Translations under genes and position numbers: made by a program
Notes under the pieces: model-generated
Told to the model about the DNA's origin: nothing
Database searches by the model: none
The model's input: only the letters and a program-made list of their open reading frames with translations
Shown here: piece after piece, positions 1-64,000 of the stretch
How the letters are laid out: the number at the start of each line of letters is the position of its first letter
Numbering within the stretch: position 1 is the first letter of the stretch
Source of the DNA: Neorhizobium galegae
GTDB taxonomy: Bacteria > Pseudomonadota > Alphaproteobacteria > Rhizobiales > Rhizobiaceae
Direction: 5' to 3'
NCBI RefSeq assembly: GCF_017877055.1
Contig: NZ_JAGIPG010000003.1
Span: 1-64,000 of the forward strand
DNA: 64,000 bases

Positions 1-144
1 ATCATGAAGCGCTTCAAGTCACAGGGACAGTTGCAGCGCTTCGTCTCCATTCACGATCCGATTGCCAACCTATTCCACATCCCTCGCCACGACATCTCCT
101 CCAGCCATCATCGCGAATCGCGTTCAGCAGCAATGAACCTGTAG
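1..144 (+). pseudogene. IS6-family transposase, C-terminal fragment
   Basis: The reading frame open at the window edge gives the tail of an IS6/IS26-type DDE transposase: the MKRFKS...LQRFVS...NLF stretch is the conserved C-terminal helix region after the catalytic Glu. A TAG at 142-144 stops the frame where the family usually has Trp; the next codons continue the family ending (AKIARA) to a TGA at 163-165, so this looks like a late nonsense mutation. The 5' part lies outside the window. It is a different family member from the copy near 10.1 kb. Family call fairly sure; intactness upstream unknown. Confidence 0.6.
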
Positions 145-237
145 GCGAAAATCGCCCGAGCATGACCGACGAACTCGGCCGGCATCATGGTCTGCCCTTG
201 TGGCCGTTAGGTTTACGACGCCCGATACCGTCTTACG

Positions 238-1536
238 TCATTGGCGACGGAGATATTTCGCTTTTATCTTTGCCCAGGCCAAGGCCGGCGCGACGCCCGA
301 TGGCCAGAAAGGTTGGAAGGGAATGGAACTAGGCTTGCTGAAAGGCAGGATCGGGGTCTCGCCGCGGACCAGCAGGGCCGCCATCTCCTGACCCATCACC
401 GTGGCCATCGCCACTCCGCGTCCGTTATAGCCCAGGCAGGCATAACCGTTCTTGCCAATATGGTGCACATGTGGATAGTGATCGGCGGTCAACGCCACAC
501 GTCCGTTCCAGCCGTACTCCCAGCCGACCGCACCAATCCCCGGCCAAATTGTTTCGGCCAGCGTCTCCAGTTGCGGAAATGCGCCGGGGCCGTCAGCATC
601 GCGCATCCGTCCTCGACCCCCGAAGATCAGCCGCCCATTGCTGTCGACCCTGTAGTAGGTGGTCACTGGCCCAACTTCAAAGCAAGATTGGCCGTCCGCC
701 AGAATCCGGTCGCGCCACTCCTGCGGCAAAGGTCGCGAGGCGAGGATCGAACTGAAGACCGGCAAGACGGACCACCGCAGCCCCGGCACAAGACCATCTG
801 TATAGCCATTGGTCGCGAACAGAATCCTATCCGCCGTAACTTCGCCTTCCGGTGTCTCGATGCGCCAGAGACCCTGCGTCTCGCGGGCACGAAGGGCGGG
901 TGTATTGCAATGAATGGGTATACCCGCACGCTGTACCGCATCGGCAATTCCAAGTGTATACTTCAAGGGGTTCACCTGCCCTCCCGAAGGGTCCAGCAGT
1001 CCACCCACGTAGCGCGCGCTGCCAGTGACGGCAGCCACCGCGTCCGACGAAAGCATGCGATAGTCTATACCGGTGTCCCTCGCTTCCTTCGCAAGGGCCT
1101 GGAGCTCGGCAAGCGATTGCCGGTCGGTGGCGGCGCGTAGAGTTCCGCCTCGGCGGATCTCACATTCAATACGCTCTTCACCCACCAGTTCGAAAACTGC
1201 GTCAGCGGAGCCTTGTACGCGTCGCATGGCTCTCTCACCAAAAAGCTGTGCAACGGTCTTGGGGCCCGTCTTCAGTCCGGGATTGATCTGTCCGCCATTG
1301 CGCCCTGACGCACCCCAACCCGGCTCGTTGGCCTCAAGGACACGGCAGTCGATACCGTGCCGCCCCAAGTATAGCGCCGTCACAAGCCCGGTGATACCAG
1401 CACCGATCACGGCTACCTCGGTTCGAACAGCCCCCTTTTGCGGCGAACGCGGCATCTGCTCCCGCGACAGGTCGTGGACATACAGGGAGGCTGCTGGAGG
1501 CTGTCCTGAGCGGGTCGTGACTATATCGACAAGCAT
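238..1536 (-). CDS. FAD-dependent amine/amino-acid oxidoreductase (PuuB/DAO family)
   Basis: A 432-residue flavoenzyme of the D-amino-acid-oxidase (DAO) superfamily, closest in feel to gamma-glutamylputrescine oxidase PuuB. The dinucleotide-binding motif GAGITG lies near residue 45, followed by GWGASGRNGGQ, the FAD-contacting signature of PuuB-like enzymes. Known members oxidise a C-N bond to an imine or aldehyde plus ammonia and H2O2. I start it at 1536 rather than at a longer upstream ATG, because that start has a GAGAGA ribosome site and leaves 22 bases after the esterase stop. It is the last gene of the minus-strand operon whose Pot-type transporter and aldehyde dehydrogenase fit an amine substrate. 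The substrate is inferred, not shown. Confidence 0.8.
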   Translation of the reverse strand: MLVDIVTTRSGQPPAASLYVHDLSREQMPRSPQKGAVRTEVAVIGAGITGLVTALYLGRHGIDCRVLEANEPGWGASGRNGGQINPGLKTGPKTVAQLFGERAMRRVQGSADAVFELVGEERIECEIRRGGTLRAATDRQSLAELQALAKEARDTGIDYRMLSSDAVAAVTGSARYVGGLLDPSGGQVNPLKYTLGIADAVQRAGIPIHCNTPALRARETQGLWRIETPEGEVTADRILFATNGYTDGLVPGLRWSVLPVFSSILASRPLPQEWRDRILADGQSCFEVGPVTTYYRVDSNGRLIFGGRGRMRDADGPGAFPQLETLAETIWPGIGAVGWEYGWNGRVALTADHYPHVHHIGKNGYACLGYNGRGVAMATVMGQEMAALLVRGETPILPFSKPSSIPFQPFWPSGVAPALAWAKIKAKYLRRQ

Positions 1537-1558
1537 TGTAGGGATCTCTCGTCCTGGC

Positions 1559-2503
1559 TCAACGCATATGCTCGGCAAGAAAATCGCAGATGACTTTATA
1601 CTCCTTGGCCGCCTGAGCACCGGTGAAACGAGCACGCATGAAGCCGTGGATCATGCCGCGAGCCTCTCGGAAGGTAACGTCAACGCCAGCCTGCACCAAA
1701 CGTGCCGCATAGGCCCGGCCGGCATCCCTGATCGGATCGAACTCCGCCACGTGCACCAGCGTCGGCGGCAGGCGGGAGAGATCGGCGGCGAAGATCGGGA
1801 AGGCGACCGGATCGTCTTTCGGCGCTCCTTCTGGAAACAGCTTCCGGGCAAAGTCCGAGGTCCGCGCGGCCGTCAATCCAAAGCCGGTTCCGAAATCCAA
1901 CATCGACCCAGCGTTCTCTATCGGTCCGCCATTGCCATATATGATGACCTGGGCCCGGATCTTCGGACCGTTTGCATCCCGCGCTTTCAGGCTCATGCAG
2001 GCCGCATAGCGCCCACCCGCGCTATCGCCGCCGATCGTCAACCTGTCGGGGTCAATGCCGATCTCCGGTCCCGCGGCGGCCGCCCATTCGAGTACCGAAC
2101 AGCAATCGTCGAAGCCGGCTGGCCACCGGTTCTCCGGCGTCAGCCTGTAGTCCACGCTTATCACCGTGGCGCCGGTTTCTGCAGCGAAGCCCCACGCGAC
2201 GGAATCCGAACTGTCGAGGTCCCCCAGCATGAAGCCCCCGCCATGCATGTAGATCATGCAGCCCGTGAGCCCCTGTGCCGCCTTTGGCCGATAGATCCGC
2301 ACCGGCACCTCGACACCTTTGCCGGGCACGACGCGTTCAGTGACCTCGAGTGTGTCTGGGTGGGGCCGCGATAGCCGGGCTGCATACGCATTCCAGTTCT
2401 CGCGCTGCTCGGCGACTGTCGGATTGGGGTGCGACGGTCGTCGGGCATCGATCAGGACCTGCATATCCGGATGGATCTGGAAACGGCTTGCATCATTCGA
2501 CAT
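1559..2503 (-). CDS. alpha/beta hydrolase, HSL-type esterase
   Basis: A 314-residue cytoplasmic carboxylesterase of the hormone-sensitive lipase family. The oxyanion-hole motif HGGG is at 87-90, the nucleophile elbow GDSAGG at 159-164 (Ser161), and the rest of the triad is probably Asp256 (EFDPIRD) and His286 (IHGF). The residue after GDSAGG is Arg where Asn is usual, and the following GNGGP segment is atypical, so the acyl or alcohol pocket may be unusual. No signal peptide. It sits between the FAD oxidase and the alcohol dehydrogenase, suggesting that an imported ester (or a lactone or amide) is cleaved before oxidation. Family certain; substrate unknown. Confidence 0.85.
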   Translation of the reverse strand: MSNDASRFQIHPDMQVLIDARRPSHPNPTVAEQRENWNAYAARLSRPHPDTLEVTERVVPGKGVEVPVRIYRPKAAQGLTGCMIYMHGGGFMLGDLDSSDSVAWGFAAETGATVISVDYRLTPENRWPAGFDDCCSVLEWAAAAGPEIGIDPDRLTIGGDSAGGRYAACMSLKARDANGPKIRAQVIIYGNGGPIENAGSMLDFGTGFGLTAARTSDFARKLFPEGAPKDDPVAFPIFAADLSRLPPTLVHVAEFDPIRDAGRAYAARLVQAGVDVTFREARGMIHGFMRARFTGAQAAKEYKVICDFLAEHMR

Positions 2504-2550
2504 TGTTGGGGTCCTCAGATCATGACTCTTCGAAGAAAAGCGCAGGTGCT

Positions 2551-3609
2551 TCAGATTTGACCGGCCTCAAGCACCAGACGACCCGTCACTGTCCCGGCAT
2601 CAAGGCGGCGCAACGCGTCGTTGACGTCCGCGCGTGGCACGACAGAAACGGGAATTGGGGGAAGCTTGCCGTCGCGCGCGAGGGTCACGACATCGCGCAG
2701 ATCGTCCAGCGTACCGGTAATGCTGCCCTGAACCGTCAGCGCCCCCCCGGTCAGCAAAAGCAGGGGCAGTTTCATCTCGCCGCCATAAAGCCCGACCTGG
2801 ACCATGCGCCCGCCCTTGCCCAGAAGTTCAAAGGCCATAGTGGCTGTCACGGAACTATTGACGAAATCGAGAATGGCATCGACCTTGCCCTCGAGGCGAT
2901 GGAGCACGTCCGCGGTCGTAATCCCTTCCGGTGTGGCAATGAAGTGACTAGCCCCGGCGGCGCGCGCCGCCGCTCCCCGGCCCGCGTCCCGGTCGAGAGA
3001 AATGATGTTGCGATGGCCCAGGGCATGAAGAACCGAAATAGCCGTCAGTCCGACGCCACCTGCGCCGATCAATACGATAGGTTGATCGGCATCGAAGGGT
3101 TCGAGCTTACGAATGGCACAGCGGACGGTCAGTCCTGCACAGGCGAGAGGGGCTGCGTGTTCGGGTGACAGTTCTGCAAGTGGCACCGCGTAGCGTTCGT
3201 GCGGGACCGCCACCTTTTCGGCAAAGCCGCCGTGATTGCCGAAACCCAGGCTGCGAGTGGGTTCGCGGCAAAGATTGTCTTGTCCAGACATGCACGCCTT
3301 GCATTTTCCACAGCCGAACCAGGGGTAGACGATTACTTTTTCACCGAGACTACGCCCCTTGACCTCAGGGCCCATCGCAATGATTTCGCCGACGATCTCG
3401 TGCCCCATGGCGATTGGGTGTTCCGGCCTGGGGCGACGCACCACGCCGCGGCTGCCAAGGTCCGAAATCCCGTGCCAGCGATGCAGGTCAGAATGGCACA
3501 GACCACAATGCGTGACGCGAATCACCAACCCGCTTTCGCCAGCCTGCGGATCGGCGACGTCTTCACATCGCAACATCTCGCCGTGATCATGATTGAGCCA
3601 GGCTTTCAT
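2551..3609 (-). CDS. zinc-dependent alcohol dehydrogenase (MDR family)
   Basis: A 352-residue medium-chain dehydrogenase. Catalytic zinc ligands are visible as Cys38 (GLCHSD) and His70-Glu71 (MGHE); the structural zinc site is Cys100, Cys103, Cys106 and Cys114. The Rossmann motif GAGGVG lies near residue 180, with an acidic residue (SLDRD) at the end of beta-2, which favours NAD+ over NADP+. It would oxidise a primary or secondary alcohol to an aldehyde or ketone, feeding the aldehyde dehydrogenase transcribed just before it. Both zinc sites are intact and the length is typical. Confidence 0.88.
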   Translation of the reverse strand: MKAWLNHDHGEMLRCEDVADPQAGESGLVIRVTHCGLCHSDLHRWHGISDLGSRGVVRRPRPEHPIAMGHEIVGEIIAMGPEVKGRSLGEKVIVYPWFGCGKCKACMSGQDNLCREPTRSLGFGNHGGFAEKVAVPHERYAVPLAELSPEHAAPLACAGLTVRCAIRKLEPFDADQPIVLIGAGGVGLTAISVLHALGHRNIISLDRDAGRGAAARAAGASHFIATPEGITTADVLHRLEGKVDAILDFVNSSVTATMAFELLGKGGRMVQVGLYGGEMKLPLLLLTGGALTVQGSITGTLDDLRDVVTLARDGKLPPIPVSVVPRADVNDALRRLDAGTVTGRLVLEAGQI

Positions 3610-3653
3610 CTTATCTTCCTTTAGATGTATGTTCGAAAATCTTGTTGCGGTCC

Positions 3654-5090
3654 TTAGATTGCCCAGCCGCCGACAGCCTTGACCTCCATGAAGTCCGCGA
3701 GGCCCCAGGCCCCCGCCTCGCGCCCATTGCCGGATTGCTTCATCCCGCCGAACGGGGCGCCGGGACCGCGGGGCTTCCCGTTGATCTCGACCATGCCTGA
3801 TCGGAGCGCGCGCGCGACGCGGTTTGCCCGCGCGCCGTCCGCCGTCTGGACATAGTTCGATAGGCCATAGGGCGTGTCATTGGCGATCGCGATGGCCTGT
3901 TCTTCGGTGTCAAAGGGTATGATTGTCAGCACTGGGCCGAAGATTTCTTCGCGCGCGATCGTCATGTCATTGGTGGCATCGGCAAAGACCGTCGGGCGAA
4001 CGAAGTAGCCGCAGTTGAGGCCCTCCGGAAGCCCCGGACCGCCGGCAACCACCCGCGCGCCTTCATCGATACCTTGCTGGATCATGCCCTGGATCTTGTC
4101 CCATTGTGCGCGGCTCACAACCGGCCCCAAATGCAGACCCGGCATAGCGGCCGGGCCAACAGAGATGGATTTCGCGACACTGGCGGCAGTCTCGACAGTC
4201 GCGTCATAGACGTCGCGCTGCACGAGCATCCGCGTGGGGGCATTACAGCTCTGGCCGGTGTTATTCATCATCTGGCGCACGCCGCGTTCCACGGCGCCTG
4301 CGTCGGCATCACCGAAGATCAGGTTTGCTCCTTTGCCGCCCAATTCCAGATGCACGCGTTTCAGGGTCGCAGCCGCCGCTTTCGAGATCGCAATGCCGGC
4401 TCTCGTCGAGCCGGTGAAGCTGATCATGTCGACATCCTTGTGTTCACTAAGTCGGGTCCCGGCGCCGGCTCCGTCGCCGTTGATCAGGTTGAAAACGCCT
4501 TTCGGCACACCAGCCTCCGCCATGCATTCGGCCCAGATCATCGCGTTGAGAGGGCTTTGTTCCGAGGGCTTCAGAACCATCGAGCAACCCGCGATCAGCG
4601 CCGCTATGGACTTCAGCGAAATCTGGTTCAGCGGCCAGTTCCACGGGGTGATTAGTGCACAGACCCCGACCGCCTCGTAAAGGATGCGGGTATCGGCAGA
4701 GGCATCGGACAACGGCGCCTCGAACGGAAAATCCTTCGCCGCCGCCAGGAAGCCTTTGATGTGCTTGACAGCCAGCGGCACCTGGGCCCGTCGTGAGAGA
4801 TCGATGGGAGCGCCCATCTCAGTCGAGACCGCCTGGGCGATGTCCTCGGCTCGTGTCTCATAGACCGTGAGAAACCGCTCCACCGTAGCAATGCGTTCGG
4901 CCGCGGGCGTGGCCATCCAACCGGGCAAAGCGGCCTTCGCTGCGGCAACTGCGGCATCGACGTCGGCCGGGCCCGCCAGAGAGATGACCGCACAGGCCTC
5001 TTCCGTAGAAGGGTCGATGACCTCCTTGTCGCGGCCCTCCTTCGGGTCGGTCCAGGCCCCGTCTATGTAAAACTGTCGTTTGTCTATCAT
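3654..5090 (-). CDS. NAD(P)+-dependent aldehyde dehydrogenase
   Basis: A 478-residue ALDH superfamily enzyme that converts an aldehyde to the carboxylate. PWNWP (Asn151) forms the oxyanion site, LELGGK carries the general base Glu249, and GQSC carries the nucleophile Cys282; the FTGSTR cofactor loop is at 225-230. I prefer the ATG at 5090 (MIDKRQF) to the one five codons upstream, because AGAGA lies about 7 bases before it and family alignment starts here. It shares the operon with an alcohol dehydrogenase and an amine-oxidase-like flavoenzyme, so it may take the aldehyde made by either. Resembles PuuC or vanillin/benzaldehyde dehydrogenases; exact substrate not inferable. Confidence 0.88.
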   Translation of the reverse strand: MIDKRQFYIDGAWTDPKEGRDKEVIDPSTEEACAVISLAGPADVDAAVAAAKAALPGWMATPAAERIATVERFLTVYETRAEDIAQAVSTEMGAPIDLSRRAQVPLAVKHIKGFLAAAKDFPFEAPLSDASADTRILYEAVGVCALITPWNWPLNQISLKSIAALIAGCSMVLKPSEQSPLNAMIWAECMAEAGVPKGVFNLINGDGAGAGTRLSEHKDVDMISFTGSTRAGIAISKAAAATLKRVHLELGGKGANLIFGDADAGAVERGVRQMMNNTGQSCNAPTRMLVQRDVYDATVETAASVAKSISVGPAAMPGLHLGPVVSRAQWDKIQGMIQQGIDEGARVVAGGPGLPEGLNCGYFVRPTVFADATNDMTIAREEIFGPVLTIIPFDTEEQAIAIANDTPYGLSNYVQTADGARANRVARALRSGMVEINGKPRGPGAPFGGMKQSGNGREAGAWGLADFMEVKAVGGWAI

Positions 5091-5165
5091 GTCGGTCTCT
5101 TGCATTTTGGCACTAGAAAGCCAGCCCGCGGAACGCGGGCTAAGGCCAAGGCGATGTTCGAATGA

Positions 5166-5960
5166 TCAGGCCCGGTTTTCGACGAACATTCGGATGCCGA
5201 CGAAGCGGTTGACCACATAGACCATGGCCAGCGTCAGACACATCAGCAGCGTTGAAACCGCAGCGATGGCCGGGCTTGCCGAAGCCTGGATATCGGAAAG
5301 GATCTTGACCGGCAGCGTCGTCAGATCGACCCCGATCAAAAAGACGGAAACGGTGACTTCATCGAAGGAGACGATGAAGCTGAACAGGAAGGCGCTGACC
5401 AGCGCCGGCCGGATCATTGGCAGGGTAATCTTGCGGAAAATCGTGACCGGGTCGGCGCCGAGGGTCATGGCGGCCTCTTCGAGGCTGAGGTCATGCTGGC
5501 GCAGCCCATTGACGATGGGACTATAAACAAAGGGCATAACGACGATCAGGTGGGCGATCACAAGGCCCATGAACGTGCCGCGCAGCCCTATGAACAAGAC
5601 CAGCGAAAACAGCGCCATGGCCAGCGCCGCGTGCGGAAGCAACAGCGGAAGTTGTACCAGCAGTTCGAAAAGGCTCTTGCCCGGCACTCTGCGGCGCGTC
5701 GTCACCAGCGCTGCGAGAAAGCAGATGAAAGTGGTCGCCGTGGCGGCAACGAACGCCAGGGCGACGCTAAACATGAAGGCACGCAACCAGACCCAGGAGC
5801 CGAGAACCTCGGCATACCACTTCAGCGAAAGGCCTTGTGGCGGGAAATCCAGGTAGCCGCGCGGCGTAAAGGAGGCCATGACGACAATCAGGATCGGTGC
5901 CAGGATGAAGAGGAACGCGGCGAAAGCAAAGCTGGTCAGAAGCGCTGGCCCGAGTTTCAT
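5166..5960 (-). CDS. ABC transporter permease, PotC-like
   Basis: A 264-residue inner-membrane permease with about six hydrophobic segments and the binding-protein-dependent transport EAA loop near residue 165 (EEAAMTLGADPVTIF...LP). This motif docks on the ATPase. Its opening helix followed by MASFTPRGYLDFPP is typical of PotC, the second permease of spermidine/putrescine-type importers. The start at 5960 avoids a long N-terminal extension overlapping the neighbouring permease. It lies 10 bases after the PotB-like gene, indicating co-transcription. Confidence 0.85.
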   Translation of the reverse strand: MKLGPALLTSFAFAAFLFILAPILIVVMASFTPRGYLDFPPQGLSLKWYAEVLGSWVWLRAFMFSVALAFVAATATTFICFLAALVTTRRRVPGKSLFELLVQLPLLLPHAALAMALFSLVLFIGLRGTFMGLVIAHLIVVMPFVYSPIVNGLRQHDLSLEEAAMTLGADPVTIFRKITLPMIRPALVSAFLFSFIVSFDEVTVSVFLIGVDLTTLPVKILSDIQASASPAIAAVSTLLMCLTLAMVYVVNRFVGIRMFVENRA

Positions 5961-5970
5961 GGGAAGGTCC

Positions 5971-6804
5971 TCAGCTCTGCTCGCCGCCGGGCAGCTTGCG
6001 GGTCGCCCAGCGGTCGATAAGTTGGAATGGGATGACCGCAATTGCAGCCGAGGCGGTCAGCAGAATTGCAGAGGCGGAGGCTGCCGGGAAGTTGTAGTAG
6101 ACGAGCATTTGATTGTAGATCATTGTCCCGAGCATGGTCTGCTGCTGACCGCCCAGAAGCAGAGGTGTGACGATCGCCCCAAGGGTCAGCAGGTAGACAA
6201 TAGTTGCAGCCGTGGCCACGCCCGGCAACGACAGCGGCAGGATGACCTTCGTGAACACCTTGAATGGCGAGGCGCCGAGCGACATCGCGGCCTCGGGCAA
6301 ACTCTTCTCGATCTTTACGTATACCGCCAGGATCGACAGGACCGCGAAGGGAATGAAGATGTGCACAAGCCCCACGACCACGCCACCGGTGTTGAACATC
6401 AGCCGCATGGGACGATCGATCAGGCCAACGTCGATGAGCAGCGTGTTGACCAGTCCACGCGGACCCAGGAGAACCACCCATCCATATGTGCGCACCACGA
6501 TCGAAACCATGAGCGGCAGCAGGATCAAAATCAGGTAGATCAGCCTCGGTCGCATCGCCATGAAGACCGCCAGCGGATAGGAAAAGAAGACGCAGATCAG
6601 CGTCACGATCAACGCGACTTCGTGGGTATACCAGAAGACGCCGACGACCTCGGGCCGACTGGTGAATTCGGTGAAGTTCGCGATAGAGGGCCCTTGGCTT
6701 CCGGCAAATGCCTGTATCACTAGAGAGCCGACGCCTGTCAGCATACCGATTAATAGGCCGACGCAGGGGAGCAGCAGCAATAATGTGGCATGTCCGAACT
6801 TCAT
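5971..6804 (-). CDS. ABC transporter permease, PotB-like
   Basis: A 277-residue polytopic permease with about six membrane segments and an EAA motif (PEAAMSLGASPFKVFTKVILPLS) in its C-terminal half. It forms the heterodimeric channel with the downstream PotC-like protein and is the first of the two permeases after the binding protein. PotB/PotC pairs move polyamines, but close relatives in rhizobia also import opines, amino-acid derivatives and other small cations, so the substrate should be left open. Confidence 0.85.
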   Translation of the reverse strand: MKFGHATLLLLLPCVGLLIGMLTGVGSLVIQAFAGSQGPSIANFTEFTSRPEVVGVFWYTHEVALIVTLICVFFSYPLAVFMAMRPRLIYLILILLPLMVSIVVRTYGWVVLLGPRGLVNTLLIDVGLIDRPMRLMFNTGGVVVGLVHIFIPFAVLSILAVYVKIEKSLPEAAMSLGASPFKVFTKVILPLSLPGVATAATIVYLLTLGAIVTPLLLGGQQQTMLGTMIYNQMLVYYNFPAASASAILLTASAAIAVIPFQLIDRWATRKLPGGEQS

Positions 6805-6827
6805 GAAGGGCCCTCTTACTTGACTGC

Positions 6828-7901
6828 TCAGCCGAGGGCTGCTTCGATACGCTTGATCAGCGCTTCGCGCCCGTTCTCGATGAGGCCCCAGTCTGGATTG
6901 AAGGTCTTCGAGACGATCTGCTCACGGGTGTAGCCCATGCGGTCGACCAGAAGATTCTCGTCGATTTTCGCAGTCGAGTTTAGCGGGATGTATCCGGAAT
7001 TGGCGAAGTTGCGCTCCTGGGGGGCGGCTGTACCGGCGAACTTGGCGAACTCTATCGCCGCTTCCATGTGGGGAGCATTCTTGGGAATGACGAAGACATA
7101 GGGGATCATCAAAGCCCCTTCTTCCGGGATCACGATATCCACGGTGCTGCCGCCGCCCTCCTTGAGGATCCAGACCTGGCTCGAATAGTAGGCGCTTGCC
7201 ACTGCGTCACCGCGTTGCAGAAGTTGCTGGTTCTGCGCCATCGAAGTGTAGGTGGTGAGGGCGTTGTCCGAGACCTTCTTGTAATGAGCGATGCCGGCTT
7301 CTACCTTGGTCTGGTCGCCTGTGAGCATGCGAGAATACCACGGCACATCGTAGAGCGATGCAAAGACCGGGTTGGTCAACGTCACCTGGCCCTTCCATTT
7401 TGGATCGATGAGCGAGTTCCAGGAGGCGAAATCCTCCTTGGCCGCCGAAGCGCTGTTGAAAGCCAGGCCGTAGAACAGGAACTGGATCGGGATGCCGGAG
7501 ACATGGTCATCGTCGATCATCGGCAGCATGGACTTGGGCGTATCCTTGAGCGCCGGGAAATCCGAAAGCTTCAGCGGCTCCGTGACACCCATCTTGATCA
7601 GTTTCATCGAACCCGAATAGGAGTGGTACGAGGAGTTGTAGATCGGGGAAGAGACGTTGGAGATCAGCGCCGTTTCGGTCGACGGCACTTCAACGATCTT
7701 GAAGGGGATTCCGGTCTGCTCGGTAAAGAGATCGCCATAGGATTTTTTGAAGGCTGTGGCCACGCCTCCACCAAAATTGCATTGGATCACCTCGCCCTTG
7801 CCCTGGGCAAACACTGGACGGGTGAAGATGGCCGGTGACGCAAGAGTCGCCGCTGCGCCAGCAAGCAGCCCTCTGCGGGTCACGGGAAGTTTGCTCGTCA
7901 T
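6828..7901 (-). CDS. periplasmic solute-binding protein, PotD/extracellular family 1-like
   Basis: A 357-residue binding protein with a twin-arginine leader: Arg9-Arg10 in TRRGLLAG, a hydrophobic stretch, and a likely cleavage after VFAQG around residue 33. Tat export of a solute-binding protein is a recurrent feature of this rhizobial Pot-like class. Mature sequence starts GEVIQCNFGGG, typical of PotD/iron-type cluster D proteins. It is the first structural component after the ATPase and sets the specificity of the importer. Ligand unknown; the downstream oxidase, esterase and dehydrogenases suggest an amine, ester or alcohol. Confidence 0.85.
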   Translation of the reverse strand: MTSKLPVTRRGLLAGAAATLASPAIFTRPVFAQGKGEVIQCNFGGGVATAFKKSYGDLFTEQTGIPFKIVEVPSTETALISNVSSPIYNSSYHSYSGSMKLIKMGVTEPLKLSDFPALKDTPKSMLPMIDDDHVSGIPIQFLFYGLAFNSASAAKEDFASWNSLIDPKWKGQVTLTNPVFASLYDVPWYSRMLTGDQTKVEAGIAHYKKVSDNALTTYTSMAQNQQLLQRGDAVASAYYSSQVWILKEGGGSTVDIVIPEEGALMIPYVFVIPKNAPHMEAAIEFAKFAGTAAPQERNFANSGYIPLNSTAKIDENLLVDRMGYTREQIVSKTFNPDWGLIENGREALIKRIEAALG

Positions 7902-7926
7902 GATCTATTCCCCTCTATTGTTAGTT

Positions 7927-9006
7927 TCAATTTTTAGTTGAGGGCAGGGCGACGCATCCGCCGCTCGGCCAGGTAATCAGAACGTCTTGGCCCGGCATGA
8001 AGCCATTAACCTGAGGCGAATGCGGCACCCGCACCTTCATCTCTCGCCCGTTGACCGAAACGAGGTACCGCGTGGTATTGCCCACGAAAGTCCGCTCGGT
8101 AATCGTACCGGTTAGCCCGGTACCTGCCCCTGGAGAGTTCAGCCTAAGGTAATCAGGACGCACCATCAGTTCGACCCGAGCGCCCTGGGCAAAGGCCGCC
8201 CCACGAGCATTGACCGTCTCGCCAGTACCGAGCAGGCGGACCTGCGTACCAGATGCGTCGGAACCCAGCACTTCAGCCTGAAGAACGTTGGTATCGCCTA
8301 CAAAATTCGCGACGAACAAAGAGGCCGGGCTGTCATAGATCTCCTGTGGCGATCCGACCTGCTCAATCTGTCCTTCGTTGACCACGGCGATCCTGTCGGA
8401 CATGGTCATCGCTTCCTCTTGGTCATGCGTGACGAATATGAAGGTCGTGCCCACCCGCTTCTGAATGCGCTTCAGCTCCTCCTGCATCTGCTGGCGCAGC
8501 TTCAGATCCAAGGCCGAAAGCGGTTCATCCAACAACAGCACGGCGGGCTCGGTCACCAGCGAGCGAGCCAAGGCGACACGCTGCTTCTGTCCGCCCGATA
8601 GCTGATGCACGAGCCGGTCGCCATAGCCTGCGAGGCCGACCATAGCCAGCGCATCCTCAGCTTTCCGCTCGGCAATCGCGCGGCTCTCTTTGCGCAGGAT
8701 CAATCCGAAGGTCACGTTTTCGCGCACATCCATATGCGGAAACAATGCCAGGCTCTGCATCACCATGCCGATCGGACGGCGATAGGTCGGCACCTTGGTG
8801 ACATCCGCGCCGTCGATCATAATCCGTCCCTCGGTGGGCGTCTCGAATCCGGCAATCATCCGCAGCAGGGTCGTCTTGCCACAGCCGGAAGGCCCCAACA
8901 GCGACAGGAACTCCGCCCCTCGGACATTCAGGCTGACATTTTGAACCGCCTGCACCGGCCCGTAACGCTTCATCACGCGGTCGACCTGCACTTCGCCTGC
9001 GGGCAT
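7927..9006 (-). CDS. ABC transporter ATPase, PotA-like
   Basis: A 359-residue ATPase powering the Pot-type importer. Walker [10 protein letters not shown] at 38-46, Q-loop Gln84, signature LSGGQ at 136-140, Walker B VLLLDE at 156-161, and a C-terminal TOBE_2 domain from about 280 that often carries ligand regulation. It is the promoter-proximal gene of the minus-strand operon, which then runs binding protein, PotB, PotC, aldehyde dehydrogenase, alcohol dehydrogenase, esterase and FAD oxidase. Gaps between genes are short (10-75 bases), so one transcript is likely. Confidence 0.9.
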
Positions 9007-9159
9007 CTGGCTCTCGCTTCCTCGTTTTGACGATCCTGTATTAGGCCAACCCTATTGTCGGCTTGAATTTAGTCAAGACAAAAAATTAAATGGCTTAAAG
9101 GTTTTTATCAGATGAAAGTCTAGGTCTTACGACGCCGTGGTCGGTCGATGCGATTTCAC

Positions 9160-9191
9160 ATAAAATTTTAAACTGGCATAAAGAATTTTAT
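9160..9191. promoter_or_regulatory. perfect inverted repeat in the potA/tetR divergent region
   Basis: ATAAAATT at 9160-9167 is repeated exactly as its reverse complement AATTTTAT at 9184-9191, with a 16-base spacer. It lies in the 326-base gap between two divergent genes, an AT-rich stretch in an otherwise GC-rich neighbourhood. This is where a TetR operator or the two promoters would be expected. The arms are themselves AT-rich, so chance is possible. Nothing else in 9007-9332 looks like a gene. Confidence 0.35.
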
Positions 9192-9332
9192 CGCGTATAG
9201 GCTAACGCTTGTCAGCCTCAGCAGAACCTAATTGACTGCCTCCCGCCCACCGGCGAACCCAGTGAATTTTCAAAGGTACCGTGAACCTCGATTGTGAAGA
9301 GAGCCTCGCGGCAAGATCAAAACGGATAAGAT

Positions 9333-9983
9333 ATGGAGCAGCTTAGCAAGAAACTCGGATTGAGGGGCCGCCAGCGACACCGCCGGCACCGTGATATTGT
9401 CTTCGCCGCCGCCGAACTCTTTGCCGCCAAGGGATTCGCCGAAACCACGATGGAAGACATCGCCACGAGAGCGGAGGTTTCCCCGCCAACCATATACAAT
9501 TACTTCCGCTCCAAGAGCGACATACTCTTGGGTCTGCTGGAGATCAGCAAGGAGATGATGGACAAGTCCTTAGATCGCATCATCGAAGACCCCAAAGGTG
9601 ATCCCATTGACGTAGTTTGCGAATTTGTGCGCATCGATCTCGAGGACGCGTACGACTATCGCCAGAAGAACGTCTGGCGAATGATCTCCGCCGCTGCGCT
9701 CGAAGCCAATGATGAGCGGCGCAGTTCTTACATGAAGGTTCAGTCCATTTTTACCGTAAAACTGGAGAAGCTGCTGCGCCAGATGCAGGCGCGGGGCTCG
9801 ATCACCGCCGAAGTCGATCCCATCGTCGCGGCCCAGCTTTTGAATGCGATTACCCGCGACGTTTTTCGGCTGTACATCAGCGTTGACGCAATGAGTATTG
9901 AAGAAATGCATGCCCGCTTTCGAAGCCAAGTAACACTCCTTTGGCAGGCCATGCGGACGCACTCGAAAAAAGCAACGTCGTAG
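9333..9983 (+). CDS. TetR/AcrR-family transcriptional regulator
   Basis: A 216-residue TetR-type repressor. Residues about 18-65 form the N-terminal DNA-binding domain: AAELFAAKGFAETTMEDIATRAEVSPPTIYNYF is a textbook TetR helix-turn-helix with the conserved Tyr-Asn-Tyr-Phe recognition turn. The C-terminal two thirds are the ligand-binding helical bundle. It is transcribed away from the Pot-type catabolic operon across a 326-base region and is the obvious candidate regulator of it, with the substrate or an intermediate as inducer (inference). Confidence 0.9.
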   Translation: MEQLSKKLGLRGRQRHRRHRDIVFAAAELFAAKGFAETTMEDIATRAEVSPPTIYNYFRSKSDILLGLLEISKEMMDKSLDRIIEDPKGDPIDVVCEFVRIDLEDAYDYRQKNVWRMISAAALEANDERRSSYMKVQSIFTVKLEKLLRQMQARGSITAEVDPIVAAQLLNAITRDVFRLYISVDAMSIEEMHARFRSQVTLLWQAMRTHSKKATS

Positions 9984-10077
9984 GCCCTTGAGGCGGTAAA
10001 TGAGTTAGACCATGTAGCTACCCCCGGGCGATGTCACGTTGTCAGTGGCTTAACGGTTGGCGGATAATTGGGCAGGG

Positions 10078-10883
10078 GGCGATGTCATGTTAACTGGGGC
10101 TGGAAGATTTTGCGGCTATGTCGCCGTGATGAGCCAGAGCCCGGTCAATTATAAACGTCATCGCTTTCCGCCGTCTGTGATTTCCCATGCAGTCTGGCTG
10201 TATTTCCGATTTCCATTGAGCCTGCGCCTGATCGAAGAGAGGCTGCTGGAGCGCGGCATCGTCGTTTCGCATGAATCGATCCGATGCTGGGCAAAGAAGT
10301 TCGGCCTCGACTATGCCGCCCGCTTGCGGCGGAAAGCGCCAGCCCGAATGACGTGTGGCATCTGGACGAGGTGGTCGTGACGATCGGCAGGCGGAAACAC
10401 TGGCTCTGGCGTGCCGTGGACCAAGACGGTTATGGACTCGACGAAATTGTGCAGGCTCGCCGCAATACCAAAGCGGCGAAGCGGGTTCTGGTCCGGTTGA
10501 TGAAGAGGCAGGGATGCCAGCCCAAGCGCATGGTCACTGACAAGCTCCGTTCATACGGCGCTGCAAGGCGTCAGGTCATGCCGGACGTCGAGCATCGATC
10601 GCACAAGGGCTTGAACAACCGTGCTGAAAACTCGCACCTGCCGCGGCGGAAACGGGAGCGGGTGATGCAGCGGTTCCGTTCGGCAGGCGCGTTGCAACGT
10701 TTCGTCAGCGTCTTCTCCGTGGTTCGCAATCTCTTTGTCCCAACCCGCCCGAAAAAGACAGCCATCGATGTCCACCTGCATCGCCTCAGGGCGATCGCCC
10801 ATTGGAGGAATGCGGCCGCCATCGCCGCGTGATTAATGCAAGCCTGCCCATTGCGCACTCCTCCCTATTAACCTGACATCACC
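10078..10883 (+). mobile_element. IS6-family insertion sequence (806 bp)
   Basis: Imperfect terminal inverted repeats bound a transposase gene: the left end at 10078-10096 and the right end at 10865-10883 share GG(C/T)GATGTCA(T/G)GTTAA when the right is reverse-complemented. The 806-base length is normal for IS6. No 8-base target duplication is visible (left flank GGGCAGGG, right flank GGTTTTCG), so one side may have recombined. A second, similar end-like sequence (GGGCGATGTCACGTT) sits just outside at about 10026-10040. The right end cuts an IS66 tnpA gene. Confidence 0.7.
10129..10832 (+). pseudogene. IS6-family transposase, frameshifted
   Basis: The DDE transposase is split over two frames. 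The first frame (from ATG 10129, MSQSPVNYKRHRFPP) carries the helix-turn-helix part up to KKFGLDYAARLRRKAP; the second gives SPNDVWHLDEVVV onward to 10832. The switch is near 10339-10345, where one base appears to be missing. All catalytic parts are still present: Asp in HLDEV, Asp in VTDKLRSY and Glu in RKRERVM. Programmed frameshifting is not usual in IS6, so I read it as an inactivating mutation or a sequencing error. Confidence 0.75.
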
Positions 10884-11101
10884 GGTTTTCGGGCGAGCCG
10901 TCGGCATGTGAACAATTGCGGCGGCGTCAACCCATGCCGCCGCGCCACAGAGCACACCGTCACGCCAGGCTCGCAACTCTCCGCGATGATCCGCGCCTTC
11001 TGATCGTCGGTCCATTCGCGACGACGGCCATTGCCAGTGAACATCCCAAACCGGCGTACTGGCTCATCCTTGGATTTAAGCGCAAGCTCTGAAATGGACA
11101 T
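10884..11101 (-). pseudogene. IS66 TnpA (orfA) fragment, truncated by the IS6 element
   Basis: The minus-strand frame from ATG 11101 (MSISELAL) reads like the IS66 accessory protein Tnp[10 protein letters not shown], then [39 protein letters not shown] and RRLAR. This is the helix-turn-helix N-terminal two thirds. It runs straight into the IS6 right inverted repeat at 10883, which supplies six foreign residues and a stop, so the C-terminus is lost. No TnpB or TnpC follows. Between 11102 and 11302 I see no gene; it probably holds the outer IS66 end and the promoter of the glycan cluster. Confidence 0.7.
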
Positions 11102-11302
11102 ATGTCCAAGCCCTCTTTCGAGGTTGAACATCAATGATCAAGCGATGATCCGGAAGATGGGATCAGGACAGCGCTTGCAAGGAAACTATAACCACTATGA
11201 CACCGACACCATCTCATGGCGCGTCATCGTAGCAGTCGTTGACAGAAAAACTCTTTTTCCCTAATTGGAAGGCCCATTCGATCCGGGAGAGGCAGCGACC
11301 TG

Positions 11303-12238
11303 ATGCAATTTTCAATAGTAATTCCGATCTACGGGGATGGCTATTTGGCAAGAAACTGCTGCGAGGAACTACAGCACGTCTTTCAGGCATACTTTGAAAA
11401 AACTGATATCTCCGCGGACATGGAGCTGATTTTTATTAACGACGGCAGCCCAAACAACTCCTTGGAAATTCTCAAAGAAGTCCGGAACGACTTCAATTTT
11501 GTTAAAGTCGTTGATCTCTCGCGCAACTTTGGACAGCACGCGGCAATTGCCTGTGGTTTTCAATTGGCATCTGGCAAGTATGTAATGCGCATGAACGTAG
11601 ACTGTCAGGACCCGCCTTCCGAGGCTCCCAAACTGCTCGATGCCGTTAGAACTGGGCAATATGATCTCGTAATCGGCCAGTACAGGAAGCGGAATAGCCC
11701 TCTGATGGACCGAATTACTTCTAAATTGTACTTTTGGATTTTCGAACTGTTCACGGGCCTCCGTTCCCCGCCTCACACATCCCCTATGCGAGTGATGAAT
11801 AGAACATTCGTGGACGTTTATAACAGTCTGACGGAGAAAGCCCGCTTCCCGCAAGGCCTCGATCAATGGCTGGGCTTCCGCCATCATTACGTCGAAATCA
11901 TTCACAGGGAACGGGCCGACGGTAAGTCGTCCTACAATTTTCGTAAGCGATTGAGGCTTGCCCTGACGGGAATTCTCTATTTTTCAGATAGACCGCTGAA
12001 GTTCATCGCAGGAATTGGACTCGCCTTCGCCCTTATCGGCGCTTTACTTGGCACCTTTGTGGTCGTGCAAAAGCTGTTGGGCGCCACTGTTATGCCGGGT
12101 TACACGTCACTTGCCGCAATCGGCCTGATCGGATTCGGCGTTCAGGTGGGCAGTACAGGCGTACTTGGTCTGTATCTGGGACGGGTCTTTACCGAGGTAC
12201 AAAACAGGCCGCTTTATATCGTCCGTGAAATTCTCTAA
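11303..12238 (+). CDS. family 2 glycosyltransferase, polyprenyl-phosphate type (ArnC/GtrB/DPM1-like)
   Basis: A 311-residue GT-A transferase with two C-terminal membrane helices (about residues 230-260 and 270-300). Catalytic features: INDGSP at 45-50, NVDCQDPP around 98-105 (Asp100 replaces the usual DxD start) and the GQH loop near 77. This domain order marks enzymes that put a sugar from a nucleotide donor onto undecaprenyl phosphate on the cytoplasmic face. With the SMR protein and the GT-C protein in the same cluster it suggests lipid-linked sugar made inside, flipped, and transferred outside. It opens the AT-richer block. Confidence 0.82.
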   Translation: MQFSIVIPIYGDGYLARNCCEELQHVFQAYFEKTDISADMELIFINDGSPNNSLEILKEVRNDFNFVKVVDLSRNFGQHAAIACGFQLASGKYVMRMNVDCQDPPSEAPKLLDAVRTGQYDLVIGQYRKRNSPLMDRITSKLYFWIFELFTGLRSPPHTSPMRVMNRTFVDVYNSLTEKARFPQGLDQWLGFRHHYVEIIHRERADGKSSYNFRKRLRLALTGILYFSDRPLKFIAGIGLAFALIGALLGTFVVVQKLLGATVMPGYTSLAAIGLIGFGVQVGSTGVLGLYLGRVFTEVQNRPLYIVREIL

Positions 12239-12260
12239 TACACGACAAGGAAATCAGAGC

Positions 12261-13031
12261 ATGTCAACGGGTCACGAGTCGTCAATCCTTTCCTACTCAC
12301 CAAGTGATGCACTGGAGTCGAGGAAAGAAATTTTTGATATCATGCAGTCCTATCAAGCAACGGATGAGGAGAAGGAGCGTTCGCTCGGTCTTTTTCTAAG
12401 AGGTTCGTTGCTGGCTAGGATCCTAGGCGTCGCTGAGATCTATCAGAAGATAGTTTCTCTTCCGGGGATTGTCATGGATATCGGCACGTGGAGAGGCCAA
12501 ACGGCCGTATTGTGCGAGAACCTTCGCGCAATTTACGAGCCTCTTCATTTCAACCGGCGTATTGTCTGCTTCGACACATTTGAAGGCTATGCGGGATTCT
12601 CTGACAAAGATAAGTCAACCGAGCTCCATAGGGAGGGAACTTACGATCTCGGCGGAGAGGACTACTCCAAATTTCTTAGCAGGCTGCTCGTCTTGCACGA
12701 ACGCAGTAACGCTATGGGGAACTACAACGGCAAGCACAAAGTCATCAAGGGCGATTGTCGCGTCGAGATCCCGAACTTTTTCAAAGAAAATCCTGGGGAG
12801 TTCGTCTCCTTAGCCTTTTTCGACGTTAATTCGTACGATCCTACTCTGAAGTCCTTTAGGGATGTCTGGGACCGCCTGGTGCCCGGTGGCATTGTCGCGT
12901 TCTGGCAGATCAGTCGCGGTGTTGCCGTTCAGGCCGAGGGCCAAGTTTACGCGGACAACATTCTGACGAAAGTGCCCCATAAAATCTACCGGAGTTCGAC
13001 TTATCCGGGCCTCTGCTATTTGGTTAAATAG
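12261..13031 (+). CDS. class I SAM-dependent O-methyltransferase, TylF/macrocin-type
   Basis: A 256-residue protein with a methyltransferase fold: VMDIGTWRGQTAVL (SAM-binding loop, around residue 70-83), CFDTFEGYAG (the TylF-family DTFEG motif) and IKGDCRVEIPNFF. TylF/MycF enzymes methylate deoxysugar hydroxyls with Mg2+; this one lacks the clear aspartate pair I would expect in the FFDVNSYDPT segment but keeps the layout. Start ATG 12261 follows AAGGAAAT and 22 bases after the glycosyltransferase stop. Most likely methylates a sugar of the surface glycan; acceptor unknown. Confidence 0.7.
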   Translation: MSTGHESSILSYSPSDALESRKEIFDIMQSYQATDEEKERSLGLFLRGSLLARILGVAEIYQKIVSLPGIVMDIGTWRGQTAVLCENLRAIYEPLHFNRRIVCFDTFEGYAGFSDKDKSTELHREGTYDLGGEDYSKFLSRLLVLHERSNAMGNYNGKHKVIKGDCRVEIPNFFKENPGEFVSLAFFDVNSYDPTLKSFRDVWDRLVPGGIVAFWQISRGVAVQAEGQVYADNILTKVPHKIYRSSTYPGLCYLVK

Positions 13032-13057
13032 CCATCTAATTCAGCTGTTGGGTTCTC

Positions 13058-14527
13058 ATGGAAACAGTTATAATCGGAAACGGGATCATTGCCCTGACAA
13101 CCGCGTTTCGCCTCGCGAAAAGGGCAAGCGCTCGGGATCTTATCACTATCATCGGGCCGCGCGCCCGCGCGGGTTCTGCGACCCGAGCGGCGGGCGCCAT
13201 GCTGAACTCGTTTGCCGAGATCGAAAAAGGATCGCTCGATCACGAAATTGACATGTTCCGTTTCGAACTCAGCCATTTAGCGGGGAGAATGTGGCCGCGC
13301 TTCGAGAATGAAATGATCGAAGCCGGCGCATCTTGTCTGCCATTGGGATGCAGGAAGTGCTCTGGCTTCGGCGGCGGCGGTTGCGTTGATACCGGTACCT
13401 ACGTTGTCAATAACACCGCCGCAGATGATCTGGATGACGAAAACTACGATGCAATCGTCGATGCCCTAGAGCAATTCGACGAACCGTTCAGGCATGTCTC
13501 GCCAAGAGACATCCCAAACTATCTGCCGGAACAGAAGGCGCGAGCAACACGCGCCCTCTACATTGAAAATGAAGGCTGGTTCAATCCGAAACTAATTTTG
13601 GAGAAGCTCGACAATCTTCTCAAGCGGTTCCCTCAGGTAAGGTTCGTTGATGCCGAAGCACAACGGCTGTTGAAGACGGCTAAGGTATTAACCGGGGTTG
13701 TGCTTTCGAATGGGGAAACGCTCGTTGGTGACACCTACCTCCTGGCGACAGGGGCGACGGTCACGGATCTGATTGAAAAGAGCGATCTGGGGATTGATAT
13801 CCAGCGCATTTTCTATGGCGTTGGGGTTTCGCTTGAAATCAGAAGCCGCGACTTTCCGCACACCAAGGTCATAAGGACGCCTAACAGGGGGCTCGCGTGC
13901 GGTATTTACAGCGTACCATTCTTCCGTGATCCCGACGAGCCACAAGACCATATCCTGATCGGTGCGACGAATTTTATTTCTCCCACTCCGTACAACTATG
14001 GCCGCCTTACCAGCGTCGAAACGCTGATGAAAGCCGCTATGGAACAGATCAACGTTAATTTTTACAAGGCTGATCTCGTCGGCATCAATGTAGGCTGGCG
14101 TCCGACAAGCCAGGATGGCTATCCGCTGATCGGCCGGACCTCGATTTCGAACCTAGTTGTCTGCACCGGGACCAAGCGTGACGGGTTTCATCTGTCGCCG
14201 CTGCTTTCGGAGATACTGGCGAACATCATACATGGCGACAAGACGGATGAACGCCTTGAGTGGTTTCATCCCGAACGCAAGCCGTTGCGTATTCTTAGCC
14301 GCGAGGCAGCAATCGAGAAATCAATCAAGCATATGATGAGCGCCGCCTATCAGCACGGCTTTACGCCTTCACCAGGCGGACTTACGCGACAAATCATCGA
14401 AAGTCATAAGGCCAACTTAGAAAGGCTGCATGATGATGTCGGAGCCCACGACTGGGGCATCCCGCCGGACATGCTGGATATGTACCGGTACGGTCATGCG
14501 AAAACTGACCTGCGGCAAAATAAATGA
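13058..14527 (+). CDS. FAD-dependent oxidoreductase, DAO-like, in the glycan cluster
   Basis: A 489-residue flavoprotein. GNGIIA near residues 7-12 is the nucleotide-binding loop (middle Gly of the usual GxGxxG replaced), followed by GSATRAAGAML, and a C-terminal FAD-closing segment with GWRPTSQDGYPLIGRT at about 350. Those features fit the DAO/glycine-oxidase superfamily. Four cysteines cluster at residues 93, 98, 101 and 109 around a glycine run (SGFGGGG), which is not typical of DAO proteins and could bind a metal or form disulfides. The last codons overlap the SMR gene by 4 bases (ATGA). Whether it oxidises an amino sugar or another cluster intermediate is unknown. Confidence 0.72.
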   Translation: METVIIGNGIIALTTAFRLAKRASARDLITIIGPRARAGSATRAAGAMLNSFAEIEKGSLDHEIDMFRFELSHLAGRMWPRFENEMIEAGASCLPLGCRKCSGFGGGGCVDTGTYVVNNTAADDLDDENYDAIVDALEQFDEPFRHVSPRDIPNYLPEQKARATRALYIENEGWFNPKLILEKLDNLLKRFPQVRFVDAEAQRLLKTAKVLTGVVLSNGETLVGDTYLLATGATVTDLIEKSDLGIDIQRIFYGVGVSLEIRSRDFPHTKVIRTPNRGLACGIYSVPFFRDPDEPQDHILIGATNFISPTPYNYGRLTSVETLMKAAMEQINVNFYKADLVGINVGWRPTSQDGYPLIGRTSISNLVVCTGTKRDGFHLSPLLSEILANIIHGDKTDERLEWFHPERKPLRILSREAAIEKSIKHMMSAAYQHGFTPSPGGLTRQIIESHKANLERLHDDVGAHDWGIPPDMLDMYRYGHAKTDLRQNK

Positions 14528-14892
14528 GATTTTTTCTCGCACTGGCTCCGACCATCTCCTTCGTAGTATATGGGCAGTTGATGCTCAAGTGGCGCGTAGG
14601 CACACTTGTGAAAGCGGGAGTGCTCAATGGAGGAATTTGGGAACGATTAGTTTCCTATTTGATTGATCCCATTATCGTATCTGGCTACGTAGCGGCATTT
14701 CTCAGCTCGCTTTCGTGGATGATAGTGGTTGAGCGGTATGCGCTGAGCTTGGCATTTCCGGTCTACATTGGGATGACTGTATTTCTGGTTACGCTCGGAA
14801 GCGTCGTTCTACTGGGAGAGAATTTAAATGCACAGAGGATTCTCGGAATTTTCATAATATTACTCGGAGTTATACTTTGTAGTCAGTCGTAA
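14524..14892 (+). CDS. small four-helix membrane transporter (SMR/ArnE-like)
   Basis: A 122-residue integral membrane protein with four hydrophobic segments (about 3-22, 48-66, 72-94, 98-118) and the size and topology of the EmrE/DMT small multidrug resistance family. In polysaccharide clusters such proteins are often ArnE/ArnF-like flippases for undecaprenyl-phosphate-linked sugars. Its start overlaps the FAD gene stop (ATGA). The glycosyltransferase that would make the lipid-linked sugar is 2.3 kb upstream and the GT-C transferase is 2.4 kb downstream. A drug-efflux role cannot be excluded, but the context argues against it. Confidence 0.7.
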   Translation: MRFFLALAPTISFVVYGQLMLKWRVGTLVKAGVLNGGIWERLVSYLIDPIIVSGYVAAFLSSLSWMIVVERYALSLAFPVYIGMTVFLVTLGSVVLLGENLNAQRILGIFIILLGVILCSQS

Positions 14893-14962
14893 TAGATGCT
14901 GACTGATTGGTGCCACTAACACCATCCCTCCCTCTAAAAACGGCATAAAGTGCGGATACAAA

Positions 14963-15868
14963 ATGAGGAAATATGAGGATATCGATCAATGGCTGGAAAA
15001 AGCCAGGGCGTATTTTTCTGTAAATGCTCCGCAGTTGCTCGGCATATTTGACACCTATTCCGCAGAAGCGCGATTTTCGGTTGACCATATCCGTGGGGAC
15101 CTGGAATCTTTGCGCCCGGATGCGAAGATTCTAGAGGTTGGCGCAGGTTCCTTTCTGCTGACATGCTTTCTAAAGTCTGCAGGTTACCAGATCGTTGGAC
15201 TTGAACCCGTCGGCGATGGATTTTCACACTTTGATCAAATGAGGACCTTGGTCCTTAGGTGCGCGGCTGAAGACGGTATTGAGCCCGAGTTTCTGGGGGC
15301 TTACGCGGAAGATTTGGACGTCGATCTAGTATATGATTATGCGTTCTCAATTAATGTGATGGAGCATGTGGGAAATGTCGATCGAGTCATCGAGCGGGTT
15401 GGGCGAGCGCTAAAACTGGGGTGTTTTTACAGATTCACCTGCGCAAACTATGCCTTTCCTTACGAACCGCATTTTAATATTCCGACCCTCTTCTCAAAAA
15501 GGTTAACACGTTACGTGTTTGACAGCCGGATCAGGTCCAAGGCGGACCTACTTGATAACGAGGGTATCTGGGCGTCGCTTAACTGGATCACGACCTCATC
15601 AGTCAAACGAGCGGTGCGTAGGATCCCTTCTCTCAACGTCAAAATGAATACGCATATGCTTGAAAAGGCAGTGAAGCGGCTTGCAACAGACCGTGAGTTC
15701 GCAGCTCGCAGATCTCCATTTATGCTTCGTTTCGTGGCTTTCTTAGTTGCAATTAAAGCGCATAAATTTTTCTGGATCGTACCCGCCGAAATTCAACCGC
15801 TAATCGATTGTTGGGTAGAGAAAATTTCAACACAGTCCCCGACTACACTGTCGCAGGTTGCAACCTAA
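14963..15868 (+). CDS. class I SAM-dependent methyltransferase
   Basis: A 301-residue protein with a SAM-binding motif (KILEVGAGSFLLTCF around residue 53-67, then VGLEP as the acidic end of beta-2) and a typical motif II/III (FSINVMEHVGNVDRVI), as in UbiE/sugar methyltransferases. The C-terminal ~120 residues are unusual and hydrophobic near the end, perhaps for membrane or substrate docking. Converges with and overlaps the next methyltransferase by 4 bases at the 3' end. Together with the other two it points to a heavily methylated glycan. Confidence 0.75.
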   Translation: MRKYEDIDQWLEKARAYFSVNAPQLLGIFDTYSAEARFSVDHIRGDLESLRPDAKILEVGAGSFLLTCFLKSAGYQIVGLEPVGDGFSHFDQMRTLVLRCAAEDGIEPEFLGAYAEDLDVDLVYDYAFSINVMEHVGNVDRVIERVGRALKLGCFYRFTCANYAFPYEPHFNIPTLFSKRLTRYVFDSRIRSKADLLDNEGIWASLNWITTSSVKRAVRRIPSLNVKMNTHMLEKAVKRLATDREFAARRSPFMLRFVAFLVAIKAHKFFWIVPAEIQPLIDCWVEKISTQSPTTLSQVAT

Positions 15869-16500
15869 GGGTCCTTGCGCACAATTATCGTAAACTCATA
15901 CAATCCGTAGTCGTGGAGAAGCGCTACATTGCGCGAGAAGCGCCGCTTGCATATGTCAAAGAGCCTGAGCGGATCGGCATAATAAAGGTAGGATCGCATC
16001 TTTTCCGAGTCCGAGTATGACGTGAGGCAGTTGAACGCAAATCCCTTCCGCGACGAGGCATTCATCTTTTCTATGGTATGAATTATAGAGCTCAGCCAGT
16101 CCTCGTCCGATCGCTCGAGCCGCACGTTGAATATGCCCGACGCGACACAATAGTCCGAGGGCTCATCCAGGGAGTTCCCGACCAGGAACCGGAAATTTTG
16201 CTGGTTCTCGAACCGTGCGTTGGCAGCCGAAACCATCTGCTCGGAGATATCTATGCCCGTATATTGGAAATCGTGGTTCAGAGTTTTGAGATAGTCGACC
16301 AGCGCACCATATCCGCAACCGATGTCTCCTATTGTGTATGGAACTGTGGGGTCGACAACTTTTAGCAGTTGAGAGAACCGAAGGTTCTGGCCCGCCTCAC
16401 CATTCCAATCCACGCCCGCTGCACGGTTTCCATGCGCTCGGAGCTTGTCGGAGTAATAATTTGCCACGTCGTTGAGGAGGTCGCCGTTTTCCAAAGTCAT
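15865..16500 (-). CDS. class I SAM-dependent methyltransferase, opposite strand
   Basis: A 211-residue methyltransferase: IGDIGCGYGALVDYL is the SAM loop, YTGIDISEQMV the acidic motif and ASGIFNVRLERSDEDW motif IV. It is the only gene of the cluster on the minus strand, tail to tail with the preceding methyltransferase (4-base overlap), so it must have its own promoter in the IS-disturbed stretch upstream. An alternative GTG three codons upstream (16509) is possible. From 16501 to 16709 I see no convincing gene. Confidence 0.72.
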   Translation of the reverse strand: MTLENGDLLNDVANYYSDKLRAHGNRAAGVDWNGEAGQNLRFSQLLKVVDPTVPYTIGDIGCGYGALVDYLKTLNHDFQYTGIDISEQMVSAANARFENQQNFRFLVGNSLDEPSDYCVASGIFNVRLERSDEDWLSSIIHTIEKMNASSRKGFAFNCLTSYSDSEKMRSYLYYADPLRLFDICKRRFSRNVALLHDYGLYEFTIIVRKDP

Positions 16501-16709
16501 TCGATACACTCATGTCGTTATGGGCCGATCATGATAAACGTATCCGGTGCTTGAAAACAAACGTTATGTTTGACTTCGAGGTATCGGATCAACTCGATCG
16601 CGTCGCGCTCACTAGAGCATGTTCTGCGATCGATGAATCGATTGTGCTGTGACGACACGCGTCGAAGCTGATTCAACTGAATAGCCCCGAGTTTCGTAGA
16701 CACCGTCAG

Positions 16710-17120
16710 GCCACGACGTTGTCATGGCAGTTCCCTCGGCGGCTTATCGAGTGAACCAGATTGTGGTGTTTCAGGAACGATGAACGATGCCCAGTCCATA
16801 CTCGTGAACTGCTAGCCCTGGTCCGAATAGATCAGCACCTTGTCCTTCGGCTTGCGTCGCCACACGGCCATAAGCACGGCAGCTTTCTTTAGGATGTCTC
16901 GCTCCTCGGTGACGCGAGCCAGTTCCTTCTTCAGCCGCCTGATCTCTTCGACCTCGTCGTTGCCCTTGGCGTTCGACGCCGCAAACGTCTTCTTCCACTC
17001 GTAGAGAGAATGCTGGCTGACGCCGAGCCGCTGCGAAACCTCCGAAACCGGATAGCCTCGCTCCGTGATCTGGCGCACCGCGTCACGCTTAAACTCTTCG
17101 CTGAAATTCGATTTGCTCAT
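16710..17120 (-). pseudogene. IS3-family element remnant, tnpA joined to a tnpB tail
   Basis: From ATG 17120 a complete-looking IS3 OrfA starts (MSKSNFSEEFKRDAV, HTH with YPVSEVSQRLGVS, leucine-zipper region up to ERDILKKAA). The frame then jumps directly into late OrfB sequence (KPKDKVLIYSDQG), stops at a TAG where Ser is expected, and resumes as QFTSMDWASF; after a frameshift HHNLVHSISRRGNCHDNVVA follows and ends just before the catalytic Glu. Most of OrfB is therefore deleted. A possible outer end (complement of TGAACAGCTCCCAGATTTGT) lies around 17158-17178. The element is dead. Confidence 0.7.
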
Positions 17121-17289
17121 GATGCTCTTCTTGCTTCAAAATTAGGAAAGAAGGCGTCTACAAATCTGGGAGCTGTTCAAACTCAAGTATGGAATCACCC
17201 ATCGAAACGGGTTAAGAGGTCTCCAACATTCGGGGGGGCCGGTGATCGCGGGTAAACCGAGTAGGTTATCTGCAGTTGGGTATTGAGCA

Positions 17290-19140
17290 GTGAGTAGCCG
17301 AGTGGCTCTGAAGGATAAGACCAATAATCCGATGGTGGCAGTTACGCGCCGTGCAACGGCGGCCATTTCGGTTTTGGGAACATTGATGATTTTGGGCTGG
17401 CTTCTCAGATACAGCTTCTACGGACTCGACTTTACAGACGAAAGCTATTACCTCGTATGGATGTCGAACCCTTTTATCTATGAGGTTTCGGCAACGCAGT
17501 TTGGTTTTATTTACCGGCCTCTTTATATTCTCCTGAACGGCGATATTGCCTTGCTCAGGCAAGCCAACATAGTAATCACCTTCAGCTTGGGATGGTGTTT
17601 AGCTTATACTTACCTGGCTTCGCTCGCGCCTGAGGTCCGCCAAGGTCGTGTCGCCCTACATGTCACTGCCGCGGGGTTGGGCACCAGCTCCCTTGTCGTG
17701 TTCAGTACGTGGTTGGCCACCCCAAATTACAACAGCCTTGCATTTCAAGCGCTGATCGTCACCGCCATCGGCCTGTTGCTGGCTGACAAAGCAATTACTC
17801 ATAAAAGCTTCGCTGGATGGATCACCATTGGCATTGGTGGCTGGTTGGCCTTTATGGCCAAGCCAAGTACTGCGGTTGCGTTGGCTGTCGGTATTTTGGC
17901 CTGCCTACTAGTATCGGGCAAGTTTTCGCTTCGATTGCTTTTGCTTACGGCGGCCACCGCTATCGGGCTTCTTTTGTTCAGTGCACTGATGATCGACGGA
18001 TCGATATCGGGTTTCGCAAGGCGACTGCAGCTTGGAGTTGAGTTCGGAGGATATCTGGGCAGTGGTCACACCATGAGTCAAATCCTTCGCATCGACAATT
18101 TTCGAATCCGTGGCCCGGGGCAGCTAGCCATTCTGTCTGTCTTTGCAGCGACATTTGTTGCGATCTGGGGTGCCTGGTCTGAAAAATCAAAGGGGGCGAT
18201 CGTCTCCCTGTCCGCATGTGCTTGTTTTTTTACGGTGACCGCATTGCTGGCCTTGAGCCAGGTTCACAAGGTAGCAGGTCTAGGAGAGTTCGAAGGGTTA
18301 CTCATCTTTGGAGTGGTATTCGCCGCGGTTTTGACCGGCCTGATATTCGGCCGGCCCAAGCCATTGTGGTCTCTTTCCGCAGAGCAATGGGCGATAGCCA
18401 CCCTCTTTTTGGTAATGCCGCACATCTATGCGTTTGGAACGAACAGGAACTATTGGGAGAATGGAGCCTGGGCGGGCATTTTCTGGCTCCTTGCAGGCGT
18501 AACGCTGCTGCGGCCAGTTGTTTCCGAACTTGGAAACTGGTCGTTTGCAATGCCACTTGCGCTGGCTACTCAGACTGTCACGGCAGTCCTCCTGCAGACT
18601 GGGCTGGAACAGCCTCAGCGCCAAACTCAGCCTCTCAGGCTTAACGAAACTACTTTGGAAATCGGACCGCAACGGTCCGCTTTGGTATTATCCGCAGGGT
18701 ATGCGACTTATATAGCTGACGCGGTGGCGGCCGCCCAAAATGGCGGTTTCGAACCCGATACCCCAGTGATAGATTTATCAGGCCAGTCGCCGGGCATTCT
18801 TTATGCTATCGGTGCAAAAAATATTGGCCAAGCTTGGATCATAGGTGGATATCCAGGCAGCCTGAAGCTTGCTAAGGCCGCGCTGGACCATGTTCCGTGC
18901 GAAGAGATTGCGGAGGCGTGGGTTCTCTTTGAGCCCGATGGCCCGCGGAGCATTCCGACGGAACTCATGTCGAGTTTGGGAACTGCTTTTCCTCAAGGCT
19001 ATCAGGAGGTAGGTACTTGGCGGACTGCAGAAGGCGCAGGCGGCTATGATGCCAGCCGTGCCCAAGAACTTTATAAGCCGACGGCACCGACTGAGGCTTT
19101 GAGTGCCTGCCGAGCCATTCGAGCGAAGGAAATGAAGTGA
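17290..19140 (+). CDS. GT-C fold membrane glycosyltransferase (ArnT/PMT-like), putative
   Basis: A 616-residue protein with many hydrophobic segments between about residues 25 and 450 and a soluble C-terminal tail. Near the end of the first helix, DFTDESYY (Asp50-Glu51) matches the conserved acidic pair in the first periplasmic loop of ArnT/GT39/GT83-type transferases that use polyprenyl-phosphate sugars. A GTG start at 17290 is used; an ATG at 17332 is an alternative. Overlaps the WbqC-like gene by 4 bases. It probably transfers the flipped sugar to LPS, O-antigen or another envelope acceptor. Family assignment rests mainly on topology and this motif. Confidence 0.62.
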
Positions 19141-19832
19141 AGAAGGTGGCTATCGTCCAGTCCAACTACATCCCGTGGAAGGGCTATTTCGACATGATCG
19201 CCGCGGTGGATGAGTTCATACTCTACGACGACATGCAATATACCCGACGCGATTGGCGCAATCGGAACCAAATCAAAACGCCCCAAGGGGTTCAATGGCT
19301 CACGGTTCCCGTCCGTGTTAAGGGGAAGTACCTCCAGAAAATCCGGGAAACGGACATAGAGGGCACTGAATGGGCGAGTGCCCACTGGAAGAGCCTAGTC
19401 CAGAACTATCGTCGTGCCCCACACTTTGAGGAAATCGCTGTGTGGTTGGAGCCGCTTTACCTGAATGAATCGCCAACTCGCCTTTCGCAGCTCAACCGTC
19501 GATTCATCGAGGCAATATGCGATTATCTTTCGATCCAAACCGTGATTTCCAATTCGTGGGACTACAGGTTGGTGGATGGAAAGACAGAGCGTCTGGCAGA
19601 GCTTTGTGCGCAAGCTGGTGGCACAAGGTACGTATCTGGCCCCGCGGCAAAAGACTATGTAGATGAAGAAGTCTTCAAAGAGCGAGGAATAGAGCTTACC
19701 TGGTTCGACTATACGGGGTACCCGGAATATCCCCAGCTCTGGGGCGGGTTCACTCATGGCGTGACGATCCTTGATCTGCTGTTCAATTGCGGGTCCGAAT
19801 CGAGCAGAAAGATGAAATGGGTGCATCCGTGA
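19137..19832 (+). CDS. WbqC-like family protein
   Basis: A 231-residue protein beginning [18 protein letters not shown], with [21 protein letters not shown] shortly after; this N-terminal block defines the WbqC-like family found in O-antigen and other polysaccharide clusters. Its biochemical role is not firmly established; members are often next to amino-sugar or acyl-transfer genes. GTG start overlaps the previous stop (GTGA), with GAAGGA upstream, so it is translationally coupled to the GT-C gene. Confidence 0.78.
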
Positions 19833-20061
19833 GGCTGTCTCTCGTAAGCACCATGTATCGATCAGCCCAGTATCTGGAGTCATTTATCTGCCGGAGTACG
19901 GCGGAGTGCCAACTTCCTGGGAGAGGTGTTCTGGAAGGCGATAAACTTCATGTCGAGCGTGAGGATACCCGCATAATCCGATGGCATGCCGGTTGATGAC
20001 CCGCGACTATGTCAACGATGGGTATTGCGTGCGGAAAGTGTTCCCATCAGAACTGGTTTGA
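19829..20061 (+). pseudogene. second family 2 glycosyltransferase, internally deleted remnant
   Basis: GTG 19829 overlaps the WbqC stop by 4 bases, as a normal operon gene would, and encodes [18 protein letters not shown], the usual start of a DPM1-type glycosyltransferase. The frame then loses homology and ends at 19996. In another frame, LMTRDYVN around 19990-20020 resembles a piece from the middle of the same family. An internal deletion plus frameshift explains this. The gene was probably the second sugar-lipid transferase of the cluster. From 20062 to 20178 there is no gene, only the RmlA upstream region. Confidence 0.5.
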
Positions 20062-20178
20062 ATCTTCCGCTGGGTGGTTCACTACTGCTCGTCGCCAGAA
20101 AGATGTGAAAGCTACCATCTTTCAGCATGGGAGGTTTTTTATCCAATCGAGGCCGATCGTGTCGGTGAGGAGACATGA

Positions 20179-21066
20179 ATGAAAGCGATTGTTCTTGCTG
20201 GCGGCGCGGGCTCGCGGCTGTATCCCCTGACGCAAGTCTCCAGTAAGCAGCTACAGGCTGTTTTCGACAAGCCTATGATCTATTACCCTCTGACCGTTCT
20301 GATCGCGTCAGGGGTCAGGGAATTCTGCCTCATTGCGACGCCAGACGACTTGCCTCGGTACCGGAATTTGCTTGGGGATGGCGGTCAGTGGGGAGTGGCA
20401 ATCCAGTATCGCGAGCAGCCGAGACCAGAAGGAATTGCGCAAGCATTTTTGATTGCGGCGGATTTCGTAGGCTCCGATGAGGTGATCCTGATGCTGGGGG
20501 ACAATATCTTTTCCGGCGGCGACGATTTTCCCCGGGCGGTCTCCAGCTTTACGGGTGGTGCAACAATTTTTGCCTACCATGTCAAGGATCCTGAGCGCTA
20601 TGGCGTGGTGGAGTTCGACCGGAACGGAAAGGCGATCTCCATTGAAGAGAAGCCCCAGCATCCCAAAAGCAGCTACGCCGTCCCTGGTGTGTATGTCTAC
20701 GATAACAGCGTGCTGGACATTGCGAAGGCGGTAAAACCGTCCATCCGCGGCGAGTTGGAGATCACGGATATCAATCTGGAGTACCTGAGGCTCGGCAAGC
20801 TACAGGTGCGGCGCTTGAGCCGCGGCTTTGCCTGGCTTGACGCCGGTACCAGCACCGCGCTGCACGAAGCTTCCTCCTACATCGAGGCGATCGAGCGACG
20901 GCAAGGCGTGAAGATCGGCTGTCCGGAAGAGGCGGCCCTGGTGAGAGGGTTCCTCAGCATTGCCCAATTTGAAACCTTGATCGAGCGCATGCCGGCATGC
21001 GAGTACAGCGACTATCTGCGCGGCGTCGCCGACGAGTGGCACAGGCTTCAGGGGGATAAGCAGTGA
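20179..21066 (+). CDS. rmlA: glucose-1-phosphate thymidylyltransferase
   Basis: A 295-residue nucleotidyltransferase making dTDP-glucose from dTTP and glucose-1-phosphate. The GGAGSRLYPLT signature and SKQLQAVFDKPMIYYPL are diagnostic for RmlA/RfbA, and LGDNIF carries the metal-binding Asp. Length and start are typical. Overlaps the next gene by 4 bases. It opens a three-gene dTDP-sugar set; the flanking 5' DNA is damaged, but this gene looks intact. Confidence 0.93.
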   Translation: MKAIVLAGGAGSRLYPLTQVSSKQLQAVFDKPMIYYPLTVLIASGVREFCLIATPDDLPRYRNLLGDGGQWGVAIQYREQPRPEGIAQAFLIAADFVGSDEVILMLGDNIFSGGDDFPRAVSSFTGGATIFAYHVKDPERYGVVEFDRNGKAISIEEKPQHPKSSYAVPGVYVYDNSVLDIAKAVKPSIRGELEITDINLEYLRLGKLQVRRLSRGFAWLDAGTSTALHEASSYIEAIERRQGVKIGCPEEAALVRGFLSIAQFETLIERMPACEYSDYLRGVADEWHRLQGDKQ

Positions 21067-22199
21067 GCGAAAAAATCGAGTTCAACCGGCCGTTCATGAC
21101 CGGTAAGGAGCTATATTACATTGCGGAAGCCAAGTTCGGCAACATGCTCGCTGGTGACGGTCCTTTCACGAAGCGTTGCCACGAGTGGCTGAAAAACAAA
21201 AGTGGATGCGTCAAACCGCTGCTGACGCACTCGTGCACCGCCGCACTGGAGATGGCGGCATTGCTTCTCGACATCGAGCCTGGTGACGAGATCATCATGC
21301 CTTCGTACACGTTCGTCTCGACCGCCAATGCATTCGTGCTGCGCGGCGGCGTTCCGGTGTTCGTCGATATCCGGGAAGACACCTTGAACCTGAACGAACG
21401 CCTGATCGAGTCGGCTATCACCTCGCGCACTCGCGCCATCGCCCCGGTTCATTATGCGGGTGTCGCCTGCGAGATGGACACCATCATGAGCATTGCCAAA
21501 CGCCATGGCCTCAAGGTCGTGGAAGATGCGGCACAGGGCGTGATGGCAGCCTATAAGGGCCGGGCACTGGGCAGCATCGGCGATCTCGGGGCCTACAGCT
21601 TTCACGAAACCAAGAATGTAATTTCAGGGGAAGGTGGAGCCCTGCTGGTAAACGACCCCGCTCTGGCGGTGCGCGCTGAAATCATCCGCGAAAAAGGGAC
21701 GGACCGTGGTCGGTTTTTCCGGGGTGAGGTCGATAAATACACTTGGCAGGAGGTGGGTTCTTCGTTCTTGCCGGGCGAGCTGATCGCGGCTTTCCTATGT
21801 GCCCAGCTTGAAGAAGCCGAGCGCATCACCAATCACCGCTTGAGCATCTGGCAACATTATCACACGCTTCTTGAACCGCTTGAGGCCAAAGGATTGCTTC
21901 GCCGGCCCATCGTCCCGGACGATTGCCAGCACAATGCCCACATGTATTACGTTTTGCTGGCGCCGGAGATCGATCGTCAGAAGGTACTCAGTGAGCTGAA
22001 GAGGAGCGATATCTTCTCGGTCTTCCATTATGTGCCCCTGCACTCTTCGCCCGCCGGAAAACGGTATGGCCGCACGCATGGCGACCTGCAGGTGACCAAC
22101 ATCCAGTCGGAAAGGCTGGTGCGTCTGCCCTTGTGGGTTGATCTGACGGCTGAGCAGCAGGAACACGTTGTCAGGGTCTTGAAAGATGCCATCGGCTGA
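21063..22199 (+). CDS. DegT/DnrJ/EryC1 aminotransferase, WecE/RffA-type
   Basis: A 378-residue PLP-dependent sugar aminotransferase. [16 protein letters not shown] carries the Schiff-base lysine; the EDAAQ motif upstream holds the aspartate that contacts the pyridine nitrogen. The sequence is close to WecE (dTDP-4-dehydro-6-deoxyglucose aminotransferase making dTDP-4-amino-4,6-dideoxy-galactose). It lies between RmlA and RmlB, which make exactly that 4-keto substrate, so the product is most likely a dTDP-4-amino-4,6-dideoxyhexose. C4 stereochemistry cannot be read from sequence. Confidence 0.88.
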
Positions 22200-22221
22200 C
22201 CCCACAAGAGCATCGACGGGA

Positions 22222-23310
22222 ATGAAAATTCTGGTGACGGGCGGGGCCGGTTTTATCGGGTCGGCAGTTATCCGCCATATCATCCAGAATACCGGCGACT
22301 CGGTGGTCAACGTCGACAAGCTGACCTATGCCGGCAATCTCGATAACCTTCGTTCAATCGAGGGATCGAGCCGTTATATGTTCGAGCACGTCGATATCTG
22401 CAATCGGCCTCAGCTGAAGCGGGTATTCCGCCGGCATCTCCCAGATGCCGTCATGCACCTTGCAGCAGAGAGCCATGTTGACCGGTCCATCGACGGTCCC
22501 GCGGCCTTTATCGAGACCAACATCATTGGCACCTACACCCTGCTTGAGGTGGCCCGAACTTATTGGCAGGGATTGGGCGCCGAGCGTCGGCAGGCCTTCC
22601 GATTCCATCACATCTCTACCGATGAAGTTTACGGCGACCTGCCTCATCCAGCGGATACCGTAGACGCCCACCACCACCTCTTTACCGAAAACACCGGTTA
22701 TGCCCCCAGCAGCCCATACTCGGCGAGCAAGGCCAGTTCCGATCATCTGGTTCGCGCCTGGATGCGAACATATGGCCTGCCGGTTCTGGTGACCAACTGC
22801 TCCAACAATTATGGCCCTTACCATTTCCCGGAGAAGCTGATCCCGCTGGTGATCCTAAACGCGTTGGAGGGGAAGCCCCTGCCGGTCTATGGATCTGGCG
22901 ATCAGATACGTGACTGGCTTTACGTCGAGGACCACGCGCGTGCGCTTCACAAGGTCGTCAGCGAAGGCCAGGTTGGGTCGACCTACAATATTGGCGGCCA
23001 TAATGAAAAACAGAATTTGGAGGTTGTCAGAATAATCTGCGATGTCCTGCAACAGCTGGCTCCTCCTGGTATCGACCATCCTGTGAGAGACTACAGGTCG
23101 CTGATCACCCACGTGCAGGACCGGCCCGGGCACGATCGCCGATATGCCATCGATGCGAGCAAGATCAAACAAGAGTTGGGTTGGCAACCGACCGAGACAT
23201 TCGAGACCGGCATCCAGAAGACCGTACGGTGGTATCTGGACAATTTGGACTGGTGCCGTCACGTGCAGGACGGCAGCTATCAACGAGAGCGACTGGGGCA
23301 GGTCAGGTAG
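22222..23310 (+). CDS. rmlB: dTDP-glucose 4,6-dehydratase
   Basis: A 362-residue short-chain dehydrogenase/reductase enzyme giving dTDP-4-keto-6-deoxyglucose. GGAGFIGS binds NAD+, STDEVYGDL holds the Thr-Asp-Glu catalytic trio and YSASKASS holds Tyr/Lys. The ATG at 22222 is used, since [11 protein letters not shown] is the standard start; a longer start at 22186 would overlap the aminotransferase. No RmlC or RmlD follows, so rhamnose is not the product of this set. Confidence 0.92.
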
Positions 23311-23549
23311 GTTCGATAGCCGATGCCATTGGGGCTCAATACTAAGCTATGTCGGGGCGGCTCTCGGGAGCTGAACTAGCGAGGCGCATGAAATCTGTAC
23401 TCTATCCGAACCAGTTTCCAAGCATGTTTTCGCAATTGACGCATCAACGTTCATGCAGGAGAACGTCGCTTGATGCATCAGCGTCAACGCAGTAGCATTG
23501 TAGAGCTTCGCCAAGCATCTCGACGCACGCAGCGTCAAAGGAAGACCCC

Positions 23550-23673
23550 GTGCCTGCCGTCACCGTTGCGAACCCCAAGGGTGGGGCCGGGAAGTTACGC
23601 GCCGCTCGTTCTCGCAACCACATTGACCCAGCAGGGAAGTGAGCCCCTCGGGCTGGATCACGGGCGGCATTGA
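23550..23673 (+). pseudogene. ParA/RepA-type partition ATPase, N-terminal remnant
   Basis: GTG 23550 starts VPAVTVANPKGGAGK, the deviant Walker A start of ParA/MinD-type ATPases. After the Lys the frame is lost, but shifting one frame restores LVLATTLTQQGSE, the usual continuation. It then ends in unrelated sequence, so only about 40 codons of a degraded gene remain. The closest relatives are plasmid or integrated-element ParA proteins. Its presence next to IS debris marks a junction made by plasmid or island rearrangement. Confidence 0.55.
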
Positions 23674-23864
23674 TCTTTCGCTCTGCCGTTGTTGACGACT
23701 TCACCCGCTGGTCGCCGATACGTCGCTCTCAGGTCGGCGGCTTGCGCGGGGAACTCGATGCCGTCATCGCCCGACGAGGGAAGCCGCGAACGATTGTCTC
23801 CGACAATGGCACGGAGATGACGAGCATGGCCATTCTCGAATGGTGCCAAAGCACTCATTGTTGA
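23671..23864 (+). pseudogene. IS3-family OrfB (DDE integrase core) fragment
   Basis: A 64-residue frame with VVDDFTRWS, then ARRGKPRTIVSDNGTEMTSMAILEWCQ, the middle of the rve catalytic domain (the SDNGTE aspartate is the second catalytic Asp). Between the two blocks a short piece is deformed compared with other members. There is no OrfA and no C-terminal Glu, so it is a remnant. It abuts the ParA fragment directly. Confidence 0.65.
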
Positions 23865-24133
23865 GTTGATTTCCACTGAGAACTGATCCGGCGTTTCCAC
23901 CAAGAATTTTGGCTGCCATTCAAATTCCGCGGTGATTTTCATCCACGCTAGCCTGCCGGCGGAAGGGTGCAAGATGGCCGTGCAGTGACCTCGCCAAAGG
24001 ACGCGCCAATCTCGTGGTTGGCGGGACTGTGGTCATTACATTCCACAATGCGGGCATCTGGCGCATAGAACATGCGGAAAGGTCACGTAATAGGCAAAAA
24101 TTTCGGTTGCTTAAAAAGAGAACCATGCAATAT
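23865..24133. other. gene-free IS-derived debris
   Basis: No credible coding frame. Near the start, TTCCACTGAGAACTGATCC (23871-23889) is followed by a related TTCCACCAAGAATTTT (23895-23910); closely spaced similar repeats are typical of IS21-type ends, so this may be the edge of such an element, but I could not confirm it. The rest, up to the LysR promoter, has no recognisable element. Confidence 0.3.
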
Positions 24134-24152
24134 TTGAATTGATAAAACTCAA
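24134..24152. promoter_or_regulatory. imperfect palindrome upstream of the LysR gene
   Basis: TTGAATT, 5 bases, AACTCAA: seven-base arms with one mismatch, 30 bases before the LysR start. LysR-type regulators bind interrupted dyads of about this size in their own promoters, so it may be an autoregulatory site. Support is positional only. Confidence 0.3.
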
Positions 24153-24181
24153 TGCTGCACTTTCCGCATTATAGGCCGGCC

Positions 24182-25153
24182 ATGGAAATCAAACAGCTCG
24201 AAGTCTTCCTCGCTGTCATGTCGGCGGGCAGCATCACCGCCGCCGCCCGCCTGCTCGACCGCTCGCAGTCGCAGGTGACGCGACTCATCCAGGAACTCGA
24301 ATCCTCGTTGGGCTTTGCGCTATTTGATCGCAACGGCCCCCGCATCACGCCGACGTCGCGGGCGATCGCCTTTCATTCCGACGCGGAGCGTTTCCTGACC
24401 GGCATCGGCCAGCTGAAGGAGCGCGCCAGGAATATCCTTTCGCAAGAGCCGGCGCCGATCGAGATCGCTGCGATCCCGGCATTTGCCAGTGGGATCGTGC
24501 CGCTGGCGCTCGCGGAAATGTCGTTCGGCCTCATTCCGAGAAACGTGCATCTGCGCAGCATTTCGGCCGAGGCGGCCGTCCAGTCGGTGCTTGCCCGCAC
24601 CGCGGATTTCTGCGTCGCCTCGCTGCCGGTGGAACATCCGGGCCTTGATGTACATGGCCTGTTTCAGGCGCCTTGCGTTGCAGCGGTGGCCGCCGACGAC
24701 CCCCTGGCGGACAAAGACGTCATCTCGGTTCGCGACCTGGCCGATCGTTGCCTCGTCACCATGGCCAATCCCTTCCGGTTGCGCCGCCGCGTCAACCAGG
24801 CGCTGCAGACGGCCGACGTCCGGCCATCGCGCGTCGTCGATACCAATGCGGCGCTGAATGCGTTGCAGCTTGCCTCCACCGGTTTCGGGGTCTCCATCGT
24901 GGAGCCCGCGACCGCCTACGGCCTGCAGCTCAAGAACGTCGAGATCCGGCCGCTCGATGTCGACATCCCGTTTCTCTGGGGCATTTTCTCGGCCGCTTCC
25001 AAGCCGCTTTCGGAAGGTGTTCTGGAGCTCATCCAGTTGATCATCAGGATGTCGGCCGCCCGCATACCGGGCTTCGTGGCGCATGATCCCGGCCATATCG
25101 AACGCGTGGCGGATGCCACTTTCGGCGCCGGCGCGAACGTACAGGAGCAGTGA
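24182..25153 (+). CDS. LysR-family transcriptional regulator
   Basis: A 323-residue regulator. Residues 1-60 are the winged helix-turn-helix (MEIKQLEVFLAVMSAGSITAAARLL...SQSQVTRLIQELE), the rest the periplasmic-binding-like effector domain. The start at 24182 gives the standard MEIKQLEVF opening; a longer frame from 24152 has no support. Unusually it is transcribed in the same direction as the operon it probably controls, and its stop overlaps the flavoprotein start (GTGA), so it is the first cistron of that operon. Confidence 0.9.
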   Translation: MEIKQLEVFLAVMSAGSITAAARLLDRSQSQVTRLIQELESSLGFALFDRNGPRITPTSRAIAFHSDAERFLTGIGQLKERARNILSQEPAPIEIAAIPAFASGIVPLALAEMSFGLIPRNVHLRSISAEAAVQSVLARTADFCVASLPVEHPGLDVHGLFQAPCVAAVAADDPLADKDVISVRDLADRCLVTMANPFRLRRRVNQALQTADVRPSRVVDTNAALNALQLASTGFGVSIVEPATAYGLQLKNVEIRPLDVDIPFLWGIFSAASKPLSEGVLELIQLIIRMSAARIPGFVAHDPGHIERVADATFGAGANVQEQ

Positions 25154-26640
25154 TTTTGAAGGCGCAGGACGCACAGCGGATGAAAGGCCTGGAAGCGCTT
25201 GAACAGCGGCTTGCCGAGGACCTGTCGTTTCTCGAACTTCCTCCCAAGGAGTGGGTGCCGGCGACCGAATATGATGGTGTCCAGGTTTTCGACACCGTCG
25301 TAATCGGCGCCGGCATGTGCGGCCTGGTGGCGACCGCCTCGCTGAAAATGCTCGGGCTCCATAACGTCGTTTGCCTCGACCGCTCCCCCGCAGGGCAGGA
25401 GGGTCCGTGGGTGACGTTCGCGCGCATGGAAACGCTGCGGTCTCCCAAACAGCTGCCGGGGCCGGCGCTCGGCCTGCCGGCGCTGACATTCAGGGCGTGG
25501 TTTGTTTCGCAGTTCGGCGCGCAGGCATGGGACGCGCTCGGCAAGATCCCCAAATCGCAGTGGATGGACTACCTGATCTGGTACCGCCGCGTGCTTCAGC
25601 TGCCGGTCCGCAATCTCGTCACCGTCACCGAGATGATCTCGGTCAGCCAAGACCTGATCGCTCTCGATGTGTCGGATGCGCAAACCGGCAGGCAGGAACG
25701 GCTTTATGCCCGGCACGTGGTACTGGCGACCGGCCGCGACGGCCTCGGCGGCGGTTACGTGCCGGAATTCGTCGAGCGGGTGCGGCCGAAATTCTGGGCC
25801 CATTCCGCCGACGAGATCGATTTTTCCGCCCTGAAGGGCAAGCGCATCGCGGTCGTCGGGGCCGGGGCCTCGGCCATGGACAATGCCGCCACCGCGCTCG
25901 AAACCGGTGCCGGCCAGGTCGATATGATCATCCGGCGCAAGGAACTGCCTCGCATCAACAAGTTCACCGGCATCGCCAGCCAGGGTGTCGTCCACGGTTT
26001 TGCCGGCCTCAGCGATGCGTGGAAATGGAAATTTCTCGACTATGTGCTCGGTGCCCAGACGCCGCCTCCGCGCGATTCCACCCTGCGGGTGTCGCAACAT
26101 CAAAACAGCCGGTTTTTCCTCGGCACGGCGGTGACCGGCCTGCGGGAAAGCGGCGATCATATCGTCGTCGAAACCAGCCGCGGCGAATTCGACTATGATT
26201 TCGCGATCTTCGCCACGGGCTTTCGGGTCGATCTCGATCGCCGCCCCGAACTCAGACATTTCGCGCCTTACATTCAGTTCTGGAGCGACGTCTTCACGCC
26301 CGAAAAGGGCACGGAAAATGGCGAGCTCGCCACGTCTCCCTATCTCGGTCCCGATTTCGAATTTCTCGAAAAGGTCCCCGGCAGCTGCCCGTCGCTGCGT
26401 CTTGTCCATTGCTTCAACTACCCGGCCTCGCTCAGCCACGGCAAGTTGTCGGGTGACATACCGGCGGTCAGCGACGGCGGGCGTCGGCTTGCGCGCGGCA
26501 TCGCCCGCAATCTCTTCGTCGCCGACCGCGAAACCCATTTCGCCAATCTCGTCGCCTTTGAAACGCCGGAGCTGCTCGGCGACGAGTGGACGGATTCCGC
26601 CGCGCTGATCCCGGCCATCCTCAAGGGAGCGGCCGAATGA
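25150..26640 (+). CDS. flavin-containing monooxygenase-like FAD/NAD(P)-binding protein
   Basis: A 496-residue two-dinucleotide-binding flavoprotein. GAGMCGLVA at about 54 binds FAD, and GAGASAMDNA at about 237 is the second nucleotide (NADPH) site; FATGF near 353 is the conserved ATG-type hinge. This layout is shared by flavin-dependent N- or S-hydroxylating monooxygenases and related disulfide-reductase-like proteins. GTG start, 4-base overlap with LysR. It would act on the compound brought in by the Dpp-type transporter; the substrate is unknown. Confidence 0.75.
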   Translation: MILKAQDAQRMKGLEALEQRLAEDLSFLELPPKEWVPATEYDGVQVFDTVVIGAGMCGLVATASLKMLGLHNVVCLDRSPAGQEGPWVTFARMETLRSPKQLPGPALGLPALTFRAWFVSQFGAQAWDALGKIPKSQWMDYLIWYRRVLQLPVRNLVTVTEMISVSQDLIALDVSDAQTGRQERLYARHVVLATGRDGLGGGYVPEFVERVRPKFWAHSADEIDFSALKGKRIAVVGAGASAMDNAATALETGAGQVDMIIRRKELPRINKFTGIASQGVVHGFAGLSDAWKWKFLDYVLGAQTPPPRDSTLRVSQHQNSRFFLGTAVTGLRESGDHIVVETSRGEFDYDFAIFATGFRVDLDRRPELRHFAPYIQFWSDVFTPEKGTENGELATSPYLGPDFEFLEKVPGSCPSLRLVHCFNYPASLSHGKLSGDIPAVSDGGRRLARGIARNLFVADRETHFANLVAFETPELLGDEWTDSAALIPAILKGAAE

Positions 26641-26674
26641 CGACCGCCGTTCTCCATCGCACGAGGGCCTGGCC

Positions 26675-27592
26675 GTGACCCGCTATCTCGTCGGCAAGCT
26701 GGCAGAATCGCTGCTCGCCATATGGGGCGTGGTCACGATCGTTTTTTTCGTGAGCCGCGTCCTCGGCGACCCGGCCGTGCTTCTGCTTCCGGTCGGCGCC
26801 GGCCAGCAGGACCTCGACGCGCTCCGGGCCTCGCTTGGCCTCGATCGCCCGATCCTCGAACAATATCTCATCTCCGTTCTGGCCATGGTCCGGGGTGATT
26901 TCGGCATATCGTTCCAGCACCAGCGCCCCGCCATGGACGTCGTTCTCGAACGCATGCCGGTAACCGCCACGCTCGCCGGTACCGCGCTTTTGTTCGGAAC
27001 GCTGATCGGAGCGGTGGCCGGTGCCATCGCGGCGCTGAAACGCGGCACCATCTCGGAATTCATCGTCATGGTGGCCGCTCTTCTGGGCCAGGCGACACCG
27101 GTTTTCTGGCTCGGCATCATGCTGATCCTGGTATTTTCGGTCGATCTCGGCTGGTTCCCGACGGGTGGCTCGGGAACGATCGCCCATCTGGTGCTGCCTG
27201 GACTGACGTTGTCGGTCTTCGTGTCGGCCTCGATCGCCCGTCTGCTCCGCTCGTCGCTGCTCGACATCATGCGTGAGGACTATGTTCGGACCGCGCGGGC
27301 CAAGGGCCTGCTGCCGCGCACCGTGTTCTTCTGGCACATCGCGCGAAACGCGCTGATCCCGGTGATTACGATGATCGGCATCATCGCCGGCGAGCTTCTC
27401 GGGGGATCGGTGGTCATCGAAACCGTGTTCGCCTGGCCTGGCGTCGGGCGCATCATCATGCAGGCGATCCAGGCCCAGGATTTCCCGGTCATCCAGGCAG
27501 GGGTTGCACTGGTCGCCGCCATCTTCATCGTCGTCAACCTGTTGGTCGATCTGCTCTATGGCGTGCTCGATCCGCGCATCCGTCGGCGATAG
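26675..27592 (+). CDS. oligopeptide/nickel-type ABC permease, DppB-like
   Basis: A 305-residue permease with six predicted helices and the DppB N-terminal block (TRYLVGKLAESLLAIWGVVTIVFFVSR), then an EAA-like loop (VRTARAKGLLPRTVFFWHIARNALIP). Forms the transmembrane pore with the DppC-like partner. GTG start, 34 bases after the flavoprotein stop. A 13-codon frame (ATG 26637) bridges the two genes by overlapping both stop and start, and may couple translation. Confidence 0.87.
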   Translation: MTRYLVGKLAESLLAIWGVVTIVFFVSRVLGDPAVLLLPVGAGQQDLDALRASLGLDRPILEQYLISVLAMVRGDFGISFQHQRPAMDVVLERMPVTATLAGTALLFGTLIGAVAGAIAALKRGTISEFIVMVAALLGQATPVFWLGIMLILVFSVDLGWFPTGGSGTIAHLVLPGLTLSVFVSASIARLLRSSLLDIMREDYVRTARAKGLLPRTVFFWHIARNALIPVITMIGIIAGELLGGSVVIETVFAWPGVGRIIMQAIQAQDFPVIQAGVALVAAIFIVVNLLVDLLYGVLDPRIRRR

Positions 27593-27601
27593 GTGCGGCC
27601 C

Positions 27602-28459
27602 ATGAAAGCGTTCTTCCTCGCCCTCCTGAAAAGCCGCGCCGGACTGTTCGGTTTCCTGCTGGTCTCGGTCTTCGTGCTGGCCGCAATTCTCGCGCCCTAT
27701 CTCGGCCTGCCGGTGCCGACGCGGTCCAATCTCCTTGCCCGCATGGTGGCTCCCACCTGGACGGGATTGTTTTCGCCCGGCGCCCACCCACTCGGCACCG
27801 ACGAGCTCGGTCGCGATATCCTGTCTCGCATCGTTCACGGCAGCCGGATCACGCTGGCGATTGCGGCCGCGGCCGTCATCCTGGGCGGCATCGTCGGCAC
27901 GCTGCTCGGCATTGTCGCCGGTTACTATCGCGGCATGGTCGATCGCGTTCTGATGCGCATTGTCGATATCCAGCTCGCCTTGCCGCTGATGCTCCTGGCC
28001 CTTCTGGTGGTTGCGGCGCTCGGACCCTCGACCCGCAACCTCGTCATCGTGCTCGCCCTGACGAGCTGGCTACGCTACGCCCGCATCATCCGCGGCCAGG
28101 TGCTTGCCCTTCGCGAACGCGAGTTCATCCTGTCGGCGCATGCCATCGGTGCGGGGACCTGGCGCATCATGCTCAAGCACCTGCTGCCGAACGTCATGAC
28201 CCCGGCGCTGGTGATCGCCACGCTGGAACTCGCCCGCATCATCATCATGGACGCGGCGCTCTCGTTTCTCGGCCTCGGCGTCCAGCCGCCCAATCCGAGC
28301 TGGGGCCGCATGCTGGCCGACGGCCGCGTCTACATCTCGACTGCCTGGTGGATCGTCACCTTCCCCGGCATCGCCATTCTCCTGACTGTGCTCAGCGTCA
28401 ACCTTCTGGGTGACTGGCTGCGCGATCATTTCGATCCGAAATTGAGGACCATGCGATGA
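27602..28459 (+). CDS. oligopeptide/nickel-type ABC permease, DppC-like
   Basis: A 285-residue permease with the DppC signature: a single N-terminal helix, HPLGTDELGRDILSRIVHGSRITL in the periplasmic loop, and an EAA-like loop (LSAHAIGAGTWRIMLKHLLPNVMTP). Starts at 27602 after TAGGTG. Its stop overlaps the M24 gene (ATGA). Confidence 0.9.
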   Translation: MKAFFLALLKSRAGLFGFLLVSVFVLAAILAPYLGLPVPTRSNLLARMVAPTWTGLFSPGAHPLGTDELGRDILSRIVHGSRITLAIAAAAVILGGIVGTLLGIVAGYYRGMVDRVLMRIVDIQLALPLMLLALLVVAALGPSTRNLVIVLALTSWLRYARIIRGQVLALREREFILSAHAIGAGTWRIMLKHLLPNVMTPALVIATLELARIIIMDAALSFLGLGVQPPNPSWGRMLADGRVYISTAWWIVTFPGIAILLTVLSVNLLGDWLRDHFDPKLRTMR

Positions 28460-29646
28460 ACCAGCTTTCCCGTTCCACGTTACCGCCCCGCGTCGGACGC
28501 CTGAAGGCCGGCATGACCAGGCTGGGCGTCGATGTCATCGTCTCCTTCAAACCGGAAAACAGCTTCTATTTCACCGGCTTCAACCCGATCATCTATTCCC
28601 ATCCGGTGATCGCCATCCTGACCCCGGACGATGACCCGATCATGCTCGTGCATGCGTTGCGCGACGATCACGGCCGCGCCAGCGCCTGGGTGCCGGATAT
28701 CCGCCTCTACGGCTCCTGGTCGACCAAGGTCACCATGGGGCCGAACTGGCAGGATGCGCTGGCCTCGATCCTTGCCGATCTCGGCGTGGCCGGCAAGACC
28801 GTTGGCATCGAGGAGGAATTCATCTCGATCCAGCGGGCCGGTCAGCTGCGCAAGGCGCTGCCGGACGCGGCATTCGCCGATGTCAGTCATCTGATCGACC
28901 ATTGCCGCCTGATCAAGGATCCTGACGAGATCGCCAATGCCCGCATCGCCGCGCGGGCGGCCGATCTTGGCATGGATACGGCAGTCGCAACGCTTGCCGC
29001 CGGCGGTAACGAGCGGGAGGTCGCCATCGCCTCCATGCATGCGATGAACACGCTGTGGACCGCCGAATATCCCGATGTCGAGGTCTGCGACTTCGGCTCG
29101 CTGGAAGGCGGGGTCCAGAACGGCATGGCCACCTGGGTGCTTTCGGGGCCACGCATGTTCTACAATTGCGACAACCCCACCCAGCGCAAGCCTCAGCGCG
29201 GTGAGGCCGTCTCGGTGCTGATCTGGACGATCGCCAACGGCATCCACGCCGAAAACGAGCGCACCGTCGCGATGGGGCCGCTGCCGGACGTCAACAAGCG
29301 GGCGCTCGACGCCATTCTCGAAATCCGCCAAGAGGTCGATGCCCTGATCAGGCCCGGCACGCCCTACAAGGACCTGTTCGAAAAGACCCGCGAGGGACTG
29401 AAGGCGCGCGGTTACGGTGCCAACATCCCGGGTCGTATCGGCCATGGGATCGGGCTTGGTGCGCACGAGCATTCCTCGCTCGACGCGTCGTCTTCGCTTG
29501 TCCTCGAACCGGGCATGATCTTCACCTTCGAGCCCAATATCCGCGTTCCCGGCGTCTGCGCGACGCAGATCTCCGATACCGTTCTCGTCACCGAGACCGG
29601 CCGCGAGTATCTGACCCGCTCGGCCGGCGGCTATCTGGAGGTCTGA
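28456..29646 (+). CDS. M24-family (pita-bread fold) hydrolase, creatinase-like
   Basis: A 396-residue protein with the creatinase N-terminal domain and a C-terminal pita-bread domain. GHGIGLGAHEHS (His330) and TFEP (Glu359) are kept, but the other metal ligands of M24 peptidases are not: aligned to prolidases, the first Asp is Leu255, the second is Glu266 (AENERT), and the RIED glutamate is Ser373 (QISD). Creatinase and some relatives work without metal on C-N bonds of guanidino or amidine compounds, and creatinase has a similar LERT-type motif. So an amidinohydrolase-type reaction is more likely than peptide cleavage. Sandwiched between permease and ATPase genes of a Dpp-type importer. Confidence 0.8.
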   Translation: MNQLSRSTLPPRVGRLKAGMTRLGVDVIVSFKPENSFYFTGFNPIIYSHPVIAILTPDDDPIMLVHALRDDHGRASAWVPDIRLYGSWSTKVTMGPNWQDALASILADLGVAGKTVGIEEEFISIQRAGQLRKALPDAAFADVSHLIDHCRLIKDPDEIANARIAARAADLGMDTAVATLAAGGNEREVAIASMHAMNTLWTAEYPDVEVCDFGSLEGGVQNGMATWVLSGPRMFYNCDNPTQRKPQRGEAVSVLIWTIANGIHAENERTVAMGPLPDVNKRALDAILEIRQEVDALIRPGTPYKDLFEKTREGLKARGYGANIPGRIGHGIGLGAHEHSSLDASSSLVLEPGMIFTFEPNIRVPGVCATQISDTVLVTETGREYLTRSAGGYLEV

Positions 29647-29653
29647 GCGTCCG

Positions 29654-30664
29654 ATGGCACCGCTGCTCGAGGTCCGCAATCTTACCGTCGCGTTCGACAC
29701 GCCGGCCGGCACCGTGCATGCCGTCAACGACGTGTCCTACAGCCTGGAAGAGGGCGAGACGCTCGGCATCGTCGGCGAATCCGGCTCGGGCAAGAGTGTC
29801 CATGCCCTGTCGATGGTCGGGCTGATCGCAACACCGCCCGGCCGTATCGTCCGCGGCGAAGTCCTGTTCAACGGTCGCGACCTGCTGGCACTGACGCAAC
29901 GCGACCTGTTCGAAGTGCGGGGCAAGGAAATCGGCTTCGTCTTCCAGGACCCGATGACCTCGCTCAATCCGGTCCTGACCATCGAGCGGCAGATCGCCGA
30001 GCCGCTGCGGCGGCATTTCGGCATGTCGGCAAGCCAGGCGCGGACCCGCGTCGTCGAACTTCTCGAACTTGTCGGCATCCCCGATGCCGCCCGCCGCGCC
30101 AAACAATATCCGCACGAGTTTTCCGGCGGCATGCGCCAGCGGGTGATGATTGCGATCGGCATTTCGTGCAATCCGAAGCTGCTGATCGCCGACGAGGCGA
30201 CCACGGCGCTCGACGTCACCGTTCAGGCGCAGATCCTCGATCTGGTGCGCGATCTCAAGAAGAAGATCGGTACCACCGTCATCTGGATCACCCACGACAT
30301 GGGCGTCGTCGCCGGCCTCGCCGATACGGTTCAGGTCATGTATGGCGGCCGGATCATGGAGCGCGGCCCGGTCCGCGCCGTGTTCCACGATCCCCGCAAC
30401 GCCTATACCTGGGGCCTTCTGAAGTCGCTGCCGCATGGCGGCCGTCGAGGCGTGACCCGGCTTTACCAGATCCCCGGCAATCCGCCGGACCTGACCAAGG
30501 AGCCGATCGGCGATCCTTTCGCGCCGCGCAATCCCTTCGCGACCGAGCGCTGCCGCATCGAGACGCCGCCGCTTGGCGAAGTCGAGGGCAGCGTTGCCGG
30601 CCACAAGGCGGCCGCCTGGTACGATCTTCGTGCCGAGCTTGCCGCCACGCAGGTGCAGCCATGA
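29654..30664 (+). CDS. oligopeptide-type ABC ATPase, DppD-like
   Basis: A 336-residue ATPase: Walker A GESGSGKS near 40, signature FSGGMRQRV, Walker B LLIADE, and the C-terminal oligo_HPY extension carrying NPF...C residues (RNPFATERCRIETPP) that in DppD proteins can bind an iron-sulfur cluster. The DppD/DppF pair drives the importer together with DppB/C. Stop overlaps DppF start by 4 bases. Confidence 0.9.
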   Translation: MAPLLEVRNLTVAFDTPAGTVHAVNDVSYSLEEGETLGIVGESGSGKSVHALSMVGLIATPPGRIVRGEVLFNGRDLLALTQRDLFEVRGKEIGFVFQDPMTSLNPVLTIERQIAEPLRRHFGMSASQARTRVVELLELVGIPDAARRAKQYPHEFSGGMRQRVMIAIGISCNPKLLIADEATTALDVTVQAQILDLVRDLKKKIGTTVIWITHDMGVVAGLADTVQVMYGGRIMERGPVRAVFHDPRNAYTWGLLKSLPHGGRRGVTRLYQIPGNPPDLTKEPIGDPFAPRNPFATERCRIETPPLGEVEGSVAGHKAAAWYDLRAELAATQVQP

Positions 30665-31578
30665 GCGAGAGCACCATGAAGCCGCTGGTTTCGGTCCAGA
30701 ACCTCTGCAAGACCTATGGCGGCGAGAAGCGTTTGTTCGGCGGTTCGACGCAGGCACTGAAGGCCGTCGACAATGTCAGCTTCGACATCGAGCCCGGCGA
30801 GACGCTCGGCCTTGTCGGCGAATCCGGCTCGGGCAAGAGCACGACCGGCCGTGTGCTGCTCCAGCTCGAGGCGCCGACCAGCGGCGACATCCTCTACAAG
30901 GGCGAGAATATCACCGGCCTGAGCAAGCCGACGTTGAAGCCTTACCGGCGCGACATGCAGGTCATCTTCCAGGATCCCTATGCCTCGCTCAATCCGCGCA
31001 TGACGGTGGGCGAATTTGTCGGTGAGCCGCTGGAGGTTCATAAACTGGGCGGTTCCCGCCGCGAGCGTGAGGATCGGGTCGCCTCGCTGTTTACCAAAGT
31101 CGGCCTCGATCCGTCCTTCATGAAGCGTTATCCGCACGAGTTTTCCGGCGGCCAGCGCCAGCGCGTCAATATCGCGCGGGCGATCGCGCTCAATCCCGCC
31201 TTCATCGTGGCCGACGAGCCGATCACCGCACTCGACGTGTCCATCCAGGCGCAGATCGTCAACCTCTTCCAGGATCTGCAGGACGAGCTCGGATTGACCT
31301 ACCTGTTCATCGCCCACGACCTGTCGATGATCCGTTATCTCTGCCACCGGGTGGCGGTCATGCTGCGCGGGCGCATCGTCGAAATCGGCCCCTGCGACGC
31401 GATTTTCGAAAACCCGCAGCATGCATATACGAAGGCGCTGCTTTCGGCGATCCCGGTTCCCGACCCGGATATCGAACGGAATCGCCGCCCGCTCGTCTTC
31501 GACGTCGGCGCCAACCTGCCGCCGGAGGACGCCGTTCTGCGCCCCGTCGGCAACCGTCATTTCGTGCTGGAGGCTTGA
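30661..31578 (+). CDS. oligopeptide-type ABC ATPase, DppF-like
   Basis: A 305-residue ATPase with Walker [10 protein letters not shown], signature FSGGQRQRV and Walker B FIVADE. The C-terminal oligo_HPY domain is present but short and without the cysteine cluster; this is usual for DppF. The ATG at 30661 ([17 protein letters not shown]) is chosen because it overlaps the DppD stop (ATGA); a much longer frame upstream lies in the other gene. Confidence 0.9.
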
Positions 31579-31582
31579 GAAA

Positions 31583-33844
31583 ATGACGCATCTGTTCGCA
31601 ACCCATTTCGGCACTTACGAAGTCGGCACGGATGCGAACGGGAAGCGCAAGCTCCTGCCGTTCCGTCACGATCCGGACCCTTCGGAAATGGGTCTCGGCT
31701 ACCTGGATCTGGCCGACCATCCGGAGCGCATCCGCGCCCCGATGGTCCGCAAGTCCTGGCTGGAGAAGGGGCCTCTTGCCGCCACCGGTGTTTCGCGCGG
31801 CCGCGAAGATTTCGTCGAGATAAGCTGGGACAAGGCCGCAAGCCTGATCGCCGGCGAGCTTCGGCGCGTGCGGGAGAAACACGGCAACCAGGCGATCTTC
31901 GGCGGCTCCTACGGCTGGGCCAGCGCCGGCCGTTTCCACCATGCGCAAAGCCAGCTCAAGCGACTGCTCAATCTCGCCGGCGGCTTCACCTCTTCCGTCA
32001 ACAGCTATTCCTATGGTGCTGCGGCCGTCCTTCTGCCGCATATCCTCGGGCCGAATTACAAGGATGCCTGCGATACCTCACCGTCCTGGAACGACATTGC
32101 CGACGGTTGCCAGCTGCTGGTCGGGTTCGGCGGCTTCCGGCTGAGCAATGCGCAGGTGGAGTCGGGAGGGACCGGCAGCCACCGCGCCGTCGAATGGCTG
32201 CGGCACTGCCAGGACAGGGGTGTGCGCATCGTCGTGTTCAGCCCAGCTTCGAGCGATGCGCCCTCCGGTCTAAACGTCCGGCATATTCCGCTGCGCCCGA
32301 ATACGGATGCCGCGGTCATGCTCGGCATGTGCCATACGCTGCTCGTCCAAGGCCTGTTCGACCGCGATTTCCTGAAACGCTGCACGACCGGCTATTGCGA
32401 TTTCGAGAGCTATCTGGCCGGCGAGGCGGACGGCATCGCCAAGGATGCCGAATGGGCCTCGGCGATTTCCGGCGTGCCGGCGCAAACCATCGTCGAGATC
32501 GCCGAAGACCTGCATGACGTGCCGAGCCTGATCAACGTCGCCTGGTCGCTGCAACGGGCGCGGCGTGGCGAACAGCCGTTCTGGGCTGCGATCGCGCTCG
32601 CCTCGATGGCGGGTCATGTCGGCAAGCGCGGCTGCGGTTTCTCCTTCGGGCTGACAGCGGTCAATTCCGTCGGCCAGCCGGTGCGGCGCCTGAAAGGGCC
32701 GGCATTCGAACAAGGCTCCAACCCGGTTCGCAGCTTCATTCCGGTGGCGCGGATCACCGAGCTGCTGGAAAATCCGGACGGGCGGATCGACTACGACGGA
32801 CAGGTTCTCGAACTTCCGGATATCCGGCTCGTCTGGTGGGCCGGCGGCAATCCCTTCCACCATCATCAGGATCTCAACCGGCTGGCCGAGGCTTTCCGGC
32901 GCCCGGAGACCGTGATCGTCACCGAGAACATGTGGACCGCCACCGCCAAGATGTCGGACATCGTGCTTCCGTCGGCGTTTCCCTTCGAACGCGACGATGT
33001 CGCGGCGGCGTCGCGCGAGAACTGGCTGGTCTACAGCCGCCGTGTGATGGATCCGCCGGCCGGTGTCTTGACCGATCACGAAGCCTATTGCCTGATCGCC
33101 GAAGAACTCGGTTGCCGCCAGCAGTTCGACGAGGGGCTGACGACCGACGACTGGCTTGCCCGGATCTACGAGGGTTATCGGGAGCGTTATCCGGAACTGC
33201 CGGATTTCCAGGCGTTTCGCGTTCGGGGTTATGCCGCGCTCGACGAAGGCGAGCTTGCGCCGTCGCCCGCGAACCATTTTCGAGATTTCGTCAGAGACCC
33301 GGATGCGGCCCCGCTGAAAACAGCAAGCGGGAGGATCGAAATCGGGTCGAATGCCATCTGCGGCTTCGGTTATTCCGACATCGCCGGCCATCCCGTCTGG
33401 CTGGCGCCGGAGGAGTGGCTTGGGGCGCCGCTTTCGGCCAGACATCCGTTCCATCTCCTGTCTCCGCAGCCCGCCCACCGCCTGCATGGCCAGCTCGAAT
33501 ATGGTCCCGCGAGCCAGGCGGCCAAGCTTAACGGCTATGAGCGGTTCACGCTGAGCGAGATCGACGCCAGGCGTCTTGCCCTGAAACAGGACGACCTTTG
33601 CGAGCTTTACAACGACCGCGGCCGAACGATCGCGGCGCTGACGATCGACAGTGGCCTGATGCCGGGCGTCGCCGTGCTTGCGACCGGCGGCTGGTTTCGT
33701 CCCGATACGGATGGCGTCGACCACGGGGGCAACCCGAATACGCTGACAGCGGTTACGCCCGCCTCGCATCTGTCGCAGGCGACCGCCCCCAATTCATGCC
33801 TGATCTCGATCCGTCGATGGACCGGATCCGCAGGTGGAACCTAA
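31583..33844 (+). CDS. molybdopterin-dependent oxidoreductase, BisC/TorA/DMSO reductase family
   Basis: A 753-residue molybdoenzyme. SYSYGAA places the Mo-ligand serine at about Ser143, as in TorA, DorA and BisC. GGSYGWASAGRFHHAQSQLKR is the family N-terminal block, followed by the MGD-binding segments and a C-terminal molydopterin-binding domain. No signal peptide and no N-terminal iron-sulfur cysteines, so it is cytoplasmic like biotin sulfoxide reductase and takes electrons from a soluble donor. It would reduce an S- or N-oxide, possibly one made by, or imported with, the partner flavoprotein. Sits between the ATPases and the CMD pair. Confidence 0.85.
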   Translation: MTHLFATHFGTYEVGTDANGKRKLLPFRHDPDPSEMGLGYLDLADHPERIRAPMVRKSWLEKGPLAATGVSRGREDFVEISWDKAASLIAGELRRVREKHGNQAIFGGSYGWASAGRFHHAQSQLKRLLNLAGGFTSSVNSYSYGAAAVLLPHILGPNYKDACDTSPSWNDIADGCQLLVGFGGFRLSNAQVESGGTGSHRAVEWLRHCQDRGVRIVVFSPASSDAPSGLNVRHIPLRPNTDAAVMLGMCHTLLVQGLFDRDFLKRCTTGYCDFESYLAGEADGIAKDAEWASAISGVPAQTIVEIAEDLHDVPSLINVAWSLQRARRGEQPFWAAIALASMAGHVGKRGCGFSFGLTAVNSVGQPVRRLKGPAFEQGSNPVRSFIPVARITELLENPDGRIDYDGQVLELPDIRLVWWAGGNPFHHHQDLNRLAEAFRRPETVIVTENMWTATAKMSDIVLPSAFPFERDDVAAASRENWLVYSRRVMDPPAGVLTDHEAYCLIAEELGCRQQFDEGLTTDDWLARIYEGYRERYPELPDFQAFRVRGYAALDEGELAPSPANHFRDFVRDPDAAPLKTASGRIEIGSNAICGFGYSDIAGHPVWLAPEEWLGAPLSARHPFHLLSPQPAHRLHGQLEYGPASQAAKLNGYERFTLSEIDARRLALKQDDLCELYNDRGRTIAALTIDSGLMPGVAVLATGGWFRPDTDGVDHGGNPNTLTAVTPASHLSQATAPNSCLISIRRWTGSAGGT

Positions 33845-33845
33845 G

Positions 33846-34352
33846 ATGGGAATGAGTGACTTGGACCAGATCGACATCCTATCCGGCTTGAAGCCGGGCT
33901 CCGAGCTCTACGCGATCCGCCGCGAGCGACCGGAATTCGTGGAGGGCACGGAACTGTGCCGCGAAACGGTGCTCAGTCCAAATCACGGCTTTGGCCTCAG
34001 CCATGCTCTGCGCGCCGCGCTTGCCTCCCGCATGGCCCGCTTCATCGGCCGCGAGGACTTGGCGGCGGTCTACGATCTGATCCTGGACGATGCAGGCAGC
34101 GATCCGGACCTTGCCGCCATTGCCTCCGGCGCCGAAACAGCGGCGTCCGCCGATGCCTTTACCAGCGCCATCATCCGTCATGCCGATCTCGTCACCCAGA
34201 CGCCGCGCAACAGCAGCAGGGGGGATATCGAGCGCCTCGAAAAGGCGGGCCTCAGCAAACCGCAGATCATCGCGCTGTCCGAGCTGATTGCCTTCGTCAA
34301 CTACGAGGCCCGCGTCCTTGTCGGTCTCAGCCTGCTGGAGGAGGTCGAATGA
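33846..34352 (+). CDS. CMD-domain protein (Avi_7170-type)
   Basis: A 168-residue alpha-helical protein of the carboxymuconolactone-decarboxylase/AhpD superfamily, with no CxxC motif (only one Cys, in ELCRET). The layout DQIDILSGLKPGSELYAIRRERPEFVEGTELCRETVLSP and KPQIIALSELIAFVNYEARVLVGL resembles a rhizobial family described as CMD domain protein, Avi_7170 family. It pairs with an AhpD-like partner, overlapping it by 4 bases. Start ATG 33846 follows GGTGGA. No enzyme activity is established for it. Confidence 0.75.
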   Translation: MGMSDLDQIDILSGLKPGSELYAIRRERPEFVEGTELCRETVLSPNHGFGLSHALRAALASRMARFIGREDLAAVYDLILDDAGSDPDLAAIASGAETAASADAFTSAIIRHADLVTQTPRNSSRGDIERLEKAGLSKPQIIALSELIAFVNYEARVLVGLSLLEEVE

Positions 34353-34927
34353 GCACATCGCGTTTCAAGGTCAAGGCGCTCTCCTGGTCGCCCTATATCG
34401 AGCCGGTCGACGTTGCCACGGCGAGCGAAGAACAGCTGGCTGCGATGCAGGTGACCCCGTCCAACACCAAGGTTTCCCCCTATGTGCGCACGCTGGCGCA
34501 TGATCCGGAATCCTACGTGGCCCGCACGAAACTGTTCAACGCCATCATGTATGCCAAGGGCGGCCTCGACCGGGCCGAGCGGGAACTGGGCGCGCTCGTC
34601 GCCTCCGCCGTCAATCGCTGCGTCTATTGCGCCTCGGTCCATGCTCGCCGCTATGTCGAACTCTCCGGCCGCGAGGATGTCGTCGAGGAGATCTATGTAC
34701 GCGGCCTCGAAGGTCCGTTCGATGCCAGGACCCAGGCGATCGTCGACTTCTGCAAGGCGCTGTCCGAGACGCCGTCGCAGGCCACCAGCGAGCAGGTACA
34801 GGCCCTTCGCGATCATGGCATATCGAAGGCCGAGATCGTCGATCTCATCCACTCCGCCGCCATTTTTGGCTGGGCCAACCGGCTGATGCACACGCTTGGT
34901 CATTCTGTCCCTGTCGAAGCCAAATGA
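34349..34927 (+). CDS. AhpD-like alkylhydroperoxidase-domain protein (Avi_7169-type)
   Basis: A 192-residue AhpD-fold protein with CVYCASVH (Cys91, Cys94, His98), the peroxidatic CxxC...H centre of AhpD/CMD proteins. It resembles the Avi_7169-type partner of the preceding gene, with which it is translationally coupled (ATGA). Such pairs occur beside Dpp-like ABC transporters and flavin or luciferase-like monooxygenases. Likely handles a peroxide or another reactive intermediate of the pathway, or reduces a thiol partner. Confidence 0.8.
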   Translation: MSTSRFKVKALSWSPYIEPVDVATASEEQLAAMQVTPSNTKVSPYVRTLAHDPESYVARTKLFNAIMYAKGGLDRAERELGALVASAVNRCVYCASVHARRYVELSGREDVVEEIYVRGLEGPFDARTQAIVDFCKALSETPSQATSEQVQALRDHGISKAEIVDLIHSAAIFGWANRLMHTLGHSVPVEAK

Positions 34928-35122
34928 ACGGAAGGGAGGAAACAGCATGACCGCCAACTCCCGGACAAGCCGATCGTCGTTCCCGGCAGGAGGATGACCG
35001 AAACGTTCTGCAATCTTCGCAAATTCGATCCGCTTATGCTCAAGGGCGTAAAATAGAGGAAAAGCGTCTCTTGAGAACGCAGTGTAAACCCATGAAAACC
35101 AACGGGAAATAATCAGAAGGGA
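34928..35122 (+). other. 195-base gap with a possible gene remnant
   Basis: A strong ribosome site (GGGAGGAA) precedes ATG 34947, which gives only 16 codons. Shifting one frame yields DKPIVVPGRRMTETFC and on to a TAG at about 35056, which looks protein-like, so a short broken gene may lie here; alternatively it is a leader. The binding-protein gene has its own Shine-Dalgarno AGAAGG. Confidence 0.3.
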
Positions 35123-36634
35123 ATGGACGTGACCAGAAAATCGATCTCCGCGGCAATCGCTGCACTTTCACTCGGCGCCACGATCTCGACATCGGCGCTT
35201 GCACAGGACAAGACGCTGACCATTGCGATCACCAACACGATCAACACGTTCGATCCGCATATGACGGCATCCGTCGGCACCGACCTTAGCTTGCTCAGCC
35301 ACATCTATCCGTCGCTGGTTCTGCGCGGGCCCGACATGAAGATCGCTCCGGCTCTTGCAACCGAATGGACGAGCGTCGACGATCTGACCTGGCGCATCAA
35401 GCTGCGGTCGGACGCCACGTTCAACGATGGCGAGAAGATCGATGCCGAAGTGGTCAAATGGAACTTTGACCGTGTGCGCGACCCGGCCGTCAATGCCCGC
35501 ATCAAGGCCTGGTTCACGCTGATCTCCGACGTCAAGGTCATCAGCCCGACCGAGATCGAGATCAAGACGAGTTCGCCCTATCCGGCGATGATCGGCCAGC
35601 TGTCGATGTTCTTCCTGCTGCCGCCGAAATGGGCCGCCGGGCACAAGCCGGCGACCGAGACCGCTTCGGGCGGCGCCTATGTCATCTCCTCCGTCAAGCC
35701 GGGCGAGAGCATCACCCTCGACGCCAATCCGCAATATTGGGGTCCAAAGCCGGATTTCGGCAAGGTCGTCGTCCGCATCATTCCGGATGCCGCCAGCCGT
35801 GTCGCCGCGCTGCTTGCGGGCGAGGTCGATTTCATCAACTCGATCCCGACCACGGAAATTACCCGGATCAAGACGAGCGGCAGTGCCCAGGCCAGCGCGG
35901 TGCCGAGCACCCGCACCGCCTTCATCAAGTTCAACACGCTGAAGCCGCCGCTCGACAACAAACTGCTTCGCCAGGCACTGAACTACGCCGTCGACAAGGA
36001 AGGCATCGTCAAGGCGATCTTCAACGACCAGGCCGAGATCGCCAAGTGCCAGGTGACATCGAAGAGCTATTTCGGCTTCAACGCCGATCTGAAGCCCTAT
36101 GCCTATGATCCGGAAAAGGCGGCCGAACTTTTGAAGAAGGCAGGCGGTGCGCCGGCCGAGCCGATCGAAATCGAAGTGCCGACGGGCATCTACCTCAACG
36201 GCGAGGAAGTCGTCCAGGCCGTCGCCAGCCAACTGGAAGAGATCGGCGTCAAGACCAAGATCGTCGAGATGCAGTTCAGCGCCTATATGGACAAGTATCT
36301 GAAGACCAAGGACCTCGGCCGCATGAGCCTGCTCAGCCAGGCATGGCCGACGATCGATGCCGATGGTCTTCTGACCCTCTTCGCGCCGGGCAACATGTAT
36401 GCCTATTGGGAGAATGCCGATTTCGGCAAGGCCCTGGCGGATGGCCGCTCGACCATGGACGTGGCGAAGCGCCAGGCGGCCTACAAGAAGGCGACCGAGG
36501 TGATGTGCGACGAGGCGCCGGCGCTCTTCCTCTATACCCAGCCCGCCACCTACGGCCTGTCCAAGCGCATCACCTGGACCGCTCGGGGCGACGACTGGGT
36601 CCGCGCTTTCGACATGAAGCCTGCGGCGAACTGA
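35123..36634 (+). CDS. ABC transporter solute-binding protein, family 5 (DppA/OppA-like)
   Basis: A 503-residue periplasmic protein with a signal peptide (cleavage after ALAQ, about residue 28), then DKTLTIAITNTINTFDPHM and the family 5 block around EWTSVDDLTWRIKLRSDATFNDG. It delivers the ligand to the Dpp-type permeases encoded 7-9 kb upstream in the same operon. Family 5 proteins bind peptides, nickel, opines, sugars or other small organics; the pathway enzymes rather than peptidases around it argue for a non-peptide ligand. Confidence 0.88.
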   Translation: MDVTRKSISAAIAALSLGATISTSALAQDKTLTIAITNTINTFDPHMTASVGTDLSLLSHIYPSLVLRGPDMKIAPALATEWTSVDDLTWRIKLRSDATFNDGEKIDAEVVKWNFDRVRDPAVNARIKAWFTLISDVKVISPTEIEIKTSSPYPAMIGQLSMFFLLPPKWAAGHKPATETASGGAYVISSVKPGESITLDANPQYWGPKPDFGKVVVRIIPDAASRVAALLAGEVDFINSIPTTEITRIKTSGSAQASAVPSTRTAFIKFNTLKPPLDNKLLRQALNYAVDKEGIVKAIFNDQAEIAKCQVTSKSYFGFNADLKPYAYDPEKAAELLKKAGGAPAEPIEIEVPTGIYLNGEEVVQAVASQLEEIGVKTKIVEMQFSAYMDKYLKTKDLGRMSLLSQAWPTIDADGLLTLFAPGNMYAYWENADFGKALADGRSTMDVAKRQAAYKKATEVMCDEAPALFLYTQPATYGLSKRITWTARGDDWVRAFDMKPAAN

Positions 36635-36654
36635 GTCCAGGACGCCAGATTGTG

Positions 36655-36683
36655 CCATCCCGCTTCACGCCGAGGCGGGGTGG
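36655..36683 (+). terminator. hairpin after the binding protein gene
   Basis: CCATCCCGC (36655-36663) pairs with GCGGGGTGG (36675-36683) with one G-U, 11-base loop, followed by TCTTCC. No real U-run, so probably a partial or attenuating terminator or an mRNA-stabilising stem that uncouples the binding protein from the downstream hydrolase. Confidence 0.35.
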
Positions 36684-36785
36684 TCTTCCATTGGCCCATG
36701 ACAGTTGTCGAATCCAGCATCCACCGGACCGACGACCCGGCAGACGCACGCACTCGGACGCTATATCAGCAGAATAGGATACCCC

Positions 36786-37628
36786 ATGCCGACAGTGACA
36801 CTCAACAACGCCACCTTCGTCTACGACGACATCGGCAATCCCGATGCCGAGCCGATCATTGCGCTGCATGGCGGGCGCGGCATCGGCGATCGCCGCGGAG
36901 AGTTCAACGCCTACAAGGTCCTGTCGGACAAATACCGCGTCATTGCCTATGATCAGCGCGGCTGCGGGGAGACGAGCCTGACGCCGCCCTACACGTTCGA
37001 GCAGCTGGCCGATGACGTCGAGGCCTTTCGCGTGAACCTGTGCGGCGGCCGCAAGATCATCCTCGAGGGCGGTTCGTTCGGCGGCATGATCGCGCTCACC
37101 TATGCCGTGAAATACGGCCAGAACCTGTCGCGGTTGATCCTGCGCGGCACCGCTGCCAGCTATCACCACGAAGACGATGCCATGGTGGTGTTCAAGCAGC
37201 GTATTCACAAGGCGACCAGCGCTTCACTCGACATGCTCGACAAGATGTTCTCCGACAGGGTCAAGGACGATACCGAGCTGCGCCTGATCTGGCTGGCGCT
37301 GCAGCCGCTCTACTACGAAAAATTCGATCCGGATGCCGCGCTGGAGCGCACCCGCATCATGCATCTGCATGCCGAGACCCACAACGCACTGTTCAAGGAA
37401 CGCCTCTACGATCTGCGCGACAAGCTGAAAGACATCCCGGTTCCGACGCTGGTCGTCTGCGGTGCGCAAGACTGGATCTGCCCGCCGAACCATTCGCGCC
37501 TGATCGCGGAAAGCATCCCCAGCGGCGAACTTCTCGAGGTACCGAATGCAAACCATGCGGTCCATGTCGAAGCGCATGAGATCGTGATCGCGGCGATCCG
37601 CGAATTTTTGGCGCGGACTGCGAACTGA
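36786..37628 (+). CDS. alpha/beta hydrolase (proline iminopeptidase-like)
   Basis: A 280-residue soluble hydrolase. LHGGRGIGDRR forms the oxyanion region, DQRGCGETSLTPPYTFEQLADDVEAFR is typical of proline iminopeptidases, GGSFGGMIAL holds the Ser nucleophile, CGAQDWICPP the Asp and NANHAVHVEAH the His. Start ATG 36786 (MPTVTL) is chosen because the longer frame reads through intergenic sequence. Last gene of the operon; it could open an ester, amide or lactone intermediate. Confidence 0.82.
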   Translation: MPTVTLNNATFVYDDIGNPDAEPIIALHGGRGIGDRRGEFNAYKVLSDKYRVIAYDQRGCGETSLTPPYTFEQLADDVEAFRVNLCGGRKIILEGGSFGGMIALTYAVKYGQNLSRLILRGTAASYHHEDDAMVVFKQRIHKATSASLDMLDKMFSDRVKDDTELRLIWLALQPLYYEKFDPDAALERTRIMHLHAETHNALFKERLYDLRDKLKDIPVPTLVVCGAQDWICPPNHSRLIAESIPSGELLEVPNANHAVHVEAHEIVIAAIREFLARTAN

Positions 37629-37732
37629 GGTTCGCAAGCGCGCGATCTGCGATCCGTCAGCATCTCGCATCCTTCCGCCGTGCCGGCGGCGTTCCCGATG
37701 GCGAAGTGCCGTCTATGCCGACATGGTCTGCG

Positions 37733-37775
37733 GCACAGCCGGGACCTTTGCAACGGAACGACGCCCGGGTGATCC
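37733..37775. repeat. intergenic repeat, copy 1
   Basis: GCACAGCCGGGACC...ACGGAAC...GCCCGGG...ATCC recurs, imperfectly, at 38094-38139. Both copies are in the 512-base non-coding gap between two convergent genes, like the RIME/REP-type elements common in rhizobial intergenic DNA. The gap (37629-38140) holds no convincing gene. Confidence 0.45.
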
Positions 37776-38093
37776 TTGGGCTCCTGCTTCGGAACTCCGT
37801 CGCCTCGGCAGTCGGTAAGATCAAGACGGCGGTTGAGGCACGGACCGACAAGATCGGCATGGCGATCGGCCGCGGCTTCGATAGGGGACGCTAGCGTTCA
37901 TTTTCTTCTGCCGCTCGAATGTCTGTTTGAGAAAAATCCTTGCCCTTGAACAACAGGGGCGTGCCATTTCCCGAGCAAAGCACCCGGTCCAGCTCCGTTT
38001 CCCGACGGCCTTGACAACGAGTCGTCTTGCCAGCCAATCGGCGAATATTTTGGCCACTTTTCCGCTGGCTTCCCGTCATGCCGAAGCCCCCGC

Positions 38094-38139
38094 GCCACAG
38101 CCGGCGACCTTGTGACGGAACAAGGCCCGGGGCACATCC
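38094..38139. repeat. intergenic repeat, copy 2
   Basis: Second copy of the repeat at 37733-37775: GCCACAGCCGGCGACC...ACGGAAC...GCCCGGGG...ATCC. A GACGGA/TCCGTC pair flanks the core, giving a weak palindrome. It ends at the stop of the Ugp ATPase gene, so it may act as a transcript end structure. Confidence 0.45.
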
Positions 38140-38140
38140 G

Positions 38141-39184
38141 TCAAACCCTCTTTCCGGCGGCATCGAACAGATGGAAGCGGGTGGCGTCGGCCGTCAGGGC
38201 CATGGTCTCGCCGATCTGGATGCCGGAGCGGCCTGGGACGCGGAAGACGACAGGGCTGCCGTCCGCGGTCACGGCATGAACATAGCTTTCGGCGCCGACC
38301 AGTTCGACCGCCGCTACCTGAACTTCAGCCCTGACGGCCCCGGGAACATTGCCGTTGGCGATGACGATATCCTCCGGACGGATGCCGATCGTGGCGGCAT
38401 TGTTCGGCAGTCGCGCATCGGGCGACATCTTCCAGCCGGCGTCTTCGCCGAGTTTCATGAGGTTCATGGACGGCGAGCCGATGAAGGTCGCGACGAACGT
38501 GGTCGCAGGCTTTTCATAGAGCTCGATCGGCGTGCCGACCTGCTCGATCCGGCCGGCATTCAAGACGACCAGCCGGTCGGCCAGGGTCATTGCCTCCATC
38601 TGGTCGTGGGTGACGTAGATCGAGGTCGTGGCGAGCGAACGCTGCAGGCGGCGGATCTCGACACGCATCTGGACGCGCAGCTTGGCGTCGAGGTTGGAGA
38701 GCGGCTCGTCGAACAGGAAGGCGGCAGGCTTGCGCACGATGGCGCGGCCCATGGCAACGCGCTGACGCTGGCCACCGGAGAGCTGGCGCGGCTTGCGTTC
38801 GAGGAATGGCTCGATCTCAAGCGCACGGGCGGCCTCGGTGATGCGGCGATCGATCTCGTCCTTCGGCGTGTTGCGGTTCTTGAGGCCGTAGGCAAGGTTC
38901 TGCCGCACGGTCATGTGCGGATAGAGCGCGTAGTTCTGAAAAACCATGGCGATGTCCCGCTCTGCCGGTTCCAGTTCGTTGACGCGTTTGTCGGCAATCG
39001 TCACTTCGCCCGAGGAGATGCCTTCAAGACCTGCCACCATGCGCAGAAGTGTGGATTTGCCGCAGCCGGACGGACCGACCAGCACGATCATCTCGCCGTC
39101 TTCGATATCGAGCGACACGCCCTTGATCGCCTCGATGTTTCCGCCATAGACCTTGCGGACGTCCTTGAGTTCAATCCTTGCCAT
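38141..39184 (-). CDS. ABC transporter ATPase, UgpC-like
   Basis: A 347-residue CUT1-type sugar ATPase: Walker [10 protein letters not shown] at 37-45, signature LSGGQRQRV, Walker B AFLFDE with SNLD, and a C-terminal TOBE domain. The start is the ATG at 39184, which overlaps the permease stop by 1 base (TAATG); a longer frame upstream belongs to that gene's antiphase. Powers the UgpA/UgpE pair; UgpC-like ATPases are often shared by several sugar importers. Confidence 0.9.
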
Positions 39185-40032
39185 TACTTCTCGGTCTCCA
39201 CCAAACCTTTGACGAACCAGCGCTGCATCAGCACCACGACGATGACGGGAGGAATAATCGCCAGGATCGCGGTGACCATGACGTAGTTCCACGGGGTCGA
39301 GGCATCCGCGAAATCGACCATGCGGCGCAGGCCGATGACGATCGTGTTCATCTTCGCGTCATTGGTGACCAGCAGCGGCCACAGATATTGTGTCCAGCCG
39401 TAGATGAACAGGATGACGAAGAGTGCCGCGATATTGGTCGTCGACAGCGGCAAAAGGATATCGCGCATGAAGCGGAACGGTCCCGCATTGTCGATACGGG
39501 CAGCCTCGACCATCTCGCCCGGGATCGTCAGGAAGAACTGCCGGAAGAGAAAGGTGGCGGTCGCCGACGCCATCAGCGGCAGCGTCAGTCCCGCATAGGT
39601 ATCGATAAGGCCGAGATCGACGATGACCTTGTAGGTCGGCAGGATGCGCACTTCCACCGGCAGCATCAGGGTGATGAAGATCATCCAGAAGAAGCCCATG
39701 CGGAAGGGAAAGCGGAAGAAGACGATCGCAAAGGCCGACAGGAAGGAGATGACGATCTTGCCTATGGCAATCGCGATCGCCACCACGAAGCTGTTGAACA
39801 ACAGTCGCTCAAGGCTCACCCCGACGACGCGCTCGACGCCGCCCGAGATGGATTCGGTGTAGTTCTCCATCATGTGGCCGCCGGGCAGCAGCGACAGCGG
39901 CGGACGGATGATGGCGGTCGACGTCGCCGTCGAGGCGATGAAAGTATAATAGATCGGAAAGGCGACAATGACGATGCCGAGGATCAGCATCAGATGCCCC
40001 ATGAGGATGGCGAGCGGGCGGTTCTCAATCAT
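39184..40032 (-). CDS. ABC transporter permease, UgpE-like
   Basis: A 282-residue permease with six helices; [22 protein letters not shown] is the EAA loop. MIENRPL at the start and the [12 protein letters not shown] loop match UgpE, the sn-glycerol-3-phosphate permease. Lies 9 bases after UgpA-like. Confidence 0.9.
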
Positions 40033-40041
40033 CGGGTCACC

Positions 40042-40923
40042 TCAACCATAATGCACGCGCCGCTCGACGAAGCGGAACTGGAAAGCCGTGAGCGCGATGA
40101 CGATGACCATCAGCACCACCGACTGGGCGGCCGACGAGCCGAGGTTGAGGTTCACGAAACCGTCGTTATAGACCTTGTAGACCAGCGTCTCGGTCGCCTT
40201 GGCAGGTCCGCCGCCGGTCACGGAGTGGATGATGCCGAACGTGTCGAAGAAGGCGTAGACGGTGTTGACGACAAGCAGGAAGAAGGTCGTCGGCGCAAGA
40301 AGCGGGAAGACGATCGTCCAGAAGCGGCGGCTGCCGCGGGCGCCGTCGATTGCGGCGGCCTCCAGCAGCGATTTCGGGATTGCCTGGAGGCCGGCGACGA
40401 AGAACAGGAAATTATAGCTGATCTGCTTCCAGGCGGCGGCAACCACGACCAGCACCATCGCCTGATCACCATTGAGCAATGGGTCCCAGGCAATGCCATT
40501 GCGTCTTAGAATATAGGCCAGGGTTCCCATGGCCGGATTGAACATGAAAAGCCACAGCATGCCGGCAACGGCCGGCGCCACGGCATAGGGAATGATCATC
40601 ATGGTGCGGTAGAAGCCCTTGCCGCGCACCACGAGATCCGCCGCCGTCGCCAGCAGCAGTGCCAGGCCCATGGAGAGCAGGGCGGTGGCGACGCTGAAGA
40701 CGATCGTCACCTGCAACGCATGAAGGTAATTCTCGTCCGACAGGATCAACCGGAAATTTGCCAATCCGACGAAATTGCTCTGCAGGCCGAACGGGTCTTC
40801 CCGCATGGCCGATTGATAGAGTGCCTGGCTTGCAGGCCAGAAGAAGAAAATGACCGTCAGGATGATCTGCGGCGCGACCAGGAAGTAGGGCAGGATCTTG
40901 TTCGGAAAGACGACGGTTTGCAC
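40042..40923 (-). CDS. ABC transporter permease, UgpA-like
   Basis: A 293-residue permease with an N-terminal helix after [42 protein letters not shown] in the first loop, and the EAA loop ([26 protein letters not shown]). [10 protein letters not shown] and the overall order are typical of UgpA. First permease of the operon. Confidence 0.9.
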
Positions 40924-40991
40924 GGGCAGGCTCCGTTGGAATGCGAACGGGGCCGCCCGTGCCGGGAAGATACGGGCGGCCTGGGCGGTGC

Positions 40992-42296
40992 TTACTTTTC
41001 GATTGCCTGCTGGATGGCGGCATTGCCACGTTCGACGGCCTTGTTGAGAGCAGTCTTGGCGTCCTGCTTTCCGGCCAGCATTGCCTCGAACTCCTCGTTC
41101 ATGATGTCGCGGACCTGCGGCAGGTTGACGAGGCGGACACCCTTGGAGTTTTCGGTCGGTGCCTTGCCCATCATCTGCAGCAGCGGTGCCTGGCGGCCGG
41201 GGTTCTTGTCGTAGAAGCCGGACTTCTTGGTGTCTTCATAAGCCGCCATCGTCACCGGCATATAGCCCGAGACCTGGTGCAGGCGGGCCTGGATCTTGGT
41301 CTGCGACAGGAAGTTGAAGAATTCCGCCGTGCCCTTGTATTCCGCATCGCTCTTGCCGGCGAAGACCCAGAGGCTAGCGCCGCCGGGAATGGTGTTCTGC
41401 GGACGGCCGGCGCCTTCATAATAGGGGAGCTGGCCGATGCCGTAGTTCATGCCGGTCTTGATGATGTCGCCGAGACCGCCGGAGGATTCCGTCAGGATGC
41501 CGCATTCCCCTGATGTGAAGAGCTGTTTCGCTTCGGAAGTACGGCCGCCGTAGCGGAAGGTCCCGTCCTTGGCGAGGTCGGCGATAGACTGGAAGTGTTT
41601 GACGAAGAAGTCGGAGTTGAAGGCGAGCTTCACGTCCACGCCGGCAAGGCCGTTTTCGTTGCTGCCATAGGAGACGTTGTTCCAGGCGGCGAAGTTCTCG
41701 GTCTGGATCCAGGTCAGCCAGGTCGAGCTCATGCCGCATGGGGCAGCGCCGCTGGTCTTGATCTTCCTGGCTGCATCGAACACCTGCGGCCAGGTCTTCG
41801 GCGGGTTGGCGACATCGAGGCCGGCCTTCTGGAAGATATCCTTGTTGTAATAGAGGATCGGCGACGAGGAGTTATAAGGGAAGGACAGCATGGTGCCGTC
41901 CGGCTTCGAATAATAGGCGACGATGCCGGGCAGGTACTGCGACTTGTCGAACTTGTAGCCGCCCTTGGTGAGGACGTCAGCGACCGGTACGATGGCGCCC
42001 TGGGCACCCATCATCACGCCGCTGCCTGCGTCGAAGACCTGGATGATCGCCGGCGGCTGCTTGGCGCGGAAGGCGGCGATGCCGGCATTCAGCGTTTCCG
42101 GATAGCTGCCCTTGAAGACAGGAACGATCTTGTAGTCCTTCTGGCCCTCGTTGAATTCCTTGGAGAGCTGCTCGACGACCTCGTTGTTGGCGCCGGTCAT
42201 GGCGTGCCACCATTGAATTTCGGTGACTGCCATGGCGCTCGACGCCATGAGCAGTGATGTGGTTGCGGCAATTGCCGAAGCAAGAACGATCTTCAT
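40992..42296 (-). CDS. sn-glycerol-3-phosphate-type solute-binding protein, UgpB-like
   Basis: A 434-residue secreted binding protein, signal peptide [24 protein letters not shown], mature start [20 protein letters not shown] as in Ugp[10 protein letters not shown] and [11 protein letters not shown] also match UgpB proteins that bind sn-glycerol-3-phosphate or glycerophosphodiesters. Together with UgpA, E and C it is a complete importer. RBS GGGAGGA before ATG 42296. Confidence 0.88.
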
Positions 42297-42331
42297 GGAT
42301 GTTTTCCTCCCTTTCCCATGAACAGACGATT

Positions 42332-42347
42332 GGGTCCGGCAGGACCC
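42332..42347 (-). other. short hairpin between phosphatase and ugpB-like genes
   Basis: GGGTCC/GGACCC with a 4-base loop lies upstream of UgpB. No U-run follows on the minus strand, so it is more likely an mRNA processing or differential-expression stem than a full terminator. It leaves open whether UgpB has its own promoter in the 105-base gap. Confidence 0.3.
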
Positions 42348-42401
42348 TTCTTGTGCGCGTCGCCCGATCCCGAGATTAGGAGCGCCGCGCGGATGCAGCG
42401 G

Positions 42402-43256
42402 CTATGCCGCCGCCGAATCTCCTCCGCTGACACCGGCGATGCGTTTGAGGTCACTGACGGCCCCGGGGCCTGCTGCGAGCACGGGCGCGCCCTTGGTCAG
42501 CCGCCCGCCTTCCGTGGGGAAGGGCAGGAACCAGCCGCCTGCTTCCTCGACGATGCAATAGCCGCCGAGGCAGTCCCAGGCGTGCATGTAGGGTTCGTAA
42601 TAGCCGACCAGCCGGCCGGCGGCGACATAGGCGAGCATCAGCGCACCCGACCCAAGCCGGACGAAATTGCCGCCACCTTCGAGGAGATCGCTGACGATCT
42701 TGGCGACGGCAGCCGGCGTGACATGATGGTTGGCGCCGATGCCGGTCAGCCCGTTGCGGATCGTCTTGCGCCCGTCGAGCGAAAGCCGCTTGCCGTTCAA
42801 CGTGGCGCCCTGTCCGGCCGCTGCGGAATAGATTTCTTCGTAACAGGGCACAAAAATGACGCCGACGACCGGCTTCTTGTCATGGAGGACAGCGATCGAG
42901 ACGCACCAGTTGGGCATGCCGCTGACAAACGGGCTGGTGCCGTCGATCGGATCGACGACCCAGGTATAACCGGAACTGCCCTCGGCAAGCCCGTATTCCT
43001 CGCCCAGAAAGCCGTCATCCGCGAATGTTTCGGACACGCGGTCGCGGATGAGGTTTTCCACCTCCCGGTCGGCGATCGAAACGACATCCTGCGGATCGCC
43101 CTTGGTTTCGATGACCAATGTTTCGCGCCGGCTGAAATAGGCGAACGCGACCTTTCCCGCTTCCCGCGCAACCTTTTCGGCAAGCGCGTGACGATCCCTG
43201 ATTTGCTGCTCGTTATTGTTCATGAAGAAACGTGTCCCTGTCTGCGGATCTTTCAT
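42402..43256 (-). CDS. inositol-monophosphatase-family phosphatase
   Basis: A 284-residue IMPase/FBPase-superfamily enzyme. GEEYG (Glu86-Glu87), DPIDGT (Asp102 to Thr107) and HAWDCLGGYCIVEEAGG give the complete set of Mg2+ ligands. Such enzymes dephosphorylate inositol, histidinol, PAP or sugar phosphates. ATG 43256 overlaps the AfuC-like stop (ATGA), so it is co-translated with a transporter for anionic solutes and is probably the intracellular phosphatase for the imported compound. Confidence 0.85.
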   Translation of the reverse strand: MKDPQTGTRFFMNNNEQQIRDRHALAEKVAREAGKVAFAYFSRRETLVIETKGDPQDVVSIADREVENLIRDRVSETFADDGFLGEEYGLAEGSSGYTWVVDPIDGTSPFVSGMPNWCVSIAVLHDKKPVVGVIFVPCYEEIYSAAAGQGATLNGKRLSLDGRKTIRNGLTGIGANHHVTPAAVAKIVSDLLEGGGNFVRLGSGALMLAYVAAGRLVGYYEPYMHAWDCLGGYCIVEEAGGWFLPFPTEGGRLTKGAPVLAAGPGAVSDLKRIAGVSGGDSAAA

Positions 43257-44314
43257 TCCGCGATGATGGCGATGCCGCGGCTCTTGAGGCCGATGGCGAC
43301 CTGTGTGCCGGGAGGAAGAGGGCGGTCGACCGACGGGTCGACGATGAACAACGTCCCGCCGCTCGTTTCCGCCTCGTATTCGATATGGTCGCCGAGATAG
43401 GCCGTATGCCTGATCCGCCCGAAAAAGGCGGCGCTTTCGGCCGGTTCGACCGTGATGGCATTCGGCCTTACCGCGAGCTTGCCGCGGCCGGGCCTCGCAC
43501 CGCGCGCCGGCACGACATGCCTCAGGCCTTCGATGCCGACGGTCGCCTGTGTGCCCGAGATATCGATGATCTCGCAGGGCACGACATTCGCCTCGCCGAT
43601 GAAGTCGGCGATGAAGGACGAGGCCGGTGCTTCGTAGAGGTCGCGCGGGCTGCCCTCCTGGGCGATCTCGCCGTCCTTCATCACGATGATCTTGTCGGAG
43701 ACCGCAAGCGCCTCGTCCTGGTCGTGGGTGACGTAGACGGCGGTGAACTGCAGGCGTTGCTGAAGCTCGCGGATTTCGGTGCGGACGCGGCGGCGCAGCC
43801 GCGCATCGAGGTTCGACAGCGGCTCGTCGAGCAGCAGGACCTGGGGTTCGAGGACCAGCGCGCGGGCGACGGCAACGCGCTGCTGCTGGCCGCCGGAAAG
43901 TTCAGCGGGAAGGCGGCGTCCCATGCCTGCAAGGCCGACGAGTTCGAGCCCGTGTTCGGCCTTTTGGCGCGCCTCTCTCCTGCTCAGCCCGGACGACTCC
44001 AGCCCGTAGGCGACGTTGTCGAGTGAATTCATGTGCGGGAAAAGCGCGTATGACTGGAAGACCATCGAGACGTCCCGCTCGTTGGCCGGCAGCATGGTGA
44101 CGTCCTTGCCGCCGATGAGGATGCGGCCGGAGCTCGGGTGTTCGAGGCCGGCGAGCATGCGCAGCGTCGTGGTCTTGCCGCAGCCGGAGGGGCCGAGCAA
44201 TGTCACCAGCGTGCCGGGCTCGACAGTCAGCGACAGGTCGTGAATGGCCGTGAAGGCGCCGAAAGTCTTGCGGACGTTCTGGAAGACGACGGAGCCGGCC
44301 TGGGTGAGGCTCAT
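43253..44314 (-). CDS. ABC transporter ATPase, AfuC/FbpC-like
   Basis: A 353-residue ATPase: Walker [10 protein letters not shown], signature LSGGQQQRV, Walker B VLLLDE, C-terminal TOBE domain. It partners a fused double permease and an AfuA-like binding protein; such sets import Fe3+ or, in the AfuABC branch, sugar phosphates. 4-base overlaps on both sides. Confidence 0.88.
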   Translation of the reverse strand: MSLTQAGSVVFQNVRKTFGAFTAIHDLSLTVEPGTLVTLLGPSGCGKTTTLRMLAGLEHPSSGRILIGGKDVTMLPANERDVSMVFQSYALFPHMNSLDNVAYGLESSGLSRREARQKAEHGLELVGLAGMGRRLPAELSGGQQQRVAVARALVLEPQVLLLDEPLSNLDARLRRRVRTEIRELQQRLQFTAVYVTHDQDEALAVSDKIIVMKDGEIAQEGSPRDLYEAPASSFIADFIGEANVVPCEIIDISGTQATVGIEGLRHVVPARGARPGRGKLAVRPNAITVEPAESAAFFGRIRHTAYLGDHIEYEAETSGGTLFIVDPSVDRPLPPGTQVAIGLKSRGIAIIAE

Positions 44315-46542
44315 GCGATTTTCTCCTGCTGCAGGGAGGTCGGAACGCGGGGGCGCGAGGCCGAAATGCGGTTTTCCCGCCGCAGCCGCCGTTCACCGAC
44401 GATCAGTTGGAAGCCGGCGATGACGGCGATCATCACCACGATCAGCATCGAGGAATAGGCGATCGCCACGCCGTATTCGCCGTTTTCGACCAGGCCGACG
44501 ATATAGGAGGTCGCCATGTTGTACTGGGCGCTGACCAGGAAGACGACGGCGCTGATCGAGGTGATGGCGCGGACGAAGGAATAGACCAGCGCTGCAGTGA
44601 TCGCCGGCCTCAGGAGCGGCAGGATGACCTTGCGGATCGTGCGGAAGCTGGTTGCTCCGAGCGTCATCGAGGCTTCGTCGAGGCTCTTGTCGAGCTGGCT
44701 CATGGCGGCGATGCCGCCGCGTACGCCGACCGGCATGTTGCGGAAGACGAAGCAGGCGACGAGGATCAGGGCCGTGCCGGTCATTTCGAGCGGCGGCAGA
44801 TTGAAGGCCATGATGTAGCTGATGCCGATGACCGTGCCGGGAATGGCGAAACTCATCATCAGGGCGAACTCGAAGAGCTCGCGGCCGGCGAATTTCTGCC
44901 GCACTATCACATAGGCCGTGGCCAGTCCGACGGCGGCGGTCAGCGGCGCCGAGATCAGCGCGATCTCCATCGTCGTCCAGAAGGAATTCCAGGCAACCCC
45001 CGTCCAGACCAGCGAACCATCGCGGACGGTGACGGAGAAAGCCTTGGCGTAATGGGCAAGCGTCAGCGTGTTGTCGAGGCCCCAGGTCTTCACGAAGCCG
45101 CCGAAGATGATCATGCCGTAGACGACGAGCGTGAAGATCATCCAGGGGATGACGAGCATATGTACGGCAATCGAAAGCGGGCGGGGCAGCGCGATATGGG
45201 AGCCGCTGTCGCCCTTGCCGGTGACGGTCGCGAAATTCCTGCCCGAAAGCCAGAGCCGCTGGGCGAGGAAGGCAGACAAGGTGAAGCAGAGCAGGATCAT
45301 CGCAAGCACCGCGGCGCGGGCCGGATCGTTCTGCGAGCCGACGACGGCGAAGAAGATTTCCGTCGAAAGCACGCCATGACTGCCGCCGAGCACCAGCGGG
45401 TTGCCGAAATCCGCCATGCTTTCGATAAACCCGATCAGGAAGGCGTTGGCGAGGCCGGGCTTCATCAGCGGCAGGGAAACGCGCCAGAAGGTGCGCCAAC
45501 GATTTGCGCGCAATGTCTGGGAGGCCTCCTCCATCGAGGGGCTCACGCCTTCGACGACGCCGATCAGCACGAGGAAGGAAATCGGCGTGAAGGAAAGGAC
45601 CTGGGCGATCCAGATGCCGGTGAGGCCATAGAGCCAGCGGCTCGGCTCGATGCCGAAGACCGACGAAAGGCCCTGGGTGACGACACCGGCGCGGCCGAAC
45701 AGAAGCGTGAGCGCAAGGCCGATGACGAAGGGCGGTGTGATGATCGGCAGCACGGTCAGCAGCCGCAGGCCCTTCTTGAAGGGAAAATGCGTGCGGGTCG
45801 CGACCAGTGCGAAGGCGAGACCGAGCAGCGTCGAGCCCGCAGCCGTCATGATCGCCAGGAAAAGCGTGCGCCAGGCGATCCCGCAGCGGCTGCCGCCGGC
45901 AAGACAATCGAGGCTCCAGATCGAGGAATCGGCGATGTTGCGGCTGAAGCCGTCGAAATTCACCGAACCGTCGAAGTCCTGGAAGGCACCGATGAACATG
46001 CTGCCGATCGGATAAAAGACGAAGACCGTGACGAGGAAGATCAGCACCGAGATGGTCGAGACGACAAACGCGTCGCCGCGCATCACCCCCCTTTCGGCAA
46101 GGCCGAAGGAAAATAGCAGGACGAAGACCACGGACATCAGGACGGCGCCGGCACCCATCGACGGCTGGCCACCGGCGAGCTCACCGAAGAGCGTCTGGGT
46201 GATCGCCCAGCTCCAGCCGGTATTGCCGATCGCGAGCCCCTGGAGGGCGAGAAAGACGATGCCGAAGCCGCCCGCCCAGGCGAGAAGCGCGCCGCGCCGC
46301 ATCGGGTCGGTCACGAACCGCGCCGCGGCTGCGCCCAGAAGTGCCAGCAAGGCGGCCAACAGCCAAAGCCGGCCGTGCACGAAGATCTGCAGCATCCCGG
46401 GAGCAGCCGAGGCCGCTCCCGGGAAGTCCCCCAGCCAGGAGAATGACAGAAAACCCTTCTCGATCCGGTACCACGGCACAACGACCATGGCCGCGGCGCC
46501 GAAGGCAAGGACAAGGTCCAGTCTGCGATTGCGATTGTCCAT
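44311..46542 (-). CDS. fused double ABC permease, AfuB/FbpB-like
   Basis: A 743-residue protein with two permease halves in one chain, about twelve helices. Both EAA loops are visible: EEASQTLRANRWRTFWRVSLPL in the first half and DEASMTLGATSFRTIRKVILPL in the second. This double architecture marks AfuB/FbpB-type importers. An N-terminal segment adds several more hydrophobic stretches than usual. The ATG at 46542 (MDNRNRRLD) has GAGGT seven bases upstream and is chosen over longer starts. Confidence 0.87.
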   Translation of the reverse strand: MDNRNRRLDLVLAFGAAAMVVVPWYRIEKGFLSFSWLGDFPGAASAAPGMLQIFVHGRLWLLAALLALLGAAAARFVTDPMRRGALLAWAGGFGIVFLALQGLAIGNTGWSWAITQTLFGELAGGQPSMGAGAVLMSVVFVLLFSFGLAERGVMRGDAFVVSTISVLIFLVTVFVFYPIGSMFIGAFQDFDGSVNFDGFSRNIADSSIWSLDCLAGGSRCGIAWRTLFLAIMTAAGSTLLGLAFALVATRTHFPFKKGLRLLTVLPIITPPFVIGLALTLLFGRAGVVTQGLSSVFGIEPSRWLYGLTGIWIAQVLSFTPISFLVLIGVVEGVSPSMEEASQTLRANRWRTFWRVSLPLMKPGLANAFLIGFIESMADFGNPLVLGGSHGVLSTEIFFAVVGSQNDPARAAVLAMILLCFTLSAFLAQRLWLSGRNFATVTGKGDSGSHIALPRPLSIAVHMLVIPWMIFTLVVYGMIIFGGFVKTWGLDNTLTLAHYAKAFSVTVRDGSLVWTGVAWNSFWTTMEIALISAPLTAAVGLATAYVIVRQKFAGRELFEFALMMSFAIPGTVIGISYIMAFNLPPLEMTGTALILVACFVFRNMPVGVRGGIAAMSQLDKSLDEASMTLGATSFRTIRKVILPLLRPAITAALVYSFVRAITSISAVVFLVSAQYNMATSYIVGLVENGEYGVAIAYSSMLIVVMIAVIAGFQLIVGERRLRRENRISASRPRVPTSLQQEKIA

Positions 46543-46623
46543 GGCCGGCCGCGACCTCATCGAGAGCATGGAAAGTCCGGTCGCGCTACAGGCCAAGCCG
46601 CAGCGCGACGATGGCGATCGGGA

Positions 46624-47652
46624 TCAGTTGGCGCTCGCGCCGATTTCCTTGTCCCAGCGCTCGAGCAGTTTTTTGCGGGTGTTCGGGTCGCCGTATTTGG
46701 TGAAGTCGTAGTCGATCAGCTTGATGTCCGCGAACTTCGGCGCTTCCTTCGGCACTTCTGCCTTGGCGTTTGACGGAAGCTGGAAGGACTTCGCCTCCTT
46801 CATGTGCGACTGCACGTCGGCCTTCAGCGCCCAGTCATACCACTTCTTGGCGTTCTCCAGGTTGCGGGCGCCCTTGACGATCGACATCGAGCCGATTTCG
46901 TAGCCGGTGCCTTCGCAGGGTGCGATCGACTTGACCGGGAAACCCTCGACCGTCTGGGCGACCGCATCATGCATGAAGACGATGCCGATCGCCGTCTCGC
47001 CGCGGGCGGCGGCCTTGACCGGCGCCGAACCGGACTTGGTATATTGCGAAATGTTGGCGTTGAGCTTCTTCAGATAGTCATAGGCCTTGTCTTCGCCCAT
47101 GATCTGCACCAGCGTCGCCAGCGCCGTGTAGGCGGTACCGGACGAATTCGGGTTGGCCATCTGGATCTCGCCTTTGAACGAGGCGTCGAGAAGGTCGGCC
47201 CAACACTTGGGCTCCTTGTAGTTCTTCTGCTTGAAGAGTTCGGTATTGTAACCCCAGCCGAGCGCGCCGGCATAGACGCCGACCGTGCGGAAGCCGGAGC
47301 TTTCGGCCTGCTTCTTCGCCCAGTCGTTGAGCTCTCCGAGAAGCGGCGACTTGTATTCCTGCGTCAGTCCCTCGGATGCCGCCTGCAGATGAGGATCGCC
47401 GGTCCCCGCCCACCAGATATCCGTTTTCGGATTGCGCGCTTCGGCGCGGATCTTGGCATAGGTTTCACCGGACGACAGACGAACCATGTTCACCTGGATG
47501 CCGGTATCCTTCTGGAACATCTGCTGCATCATCTCGCAGATGACCACGTCGGCAGAGCAGATCAGATTGAGTTCTTCCGCGGCACGAGATGCCGAGACAT
47601 TCATAGTCAAGCCAGCCGCAAGAGCGGCAGCGGCCGTGAGAGCCAGACGCAT
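46624..47652 (-). CDS. periplasmic solute-binding protein, AfuA-like
   Basis: A 342-residue binding protein with a clean signal peptide (MRLALTAAAALAAGLTMN... cleaved after SRAAE). Mature sequence LNLICSADVVICEMMQQMFQK, WWAGTGDPHLQAAS and GWGYNTELF matches the AfuA/FutA family; AfuA proteins have been shown to bind hexose phosphates. Typical Fe3+-ligating tyrosine cluster near the C-terminus is not obvious, which favours the sugar-phosphate branch. ATG 47652 follows TTGGAGGA; the longer upstream start is rejected. Confidence 0.82.
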   Translation of the reverse strand: MRLALTAAAALAAGLTMNVSASRAAEELNLICSADVVICEMMQQMFQKDTGIQVNMVRLSSGETYAKIRAEARNPKTDIWWAGTGDPHLQAASEGLTQEYKSPLLGELNDWAKKQAESSGFRTVGVYAGALGWGYNTELFKQKNYKEPKCWADLLDASFKGEIQMANPNSSGTAYTALATLVQIMGEDKAYDYLKKLNANISQYTKSGSAPVKAAARGETAIGIVFMHDAVAQTVEGFPVKSIAPCEGTGYEIGSMSIVKGARNLENAKKWYDWALKADVQSHMKEAKSFQLPSNAKAEVPKEAPKFADIKLIDYDFTKYGDPNTRKKLLERWDKEIGASAN

Positions 47653-47696
47653 GATTATCCTCCAAGATTGTGGTGACGCCTCCACATCACCCGCCT

Positions 47697-47712
47697 TTGC
47701 AAGCGTGTGCAA
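47697..47712. promoter_or_regulatory. LacI-type operator 1
   Basis: TTGCAAGCGTGTGCAA fits TTGCAnnCGnnTGCAA, a 16-base palindrome with the central CG that LacI/GalR regulators favour. It lies 45 bases before the AfuA-like start. It shares its consensus with the site 82 bases further on, next to the divergent LacI gene, so a looping or dual-operator arrangement is likely. Confidence 0.7.
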
Positions 47713-47794
47713 TGGTTCCACGTAGTTGCGGATCTTGTCAATAACAAATCGCTAAAGAATTTGGGCTGAAGCCGTTTTTCTTGTCATCGGCTTG

Positions 47795-47810
47795 TTGCAC
47801 TCGCTTGCAA
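47795..47810. promoter_or_regulatory. LacI-type operator 2
   Basis: TTGCACTCGCTTGCAA, the second match to TTGCAnnCGnnTGCAA, 34 bases before the LacI-family start codon. Its placement suggests autorepression. Center-to-center distance to operator 1 is 98 bases. Confidence 0.7.
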
Positions 47811-47843
47811 AAATGGGCATTGATTGAGGCAAGGGAGAGGGCG

Positions 47844-48845
47844 ATGAGCCGCAAGATTTTTGTCAGCGCCAAGGACGTCGCTGACCGGGCCGGTGTGTCC
47901 AGGTCGGCTGTTTCGCGCACGTTCACGCCGGGTGCAAGCGTTTCGGAAGAGACGAGGCGACGGGTGACCGAGGCTGCCGAGGCGCTGGGTTATCACGTCA
48001 ACCACCTCGCCCGTGGGCTTATGCGCAATGAAAGCGGCATCGTCTGCCTGATCGTTTCCGAGCTCGACACGCCTTACCGCGCCAGCCTCATTCGAGCCCT
48101 TACCGGCCAGCTCCAGAGCGCCTCGAAGATCGCCATGCTGATCAATACCGATCGCTCCGACGACAGCGTCGACCAGGCGCTCCGGCAAGCGATCAGCTAC
48201 CGGGCCGACGCCTCGATCATTCTGTCCGGCATGCCGGACAGGTCGATCACCGATCTCTGCCTGAAGAGCGGGCAAAGGCTTGTGCTGATCAACCGCGACG
48301 AGGATCGGGACGGCGCCCTGATGATCAACCTCAATGATCGCGATGCAGCCCGCCGTAGCTTCATCGCCTTGCTGCGCGCCGGCTGTCGCAACTTCGCCTT
48401 CGCCAATTCGGAAGCGATGACGCCGAGCCTGATGGCTCGCGAGGAGGGTTTTCGCGCGGCCGGTCGCGAACACGGCTTGGAGGTGACCGTCGAGCGTTTC
48501 GGCTCCACCACCTATCAGAGCGGCGCGGTGCTGGCGCAGCGGCTGCTCACCCGCGAGAAGCGGCCGGACGCGATCTTCTGCGTCAACGACCTGCTTGCCT
48601 GTGGGCTGATGGATGCCGCGCGGCATCAGTTCAACCTTGCCATTCCGTCCGAACTCTGCGTCGTCGGGTTCGACGACATAGAGCAGGCGTCCTGGTCCTC
48701 CTACAATCTCACCACCTTTGCCCAACCCGTCGACCGGATTGCGGCCGAAGCCGTCGCCTGGCTCGATCAGGTGACACCGGGGGAGGCGAACTCCCGCAGA
48801 CTCGAAGCCGAACTCGTCTGGCGCGGATCGGTGAGGGGCGGATGA
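47844..48845 (+). CDS. LacI/GalR-family transcriptional regulator
   Basis: A 333-residue repressor: residues about 5-55 are the LacI helix-turn-helix (SAKDVADRAGVSRSAVSRTFT, SEETRRRVTEAAEALGY) followed by a sugar-binding domain. ATG 47844 has AAGGGAGAGG upstream. Divergent from the AfuABC-like operon across a 191-base region with two palindromic operators. Most likely represses that operon, perhaps together with the Ugp genes behind it; the effector is presumably a sugar or sugar phosphate. Confidence 0.92.
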   Translation: MSRKIFVSAKDVADRAGVSRSAVSRTFTPGASVSEETRRRVTEAAEALGYHVNHLARGLMRNESGIVCLIVSELDTPYRASLIRALTGQLQSASKIAMLINTDRSDDSVDQALRQAISYRADASIILSGMPDRSITDLCLKSGQRLVLINRDEDRDGALMINLNDRDAARRSFIALLRAGCRNFAFANSEAMTPSLMAREEGFRAAGREHGLEVTVERFGSTTYQSGAVLAQRLLTREKRPDAIFCVNDLLACGLMDAARHQFNLAIPSELCVVGFDDIEQASWSSYNLTTFAQPVDRIAAEAVAWLDQVTPGEANSRRLEAELVWRGSVRGG

Positions 48846-48865
48846 CGCGGTGAAGGAGTACGGGA

Positions 48866-48882
48866 TAGGCCACCGTGGCCTA
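48866..48882. terminator. convergent-gene hairpin
   Basis: TAGGCCA, 3-base loop, TGGCCTA between the stops of the LacI and DUF2264 genes. A seven-pair perfect stem, but no T-run on either side, so only a weak candidate for ending the two converging transcripts. Confidence 0.35.
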
Positions 48883-48884
48883 CC

Positions 48885-50750
48885 TCACTTGATGCCCGAG
48901 AGGTCGAAGGCGGGGACCACGTCTCCTTCCGTGCGGAACAGCCGTTCCAGTTCCGCCACATCCGGGCATGCGGGGACGGACTCCAGAAATGCCGGGTCTA
49001 TCCCGGTTTTGGGGAGCGCGATGACCGCTGTCGCGAGCAGCGTCGTCCCGGCCTCGATCGGTCCACGAAGCTGGGGAAGCAGCGTCTTTGCGTGAATGAG
49101 GTTGGTATTGGCGATCGGGCTCATGGCATGGCCTTCTCGCCCGAAGGCAGGCGAGAGGTCGACGATGGCGCTTGTGTCGGTTTGGCCGCGCCAAACGGCG
49201 AAACCTCTGCCTTGCTCCGCAATATCGGTATTAAAATCCGCCTGCTCGACGGCGAAGCCGCCTTCCGTCGTTTGAAGAGCGCGGGGCGTGACAATGCGGT
49301 GGATGCGGATATGCCAGGGGTTGGCCGGCACCAGCCATGTCTCTACCGTGACATCGCTCCAGGGCTTCCAGCGGGAGTAGAGCCTGTCACCGGCGATCAG
49401 CGCCTGCTCGAGCGTCTCGCGCATGCGAAAATGCGTGCCGTCGTCGGAGAGACCCAGCATGCCGTCAAAACTTGCGGCCGCGAAATGCCGGTCGTTGGCC
49501 TCGATGTTGAAGGCGTAGCGGGTGGAATAGACGAACTTCGAATATTTTTCGTTGGCACCGCGCATCCTGTCGTGCTGCTGACCGGAGGCGAGAACCACGA
49601 CATTGCCGGGCGTGTGCATGGCGACCATGCCGGGTTCCTTGAGTGGAACAGGGTCGGCAAAGGATGGCGCGGGCGCTTCTTGCGCCATCCAAAAGGCGTG
49701 GTCGGCGGGCAGGGCCAGGGGCAAAAAGAATTTCATCGCCCAATAGGGCGAGCAGGGCGAGTTGTAGCTCTCGCTCATCAAGAGATTGGGATAACCGTAG
49801 CCGATCGACAGCACCCCGTCGCGGTCGGCGATCGGAAGTTTCGACCACCAGCGGATATGGCGCATGTAATAGCCTTTGATCTCGGCCCACGGCAGGGCCT
49901 CGACGCCCGCAAACGCCAAGGCGCCCCAAAAGCCGCCGGCCGCAAACCGATATGTCTGGCTGCGCCCGAAGGCGAGGGCAGCGCCATCCGGGCCGAACCA
50001 GTGACGGATATCCTGCGCAAACACCCGGGCACGTTCGCGATAGGCATCGCCGCGCGCGGTATCGACCTTTGCCAGAACCGAATAGATCAGCGCATAAAAA
50101 TGCATCGCAAACGGGATATAATGGTCGACGCGCTTCACCGGCCCGTCGCGATACCAACCTTCGCCAAGCCGAAAGGCCTCCGTCTCGTCGAGATACTTCT
50201 CCGTCATGGATCGGTCGAAGCTTATGCCGACGCGTGCGAGGCCGAGATCGATGAGAACCCGGAAGAATTTCCAGTTGTTGTCGATGAATTCCTTGTCGCG
50301 GGCGGACAGGAGGTAGGCCGCGACGGTTTTCTTCTCTCCTTCGCTCAGCGGCTCCCAGATATGTTCGGGCACCGTGGCAAGCGCAAAACCGACCGCGGCC
50401 AGTTCCACCTGACGCTGGTCGCGATCGGAAATGTCGCCCCAATATTCCGGATGGGACGGATCGGTGCCGCTTGCGAGGCCGCGGCGGTAGAGATCCCAAT
50501 GGGGGAAATCATGGCCTCCGGCTGCGAGCGGTACGATACCCCAGAGCGGTCGGGCGAAACCTTCGAGGTCGGCCGCGGCACGGTCGAAATGCGCGCCTGT
50601 CGCGCTCAGGCGGACCCGCGCGCCGCCTGGCGAAAAATAGGGAAGAAGCGGTTTGAACAGATCCAGGACCGCCTGGCCAAGATCGTCTCGGGACAGAAGA
50701 GGGTTCCCGTATAGGGGATTAGCTCGAACTGGGTCGTAGATCACTGGCAA
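48885..50750 (-). CDS. DUF2264 domain protein
   Basis: A 621-residue protein matching the DUF2264 family: NPLLSRDDLGQAVLDLFKPLLPYFSPGGARVRL, LWGIVPL, GWYRDG, and VDHYIPFAMHFYALIYSVL all look like this family. The N-terminal half is predicted to form an (alpha/alpha) toroid like unsaturated uronyl hydrolases and polysaccharide lyases; the second half is beta-rich. No signal peptide is apparent. Its gene follows a sugar-binding protein gene and a terminator, in a polysaccharide utilisation locus. Activity unknown. Confidence 0.8.
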   Translation of the reverse strand: MPVIYDPVRANPLYGNPLLSRDDLGQAVLDLFKPLLPYFSPGGARVRLSATGAHFDRAAADLEGFARPLWGIVPLAAGGHDFPHWDLYRRGLASGTDPSHPEYWGDISDRDQRQVELAAVGFALATVPEHIWEPLSEGEKKTVAAYLLSARDKEFIDNNWKFFRVLIDLGLARVGISFDRSMTEKYLDETEAFRLGEGWYRDGPVKRVDHYIPFAMHFYALIYSVLAKVDTARGDAYRERARVFAQDIRHWFGPDGAALAFGRSQTYRFAAGGFWGALAFAGVEALPWAEIKGYYMRHIRWWSKLPIADRDGVLSIGYGYPNLLMSESYNSPCSPYWAMKFFLPLALPADHAFWMAQEAPAPSFADPVPLKEPGMVAMHTPGNVVVLASGQQHDRMRGANEKYSKFVYSTRYAFNIEANDRHFAAASFDGMLGLSDDGTHFRMRETLEQALIAGDRLYSRWKPWSDVTVETWLVPANPWHIRIHRIVTPRALQTTEGGFAVEQADFNTDIAEQGRGFAVWRGQTDTSAIVDLSPAFGREGHAMSPIANTNLIHAKTLLPQLRGPIEAGTTLLATAVIALPKTGIDPAFLESVPACPDVAELERLFRTEGDVVPAFDLSGIK

Positions 50751-50763
50751 ACCATTTTCATTG

Positions 50764-50802
50764 AAAAAAAGAGACCCGCGGAGGTACTCGCTTCCGCGGG
50801 TC
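50764..50802 (-). terminator. rho-independent terminator after the sugar-binding protein gene
   Basis: A perfect 10-base stem (GACCCGCGGA/TCCGCGGGTC), 10-base loop, then seven T on the minus strand (A-run 50764-50770). It lies 7 bases after the binding-protein stop and 14 bases before DUF2264. Strong intrinsic terminator; DUF2264 therefore either depends on read-through or on a promoter overlapping here. Confidence 0.8.
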
Positions 50803-50808
50803 GGGCTG

Positions 50809-52089
50809 TTACTTGATGGCCTTCACGCCTTCGGTCATTTCCTTCAGGCCGTCGTCGATTGAGATGTTGTCGGTCATGATCGAGTCATGCGCACGGTTAA
50901 GAACAACTTCGATCTTCGCGGCATTTGGATTGACGGCCATTTCCAGGAAGGACTTGCCGGCTTGGAGTGCGTCCTTGCTCGTCTGATCCTGCGGGAACCC
51001 CGGCAGCGATGCGATCTTGGCGGTGACTTCCGGCGTGCGAACGGTCGGGATCGTGCCGGTGCCGGCAATGATGGCCGCCCCTTCCGGGCCGGTGACGAAC
51101 TTGATGAAGTCGAGCACCTCGGCCTTGTGAGTGGAGTTGGTGTTGACGGCGAGACCGGAAATCTGCGCTGCGGTTGTGCCTGCTGCAACGCCATCCGGAT
51201 GCGGGAACTTCACGATTCCCCAGTTCTTGCTCTTGGATTCGCCGGAGGCAACCTTGGCGATCTGGGTGCCGACGAACCAGGTACCCATCGGCAGCATGCC
51301 GATCGTGCCGTTGAAGAACAGCGCCGAATAGTGAGTGTTGGAGGTTTTCAGCGACCCATAGGACGGAACGACGCCGGCCTTCTGCAGGGCAAGGGCGCGC
51401 TCATACCACGGCTTCAGGAAGGCGTAGTCCGGACCCGCCAGTGTCTGTTTGCCGTTGAGAATGCCCGGAAGCTGGACCGTGGAGCGCCACGTGTGGAAGA
51501 GCGCGCCATAGGTCTTGTTCGCGCCCATGCCGCCGGCGAGCTTGGTGGCGATCTGGTCGAACTGCGTCCAGGTCAGGTCGTTGGTCGGGTAGGCAACACC
51601 GGCCTTGTCGAAAATGTCCTTGTTGTAGTAGACGACCCAGAAATCCGAACGGAACGGCAGGGCATAGACCTTGCCGTCGATCTTGAGTTCGTCGACGAGG
51701 CCGCCGAAGGACGCGGGATCGATTTTCTGTTCCGTCATGAAGCCGGTGAGGTCCGAGATCGAACCGGCACGGACGAGGTTCGCGTAGTTCGGAACGTCCT
51801 TGACGGTGACGATGTCGATATCCTTGGAGCCGCCCGCGAGCTGCGTGGCGATCATCTGCTGGTAGTCCTGTGAACCGAGGTCGACGGATTCGAACTTAAC
51901 GTTCGGATGTTTGGCCTGGTATGCCGCTATCAGTGGCTTGTAGTACGCGACCTTGTCCCAATCCCACAACGCCCATTTAAGCGTCACGGCGTCCCCCGAC
52001 TGTGCGTAGGCCGATCCTGCGATAGAACCCGCCAAGGCAAGACCCGCCATCGCGAACTTTGCCGATCTCCCGAGTTTTTCCAAATACAT
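50809..52089 (-). CDS. sugar ABC transporter solute-binding protein (family 1)
   Basis: A 426-residue binding protein with signal peptide (cleavage after AYAQ, about residue 30), mature GDAVTLKWALWDWDKVAYYKPLI, then NVKFESVDLGSQDYQQM. Family 1 proteins bind mono- to oligosaccharides. It serves the two permeases and UgpC-like ATPase upstream. Terminator directly after suggests it is the last gene of the transport transcript and may be separately stabilised. Confidence 0.88.
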   Translation of the reverse strand: MYLEKLGRSAKFAMAGLALAGSIAGSAYAQSGDAVTLKWALWDWDKVAYYKPLIAAYQAKHPNVKFESVDLGSQDYQQMIATQLAGGSKDIDIVTVKDVPNYANLVRAGSISDLTGFMTEQKIDPASFGGLVDELKIDGKVYALPFRSDFWVVYYNKDIFDKAGVAYPTNDLTWTQFDQIATKLAGGMGANKTYGALFHTWRSTVQLPGILNGKQTLAGPDYAFLKPWYERALALQKAGVVPSYGSLKTSNTHYSALFFNGTIGMLPMGTWFVGTQIAKVASGESKSKNWGIVKFPHPDGVAAGTTAAQISGLAVNTNSTHKAEVLDFIKFVTGPEGAAIIAGTGTIPTVRTPEVTAKIASLPGFPQDQTSKDALQAGKSFLEMAVNPNAAKIEVVLNRAHDSIMTDNISIDDGLKEMTEGVKAIK

Positions 52090-52119
52090 TCCGTTCTCCT
52101 TCCCTGAAGTGTCTCTGGA

Positions 52120-52851
52120 TTAGATATGCGTAGCGTCACCAGCCTGCGGTTCGCGATGCGCCTGTATTGCCATTGGCAGGGCTAGAACCATGACCGCTGC
52201 CCGATGGACGCCGAATGCGACGGCGAACATTCCGAGTGAAAAGTTGAGGGTGGCCGGCATGAACACGGACACCGGATAAAAGACGATATGCGCGAGCCAG
52301 AGCGCAGCCACGAATGCAAGCGCGCCGAGCGCCGGCAGTGGACGGACGACCGATGCAATGGCTGCCAGCCTGAGCAGCGTTGGCGCCGAAAGATCACGCA
52401 TCACCATCAGCACGACGAGGTGGCAGGCCACCACGACGATGAAGACGGTCGCGACCAGTGCGATCGTCAGCGGCAGGGCCAGCACGAGATTGTCTTTCGC
52501 GGTCGCGGCATAGGTGACGATCGCATAGACGCCGAGGCCGATGGCAAGGGTGAAGGCCAGCCCCCACGCGGTCGCGCGCCAGAAATACCGGAAAAACGCT
52601 TCGACAAAGTCGCGCAGGAGATAGGTGTTCCGGTCCTCGACGAAGGCGACCGAAATGCGGGCGGTCGCGGCGATGGCGGCGGGAATGGTGACGACGAATA
52701 GTGCGGCCAGAATGAACAGGATGTTCAATTTGACCATCTCCCACCATTCGCGCGCGAACGTGTCGGCGAAAAGGGCGAGACCGGTCTTCTTCGGCGCATT
52801 CTTCGGAATGCCCGGCCCTTCCTTCGTCCACATGTCGCGCAGCCATTGCAT
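52120..52851 (-). CDS. DUF624 (YesL-like) membrane protein
   Basis: A 243-residue membrane protein with about five hydrophobic segments; the N-terminal stretch KTGLALFADTFAREWWEMVKLNILF is the DUF624/YesL signature. YesL-type proteins sit beside oligosaccharide ABC transporters in pectin and rhamnogalacturonan loci, with undefined role. Start ATG 52851 after GGAGA; a much longer frame running into the ATPase region is an artefact. Confidence 0.78.
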   Translation of the reverse strand: MQWLRDMWTKEGPGIPKNAPKKTGLALFADTFAREWWEMVKLNILFILAALFVVTIPAAIAATARISVAFVEDRNTYLLRDFVEAFFRYFWRATAWGLAFTLAIGLGVYAIVTYAATAKDNLVLALPLTIALVATVFIVVVACHLVVLMVMRDLSAPTLLRLAAIASVVRPLPALGALAFVAALWLAHIVFYPVSVFMPATLNFSLGMFAVAFGVHRAAVMVLALPMAIQAHREPQAGDATHI

Positions 52852-52871
52852 GGCCGTCTCCTCCCGCGCGC

Positions 52872-53981
52872 CTAATAAAGGATCGAGCGCTCCGTTTGCT
52901 TGTCGAACAACTGCATATTGGTGGTGTCGACGACCAGCTTGACCTCCTCGCCGATCGCGCCCTTGAAGCGGGGCGACACGCGCGCGATGAGGCTGCGCCC
53001 GCCGGCGACGATATTGAGGTGGATTTCCGAGCCCATGGGTTCGGCGAGTTCCATGAGGGCGCTGAAGGGCGCCAGATTTTCCGCTGCAATATCGGCCGGC
53101 GGCAATTCGTGAAAATTCTCGGGCCGGATGCCGATGACCAGTTCGCGGCCTTCGTAGGGTGCGATGCGGTTTTTGTCGAAATGCGCCGGCAATGGCAGTT
53201 CCCGCCCGTCGAACGAGGCAAAATATCTCTCGCCTCGCCGCTCGATCACGGATGGCATCATGTTCATCTGCGGCGCGCCGATAAAGCCCGCGACGAACAT
53301 GTTGACGGGGCGATCGTAGAGGTTCTGCGGCGTATCGACCTGCTGGATATGCCCGTCCTTCATCACCACGATGCGGTCCGCCATTGTCATCGCCTCGATC
53401 TGGTCGTGGGTGACGTAGATGAAGGTGGCATCGAGACGCTTGTGCAGCTTGGTGATCTCGGCGCGCATGGTGCCGCGAAGCTTGGCGTCGAGATTGGAGA
53501 GTGGTTCGTCGAGCAGGAAGACCGCCGGATTGCGGACCATGGCACGTCCGAGCGCGACGCGCTGGCGCTGGCCGCCGGACAGAGCCTTCGGCTTGCGGTT
53601 GAGAAGGTGGGTGATGTCGAGGATCTTCGCAGCGTCCTGAACCTGGCTGTCGATGAAATCCCGGGACACTTTCCGAAGCTGCAGGCCGAAAGCCATGTTC
53701 TTGTAGACGGTCATATGCGGGTAAAGCGCATAGTTCTGGAAGACCATGGCGATGTCGCGGTCCTTGGACGGCACGTCGTTCATCATGTTGCCGCCGATCT
53801 GAAGCTCGCCGCCGGAAATCTCTTCCAGCCCGGCGATCATCCTGAGCGTCGTCGATTTGCCGCAACCCGAAGGCCCGACGAGGATGATGAATTCCTTGTC
53901 GGCGATCTCCAGATCGATGTCATGGACGACAGTCAGCGCGCCGTAGGACTTGTTCAGTTTTTTCAGTGAAATGCTGGCCAT
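52872..53981 (-). CDS. sugar ABC transporter ATPase, UgpC/MsmK-like
   Basis: A 369-residue CUT1 ATPase: Walker [10 protein letters not shown], signature LSGGQRQRV, Walker B VFLLDE with SNLD, C-terminal TOBE domain with IRPENF. Follows GH88 by 9 bases. Powers the two permeases of this cluster. About as divergent from the Ugp ATPase at 38.1 kb as expected for separate systems. Confidence 0.9.
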   Translation of the reverse strand: MASISLKKLNKSYGALTVVHDIDLEIADKEFIILVGPSGCGKSTTLRMIAGLEEISGGELQIGGNMMNDVPSKDRDIAMVFQNYALYPHMTVYKNMAFGLQLRKVSRDFIDSQVQDAAKILDITHLLNRKPKALSGGQRQRVALGRAMVRNPAVFLLDEPLSNLDAKLRGTMRAEITKLHKRLDATFIYVTHDQIEAMTMADRIVVMKDGHIQQVDTPQNLYDRPVNMFVAGFIGAPQMNMMPSVIERRGERYFASFDGRELPLPAHFDKNRIAPYEGRELVIGIRPENFHELPPADIAAENLAPFSALMELAEPMGSEIHLNIVAGGRSLIARVSPRFKGAIGEEVKLVVDTTNMQLFDKQTERSILY

Positions 53982-53990
53982 CGGATTCTC

Positions 53991-55163
53991 TCACCAATAG
54001 GAAGACCAGGCGCGCGACAGGCGCGTCAGGGCTTCCATGTAATAATAGTCGCCCCACGAGACGCACTCGTCGACGCCTTCGCCGCGGCAGGTGTTGTAGG
54101 GCGATTTCTTGGAATAGGTCCCATGCAGGACGAGGCCGTTGGAGATCGCCGGGTCCTTTACCGCGTAATGCTCGACGAGGCTTTTCATCATGCGGCGCGC
54201 AAGCTCACGGTAACGCGCGGCCACGTCTGCTTCGACCAGCTCGGCCATTTCGAGCAGCCCGCAGGCGACGATTGCGGCTGCCGAGCTGTCGCGGGGCTCG
54301 CCATCTCCGTCCGAGAATACCAGATCCCAATAGGGCACCAGGTCGGCTGGCAGCTTCTTTAGATAGAAGTCGAGAAGCCGGTCGAAGGTGTTGCGATATT
54401 CGTCGATCGGCTCGTAGCGATAGGAAAGCGCCATGCCGGCGATGCCCCACGCCTGCCCGCGCGCCCAGAAACTGTCGTCCTTGTAGCCCTGCTTCGTTGC
54501 ACCACGAACAGGTGCACCGGTAACCGGGTCCATGTAGAACGTATGGTAGGTGGAATCGTCCAGCCTGACCGAGTTTGCCAGCGTCGTGCGGGCATGGATG
54601 AGCGCGATGTCGCGATATTTTGGATCGCCAGTCTCGCGGCTTGCCCAATAAAGCAGCGGCAGGTTCAGCAGGCAGTCGATGATGTAACGATATTCCTCCG
54701 CGACACCCTTGCGGCCCCAGGCCTGGATGAACTGGCCGATCGGCTGGAAGCGCTCGACAAGCTGGTCCGCGGCCAGAATGGCGGCCTTGCGCCCGTCCTC
54801 ATCGCCGACCAGCTTCCATGCCGCGATGCACGATGGCGAATAGAGAAAGCCCATGTCGTGGTGGTCGGTCTCGATGCGGTTCTCGATCCGGTGCAGGAAA
54901 CTCTGCACCTGGATCTGCGCCGCATGCTGAAAAACCTTGTCGCCTGTGTGCTCGAACGCCAGCCAGATTTCTCCCGGCCAGAAGCCTGCGGTCCATTGGG
55001 TATTCTCGACGGCGGGATAAAAATTGCCGACGCTGGAATGGTTCTGGGACGCATAGGTGAAGGCCGGCAGATTGTGCCGGATCTGGGCGACGGCGAGATC
55101 GAGCGCTGCCTTGACCTCGACATCCGTGATCGGTTGGGGAGCGATCTGCACAACGGCATTCAT
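53991..55163 (-). CDS. unsaturated glucuronyl hydrolase, GH88 family
   Basis: A 390-residue cytoplasmic hydrolase. DHHDMGF (Asp103) and the second acid in IIDCLLNLPLLYW (Asp163) correspond to the two catalytic aspartates of Bacillus UGL (Asp88 and Asp149); FWARGQAWG and GDYYYMEALTR complete the family signature. GH88 enzymes open the 4,5-unsaturated uronic acid ends made by polysaccharide lyases acting on glycosaminoglycans, gellan-type or other uronate-containing chains. No signal peptide, so acts on imported oligosaccharides, between permease and ATPase genes. Confidence 0.9.
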   Translation of the reverse strand: MNAVVQIAPQPITDVEVKAALDLAVAQIRHNLPAFTYASQNHSSVGNFYPAVENTQWTAGFWPGEIWLAFEHTGDKVFQHAAQIQVQSFLHRIENRIETDHHDMGFLYSPSCIAAWKLVGDEDGRKAAILAADQLVERFQPIGQFIQAWGRKGVAEEYRYIIDCLLNLPLLYWASRETGDPKYRDIALIHARTTLANSVRLDDSTYHTFYMDPVTGAPVRGATKQGYKDDSFWARGQAWGIAGMALSYRYEPIDEYRNTFDRLLDFYLKKLPADLVPYWDLVFSDGDGEPRDSSAAAIVACGLLEMAELVEADVAARYRELARRMMKSLVEHYAVKDPAISNGLVLHGTYSKKSPYNTCRGEGVDECVSWGDYYYMEALTRLSRAWSSYW

Positions 55164-55167
55164 GACG

Positions 55168-56004
55168 TTAACCCTTGAGGCCCGATGAGGCGACGCCTTC
55201 GACGAAGAAGCGCTGCAGCGACAGGAAGACGATCAGGACGGGAATGAGGGCGACGACCGATGCCGCCATGATCAGCCCGTATTCGGCGGAATATTGCGAG
55301 ATGAACATACGCAGGCCGATCTGGATCGTCTTCAGCTCCGTCTTGGTCAGATAGATCATCGGGCCGAGGAAGTCGTTCCAGGTGGTGACGAAGGTGAAGA
55401 TGGTCAGCGTCGAGAGCGCGGGCTTGGACAGCGGCAGCATGATGCGCGCCCAGATCTGATATTCGTTCATGCCGTCGATGCGTGCCGCCTCGCAAAGCTC
55501 CGTCGGGATCGACATGTAGAACTGCCGCATGAGGAACACGCCGAAGGCGGTGAACGCCTGCAGGCAGATCAGCGCCAGATGCGTATTGTTCAGACCGAAT
55601 TCGCGCATCAGCAGGAACTGAGGCACCATATAGACCTGCCAGGGCATGGCGATCGTCGCGATATAACCGAGGAAAAGCGTGTTCTTGTAGGGAAAATCGA
55701 GCTTGGCAAAGGCATAGGCGGCGAAGCTCGACGTCAGCAGCTGGAGCAGAGTGACGATGATCGTCAGCTTCGATGTGTTGTAGATGAAGAGGCCGAGCGG
55801 GATCTTCGTCCAGATGTCCACGTAGTTCTGCCACTGCGGTTGCGATGGAATCCACTCGATCGGAAAGACGAAGACGTCGCGGCTGAGCTTCAACGAGGCA
55901 GAAAGCATCCAAGCGAAAGGCATCAGCATCACGGCGGTGATGACGATGACCGTCGCATAGATTGCGACCCTCTTGGCAGTGATCTTGTGTCCGGCAATCT
56001 TCAC
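55168..56004 (-). CDS. sugar ABC transporter permease (MalG-like)
   Basis: A 278-residue permease with six helices and EAARIDGMNEYQIWARIMLPLS as EAA loop. MalG/LacG type, second permease of the cluster. Overlapped by almost nothing (3-base gap) with the partner permease and 4 bases from GH88. Confidence 0.9.
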   Translation of the reverse strand: MKIAGHKITAKRVAIYATVIVITAVMLMPFAWMLSASLKLSRDVFVFPIEWIPSQPQWQNYVDIWTKIPLGLFIYNTSKLTIIVTLLQLLTSSFAAYAFAKLDFPYKNTLFLGYIATIAMPWQVYMVPQFLLMREFGLNNTHLALICLQAFTAFGVFLMRQFYMSIPTELCEAARIDGMNEYQIWARIMLPLSKPALSTLTIFTFVTTWNDFLGPMIYLTKTELKTIQIGLRMFISQYSAEYGLIMAASVVALIPVLIVFLSLQRFFVEGVASSGLKG

Positions 56005-56007
56005 GGA

Positions 56008-56958
56008 TCAATCCTCCCTCTGTCGGCGGAACTGGACGACCGTGACTGCCAGCACGAGAAAGAAGAGAACGAGCGCAATCATGCTGGAATAACCGAGGTC
56101 CCAGGAAATGAAGGCTTCGTTGTAGATGTGATAAACGAGGACAAGCGTCGAGGTGCCGGGGCCGCCCTGGGTGATCATGTAGATCTGATCGAAGACCTTG
56201 AACGACTGGATCGTCAGCATGACGGTCACGAAAAAGGTCGTGGGGGCGAGCTGCGGCACGGTGACATAGATGAACTTCTGCCACGAATTGGCACCGTCGA
56301 GATCGGCCGCTTCGTAAAGCTCGGAATTGATGCCCTGCAGCCCGGCGAGATAGACGACCATGTAATAACCCATGCTCTTCCAGATGCCGAAGAGGATGAC
56401 CGTCACCATCGCCCAATGCCGGTCGGCCGCCCAGCCCGGCATGTCCTTGGGGTCGAGGCCGAGCGTGTAGAGGATCATGTTCACCGGCCCCATTTCGGGG
56501 TTGAAGATCATGTTCCAGACCACGGCGACAGCCACCAGCGACGCGACGTACGGAAAGAACATTGCCGTTCGGAAGAAGTCGCGCCCGAAAATCTTCTGGT
56601 TCAGCAGGATCGCCAGGCCGAGCGCGCAGGCAAGCGTCGCGGGCACCGACACGACCGTATAGATGATCGTGTTCCAGAATGCGGCAATGAAGACCTTGTC
56701 TTCGAACAGCCGCCAGAAATTGTCGAGACCGGCGAAGGTGATCGCATTGGAGCCGTCCCAATGCATGAACGCCAGCACGAAGGCGAACAGGATCGGTCCG
56801 AGCGTAAAGACGGCAAAACCGAGGAAATTCGGGGCGATGAAGGAGTAGGCGACCAGCGCGCTCTGTATCTTGCGCCGGCGGCGCGACAACACCTTGCTCG
56901 GCCGCCGGGACGCGGCCGGCGCATCACCCGCGGCAATGGTCGAATTCGATATGGACAC
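56008..56958 (-). CDS. sugar ABC transporter permease (MalF-like)
   Basis: A 316-residue permease with an N-terminal cytosolic arginine-rich segment (RRPSKVLSRRRRKIQSALVAY), six helices and EAADLDGANSWQKFIYVTVPQLAP as EAA loop. First gene of the minus-strand transport/GH88 operon. The region upstream (56959-57178) is the divergent promoter shared with the lyase-like gene. Confidence 0.9.
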   Translation of the reverse strand: MSISNSTIAAGDAPAASRRPSKVLSRRRRKIQSALVAYSFIAPNFLGFAVFTLGPILFAFVLAFMHWDGSNAITFAGLDNFWRLFEDKVFIAAFWNTIIYTVVSVPATLACALGLAILLNQKIFGRDFFRTAMFFPYVASLVAVAVVWNMIFNPEMGPVNMILYTLGLDPKDMPGWAADRHWAMVTVILFGIWKSMGYYMVVYLAGLQGINSELYEAADLDGANSWQKFIYVTVPQLAPTTFFVTVMLTIQSFKVFDQIYMITQGGPGTSTLVLVYHIYNEAFISWDLGYSSMIALVLFFLVLAVTVVQFRRQRED

Positions 56959-57126
56959 TTTATCCCTCCTCGAACCAGGATGCTCCGATCGATGCCCAAG
57001 GGCTATCCACGGCCCGCCATTGTGTCACGAGCGTGCCGCCTCCCTACCGAGGGGATAGCACATCTCTCACATTGGTCAAACAAGTTTATGGATAAATCAT
57101 ATGAATTCTGTAGTCATCTCAAAATA

Positions 57127-57134
57127 CGTATGAT
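57127..57134. promoter_or_regulatory. GTATGAT motif in the divergent lyase/permease promoter
   Basis: CGTATGAT here, within an AATACGTATGATAGG context, resembles motifs before the GntR gene (GTGTATGACAA, 60593-60603) and before the acetyltransferase (GGTATGATGACA, 60741-60752). FCD-GntR regulators bind TTGT-N3-ACAA or similar dyads containing GTATGAC, so these could be sites for the regulator at 59.8-60.5 kb. Only three short hits; weak evidence. A TCATATGA palindrome also lies about 30 bases upstream. Confidence 0.25.
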
Positions 57135-57178
57135 AGGTGGCGAATGAGGTCGTTTATCGGTCGCATGGAGGAAGGCTG

Positions 57179-58960
57179 ATGTTCAGCGAGATCGCCGGGT
57201 CTTTGCCGCCGGTTTTGGGGGACTTCATGCCCGGCGCGCCGATCGGCGATCGGGCCGCCTGGGATGCCGTATCGGATGATATGCGTTCCGCAGTCATCCG
57301 GGATGCGGAGGCGGCGCTTGGCCGGCCGTGGTCGCTCATCAAGGCTTCCGACTACCGGGAATATTCGCTGAACGGGAACCGCTCCCGCTTTGAGGCGCTG
57401 TATTTTTCGCGGCGGCGGATGTTGAACGATATGGTTCTTGCCGAGCTGCTCGAGGGCAGGGGGCGTTTCATCGATGCAATCGTCGACGGTGTCTTCCTGA
57501 TCTGTGAGGAAAGCGGCTGGCAGCTTCCGGCTCACAACGCCTACGAGCGGGGCGGACAGCGGTTTGCCTTGCCCGATACGGAGCAGCCGGTCATCGATCT
57601 GTTTGCGGCGGAGACGGGTGCCCTGCTGGCGACCGTGGCCGCTCTGATGAAAGATCGGCTCGACGAGGTCAGTCCGCAGGTCGTCGCCCGGATCGAGCGG
57701 GAGGTCCGGCTGCGCATCGTGTCGCCCTATCTCGACCGGCATTTCTGGTGGATGGGAAACGGCACTGAGCGAATGAACAACTGGACGGCGTGGATAACGC
57801 AGAACGTCCTGCTTTCGACCTTTGTCCTGAAGACGGAACAGGACCTGCGGCGGCGGATCGTCGGGAAGGCCCTTTCCAGCCTGGATGCCTTCATCAAGGA
57901 TTACGCGGAGGACGGGGCCTGCGAGGAGGGAGTGGTTTATTATCGCCATGCGGCGCTCTGCATGGCCGGGGCGATGGCCATTCTCGACACGGTTGCTCCA
58001 GCTTCGATGACGCCGCTCTGGAAGGCTCCAAAAATCCGCGGCATGGCGGAATATATCGTCAACATGCATGTCGCCGGCCATCACTATTTCAACTTTGCCG
58101 ATTCCGCCGCCGTCGTGGAACCCTGCACCGTGCGCGAGTATCTCTTCGGTAAGGCCGTTGGGTCGAACGTATTGGCGGCATTCGCCGCGCGCGACCGGCT
58201 GTCGTCTGGGCACAGGCACCTGCCAGAGGAATGGAACCTCTGGTACCGCGTGCAGGAGCTGCTGGTAACGCCGGCAGTCGGCACCGAACCGAAGCCGCCG
58301 GATGATATGTTTTATCCCGGGATCGGCCTATTCGTTGCCCGCGACGACCGCTTCGCGCTCGCCGTCAAGGGCGGCAATAACGGGGAAAGCCACAACCACA
58401 ACGACGTCGGCAGCCTGACGGTCTACAAGGACGGCAAGCCGTTCCTGGTCGACGTCGGAGTCGAAACCTACACCGCCAAGACCTTCTCCTCCGAGCGCTA
58501 CGACATCTGGACCATGCAGTCGGGTTTCCACAACCTGCCGACTTTCGGAGAGGTGAACCAAGCCGACGGCGCGGAATTCGCGGCGCGTAATGTCCATACC
58601 GAGTTCACCGAAGACCAGGCGCAAATATCTCTGGACATCGCAACCGCCTATCCGGTCGAGGCGCGCGTGCGGTCCTATCGGCGAACCGTCACGCTCCGGC
58701 GCGGGCGGGAGATCGAGGTCGTCGACATCCATGAGGGTGACCTGCCGGCCGTGCTTTCGCTGATGACCTGCGTCGAGCCGATTATCCACCATGCGCTTTA
58801 TTTCGAAGGCCTCGGCCGCATCGATCTCGAAGGAGCCGGCGAGGTCGAGATTGACGCAATCGACATCGACGATGCCCGCCTGCGCATCTCCTGGTCCTCG
58901 AGAATTTATCGACTGCGCATCCCCTTTGCCGGAACGCGCCTGCAACTGCGGATCGTCTGA
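57179..58960 (+). CDS. heparinase II/III-family protein, putative polysaccharide lyase
   Basis: A 593-residue protein with an N-terminal alpha-helical toroid and a C-terminal beta-sandwich. GNNGESHNHNDVGSL, FLVDVG, and Tyr/His-containing stretches afterward (ERYDIWTMQSGFHNLP) correspond to the heparinase II/III-like domain, where Tyr and His act in beta-elimination. No signal peptide is seen, which suggests that it works inside the cell on imported oligosaccharides and hands its unsaturated product to the GH88 enzyme. ATG 57179 has GGAGGAAGG upstream; a longer frame is rejected. Confidence 0.8.
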   Translation: MFSEIAGSLPPVLGDFMPGAPIGDRAAWDAVSDDMRSAVIRDAEAALGRPWSLIKASDYREYSLNGNRSRFEALYFSRRRMLNDMVLAELLEGRGRFIDAIVDGVFLICEESGWQLPAHNAYERGGQRFALPDTEQPVIDLFAAETGALLATVAALMKDRLDEVSPQVVARIEREVRLRIVSPYLDRHFWWMGNGTERMNNWTAWITQNVLLSTFVLKTEQDLRRRIVGKALSSLDAFIKDYAEDGACEEGVVYYRHAALCMAGAMAILDTVAPASMTPLWKAPKIRGMAEYIVNMHVAGHHYFNFADSAAVVEPCTVREYLFGKAVGSNVLAAFAARDRLSSGHRHLPEEWNLWYRVQELLVTPAVGTEPKPPDDMFYPGIGLFVARDDRFALAVKGGNNGESHNHNDVGSLTVYKDGKPFLVDVGVETYTAKTFSSERYDIWTMQSGFHNLPTFGEVNQADGAEFAARNVHTEFTEDQAQISLDIATAYPVEARVRSYRRTVTLRRGREIEVVDIHEGDLPAVLSLMTCVEPIIHHALYFEGLGRIDLEGAGEVEIDAIDIDDARLRISWSSRIYRLRIPFAGTRLQLRIV

Positions 58961-58971
58961 GGAGGACGAGC

Positions 58972-59760
58972 ATGGAATTGACACTGAAAGTCGTGGATGT
59001 GGCGGGCGAGGTTCGCGCCGAGGCAACGGCTATGGACGAGGCCTATCTCGTCTATCGCAACGTCTACAAGGAGGGCGATCAGGTCGTCGTCGAAGCATCT
59101 GAGCCGGGATATCTGATGCTCGCCCTCGACGACGCGATGGCTCCCGCCATCGTCTATATGAAGGGCGGGACCTATGCGCTCGGGGTACCCTTCGGTTCCA
59201 AGCGCATTCCCTATTCACCGCGGGCCTTCGAGGGCGGAATCCACAGGTTATGCGTGCGCAAGGCGCGGGCGGAGGAAATCGCCGCGCGCCGGAACCTCGC
59301 CCTCAATCCGTGGGATGACCATGCCAACGCCTCCGTCTTTCCGCATGCCAAGGCGAATGTGGAGACGCGTGGAGAGGCGGTTTTCGCGGCGCGCAACGCC
59401 ATCGACGGTGAAAAGGCCAATGACGATCATGGCTTCTGGCCCTATACAAGCTGGGGGATCAATCGCGACCCCGAGGCGACGCTGACCCTCGATTTCGGTC
59501 GGCCGGTGAAAATCGACGAAATCGTCCTCTACCTGCGAGCCGATTTTCCGCACGACGCATGGTGGGAAGAGGCGAGCGTCACCTTTTCCAACGCCGAAAC
59601 CGTGTGTTTTTCACTGATCAAAACGGGTGCGGCGCAATGCTTTCCGGTGAGGGGACAGACGGTTGAATGGATCAGGCTGCACAGCCTGATCAAGGCCGAC
59701 GATCCTTCGCCCTTTCCGGCGCTGACGCAGATCGAGGTCTGGGGACGTGAAGCGGATTAG
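58972..59760 (+). CDS. unknown protein with a C-terminal discoidin-like domain
   Basis: A 262-residue protein whose second half (from about 125, NALDGE-like NAIDGEKANDDHGFWPYTSWGINRD) looks like an F5/8-type-C/discoidin or CBM32-like beta-sandwich with LTLDFGRPVKIDEIVLYLR. The N-terminal half is not recognised. No signal peptide. Starts 11 bases after the lyase with an AGGAGGA-type site; they share a transcript and probably a substrate. No function can be claimed. Confidence 0.6.
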   Translation: MELTLKVVDVAGEVRAEATAMDEAYLVYRNVYKEGDQVVVEASEPGYLMLALDDAMAPAIVYMKGGTYALGVPFGSKRIPYSPRAFEGGIHRLCVRKARAEEIAARRNLALNPWDDHANASVFPHAKANVETRGEAVFAARNAIDGEKANDDHGFWPYTSWGINRDPEATLTLDFGRPVKIDEIVLYLRADFPHDAWWEEASVTFSNAETVCFSLIKTGAAQCFPVRGQTVEWIRLHSLIKADDPSPFPALTQIEVWGREAD

Positions 59761-59803
59761 GGCAGAATGTCGGCCCGGACCATGTCGCCGATATGCTGCG
59801 GGA

Positions 59804-60541
59804 TCAGCTTGAAAACGCCTTGAAATCCCTCAGCACATCCCGGTAGCGGATCTGGCTGCCTCTCAGGTGGTCGCGCATGGCATTGCGCGCCGCCTCCTCG
59901 TTGCGATCCGAGATCGCCACGACGATCGCTTCGTGTTCCTTGTGGATCATGCGGCGGTAGGCGGTCTGTTCACCGGACCGTTCGCCGGGTGTTGCCCTCG
60001 ATTGCGGAATAGCCGCGGTGCCATGAAATTCCAGATGCTGCCGGAACAGCGGATTGTTGGTGGCGTCGGCGATGGCGAAATGCAGTGCGAGATCCGCCTC
60101 GCGGATGGATTCATTCTGTTCGATGCACCGCAGAATTTCACGATGACGCTCGAAGATCGCCTCTTCCTGGGCTGGAGACCGGCGCATGGCAGCCAGACCG
60201 GCAGCCTCGATCTCCAGCGGCGCCCGCACCTCGAGCACCTCCAGATCGGACGAGACGCGCGCCCGGTCGATTTTCCGACCCGAAGGGGCCGGAGCATCCT
60301 GGCTGAGAACATAAATTCCCGCCCCCTGCCTCACTTCGACAAGCCCATCCGAGCGCAGCGCGGCGACCGCTTCGCGGATTACCGTCCGGCTTACGCCATG
60401 CGTTTCCGTCAGTTCCACCTCGCTCGGGAGCTTGTCACCGGGGGAGTATTGGCCGCCGGCAATGGCTGCCCGAAGGCTTTCGCCCACCCGTGACACCAGT
60501 GATCCCGGTCCCTTGTTCCGATCCTTGGTCTGGGTCGTCAC
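59804..60541 (-). CDS. GntR-family regulator, FCD subfamily
   Basis: A 245-residue regulator: GESLRAAIAGGQYSPGDKLPSEVELTETHGVSRTVIREAVAALRSDGLVEVRQGAGIYV is the winged-helix GntR domain, followed by an all-helical FCD domain with the metal-binding His/Asp residues (ALHFAIADAT and HKEHEAIV). FCD regulators usually respond to uronates, keto-acids or dicarboxylates. GTG 60541 with GGGGA six bases upstream is preferred over an alternative TTG. Convergent with the discoidin-like gene, divergent from the acetyltransferase. It is the natural regulator of the locus. Confidence 0.9.
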   Translation of the reverse strand: MTTQTKDRNKGPGSLVSRVGESLRAAIAGGQYSPGDKLPSEVELTETHGVSRTVIREAVAALRSDGLVEVRQGAGIYVLSQDAPAPSGRKIDRARVSSDLEVLEVRAPLEIEAAGLAAMRRSPAQEEAIFERHREILRCIEQNESIREADLALHFAIADATNNPLFRQHLEFHGTAAIPQSRATPGERSGEQTAYRRMIHKEHEAIVVAISDRNEEAARNAMRDHLRGSQIRYRDVLRDFKAFSS

Positions 60542-60592
60542 GCTCAATCCCCACTGCAACGATGCGACGCATCTGCGCCGTATTCATCACAC

Positions 60593-60603
60593 GTGTATGA
60601 CAA
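60593..60603. promoter_or_regulatory. possible GntR operator (GTGTATGACAA)
   Basis: A near-match to TTGTATGACAA, one base off a symmetrical TTGT-N3-ACAA site, about 50 bases upstream of the GntR start. Position fits autoregulation. Confidence 0.35.
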
Positions 60604-60832
60604 ATTCCGGTCCATATCAATCCAAGAGTAAATTCCATTTGTCTTTGGCAGCATCAAACGGGCCAAACGACCTCCGAAACTAAAGCTGGACGCTTAAATT
60701 TGTCTGCTGTATCTCATCGATTGGCCGAATACTGAAAATTGGTATGATGACATAGGCGTGCCATTTGAAGATATCCGTCTGCCGGGAGCATATGGGCATA
60801 AGCCTGCTTCGAGGCGTTGGAGGAGGTGCAGG

Positions 60833-62497
60833 ATGAGTGAGGGAATGCGGATCGATCCAGAGCCGGAATCCGAGATGGATCGAGAAGCCAGGCTGCAATT
60901 CCTCACCTGGGAGCGCAAACCTGCGGATATTGAAAGCGATCTCCAAAAGAAATTGAAGGAGAAGCTGGCGCAATCTGCAGGTGCGCAAATCGCAGAAACC
61001 GCTTACATCGCAAGAGATGCCCGCATTTTCACATCCTCTCTGATCGTCGGCGATCGTTCCTGGATTGCGGGGCATGCTCTCGTGCGGGGAGATGTGGAAA
61101 TCGGCTCCGGTTGTTCGGTCAACCCTTACGCCTGTATTTCCGGAAAGGTCCGGTGCGGAAACGGTGTGCGCATTGCGTCGCTCGTTTCGATCGTCGGTTT
61201 CAACCACGGTTTCGACGATCCCAATATGCCCATCAACGATCAGCCTCACGAGACGCTCGGCATTACGATTGGCGATGATGTGTGGATCGGCGCCAATGCA
61301 GTCATTCTTGACGGCGTGACGATCGGCAGCGGTGCGGTTATCGCAGCCGGGGCCGTTGTCACCAAAGACATTCCCGATCTGGCGATCGCGGCAGGGGTGC
61401 CGGCCAAAGTCGTGCGCCGCCGCGGCGAAACGGCAGCCGCTGGAAAGTCGCGCCGGGGCGAGGTCGAGCAGGCGTTGCTGCGGGTCAGCAAGATGGCCGA
61501 AACCGAATGGCGGGATGTGCTGGAACGGCATCTGACGCCGAACGGCTATCTATCGGCGGACGCCGATGGCACAGCACACATGAGCGTCAGGCACGAATGC
61601 GATGCGATCGAGATCGCCGCCGGTTTTGGAGAACAGCCTTCGGGGAACGAGGCTAAGGCAATCGTCGATCGTTTGCAGGCGCTGCAGGATCCTTCCACCG
61701 GCTTTTTCCCCGATCCGTTTCGTTCACCCGACCCCGCGAAGAATATCCGTGACGATTCCCCGGCTCTTTATAACATCCTTGCGGTCGGTTATGCGCTGGA
61801 GATACTCGGCGCGCAGCCCGCCAACCCCATTTCCGACGTCGAGATGGACGCCGTTGCACTTTGCGATTGGCTGGAGGCCCTGCCCTGGAGCACACGTGCA
61901 TGGTGGTGCGGCGACCGGGTGGACGCCATCGCCACGGCGTTTTATCTCAACGCCCGGTATTTCAAGAGCGGCAGGGGCAGGGAAATCCTCTTTGGCTGGC
62001 TGACGACCCATGTCGATCGTTCGACCGGACTGTGGGGAAAGCCGACCGCGGAACAGGGGCTCCTGCAACCGGTTAACGGCTTTTATCGCCTCACCCGCGG
62101 AGCGCATGCCCAGTTCGGCATCCCAGTCCCATTCCCTGAGGCCGCTATCAATTCCGTGATGTCGCATTATCGAAACAACGGCGGTTTTTCCGGCCCGACC
62201 TATACGGCCTGCAATCTGCTCGACACGATCCATCCGCTTTGGCTGTGCCTCAAGCAGACGGACTTCATGCGTGGCCAGGCGGAAGCGGTAGCTGAGGACA
62301 TCATTCTGGGTTCGCCGGACCGGTGGCAGGAAAAAAGGGGCTTCGCCTTCGCCGATGGTCAGGCTGGAAGCCTGCAGGGCACGGAAATGTGGCTTTCGAC
62401 CCTGCATCTTGCCGCAGACCTTTTGGGCATTGCGGAAGTCTTCGCCTTCATTCCAAAAGGAGTGCACCGGACGCGACCGGCGGGAATGGGGCTGTAG
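60833..62497 (+). CDS. hexapeptide-repeat acetyltransferase fused to an alpha-helical domain
   Basis: A 554-residue two-domain protein. Residues about 70-215 form a left-handed beta-helix acyltransferase ([78 protein letters not shown]), close to maltose/galactoside O-acetyltransferases. Residues about 230-540 form an alpha-helical region with repeats ([57 protein letters not shown]) resembling an (alpha/alpha) toroid, not assigned to a named family by me. ATG 60833 follows GGAGGAGG. It is next to the GntR regulator and the uronate locus, so it probably acetylates or deacetylates oligosaccharides of that polymer. Confidence 0.7.
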
Positions 62498-62520
62498 TAT
62501 TGTAAAGCCTGGGGTGCCGC

Positions 62521-62706
62521 CTAGCGGAAGCGCGGCGGTCGTGGCGGCGAGTTCGACTGAATCTCGTGCACCGGCGCCTGCTTCCCCAGCAGCCTTAGCA
62601 TCTTCCTCTCGTCCTCCAACCGCATTCCATTTTTACGGCAGTGTTCGGCGACGTCGTGGTCGCGTGGCCCAGGAATTCTGACCTGCCGGTTAGTATCCTT
62701 TTTCAT
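62521..62706 (-). CDS. small conserved-looking hypothetical protein
   Basis: A 61-residue, highly charged protein (MKKDTNRQVRIPGPRDHDVAEHCRKNG..., C-terminal SPPRPPRF) preceded by GGAGGAG 6 bases before ATG 62706. The strong ribosome site and own frame make it credible as a gene; similar short Arg/Lys-rich proteins occur in rhizobia. No domain recognised. From 62707 to 62885 there is no gene. Confidence 0.55.
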   Translation of the reverse strand: MKKDTNRQVRIPGPRDHDVAEHCRKNGMRLEDERKMLRLLGKQAPVHEIQSNSPPRPPRFR

Positions 62707-62885
62707 AAGATCTCCTCCTTCTAACGATAGAACGCTCCCCAGCTGGCAAATGTTCGTTAGAAGTGGCTAAAATTCAACCCCTGCCGTCAGAATCCGTCGG
62801 TCGCGTGGGAGGTGATATTGTCCGCATCAGGCGCCACCGGGCTCAGCCAGGCGTGCGACCCGCCCCTTTTGGCAACCCCCGCCAT

Positions 62886-62924
62886 CGAGAAAAGCCCCTC
62901 TGCAGAGCAGAAGGGCTTTTCTCG
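62886..62924. terminator. long bidirectional-type terminator hairpin
   Basis: CGAGAAAAGCCC pairs with GGGCTTTTCTCG; after a single mismatch five further pairs follow (TCTGC/GCAGA) around an AGA loop. It sits 2 bases after the stop of the secreted protein gene on the minus strand; AAAA/TTTT in the stem give U-rich runs for either direction. Confidence 0.75.
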
Positions 62925-62926
62925 TA

Positions 62927-63235
62927 TCAACGCCAATCCCGGCGATCGCGCCAGTCGCGATGGCCTCGCCATTCCCAGCGAGGCGGTCCTCGGTAGTCCC
63001 ATCGATCCCGACGATCCCACCGATGGCTGTAGCGGGGCGGCGGCGGTCCCCAGCGGTTGGGGCGGCAGTCGCCCCACCGGTTCAGGTGATAGCCGCGGCC
63101 GCAAGCCCAATCGACCTTTTCGGCGGTTGGCTTTGCCGGAACGGCAATGTTTCCGATCGGCATGGCGTTTGCCGCGCCTCCAAGTCCAAAAAGACAAGCT
63201 GCGACCAAACTGGCCGCCAAGATTATCCTGCGCAT
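62927..63235 (-). CDS. small secreted GCG_CRPN-type protein
   Basis: A 102-residue exported protein: signal peptide MRRIILAASLVAACLFGLGGAANAM, then CGRGYHLNRWGDCRPN, the CG-rich CRPN motif typical of a rhizobial family, followed by a Trp/Arg/Asp-rich tail (RWDRRDRWDYRGPPRWEWRGHRDWRDRRDWR). The two cysteines could form a disulfide; the tail is a low-complexity, probably envelope-associated region. No function known. Ends next to a strong terminator. Confidence 0.75.
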   Translation of the reverse strand: MRRIILAASLVAACLFGLGGAANAMPIGNIAVPAKPTAEKVDWACGRGYHLNRWGDCRPNRWGPPPPRYSHRWDRRDRWDYRGPPRWEWRGHRDWRDRRDWR

Positions 63236-63450
63236 CGGTTTCCTCCAGAGTGCACACGCTGGCAGATTGCAGCGCGATCCTTGAACCGTTGCTGAAGTCC
63301 GTATTCATCTGCGCTTCAGCTTATGTACGTTCGTTTGAGGGCGGCCTTCGCGCACGTCTGCTCAAGTCCCGGCAGGCTCTCTTCCACGAGAGTTGCGGCG
63401 AGGCGGCTTGAAGAAGGACCGGTCTGGTTTCCTTCTGGTCTTAGGCGGCT

Positions 63451-63846
63451 TCAGCGATAACGTGAGCGATCCCGGCCGTCGTCGCGGGAGTCGGAATCGT
63501 CCGAAGACCTCCCTCGCTCCAGCCGGTCCAGCACCTGCAGGAGAAGATCCGCGCAATCCTTTGTCGGTTCGCTGTCGGCGCAACGCAGGTCAATCGTGGT
63601 TCGTCCGTTTTCGATGCGGAAGCGCGCACCCCGGGGCGATCGGCGGTCCGCCATGGGAGGCATGCGCCATTCGTCTCCGTCCCTGTCAGCGGCCGGTTCC
63701 TGTGAACCAGGCGGTGATGCGTTTGAGGCACGGTCCCGCTCGGCTTGTGGCGGGGCGCCGGGAGGCGCGTTTGGGGTTTCCTGCGCGAGCGTGAGGTTGG
63801 TCGACAGCGAAAGAACGGCCGCTGCCGCGATGAAAAGACGTTTCAT
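63451..63846 (-). CDS. secreted hypothetical protein
   Basis: A 131-residue protein with a signal peptide (MKRLFIAAAAVLSLSTNLTLAQ, cleaved after LAQ) and a low-complexity mature part: Pro/Ala-rich stretch, GARFRIENGRTTIDLRCADSEPTKDCADLLLQVLDRL core with two Cys, and a Ser/Asp/Arg tail. Only the core looks folded. Start ATG 63846 follows GGAGG. After it, 63847-64000 holds no gene. Confidence 0.65.
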   Translation of the reverse strand: MKRLFIAAAAVLSLSTNLTLAQETPNAPPGAPPQAERDRASNASPPGSQEPAADRDGDEWRMPPMADRRSPRGARFRIENGRTTIDLRCADSEPTKDCADLLLQVLDRLERGRSSDDSDSRDDGRDRSRYR

Positions 63847-64000
63847 GTCGTGCCCTCCGGTTCCGGACGGACAACCAACAAATGACCGGGTTTGTTTGTT
63901 CCAGCCGGCGTGCGCGCGGCGGCCCTCGGTTCCGTCGACGCGGGCGGCGCGGTCGAGCCCTGCCGTAGGTGGAAGTTGTCAGACGAGGTAGTGGATATGG

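Follow-up and report, generated by a model that had tools for sequence, protein, structure and literature searches.

The main finding of this work was the identification, in a 64,000-nucleotide stretch of Neorhizobium galegae DNA (hereafter, the window), of a gene whose product joins a left-handed beta-helix (LbH) acetyltransferase to a helical toroid of an unnamed family, and which occurs together with DUF2264 genes far beyond chance. We propose, with a probability of about 0.55, that this two-domain protein is an O-acetyltransferase whose C-terminal barrel binds, and perhaps also processes, uronate oligosaccharides within a glucuronate-oligosaccharide catabolic pathway. The tie to DUF2264, absent from the initial annotation of this DNA, is the strongest clue. 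The kind of enzyme is known; as far as our searches reach, the family of the fused domain and its place in a pathway are undescribed, since in the open-licence PubMed Central papers nothing relevant to the two-domain architecture was found and none named DUF2264. The features of the region are the following.

48885-50750, minus strand: DUF2264 protein, related to beta-glucuronate dehydratase (GH154); Pfam E 2.1e-126
50809-52089, minus strand: sugar-binding protein, SBP_bac_1
52120-52880 (limits approximate), minus strand: DUF624 protein; match inside the long frame 52120-53865, annotated in A. vitis
52872-53981, minus strand: MalK-type ABC ATPase
53991-55163, minus strand: GH88 unsaturated uronyl hydrolase; PDB 2zzr (unsaturated glucuronyl hydrolase), E 1.8e-113
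55168-56004 and 56008-56958, minus strand: two sugar ABC transporter permease genes, assigned by position and kin
57137-58960, plus strand: heparinase II/III-like lyase, PL33-like; PDB 8r75, E 8.5e-98
58972-59760, plus strand: F5/8 type C (discoidin-like) protein; scores exactly at the Pfam cut-off
59804-60559, minus strand: GntR/FCD regulator, divergent left neighbour of the two-domain gene
60833-62497, plus strand: two-domain protein (LbH acetyltransferase and alpha-toroid), 554 amino acids
61010-61432, plus strand: LbH (hexapeptide) acetyltransferase domain, residues about 60-200, putative catalytic N97 and H125; Pfam Hexapep
61433-62494, plus strand: C-terminal toroid domain of an unnamed family, residues 201-554; no family match, AlphaFold2 model, alternate-helix invariants

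The reading frame given in the initial annotation is present at 60833-62497. The open frame itself begins at a GTG at 60758, and ATG 60833 is a reasonable start because an SD-like GGAGGAGGT run lies just 5' of it; in an alignment with 14 other full-length proteins, the sequences become strongly conserved only from about residue 20 onwards. The gene had also been credited with its own promoter facing the GntR gene, a claim that did not hold, as the single site found (9 of 12 matches, against 0.5 +/- 0.7 sites expected) is at chance level. Existing records name the protein acyltransferase, hexapeptide transferase or DapH/DapD/GlmU-related protein. By eye, its sequence shows no signal peptide, so that the most likely site of action is the cytoplasm, with an imported sugar as substrate. 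The neighbouring uronate-polysaccharide locus that had been noticed earlier is borne out by the GH88, PL33-like and DUF2264 genes of the window. The permeases were recognized from a 316-residue BPD_transp_1 protein at the like place in another locus (L044) and from a gene order equal to that of A. vitis, in which the counterpart of the F5/8 type C protein, at the same position, is annotated as a carbohydrate-binding protein. The structure 8r75, matched by the lyase, belongs to a PL33 study (PMC11848413). In the PDB, the DUF2264 protein matches a beta-D-glucuronic acid dehydratase (9o4u, E 1.1e-26) and 8oi4, named beta-galactosidase (E 3.5e-21). According to the 9o4u paper, two members of the former GH154 family remove water from terminal glucuronate, one of them yielding a GH88 substrate, and dehydratase activity is proposed for the whole former family (PMC12269599). 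This activity is disputed, as other members were earlier reported to be beta-glucuronidase and beta-galactosidase (cited in PMC12269599); the name DUF2264 is unused in the available part of that paper.

The N-terminal domain is indeed the LbH acetyltransferase that had been recognized at first reading. Its Pfam Hexapep match (residues 143-178) reaches E 5.6e-17 and 61.1 bits against a cut-off of 27, and the domain has the hexapeptide-repeat coils of LacA-like LbH acetyltransferases. The protein is matched by 51 NCBIfam models at E <= 1, and the best 25 of these 51, led by WbbJ- and NeuD-like biosynthetic acetyltransferases, all score under their own cut-offs. In the printed alignment, N97 and H125 stand opposite N85 and H115 of E. 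coli LacA (galactoside acetyltransferase, PDB 1kqa), which we take to be its active-site pair, the asparagine binding the substrate and the histidine being catalytic. Both residues are present in 86 of 86 sequences, including those of Streptomyces and Haloarcula (the set holds the window, 80 loci, Streptomyces, Haloarcula, the first piece of Frondihabitans, and genomes G670 and G466). The alignment with the LacA pair and this conservation indicate that the domain likely has a functional acetyltransferase site. The same LbH subtype was also seen behind a glycosyltransferase family 2 domain (Glyco_tranf_2_4) in genome G092 (L126:6096-7835, plus strand).

The C-terminal part had been described as about 300 helical residues without a named family. 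It is helical, with 12 helices in an AlphaFold2 model built from a 47-row alignment (mean pLDDT 91.2, pTM 0.91), and its length is about 345 residues instead. A match to a well-known family, which would have gone against the earlier description, was looked for and is absent: from about residue 235, no Pfam or NCBIfam family appears at E <= 1, and a 15-sequence profile of the domain (from residue 210) retrieved no PDB chain at E <= 10. The initial description, of an acetyltransferase joined to a toroid-like domain that belongs to no named family, is supported. The Foldseek search of the domain model against the PDB, as suggested in the initial annotation, gave nothing at E <= 0.001; the best rows were prenyltransferase beta subunits (E 5.2e-3) and MmpH (7qsj, 1e-2), followed by cellobiose 2-epimerase (5zig, 8.4e-2, TM-score 0.52) and GH105 (4ce7, 0.31). 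Toroids are therefore among the nearest folds, but a significant match to a solved toroid is lacking, the TM-scores being about 0.45-0.52. For the full-length protein, the model has a pTM of 0.66 and a pLDDT below 50 near the N-terminus, so that the relative placing of the two domains is not interpretable, and the matches listed in its fold search (best 50) are all to the beta-helix domain. Detectable kinship of the C-terminal domain with the DUF2264, GH88 and PL33 proteins of the locus was considered and rejected (hhalign probabilities of 0.7%, 0.1% and 0.4%, respectively). On a plasmid of Microvirga ossetica, two adjacent proteins without Pfam match lie in a sugar ABC locus (L118:6683-8765); the second (7704-8765, 353 residues), a free-standing protein, is distantly related to the toroid (profile probability 96.8% over 182 columns), so that this domain occurs on its own as well as joined to the acetyltransferase.

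The conservation of the domain follows its helices. In the 86-sequence alignment, whose invariant columns may contain as many as three gaps to accommodate truncated sequences, 31 of 99 positions on even-numbered helices are invariant versus 3 of 94 on odd-numbered ones, and 17 invariant polar or aromatic residues fall on the even-numbered helices (R253, D257, E260, Y313, Y320, D364, T368, N415, Y418, R419, R422, Q427, C460, D464, H467, E518 and W520) versus 1 on the odd-numbered. Such alternation is what inner and outer helices would be expected to show, and the model is consistent with six helical hairpins forming an (alpha/alpha)6 barrel around a conserved polar pocket at its centre, the inner and outer helices being assigned from the pattern rather than from coordinates. 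Such a pocket could be catalytic instead of a specificity module, or neither. A tentative alternative to our proposal is a bifunctional enzyme, in which the toroid is itself the catalyst, as a new (alpha/alpha)6 family of glycosidases, lyases or epimerases, and the beta-helix acetylates its substrate or product. Five carboxylates (D257, E260, D364, D464 and E518), three arginines, Y418, C460 and H467 are among the even-helix invariants, are kept from Alphaproteobacteria to Streptomyces and Haloarcula, and exceed what a binding module usually needs; moreover, enzymes (MmpH, cellobiose 2-epimerase and GH105) occur among the nearest folds, and the Devosia-type loci without GH88, described below, would need some other enzyme. 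We consider this alternative possible, though doubtful, as the toroid is without known activity, gave no fold match at E <= 0.001 and, at profile level, does not resemble the DUF2264, GH88 and PL33 proteins of the locus.

The fusion is old and is conserved in one protein. The C-terminal domain was detected in 27 of 100 genomes (the window's own and 99 relatives), in 26 of them within a single open frame of 545-804 codons, which leaves room for both domains; in the 27th (G003), two contig ends truncate the gene. A scan of genome contigs returned 204 relatives, of which the best 80 were kept and serve here to describe the architectures, lower-ranking ones falling outside this set. All 80, one of which (L079) begins at a contig end, are single frames that include the beta-helix part. 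Separate genes in close relatives, the outcome that had been named as contrary to a true fusion, were looked for and none occurred in the relatives seen. An artefact of chance or mis-assembly is excluded by the single frames in 80/80 kept loci and 26/27 genomes. The kept loci come mostly from Rhizobiaceae, Devosia, Pelagibacterium, Martelella and their kin. Plasmids of Streptomyces (L122) and of the archaeon Haloarcula (L123) carry the fusion as well, with toroids 41% and 44% identical, respectively, to that of the window; so does a Frondihabitans plasmid (L117), in which the frame is broken. Among plasmid records, 136 matched at E <= 1e-5, 115 of them from Rhizobium. When 289 genomes of the class were searched by profile, with up to seven candidates scored per genome, the window's own copy was the only one found, and the phage collection gave no match. 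In genome G710 (L128), a DDE transposase gene interrupts the fusion gene, a natural disruption.

Gene co-occurrence ties the fusion gene to DUF2264, which is present in 27/27 genomes with the gene versus 14/73 without it (Fisher p 1.8e-14, ignoring phylogeny), part of this contrast being that between the genus and other families. Within the window's genus the figures are 26/26 versus 14/31 (Fisher p 1.9e-6, again ignoring phylogeny), and in 26 of the 27 genomes both genes lie on one contig, within about 51 kb. GH88 is found in 26/27 genomes with the gene versus 24/73 without it (within the genus, 26/26 versus 20/31), and is less telling, because 20 of the 31 non-carriers of the genus have it too. 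Across 347 genomes of the order, DUF2264 occurs in 14 of 16 fusion carriers versus 15 of 331 others. This search scored four candidates per genome, so the 16 carriers may be an undercount; they were taken from 21 matching genomes, the interrupted G710 included, after dropping five in which the match covered only the beta-helix part (G092, G657, G552, G687 and G470), and two of them (G000 and G064) also belong to the 100-genome set. The two carriers without DUF2264 are G670 and G710. In addition, DUF2264 was present in 21 of 21 further genomes picked by hand from the 80 loci, some of which may duplicate genomes already counted, and which include ones where the two genes are not neighbours.

In the fetched flanks, which extend to at most 10 kb, 56 of the 80 loci contain DUF2264 (39), GH88 (17) or PL33 (18). 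This is a six-frame count, obtained with partner profiles made partly from these same loci; on predicted genes it is 47/80, because the simple gene caller dropped true genes. DUF2264 lies on the same strand and ends within 1.5 kb upstream of the fusion gene in at least 36 of the 80 loci, a lower bound because the fusion start was misplaced in six (L065, L075, L079, L080, L089 and L102). Thirty-seven loci have DUF2264 and neither GH88 nor PL33 in their flanks, and in 24 all three are absent from the fetched flanks: five of these run into a contig end within 3.1 kb upstream, 11 form a group of R. leguminosarum kind (L104-L107 and L109-L115; nine named Rhizobium and two Rhizobiales bacterium), and eight are others.

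The gene company varies among organisms. In A. vitis the whole gene set lies in one region, ending with DUF2264 and then the fusion gene. In Martelella and the Devosia-type loci (for example L064), the genes are those of an Opp-type transporter, DUF2264, a 2-hydroxyacid dehydrogenase, the fusion protein and ThuA, while in Haloarcula the fusion gene, an IclR regulator, GH88 and DUF2264 are close together. In G064, the one Devosia-type genome among the 100, no GH88-family match was found anywhere; GH88 cannot be the partner there, and an unsaturated sugar, if made, would be handled by something else. In G670 the fusion gene adjoins GH88 and a PL33-like gene, and G710 has frames similar to these neighbours. 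On the plasmid of Streptomyces sp. NBC_00184 (L122), the fusion gene occurs with GH28 and GH78, and DUF2264 is absent among the genes listed; two large proteins of this locus (L122:7505-9223 and 13596-15653) have no Pfam match at E <= 0.001. GH125 and GH92 lie near the fusion gene in the incomplete gene table of Frondihabitans. Conserved clusters of other neighbours, mostly of Devosia type, were also observed, for example L079:2114-2842 (23/80 loci) and L077:5117-6460 (17/80), and these two representatives had no Pfam match at E <= 1e-5. In R. johnstonii 3841, of the same Rhizobium-like kind as the 11 loci without nearby uronate genes, the fusion gene on pRL12 (L120, 10009-14856) is flanked by a LysR regulator on one side and a gene for a GGDEF-domain phosphodiesterase on the other.

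This last context, outside any sugar locus, would suit a different role, in which the beta-helix acetylates a precursor of exopolysaccharide or lipopolysaccharide and shared regulation accounts for the link with the uronate locus. The WbbJ- and NeuD-like top matches, all below their cut-offs among the best 25 of 51, and the close LbH relative fused to a glycosyltransferase point in the same direction. We consider this role unlikely, since the gene and DUF2264 occur together far more often than chance would predict, and since the Devosia-type loci, Martelella and A. vitis all repeat the arrangement with a transporter.

Taken together, our reading is that the protein belongs to a pathway of uronate-oligosaccharide catabolism, most often one with DUF2264. 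The adjacent ABC transporter would import a uronate-containing oligosaccharide to the cytoplasm, where the arginine-, carboxylate- and tyrosine-lined pocket of the (alpha/alpha)6 barrel would hold it. The N-terminal domain, of the LacA/maltose-transacetylase type, would move an acetyl group from acetyl-CoA to the held sugar by means of Asn97 and His125, while the PL33-like lyase, the DUF2264 dehydratase and GH88 would dismantle the chain. A sugar as acceptor fits the LbH-glycosyltransferase fusion of L126. Acetylation may serve the diversion of sugars that cannot be processed, as in LacA-like systems, or may be a chemical step of the pathway. Several observations weigh against this best explanation: the 24 loci without partners and the R. 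johnstonii context count against the uronate pathway, as do the 37 loci with DUF2264 only, the lack of GH88 in G064, the disputed activity of GH154, the absence of DUF2264 from G670 and G710, the GH28/GH78 context in Streptomyces, and the 14 of 73 genomes that have DUF2264 without the fusion gene.

A more specific scheme, which we hold to be very unlikely, is an acetyl-CoA-primed lyase cycle: the toroid would present a non-reducing-end glucuronate, the beta-helix domain would acetylate its 4-hydroxyl, and the DUF2264 enzyme would eliminate acetate, which leaves much more readily than water. The unsaturated sugar thus formed would be cleaved by GH88 or, in genomes that lack it, by a different enzyme. 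In PMC12269599, the efficiencies of two Bacteroides dehydratases on unacetylated substrates are low (0.54 and 0.35 per min per mM), which would fit such a cycle. The authors offer another reason, namely that chondrosine is a poor mimic (PMC12269599), and the activity of these enzymes without acetylation weighs against the scheme. Finally, a pure structural scaffold or sensor with two non-catalytic domains, for which no direct support was found, is highly improbable given the Asn/His pair kept in 86/86 sequences and the hexapeptide coils of acetyltransferase type.

The fusion gene is, in the sampled Hyphomicrobiales and one Haloarcula plasmid, a close genomic companion of the dehydratase family, and this company suggests an overlooked step in the breakdown of sugars containing glucuronic acid. 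If confirmed, the role proposed here would add a step to uronate catabolism and give a function to an orphan enzyme domain; were the acetyl-primed cycle true, it would be common to bacteria and archaea.

The protein can be compared with several known systems. The LbH-glycosyltransferase fusion (L126, 6096-7835) shares its LbH subtype, with 51% identity, whereas its partner is Glyco_tranf_2_4 and it has no toroid match. The stand-alone toroid of Microvirga ossetica (L118, 7704-8765) lies, together with a hydroxyacid dehydrogenase, in a sugar ABC locus, but has no acetyltransferase domain, and the NGFYRLTRG motif is not kept in its alignment. Among toroid folds, the best Foldseek matches are the beta subunits of GGTase and FTase, MmpH, cellobiose 2-epimerase and GH105, with TM-scores of about 0.40-0.52, although none is a family match (E 5e-3 to 0.3, identity 9-16%). 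In Bacteroides caccae, BcGDH is a GH154 beta-D-glucuronate dehydratase that occurs with GH88 (PMC12269599), and the window locus likewise has a DUF2264 relative and GH88; the word acetyltransferase is absent from the main text of that paper, and the toroid of the window is unlike DUF2264 in sequence. Like LacA and maltose O-acetyltransferase, the window protein has a hexapeptide beta-helix, an aligned Asn/His pair (in LacA) and a place in a sugar catabolic locus; unlike them, it carries a C-terminal toroid of 345 residues and stands in a uronate locus instead of a galactoside or maltose one.
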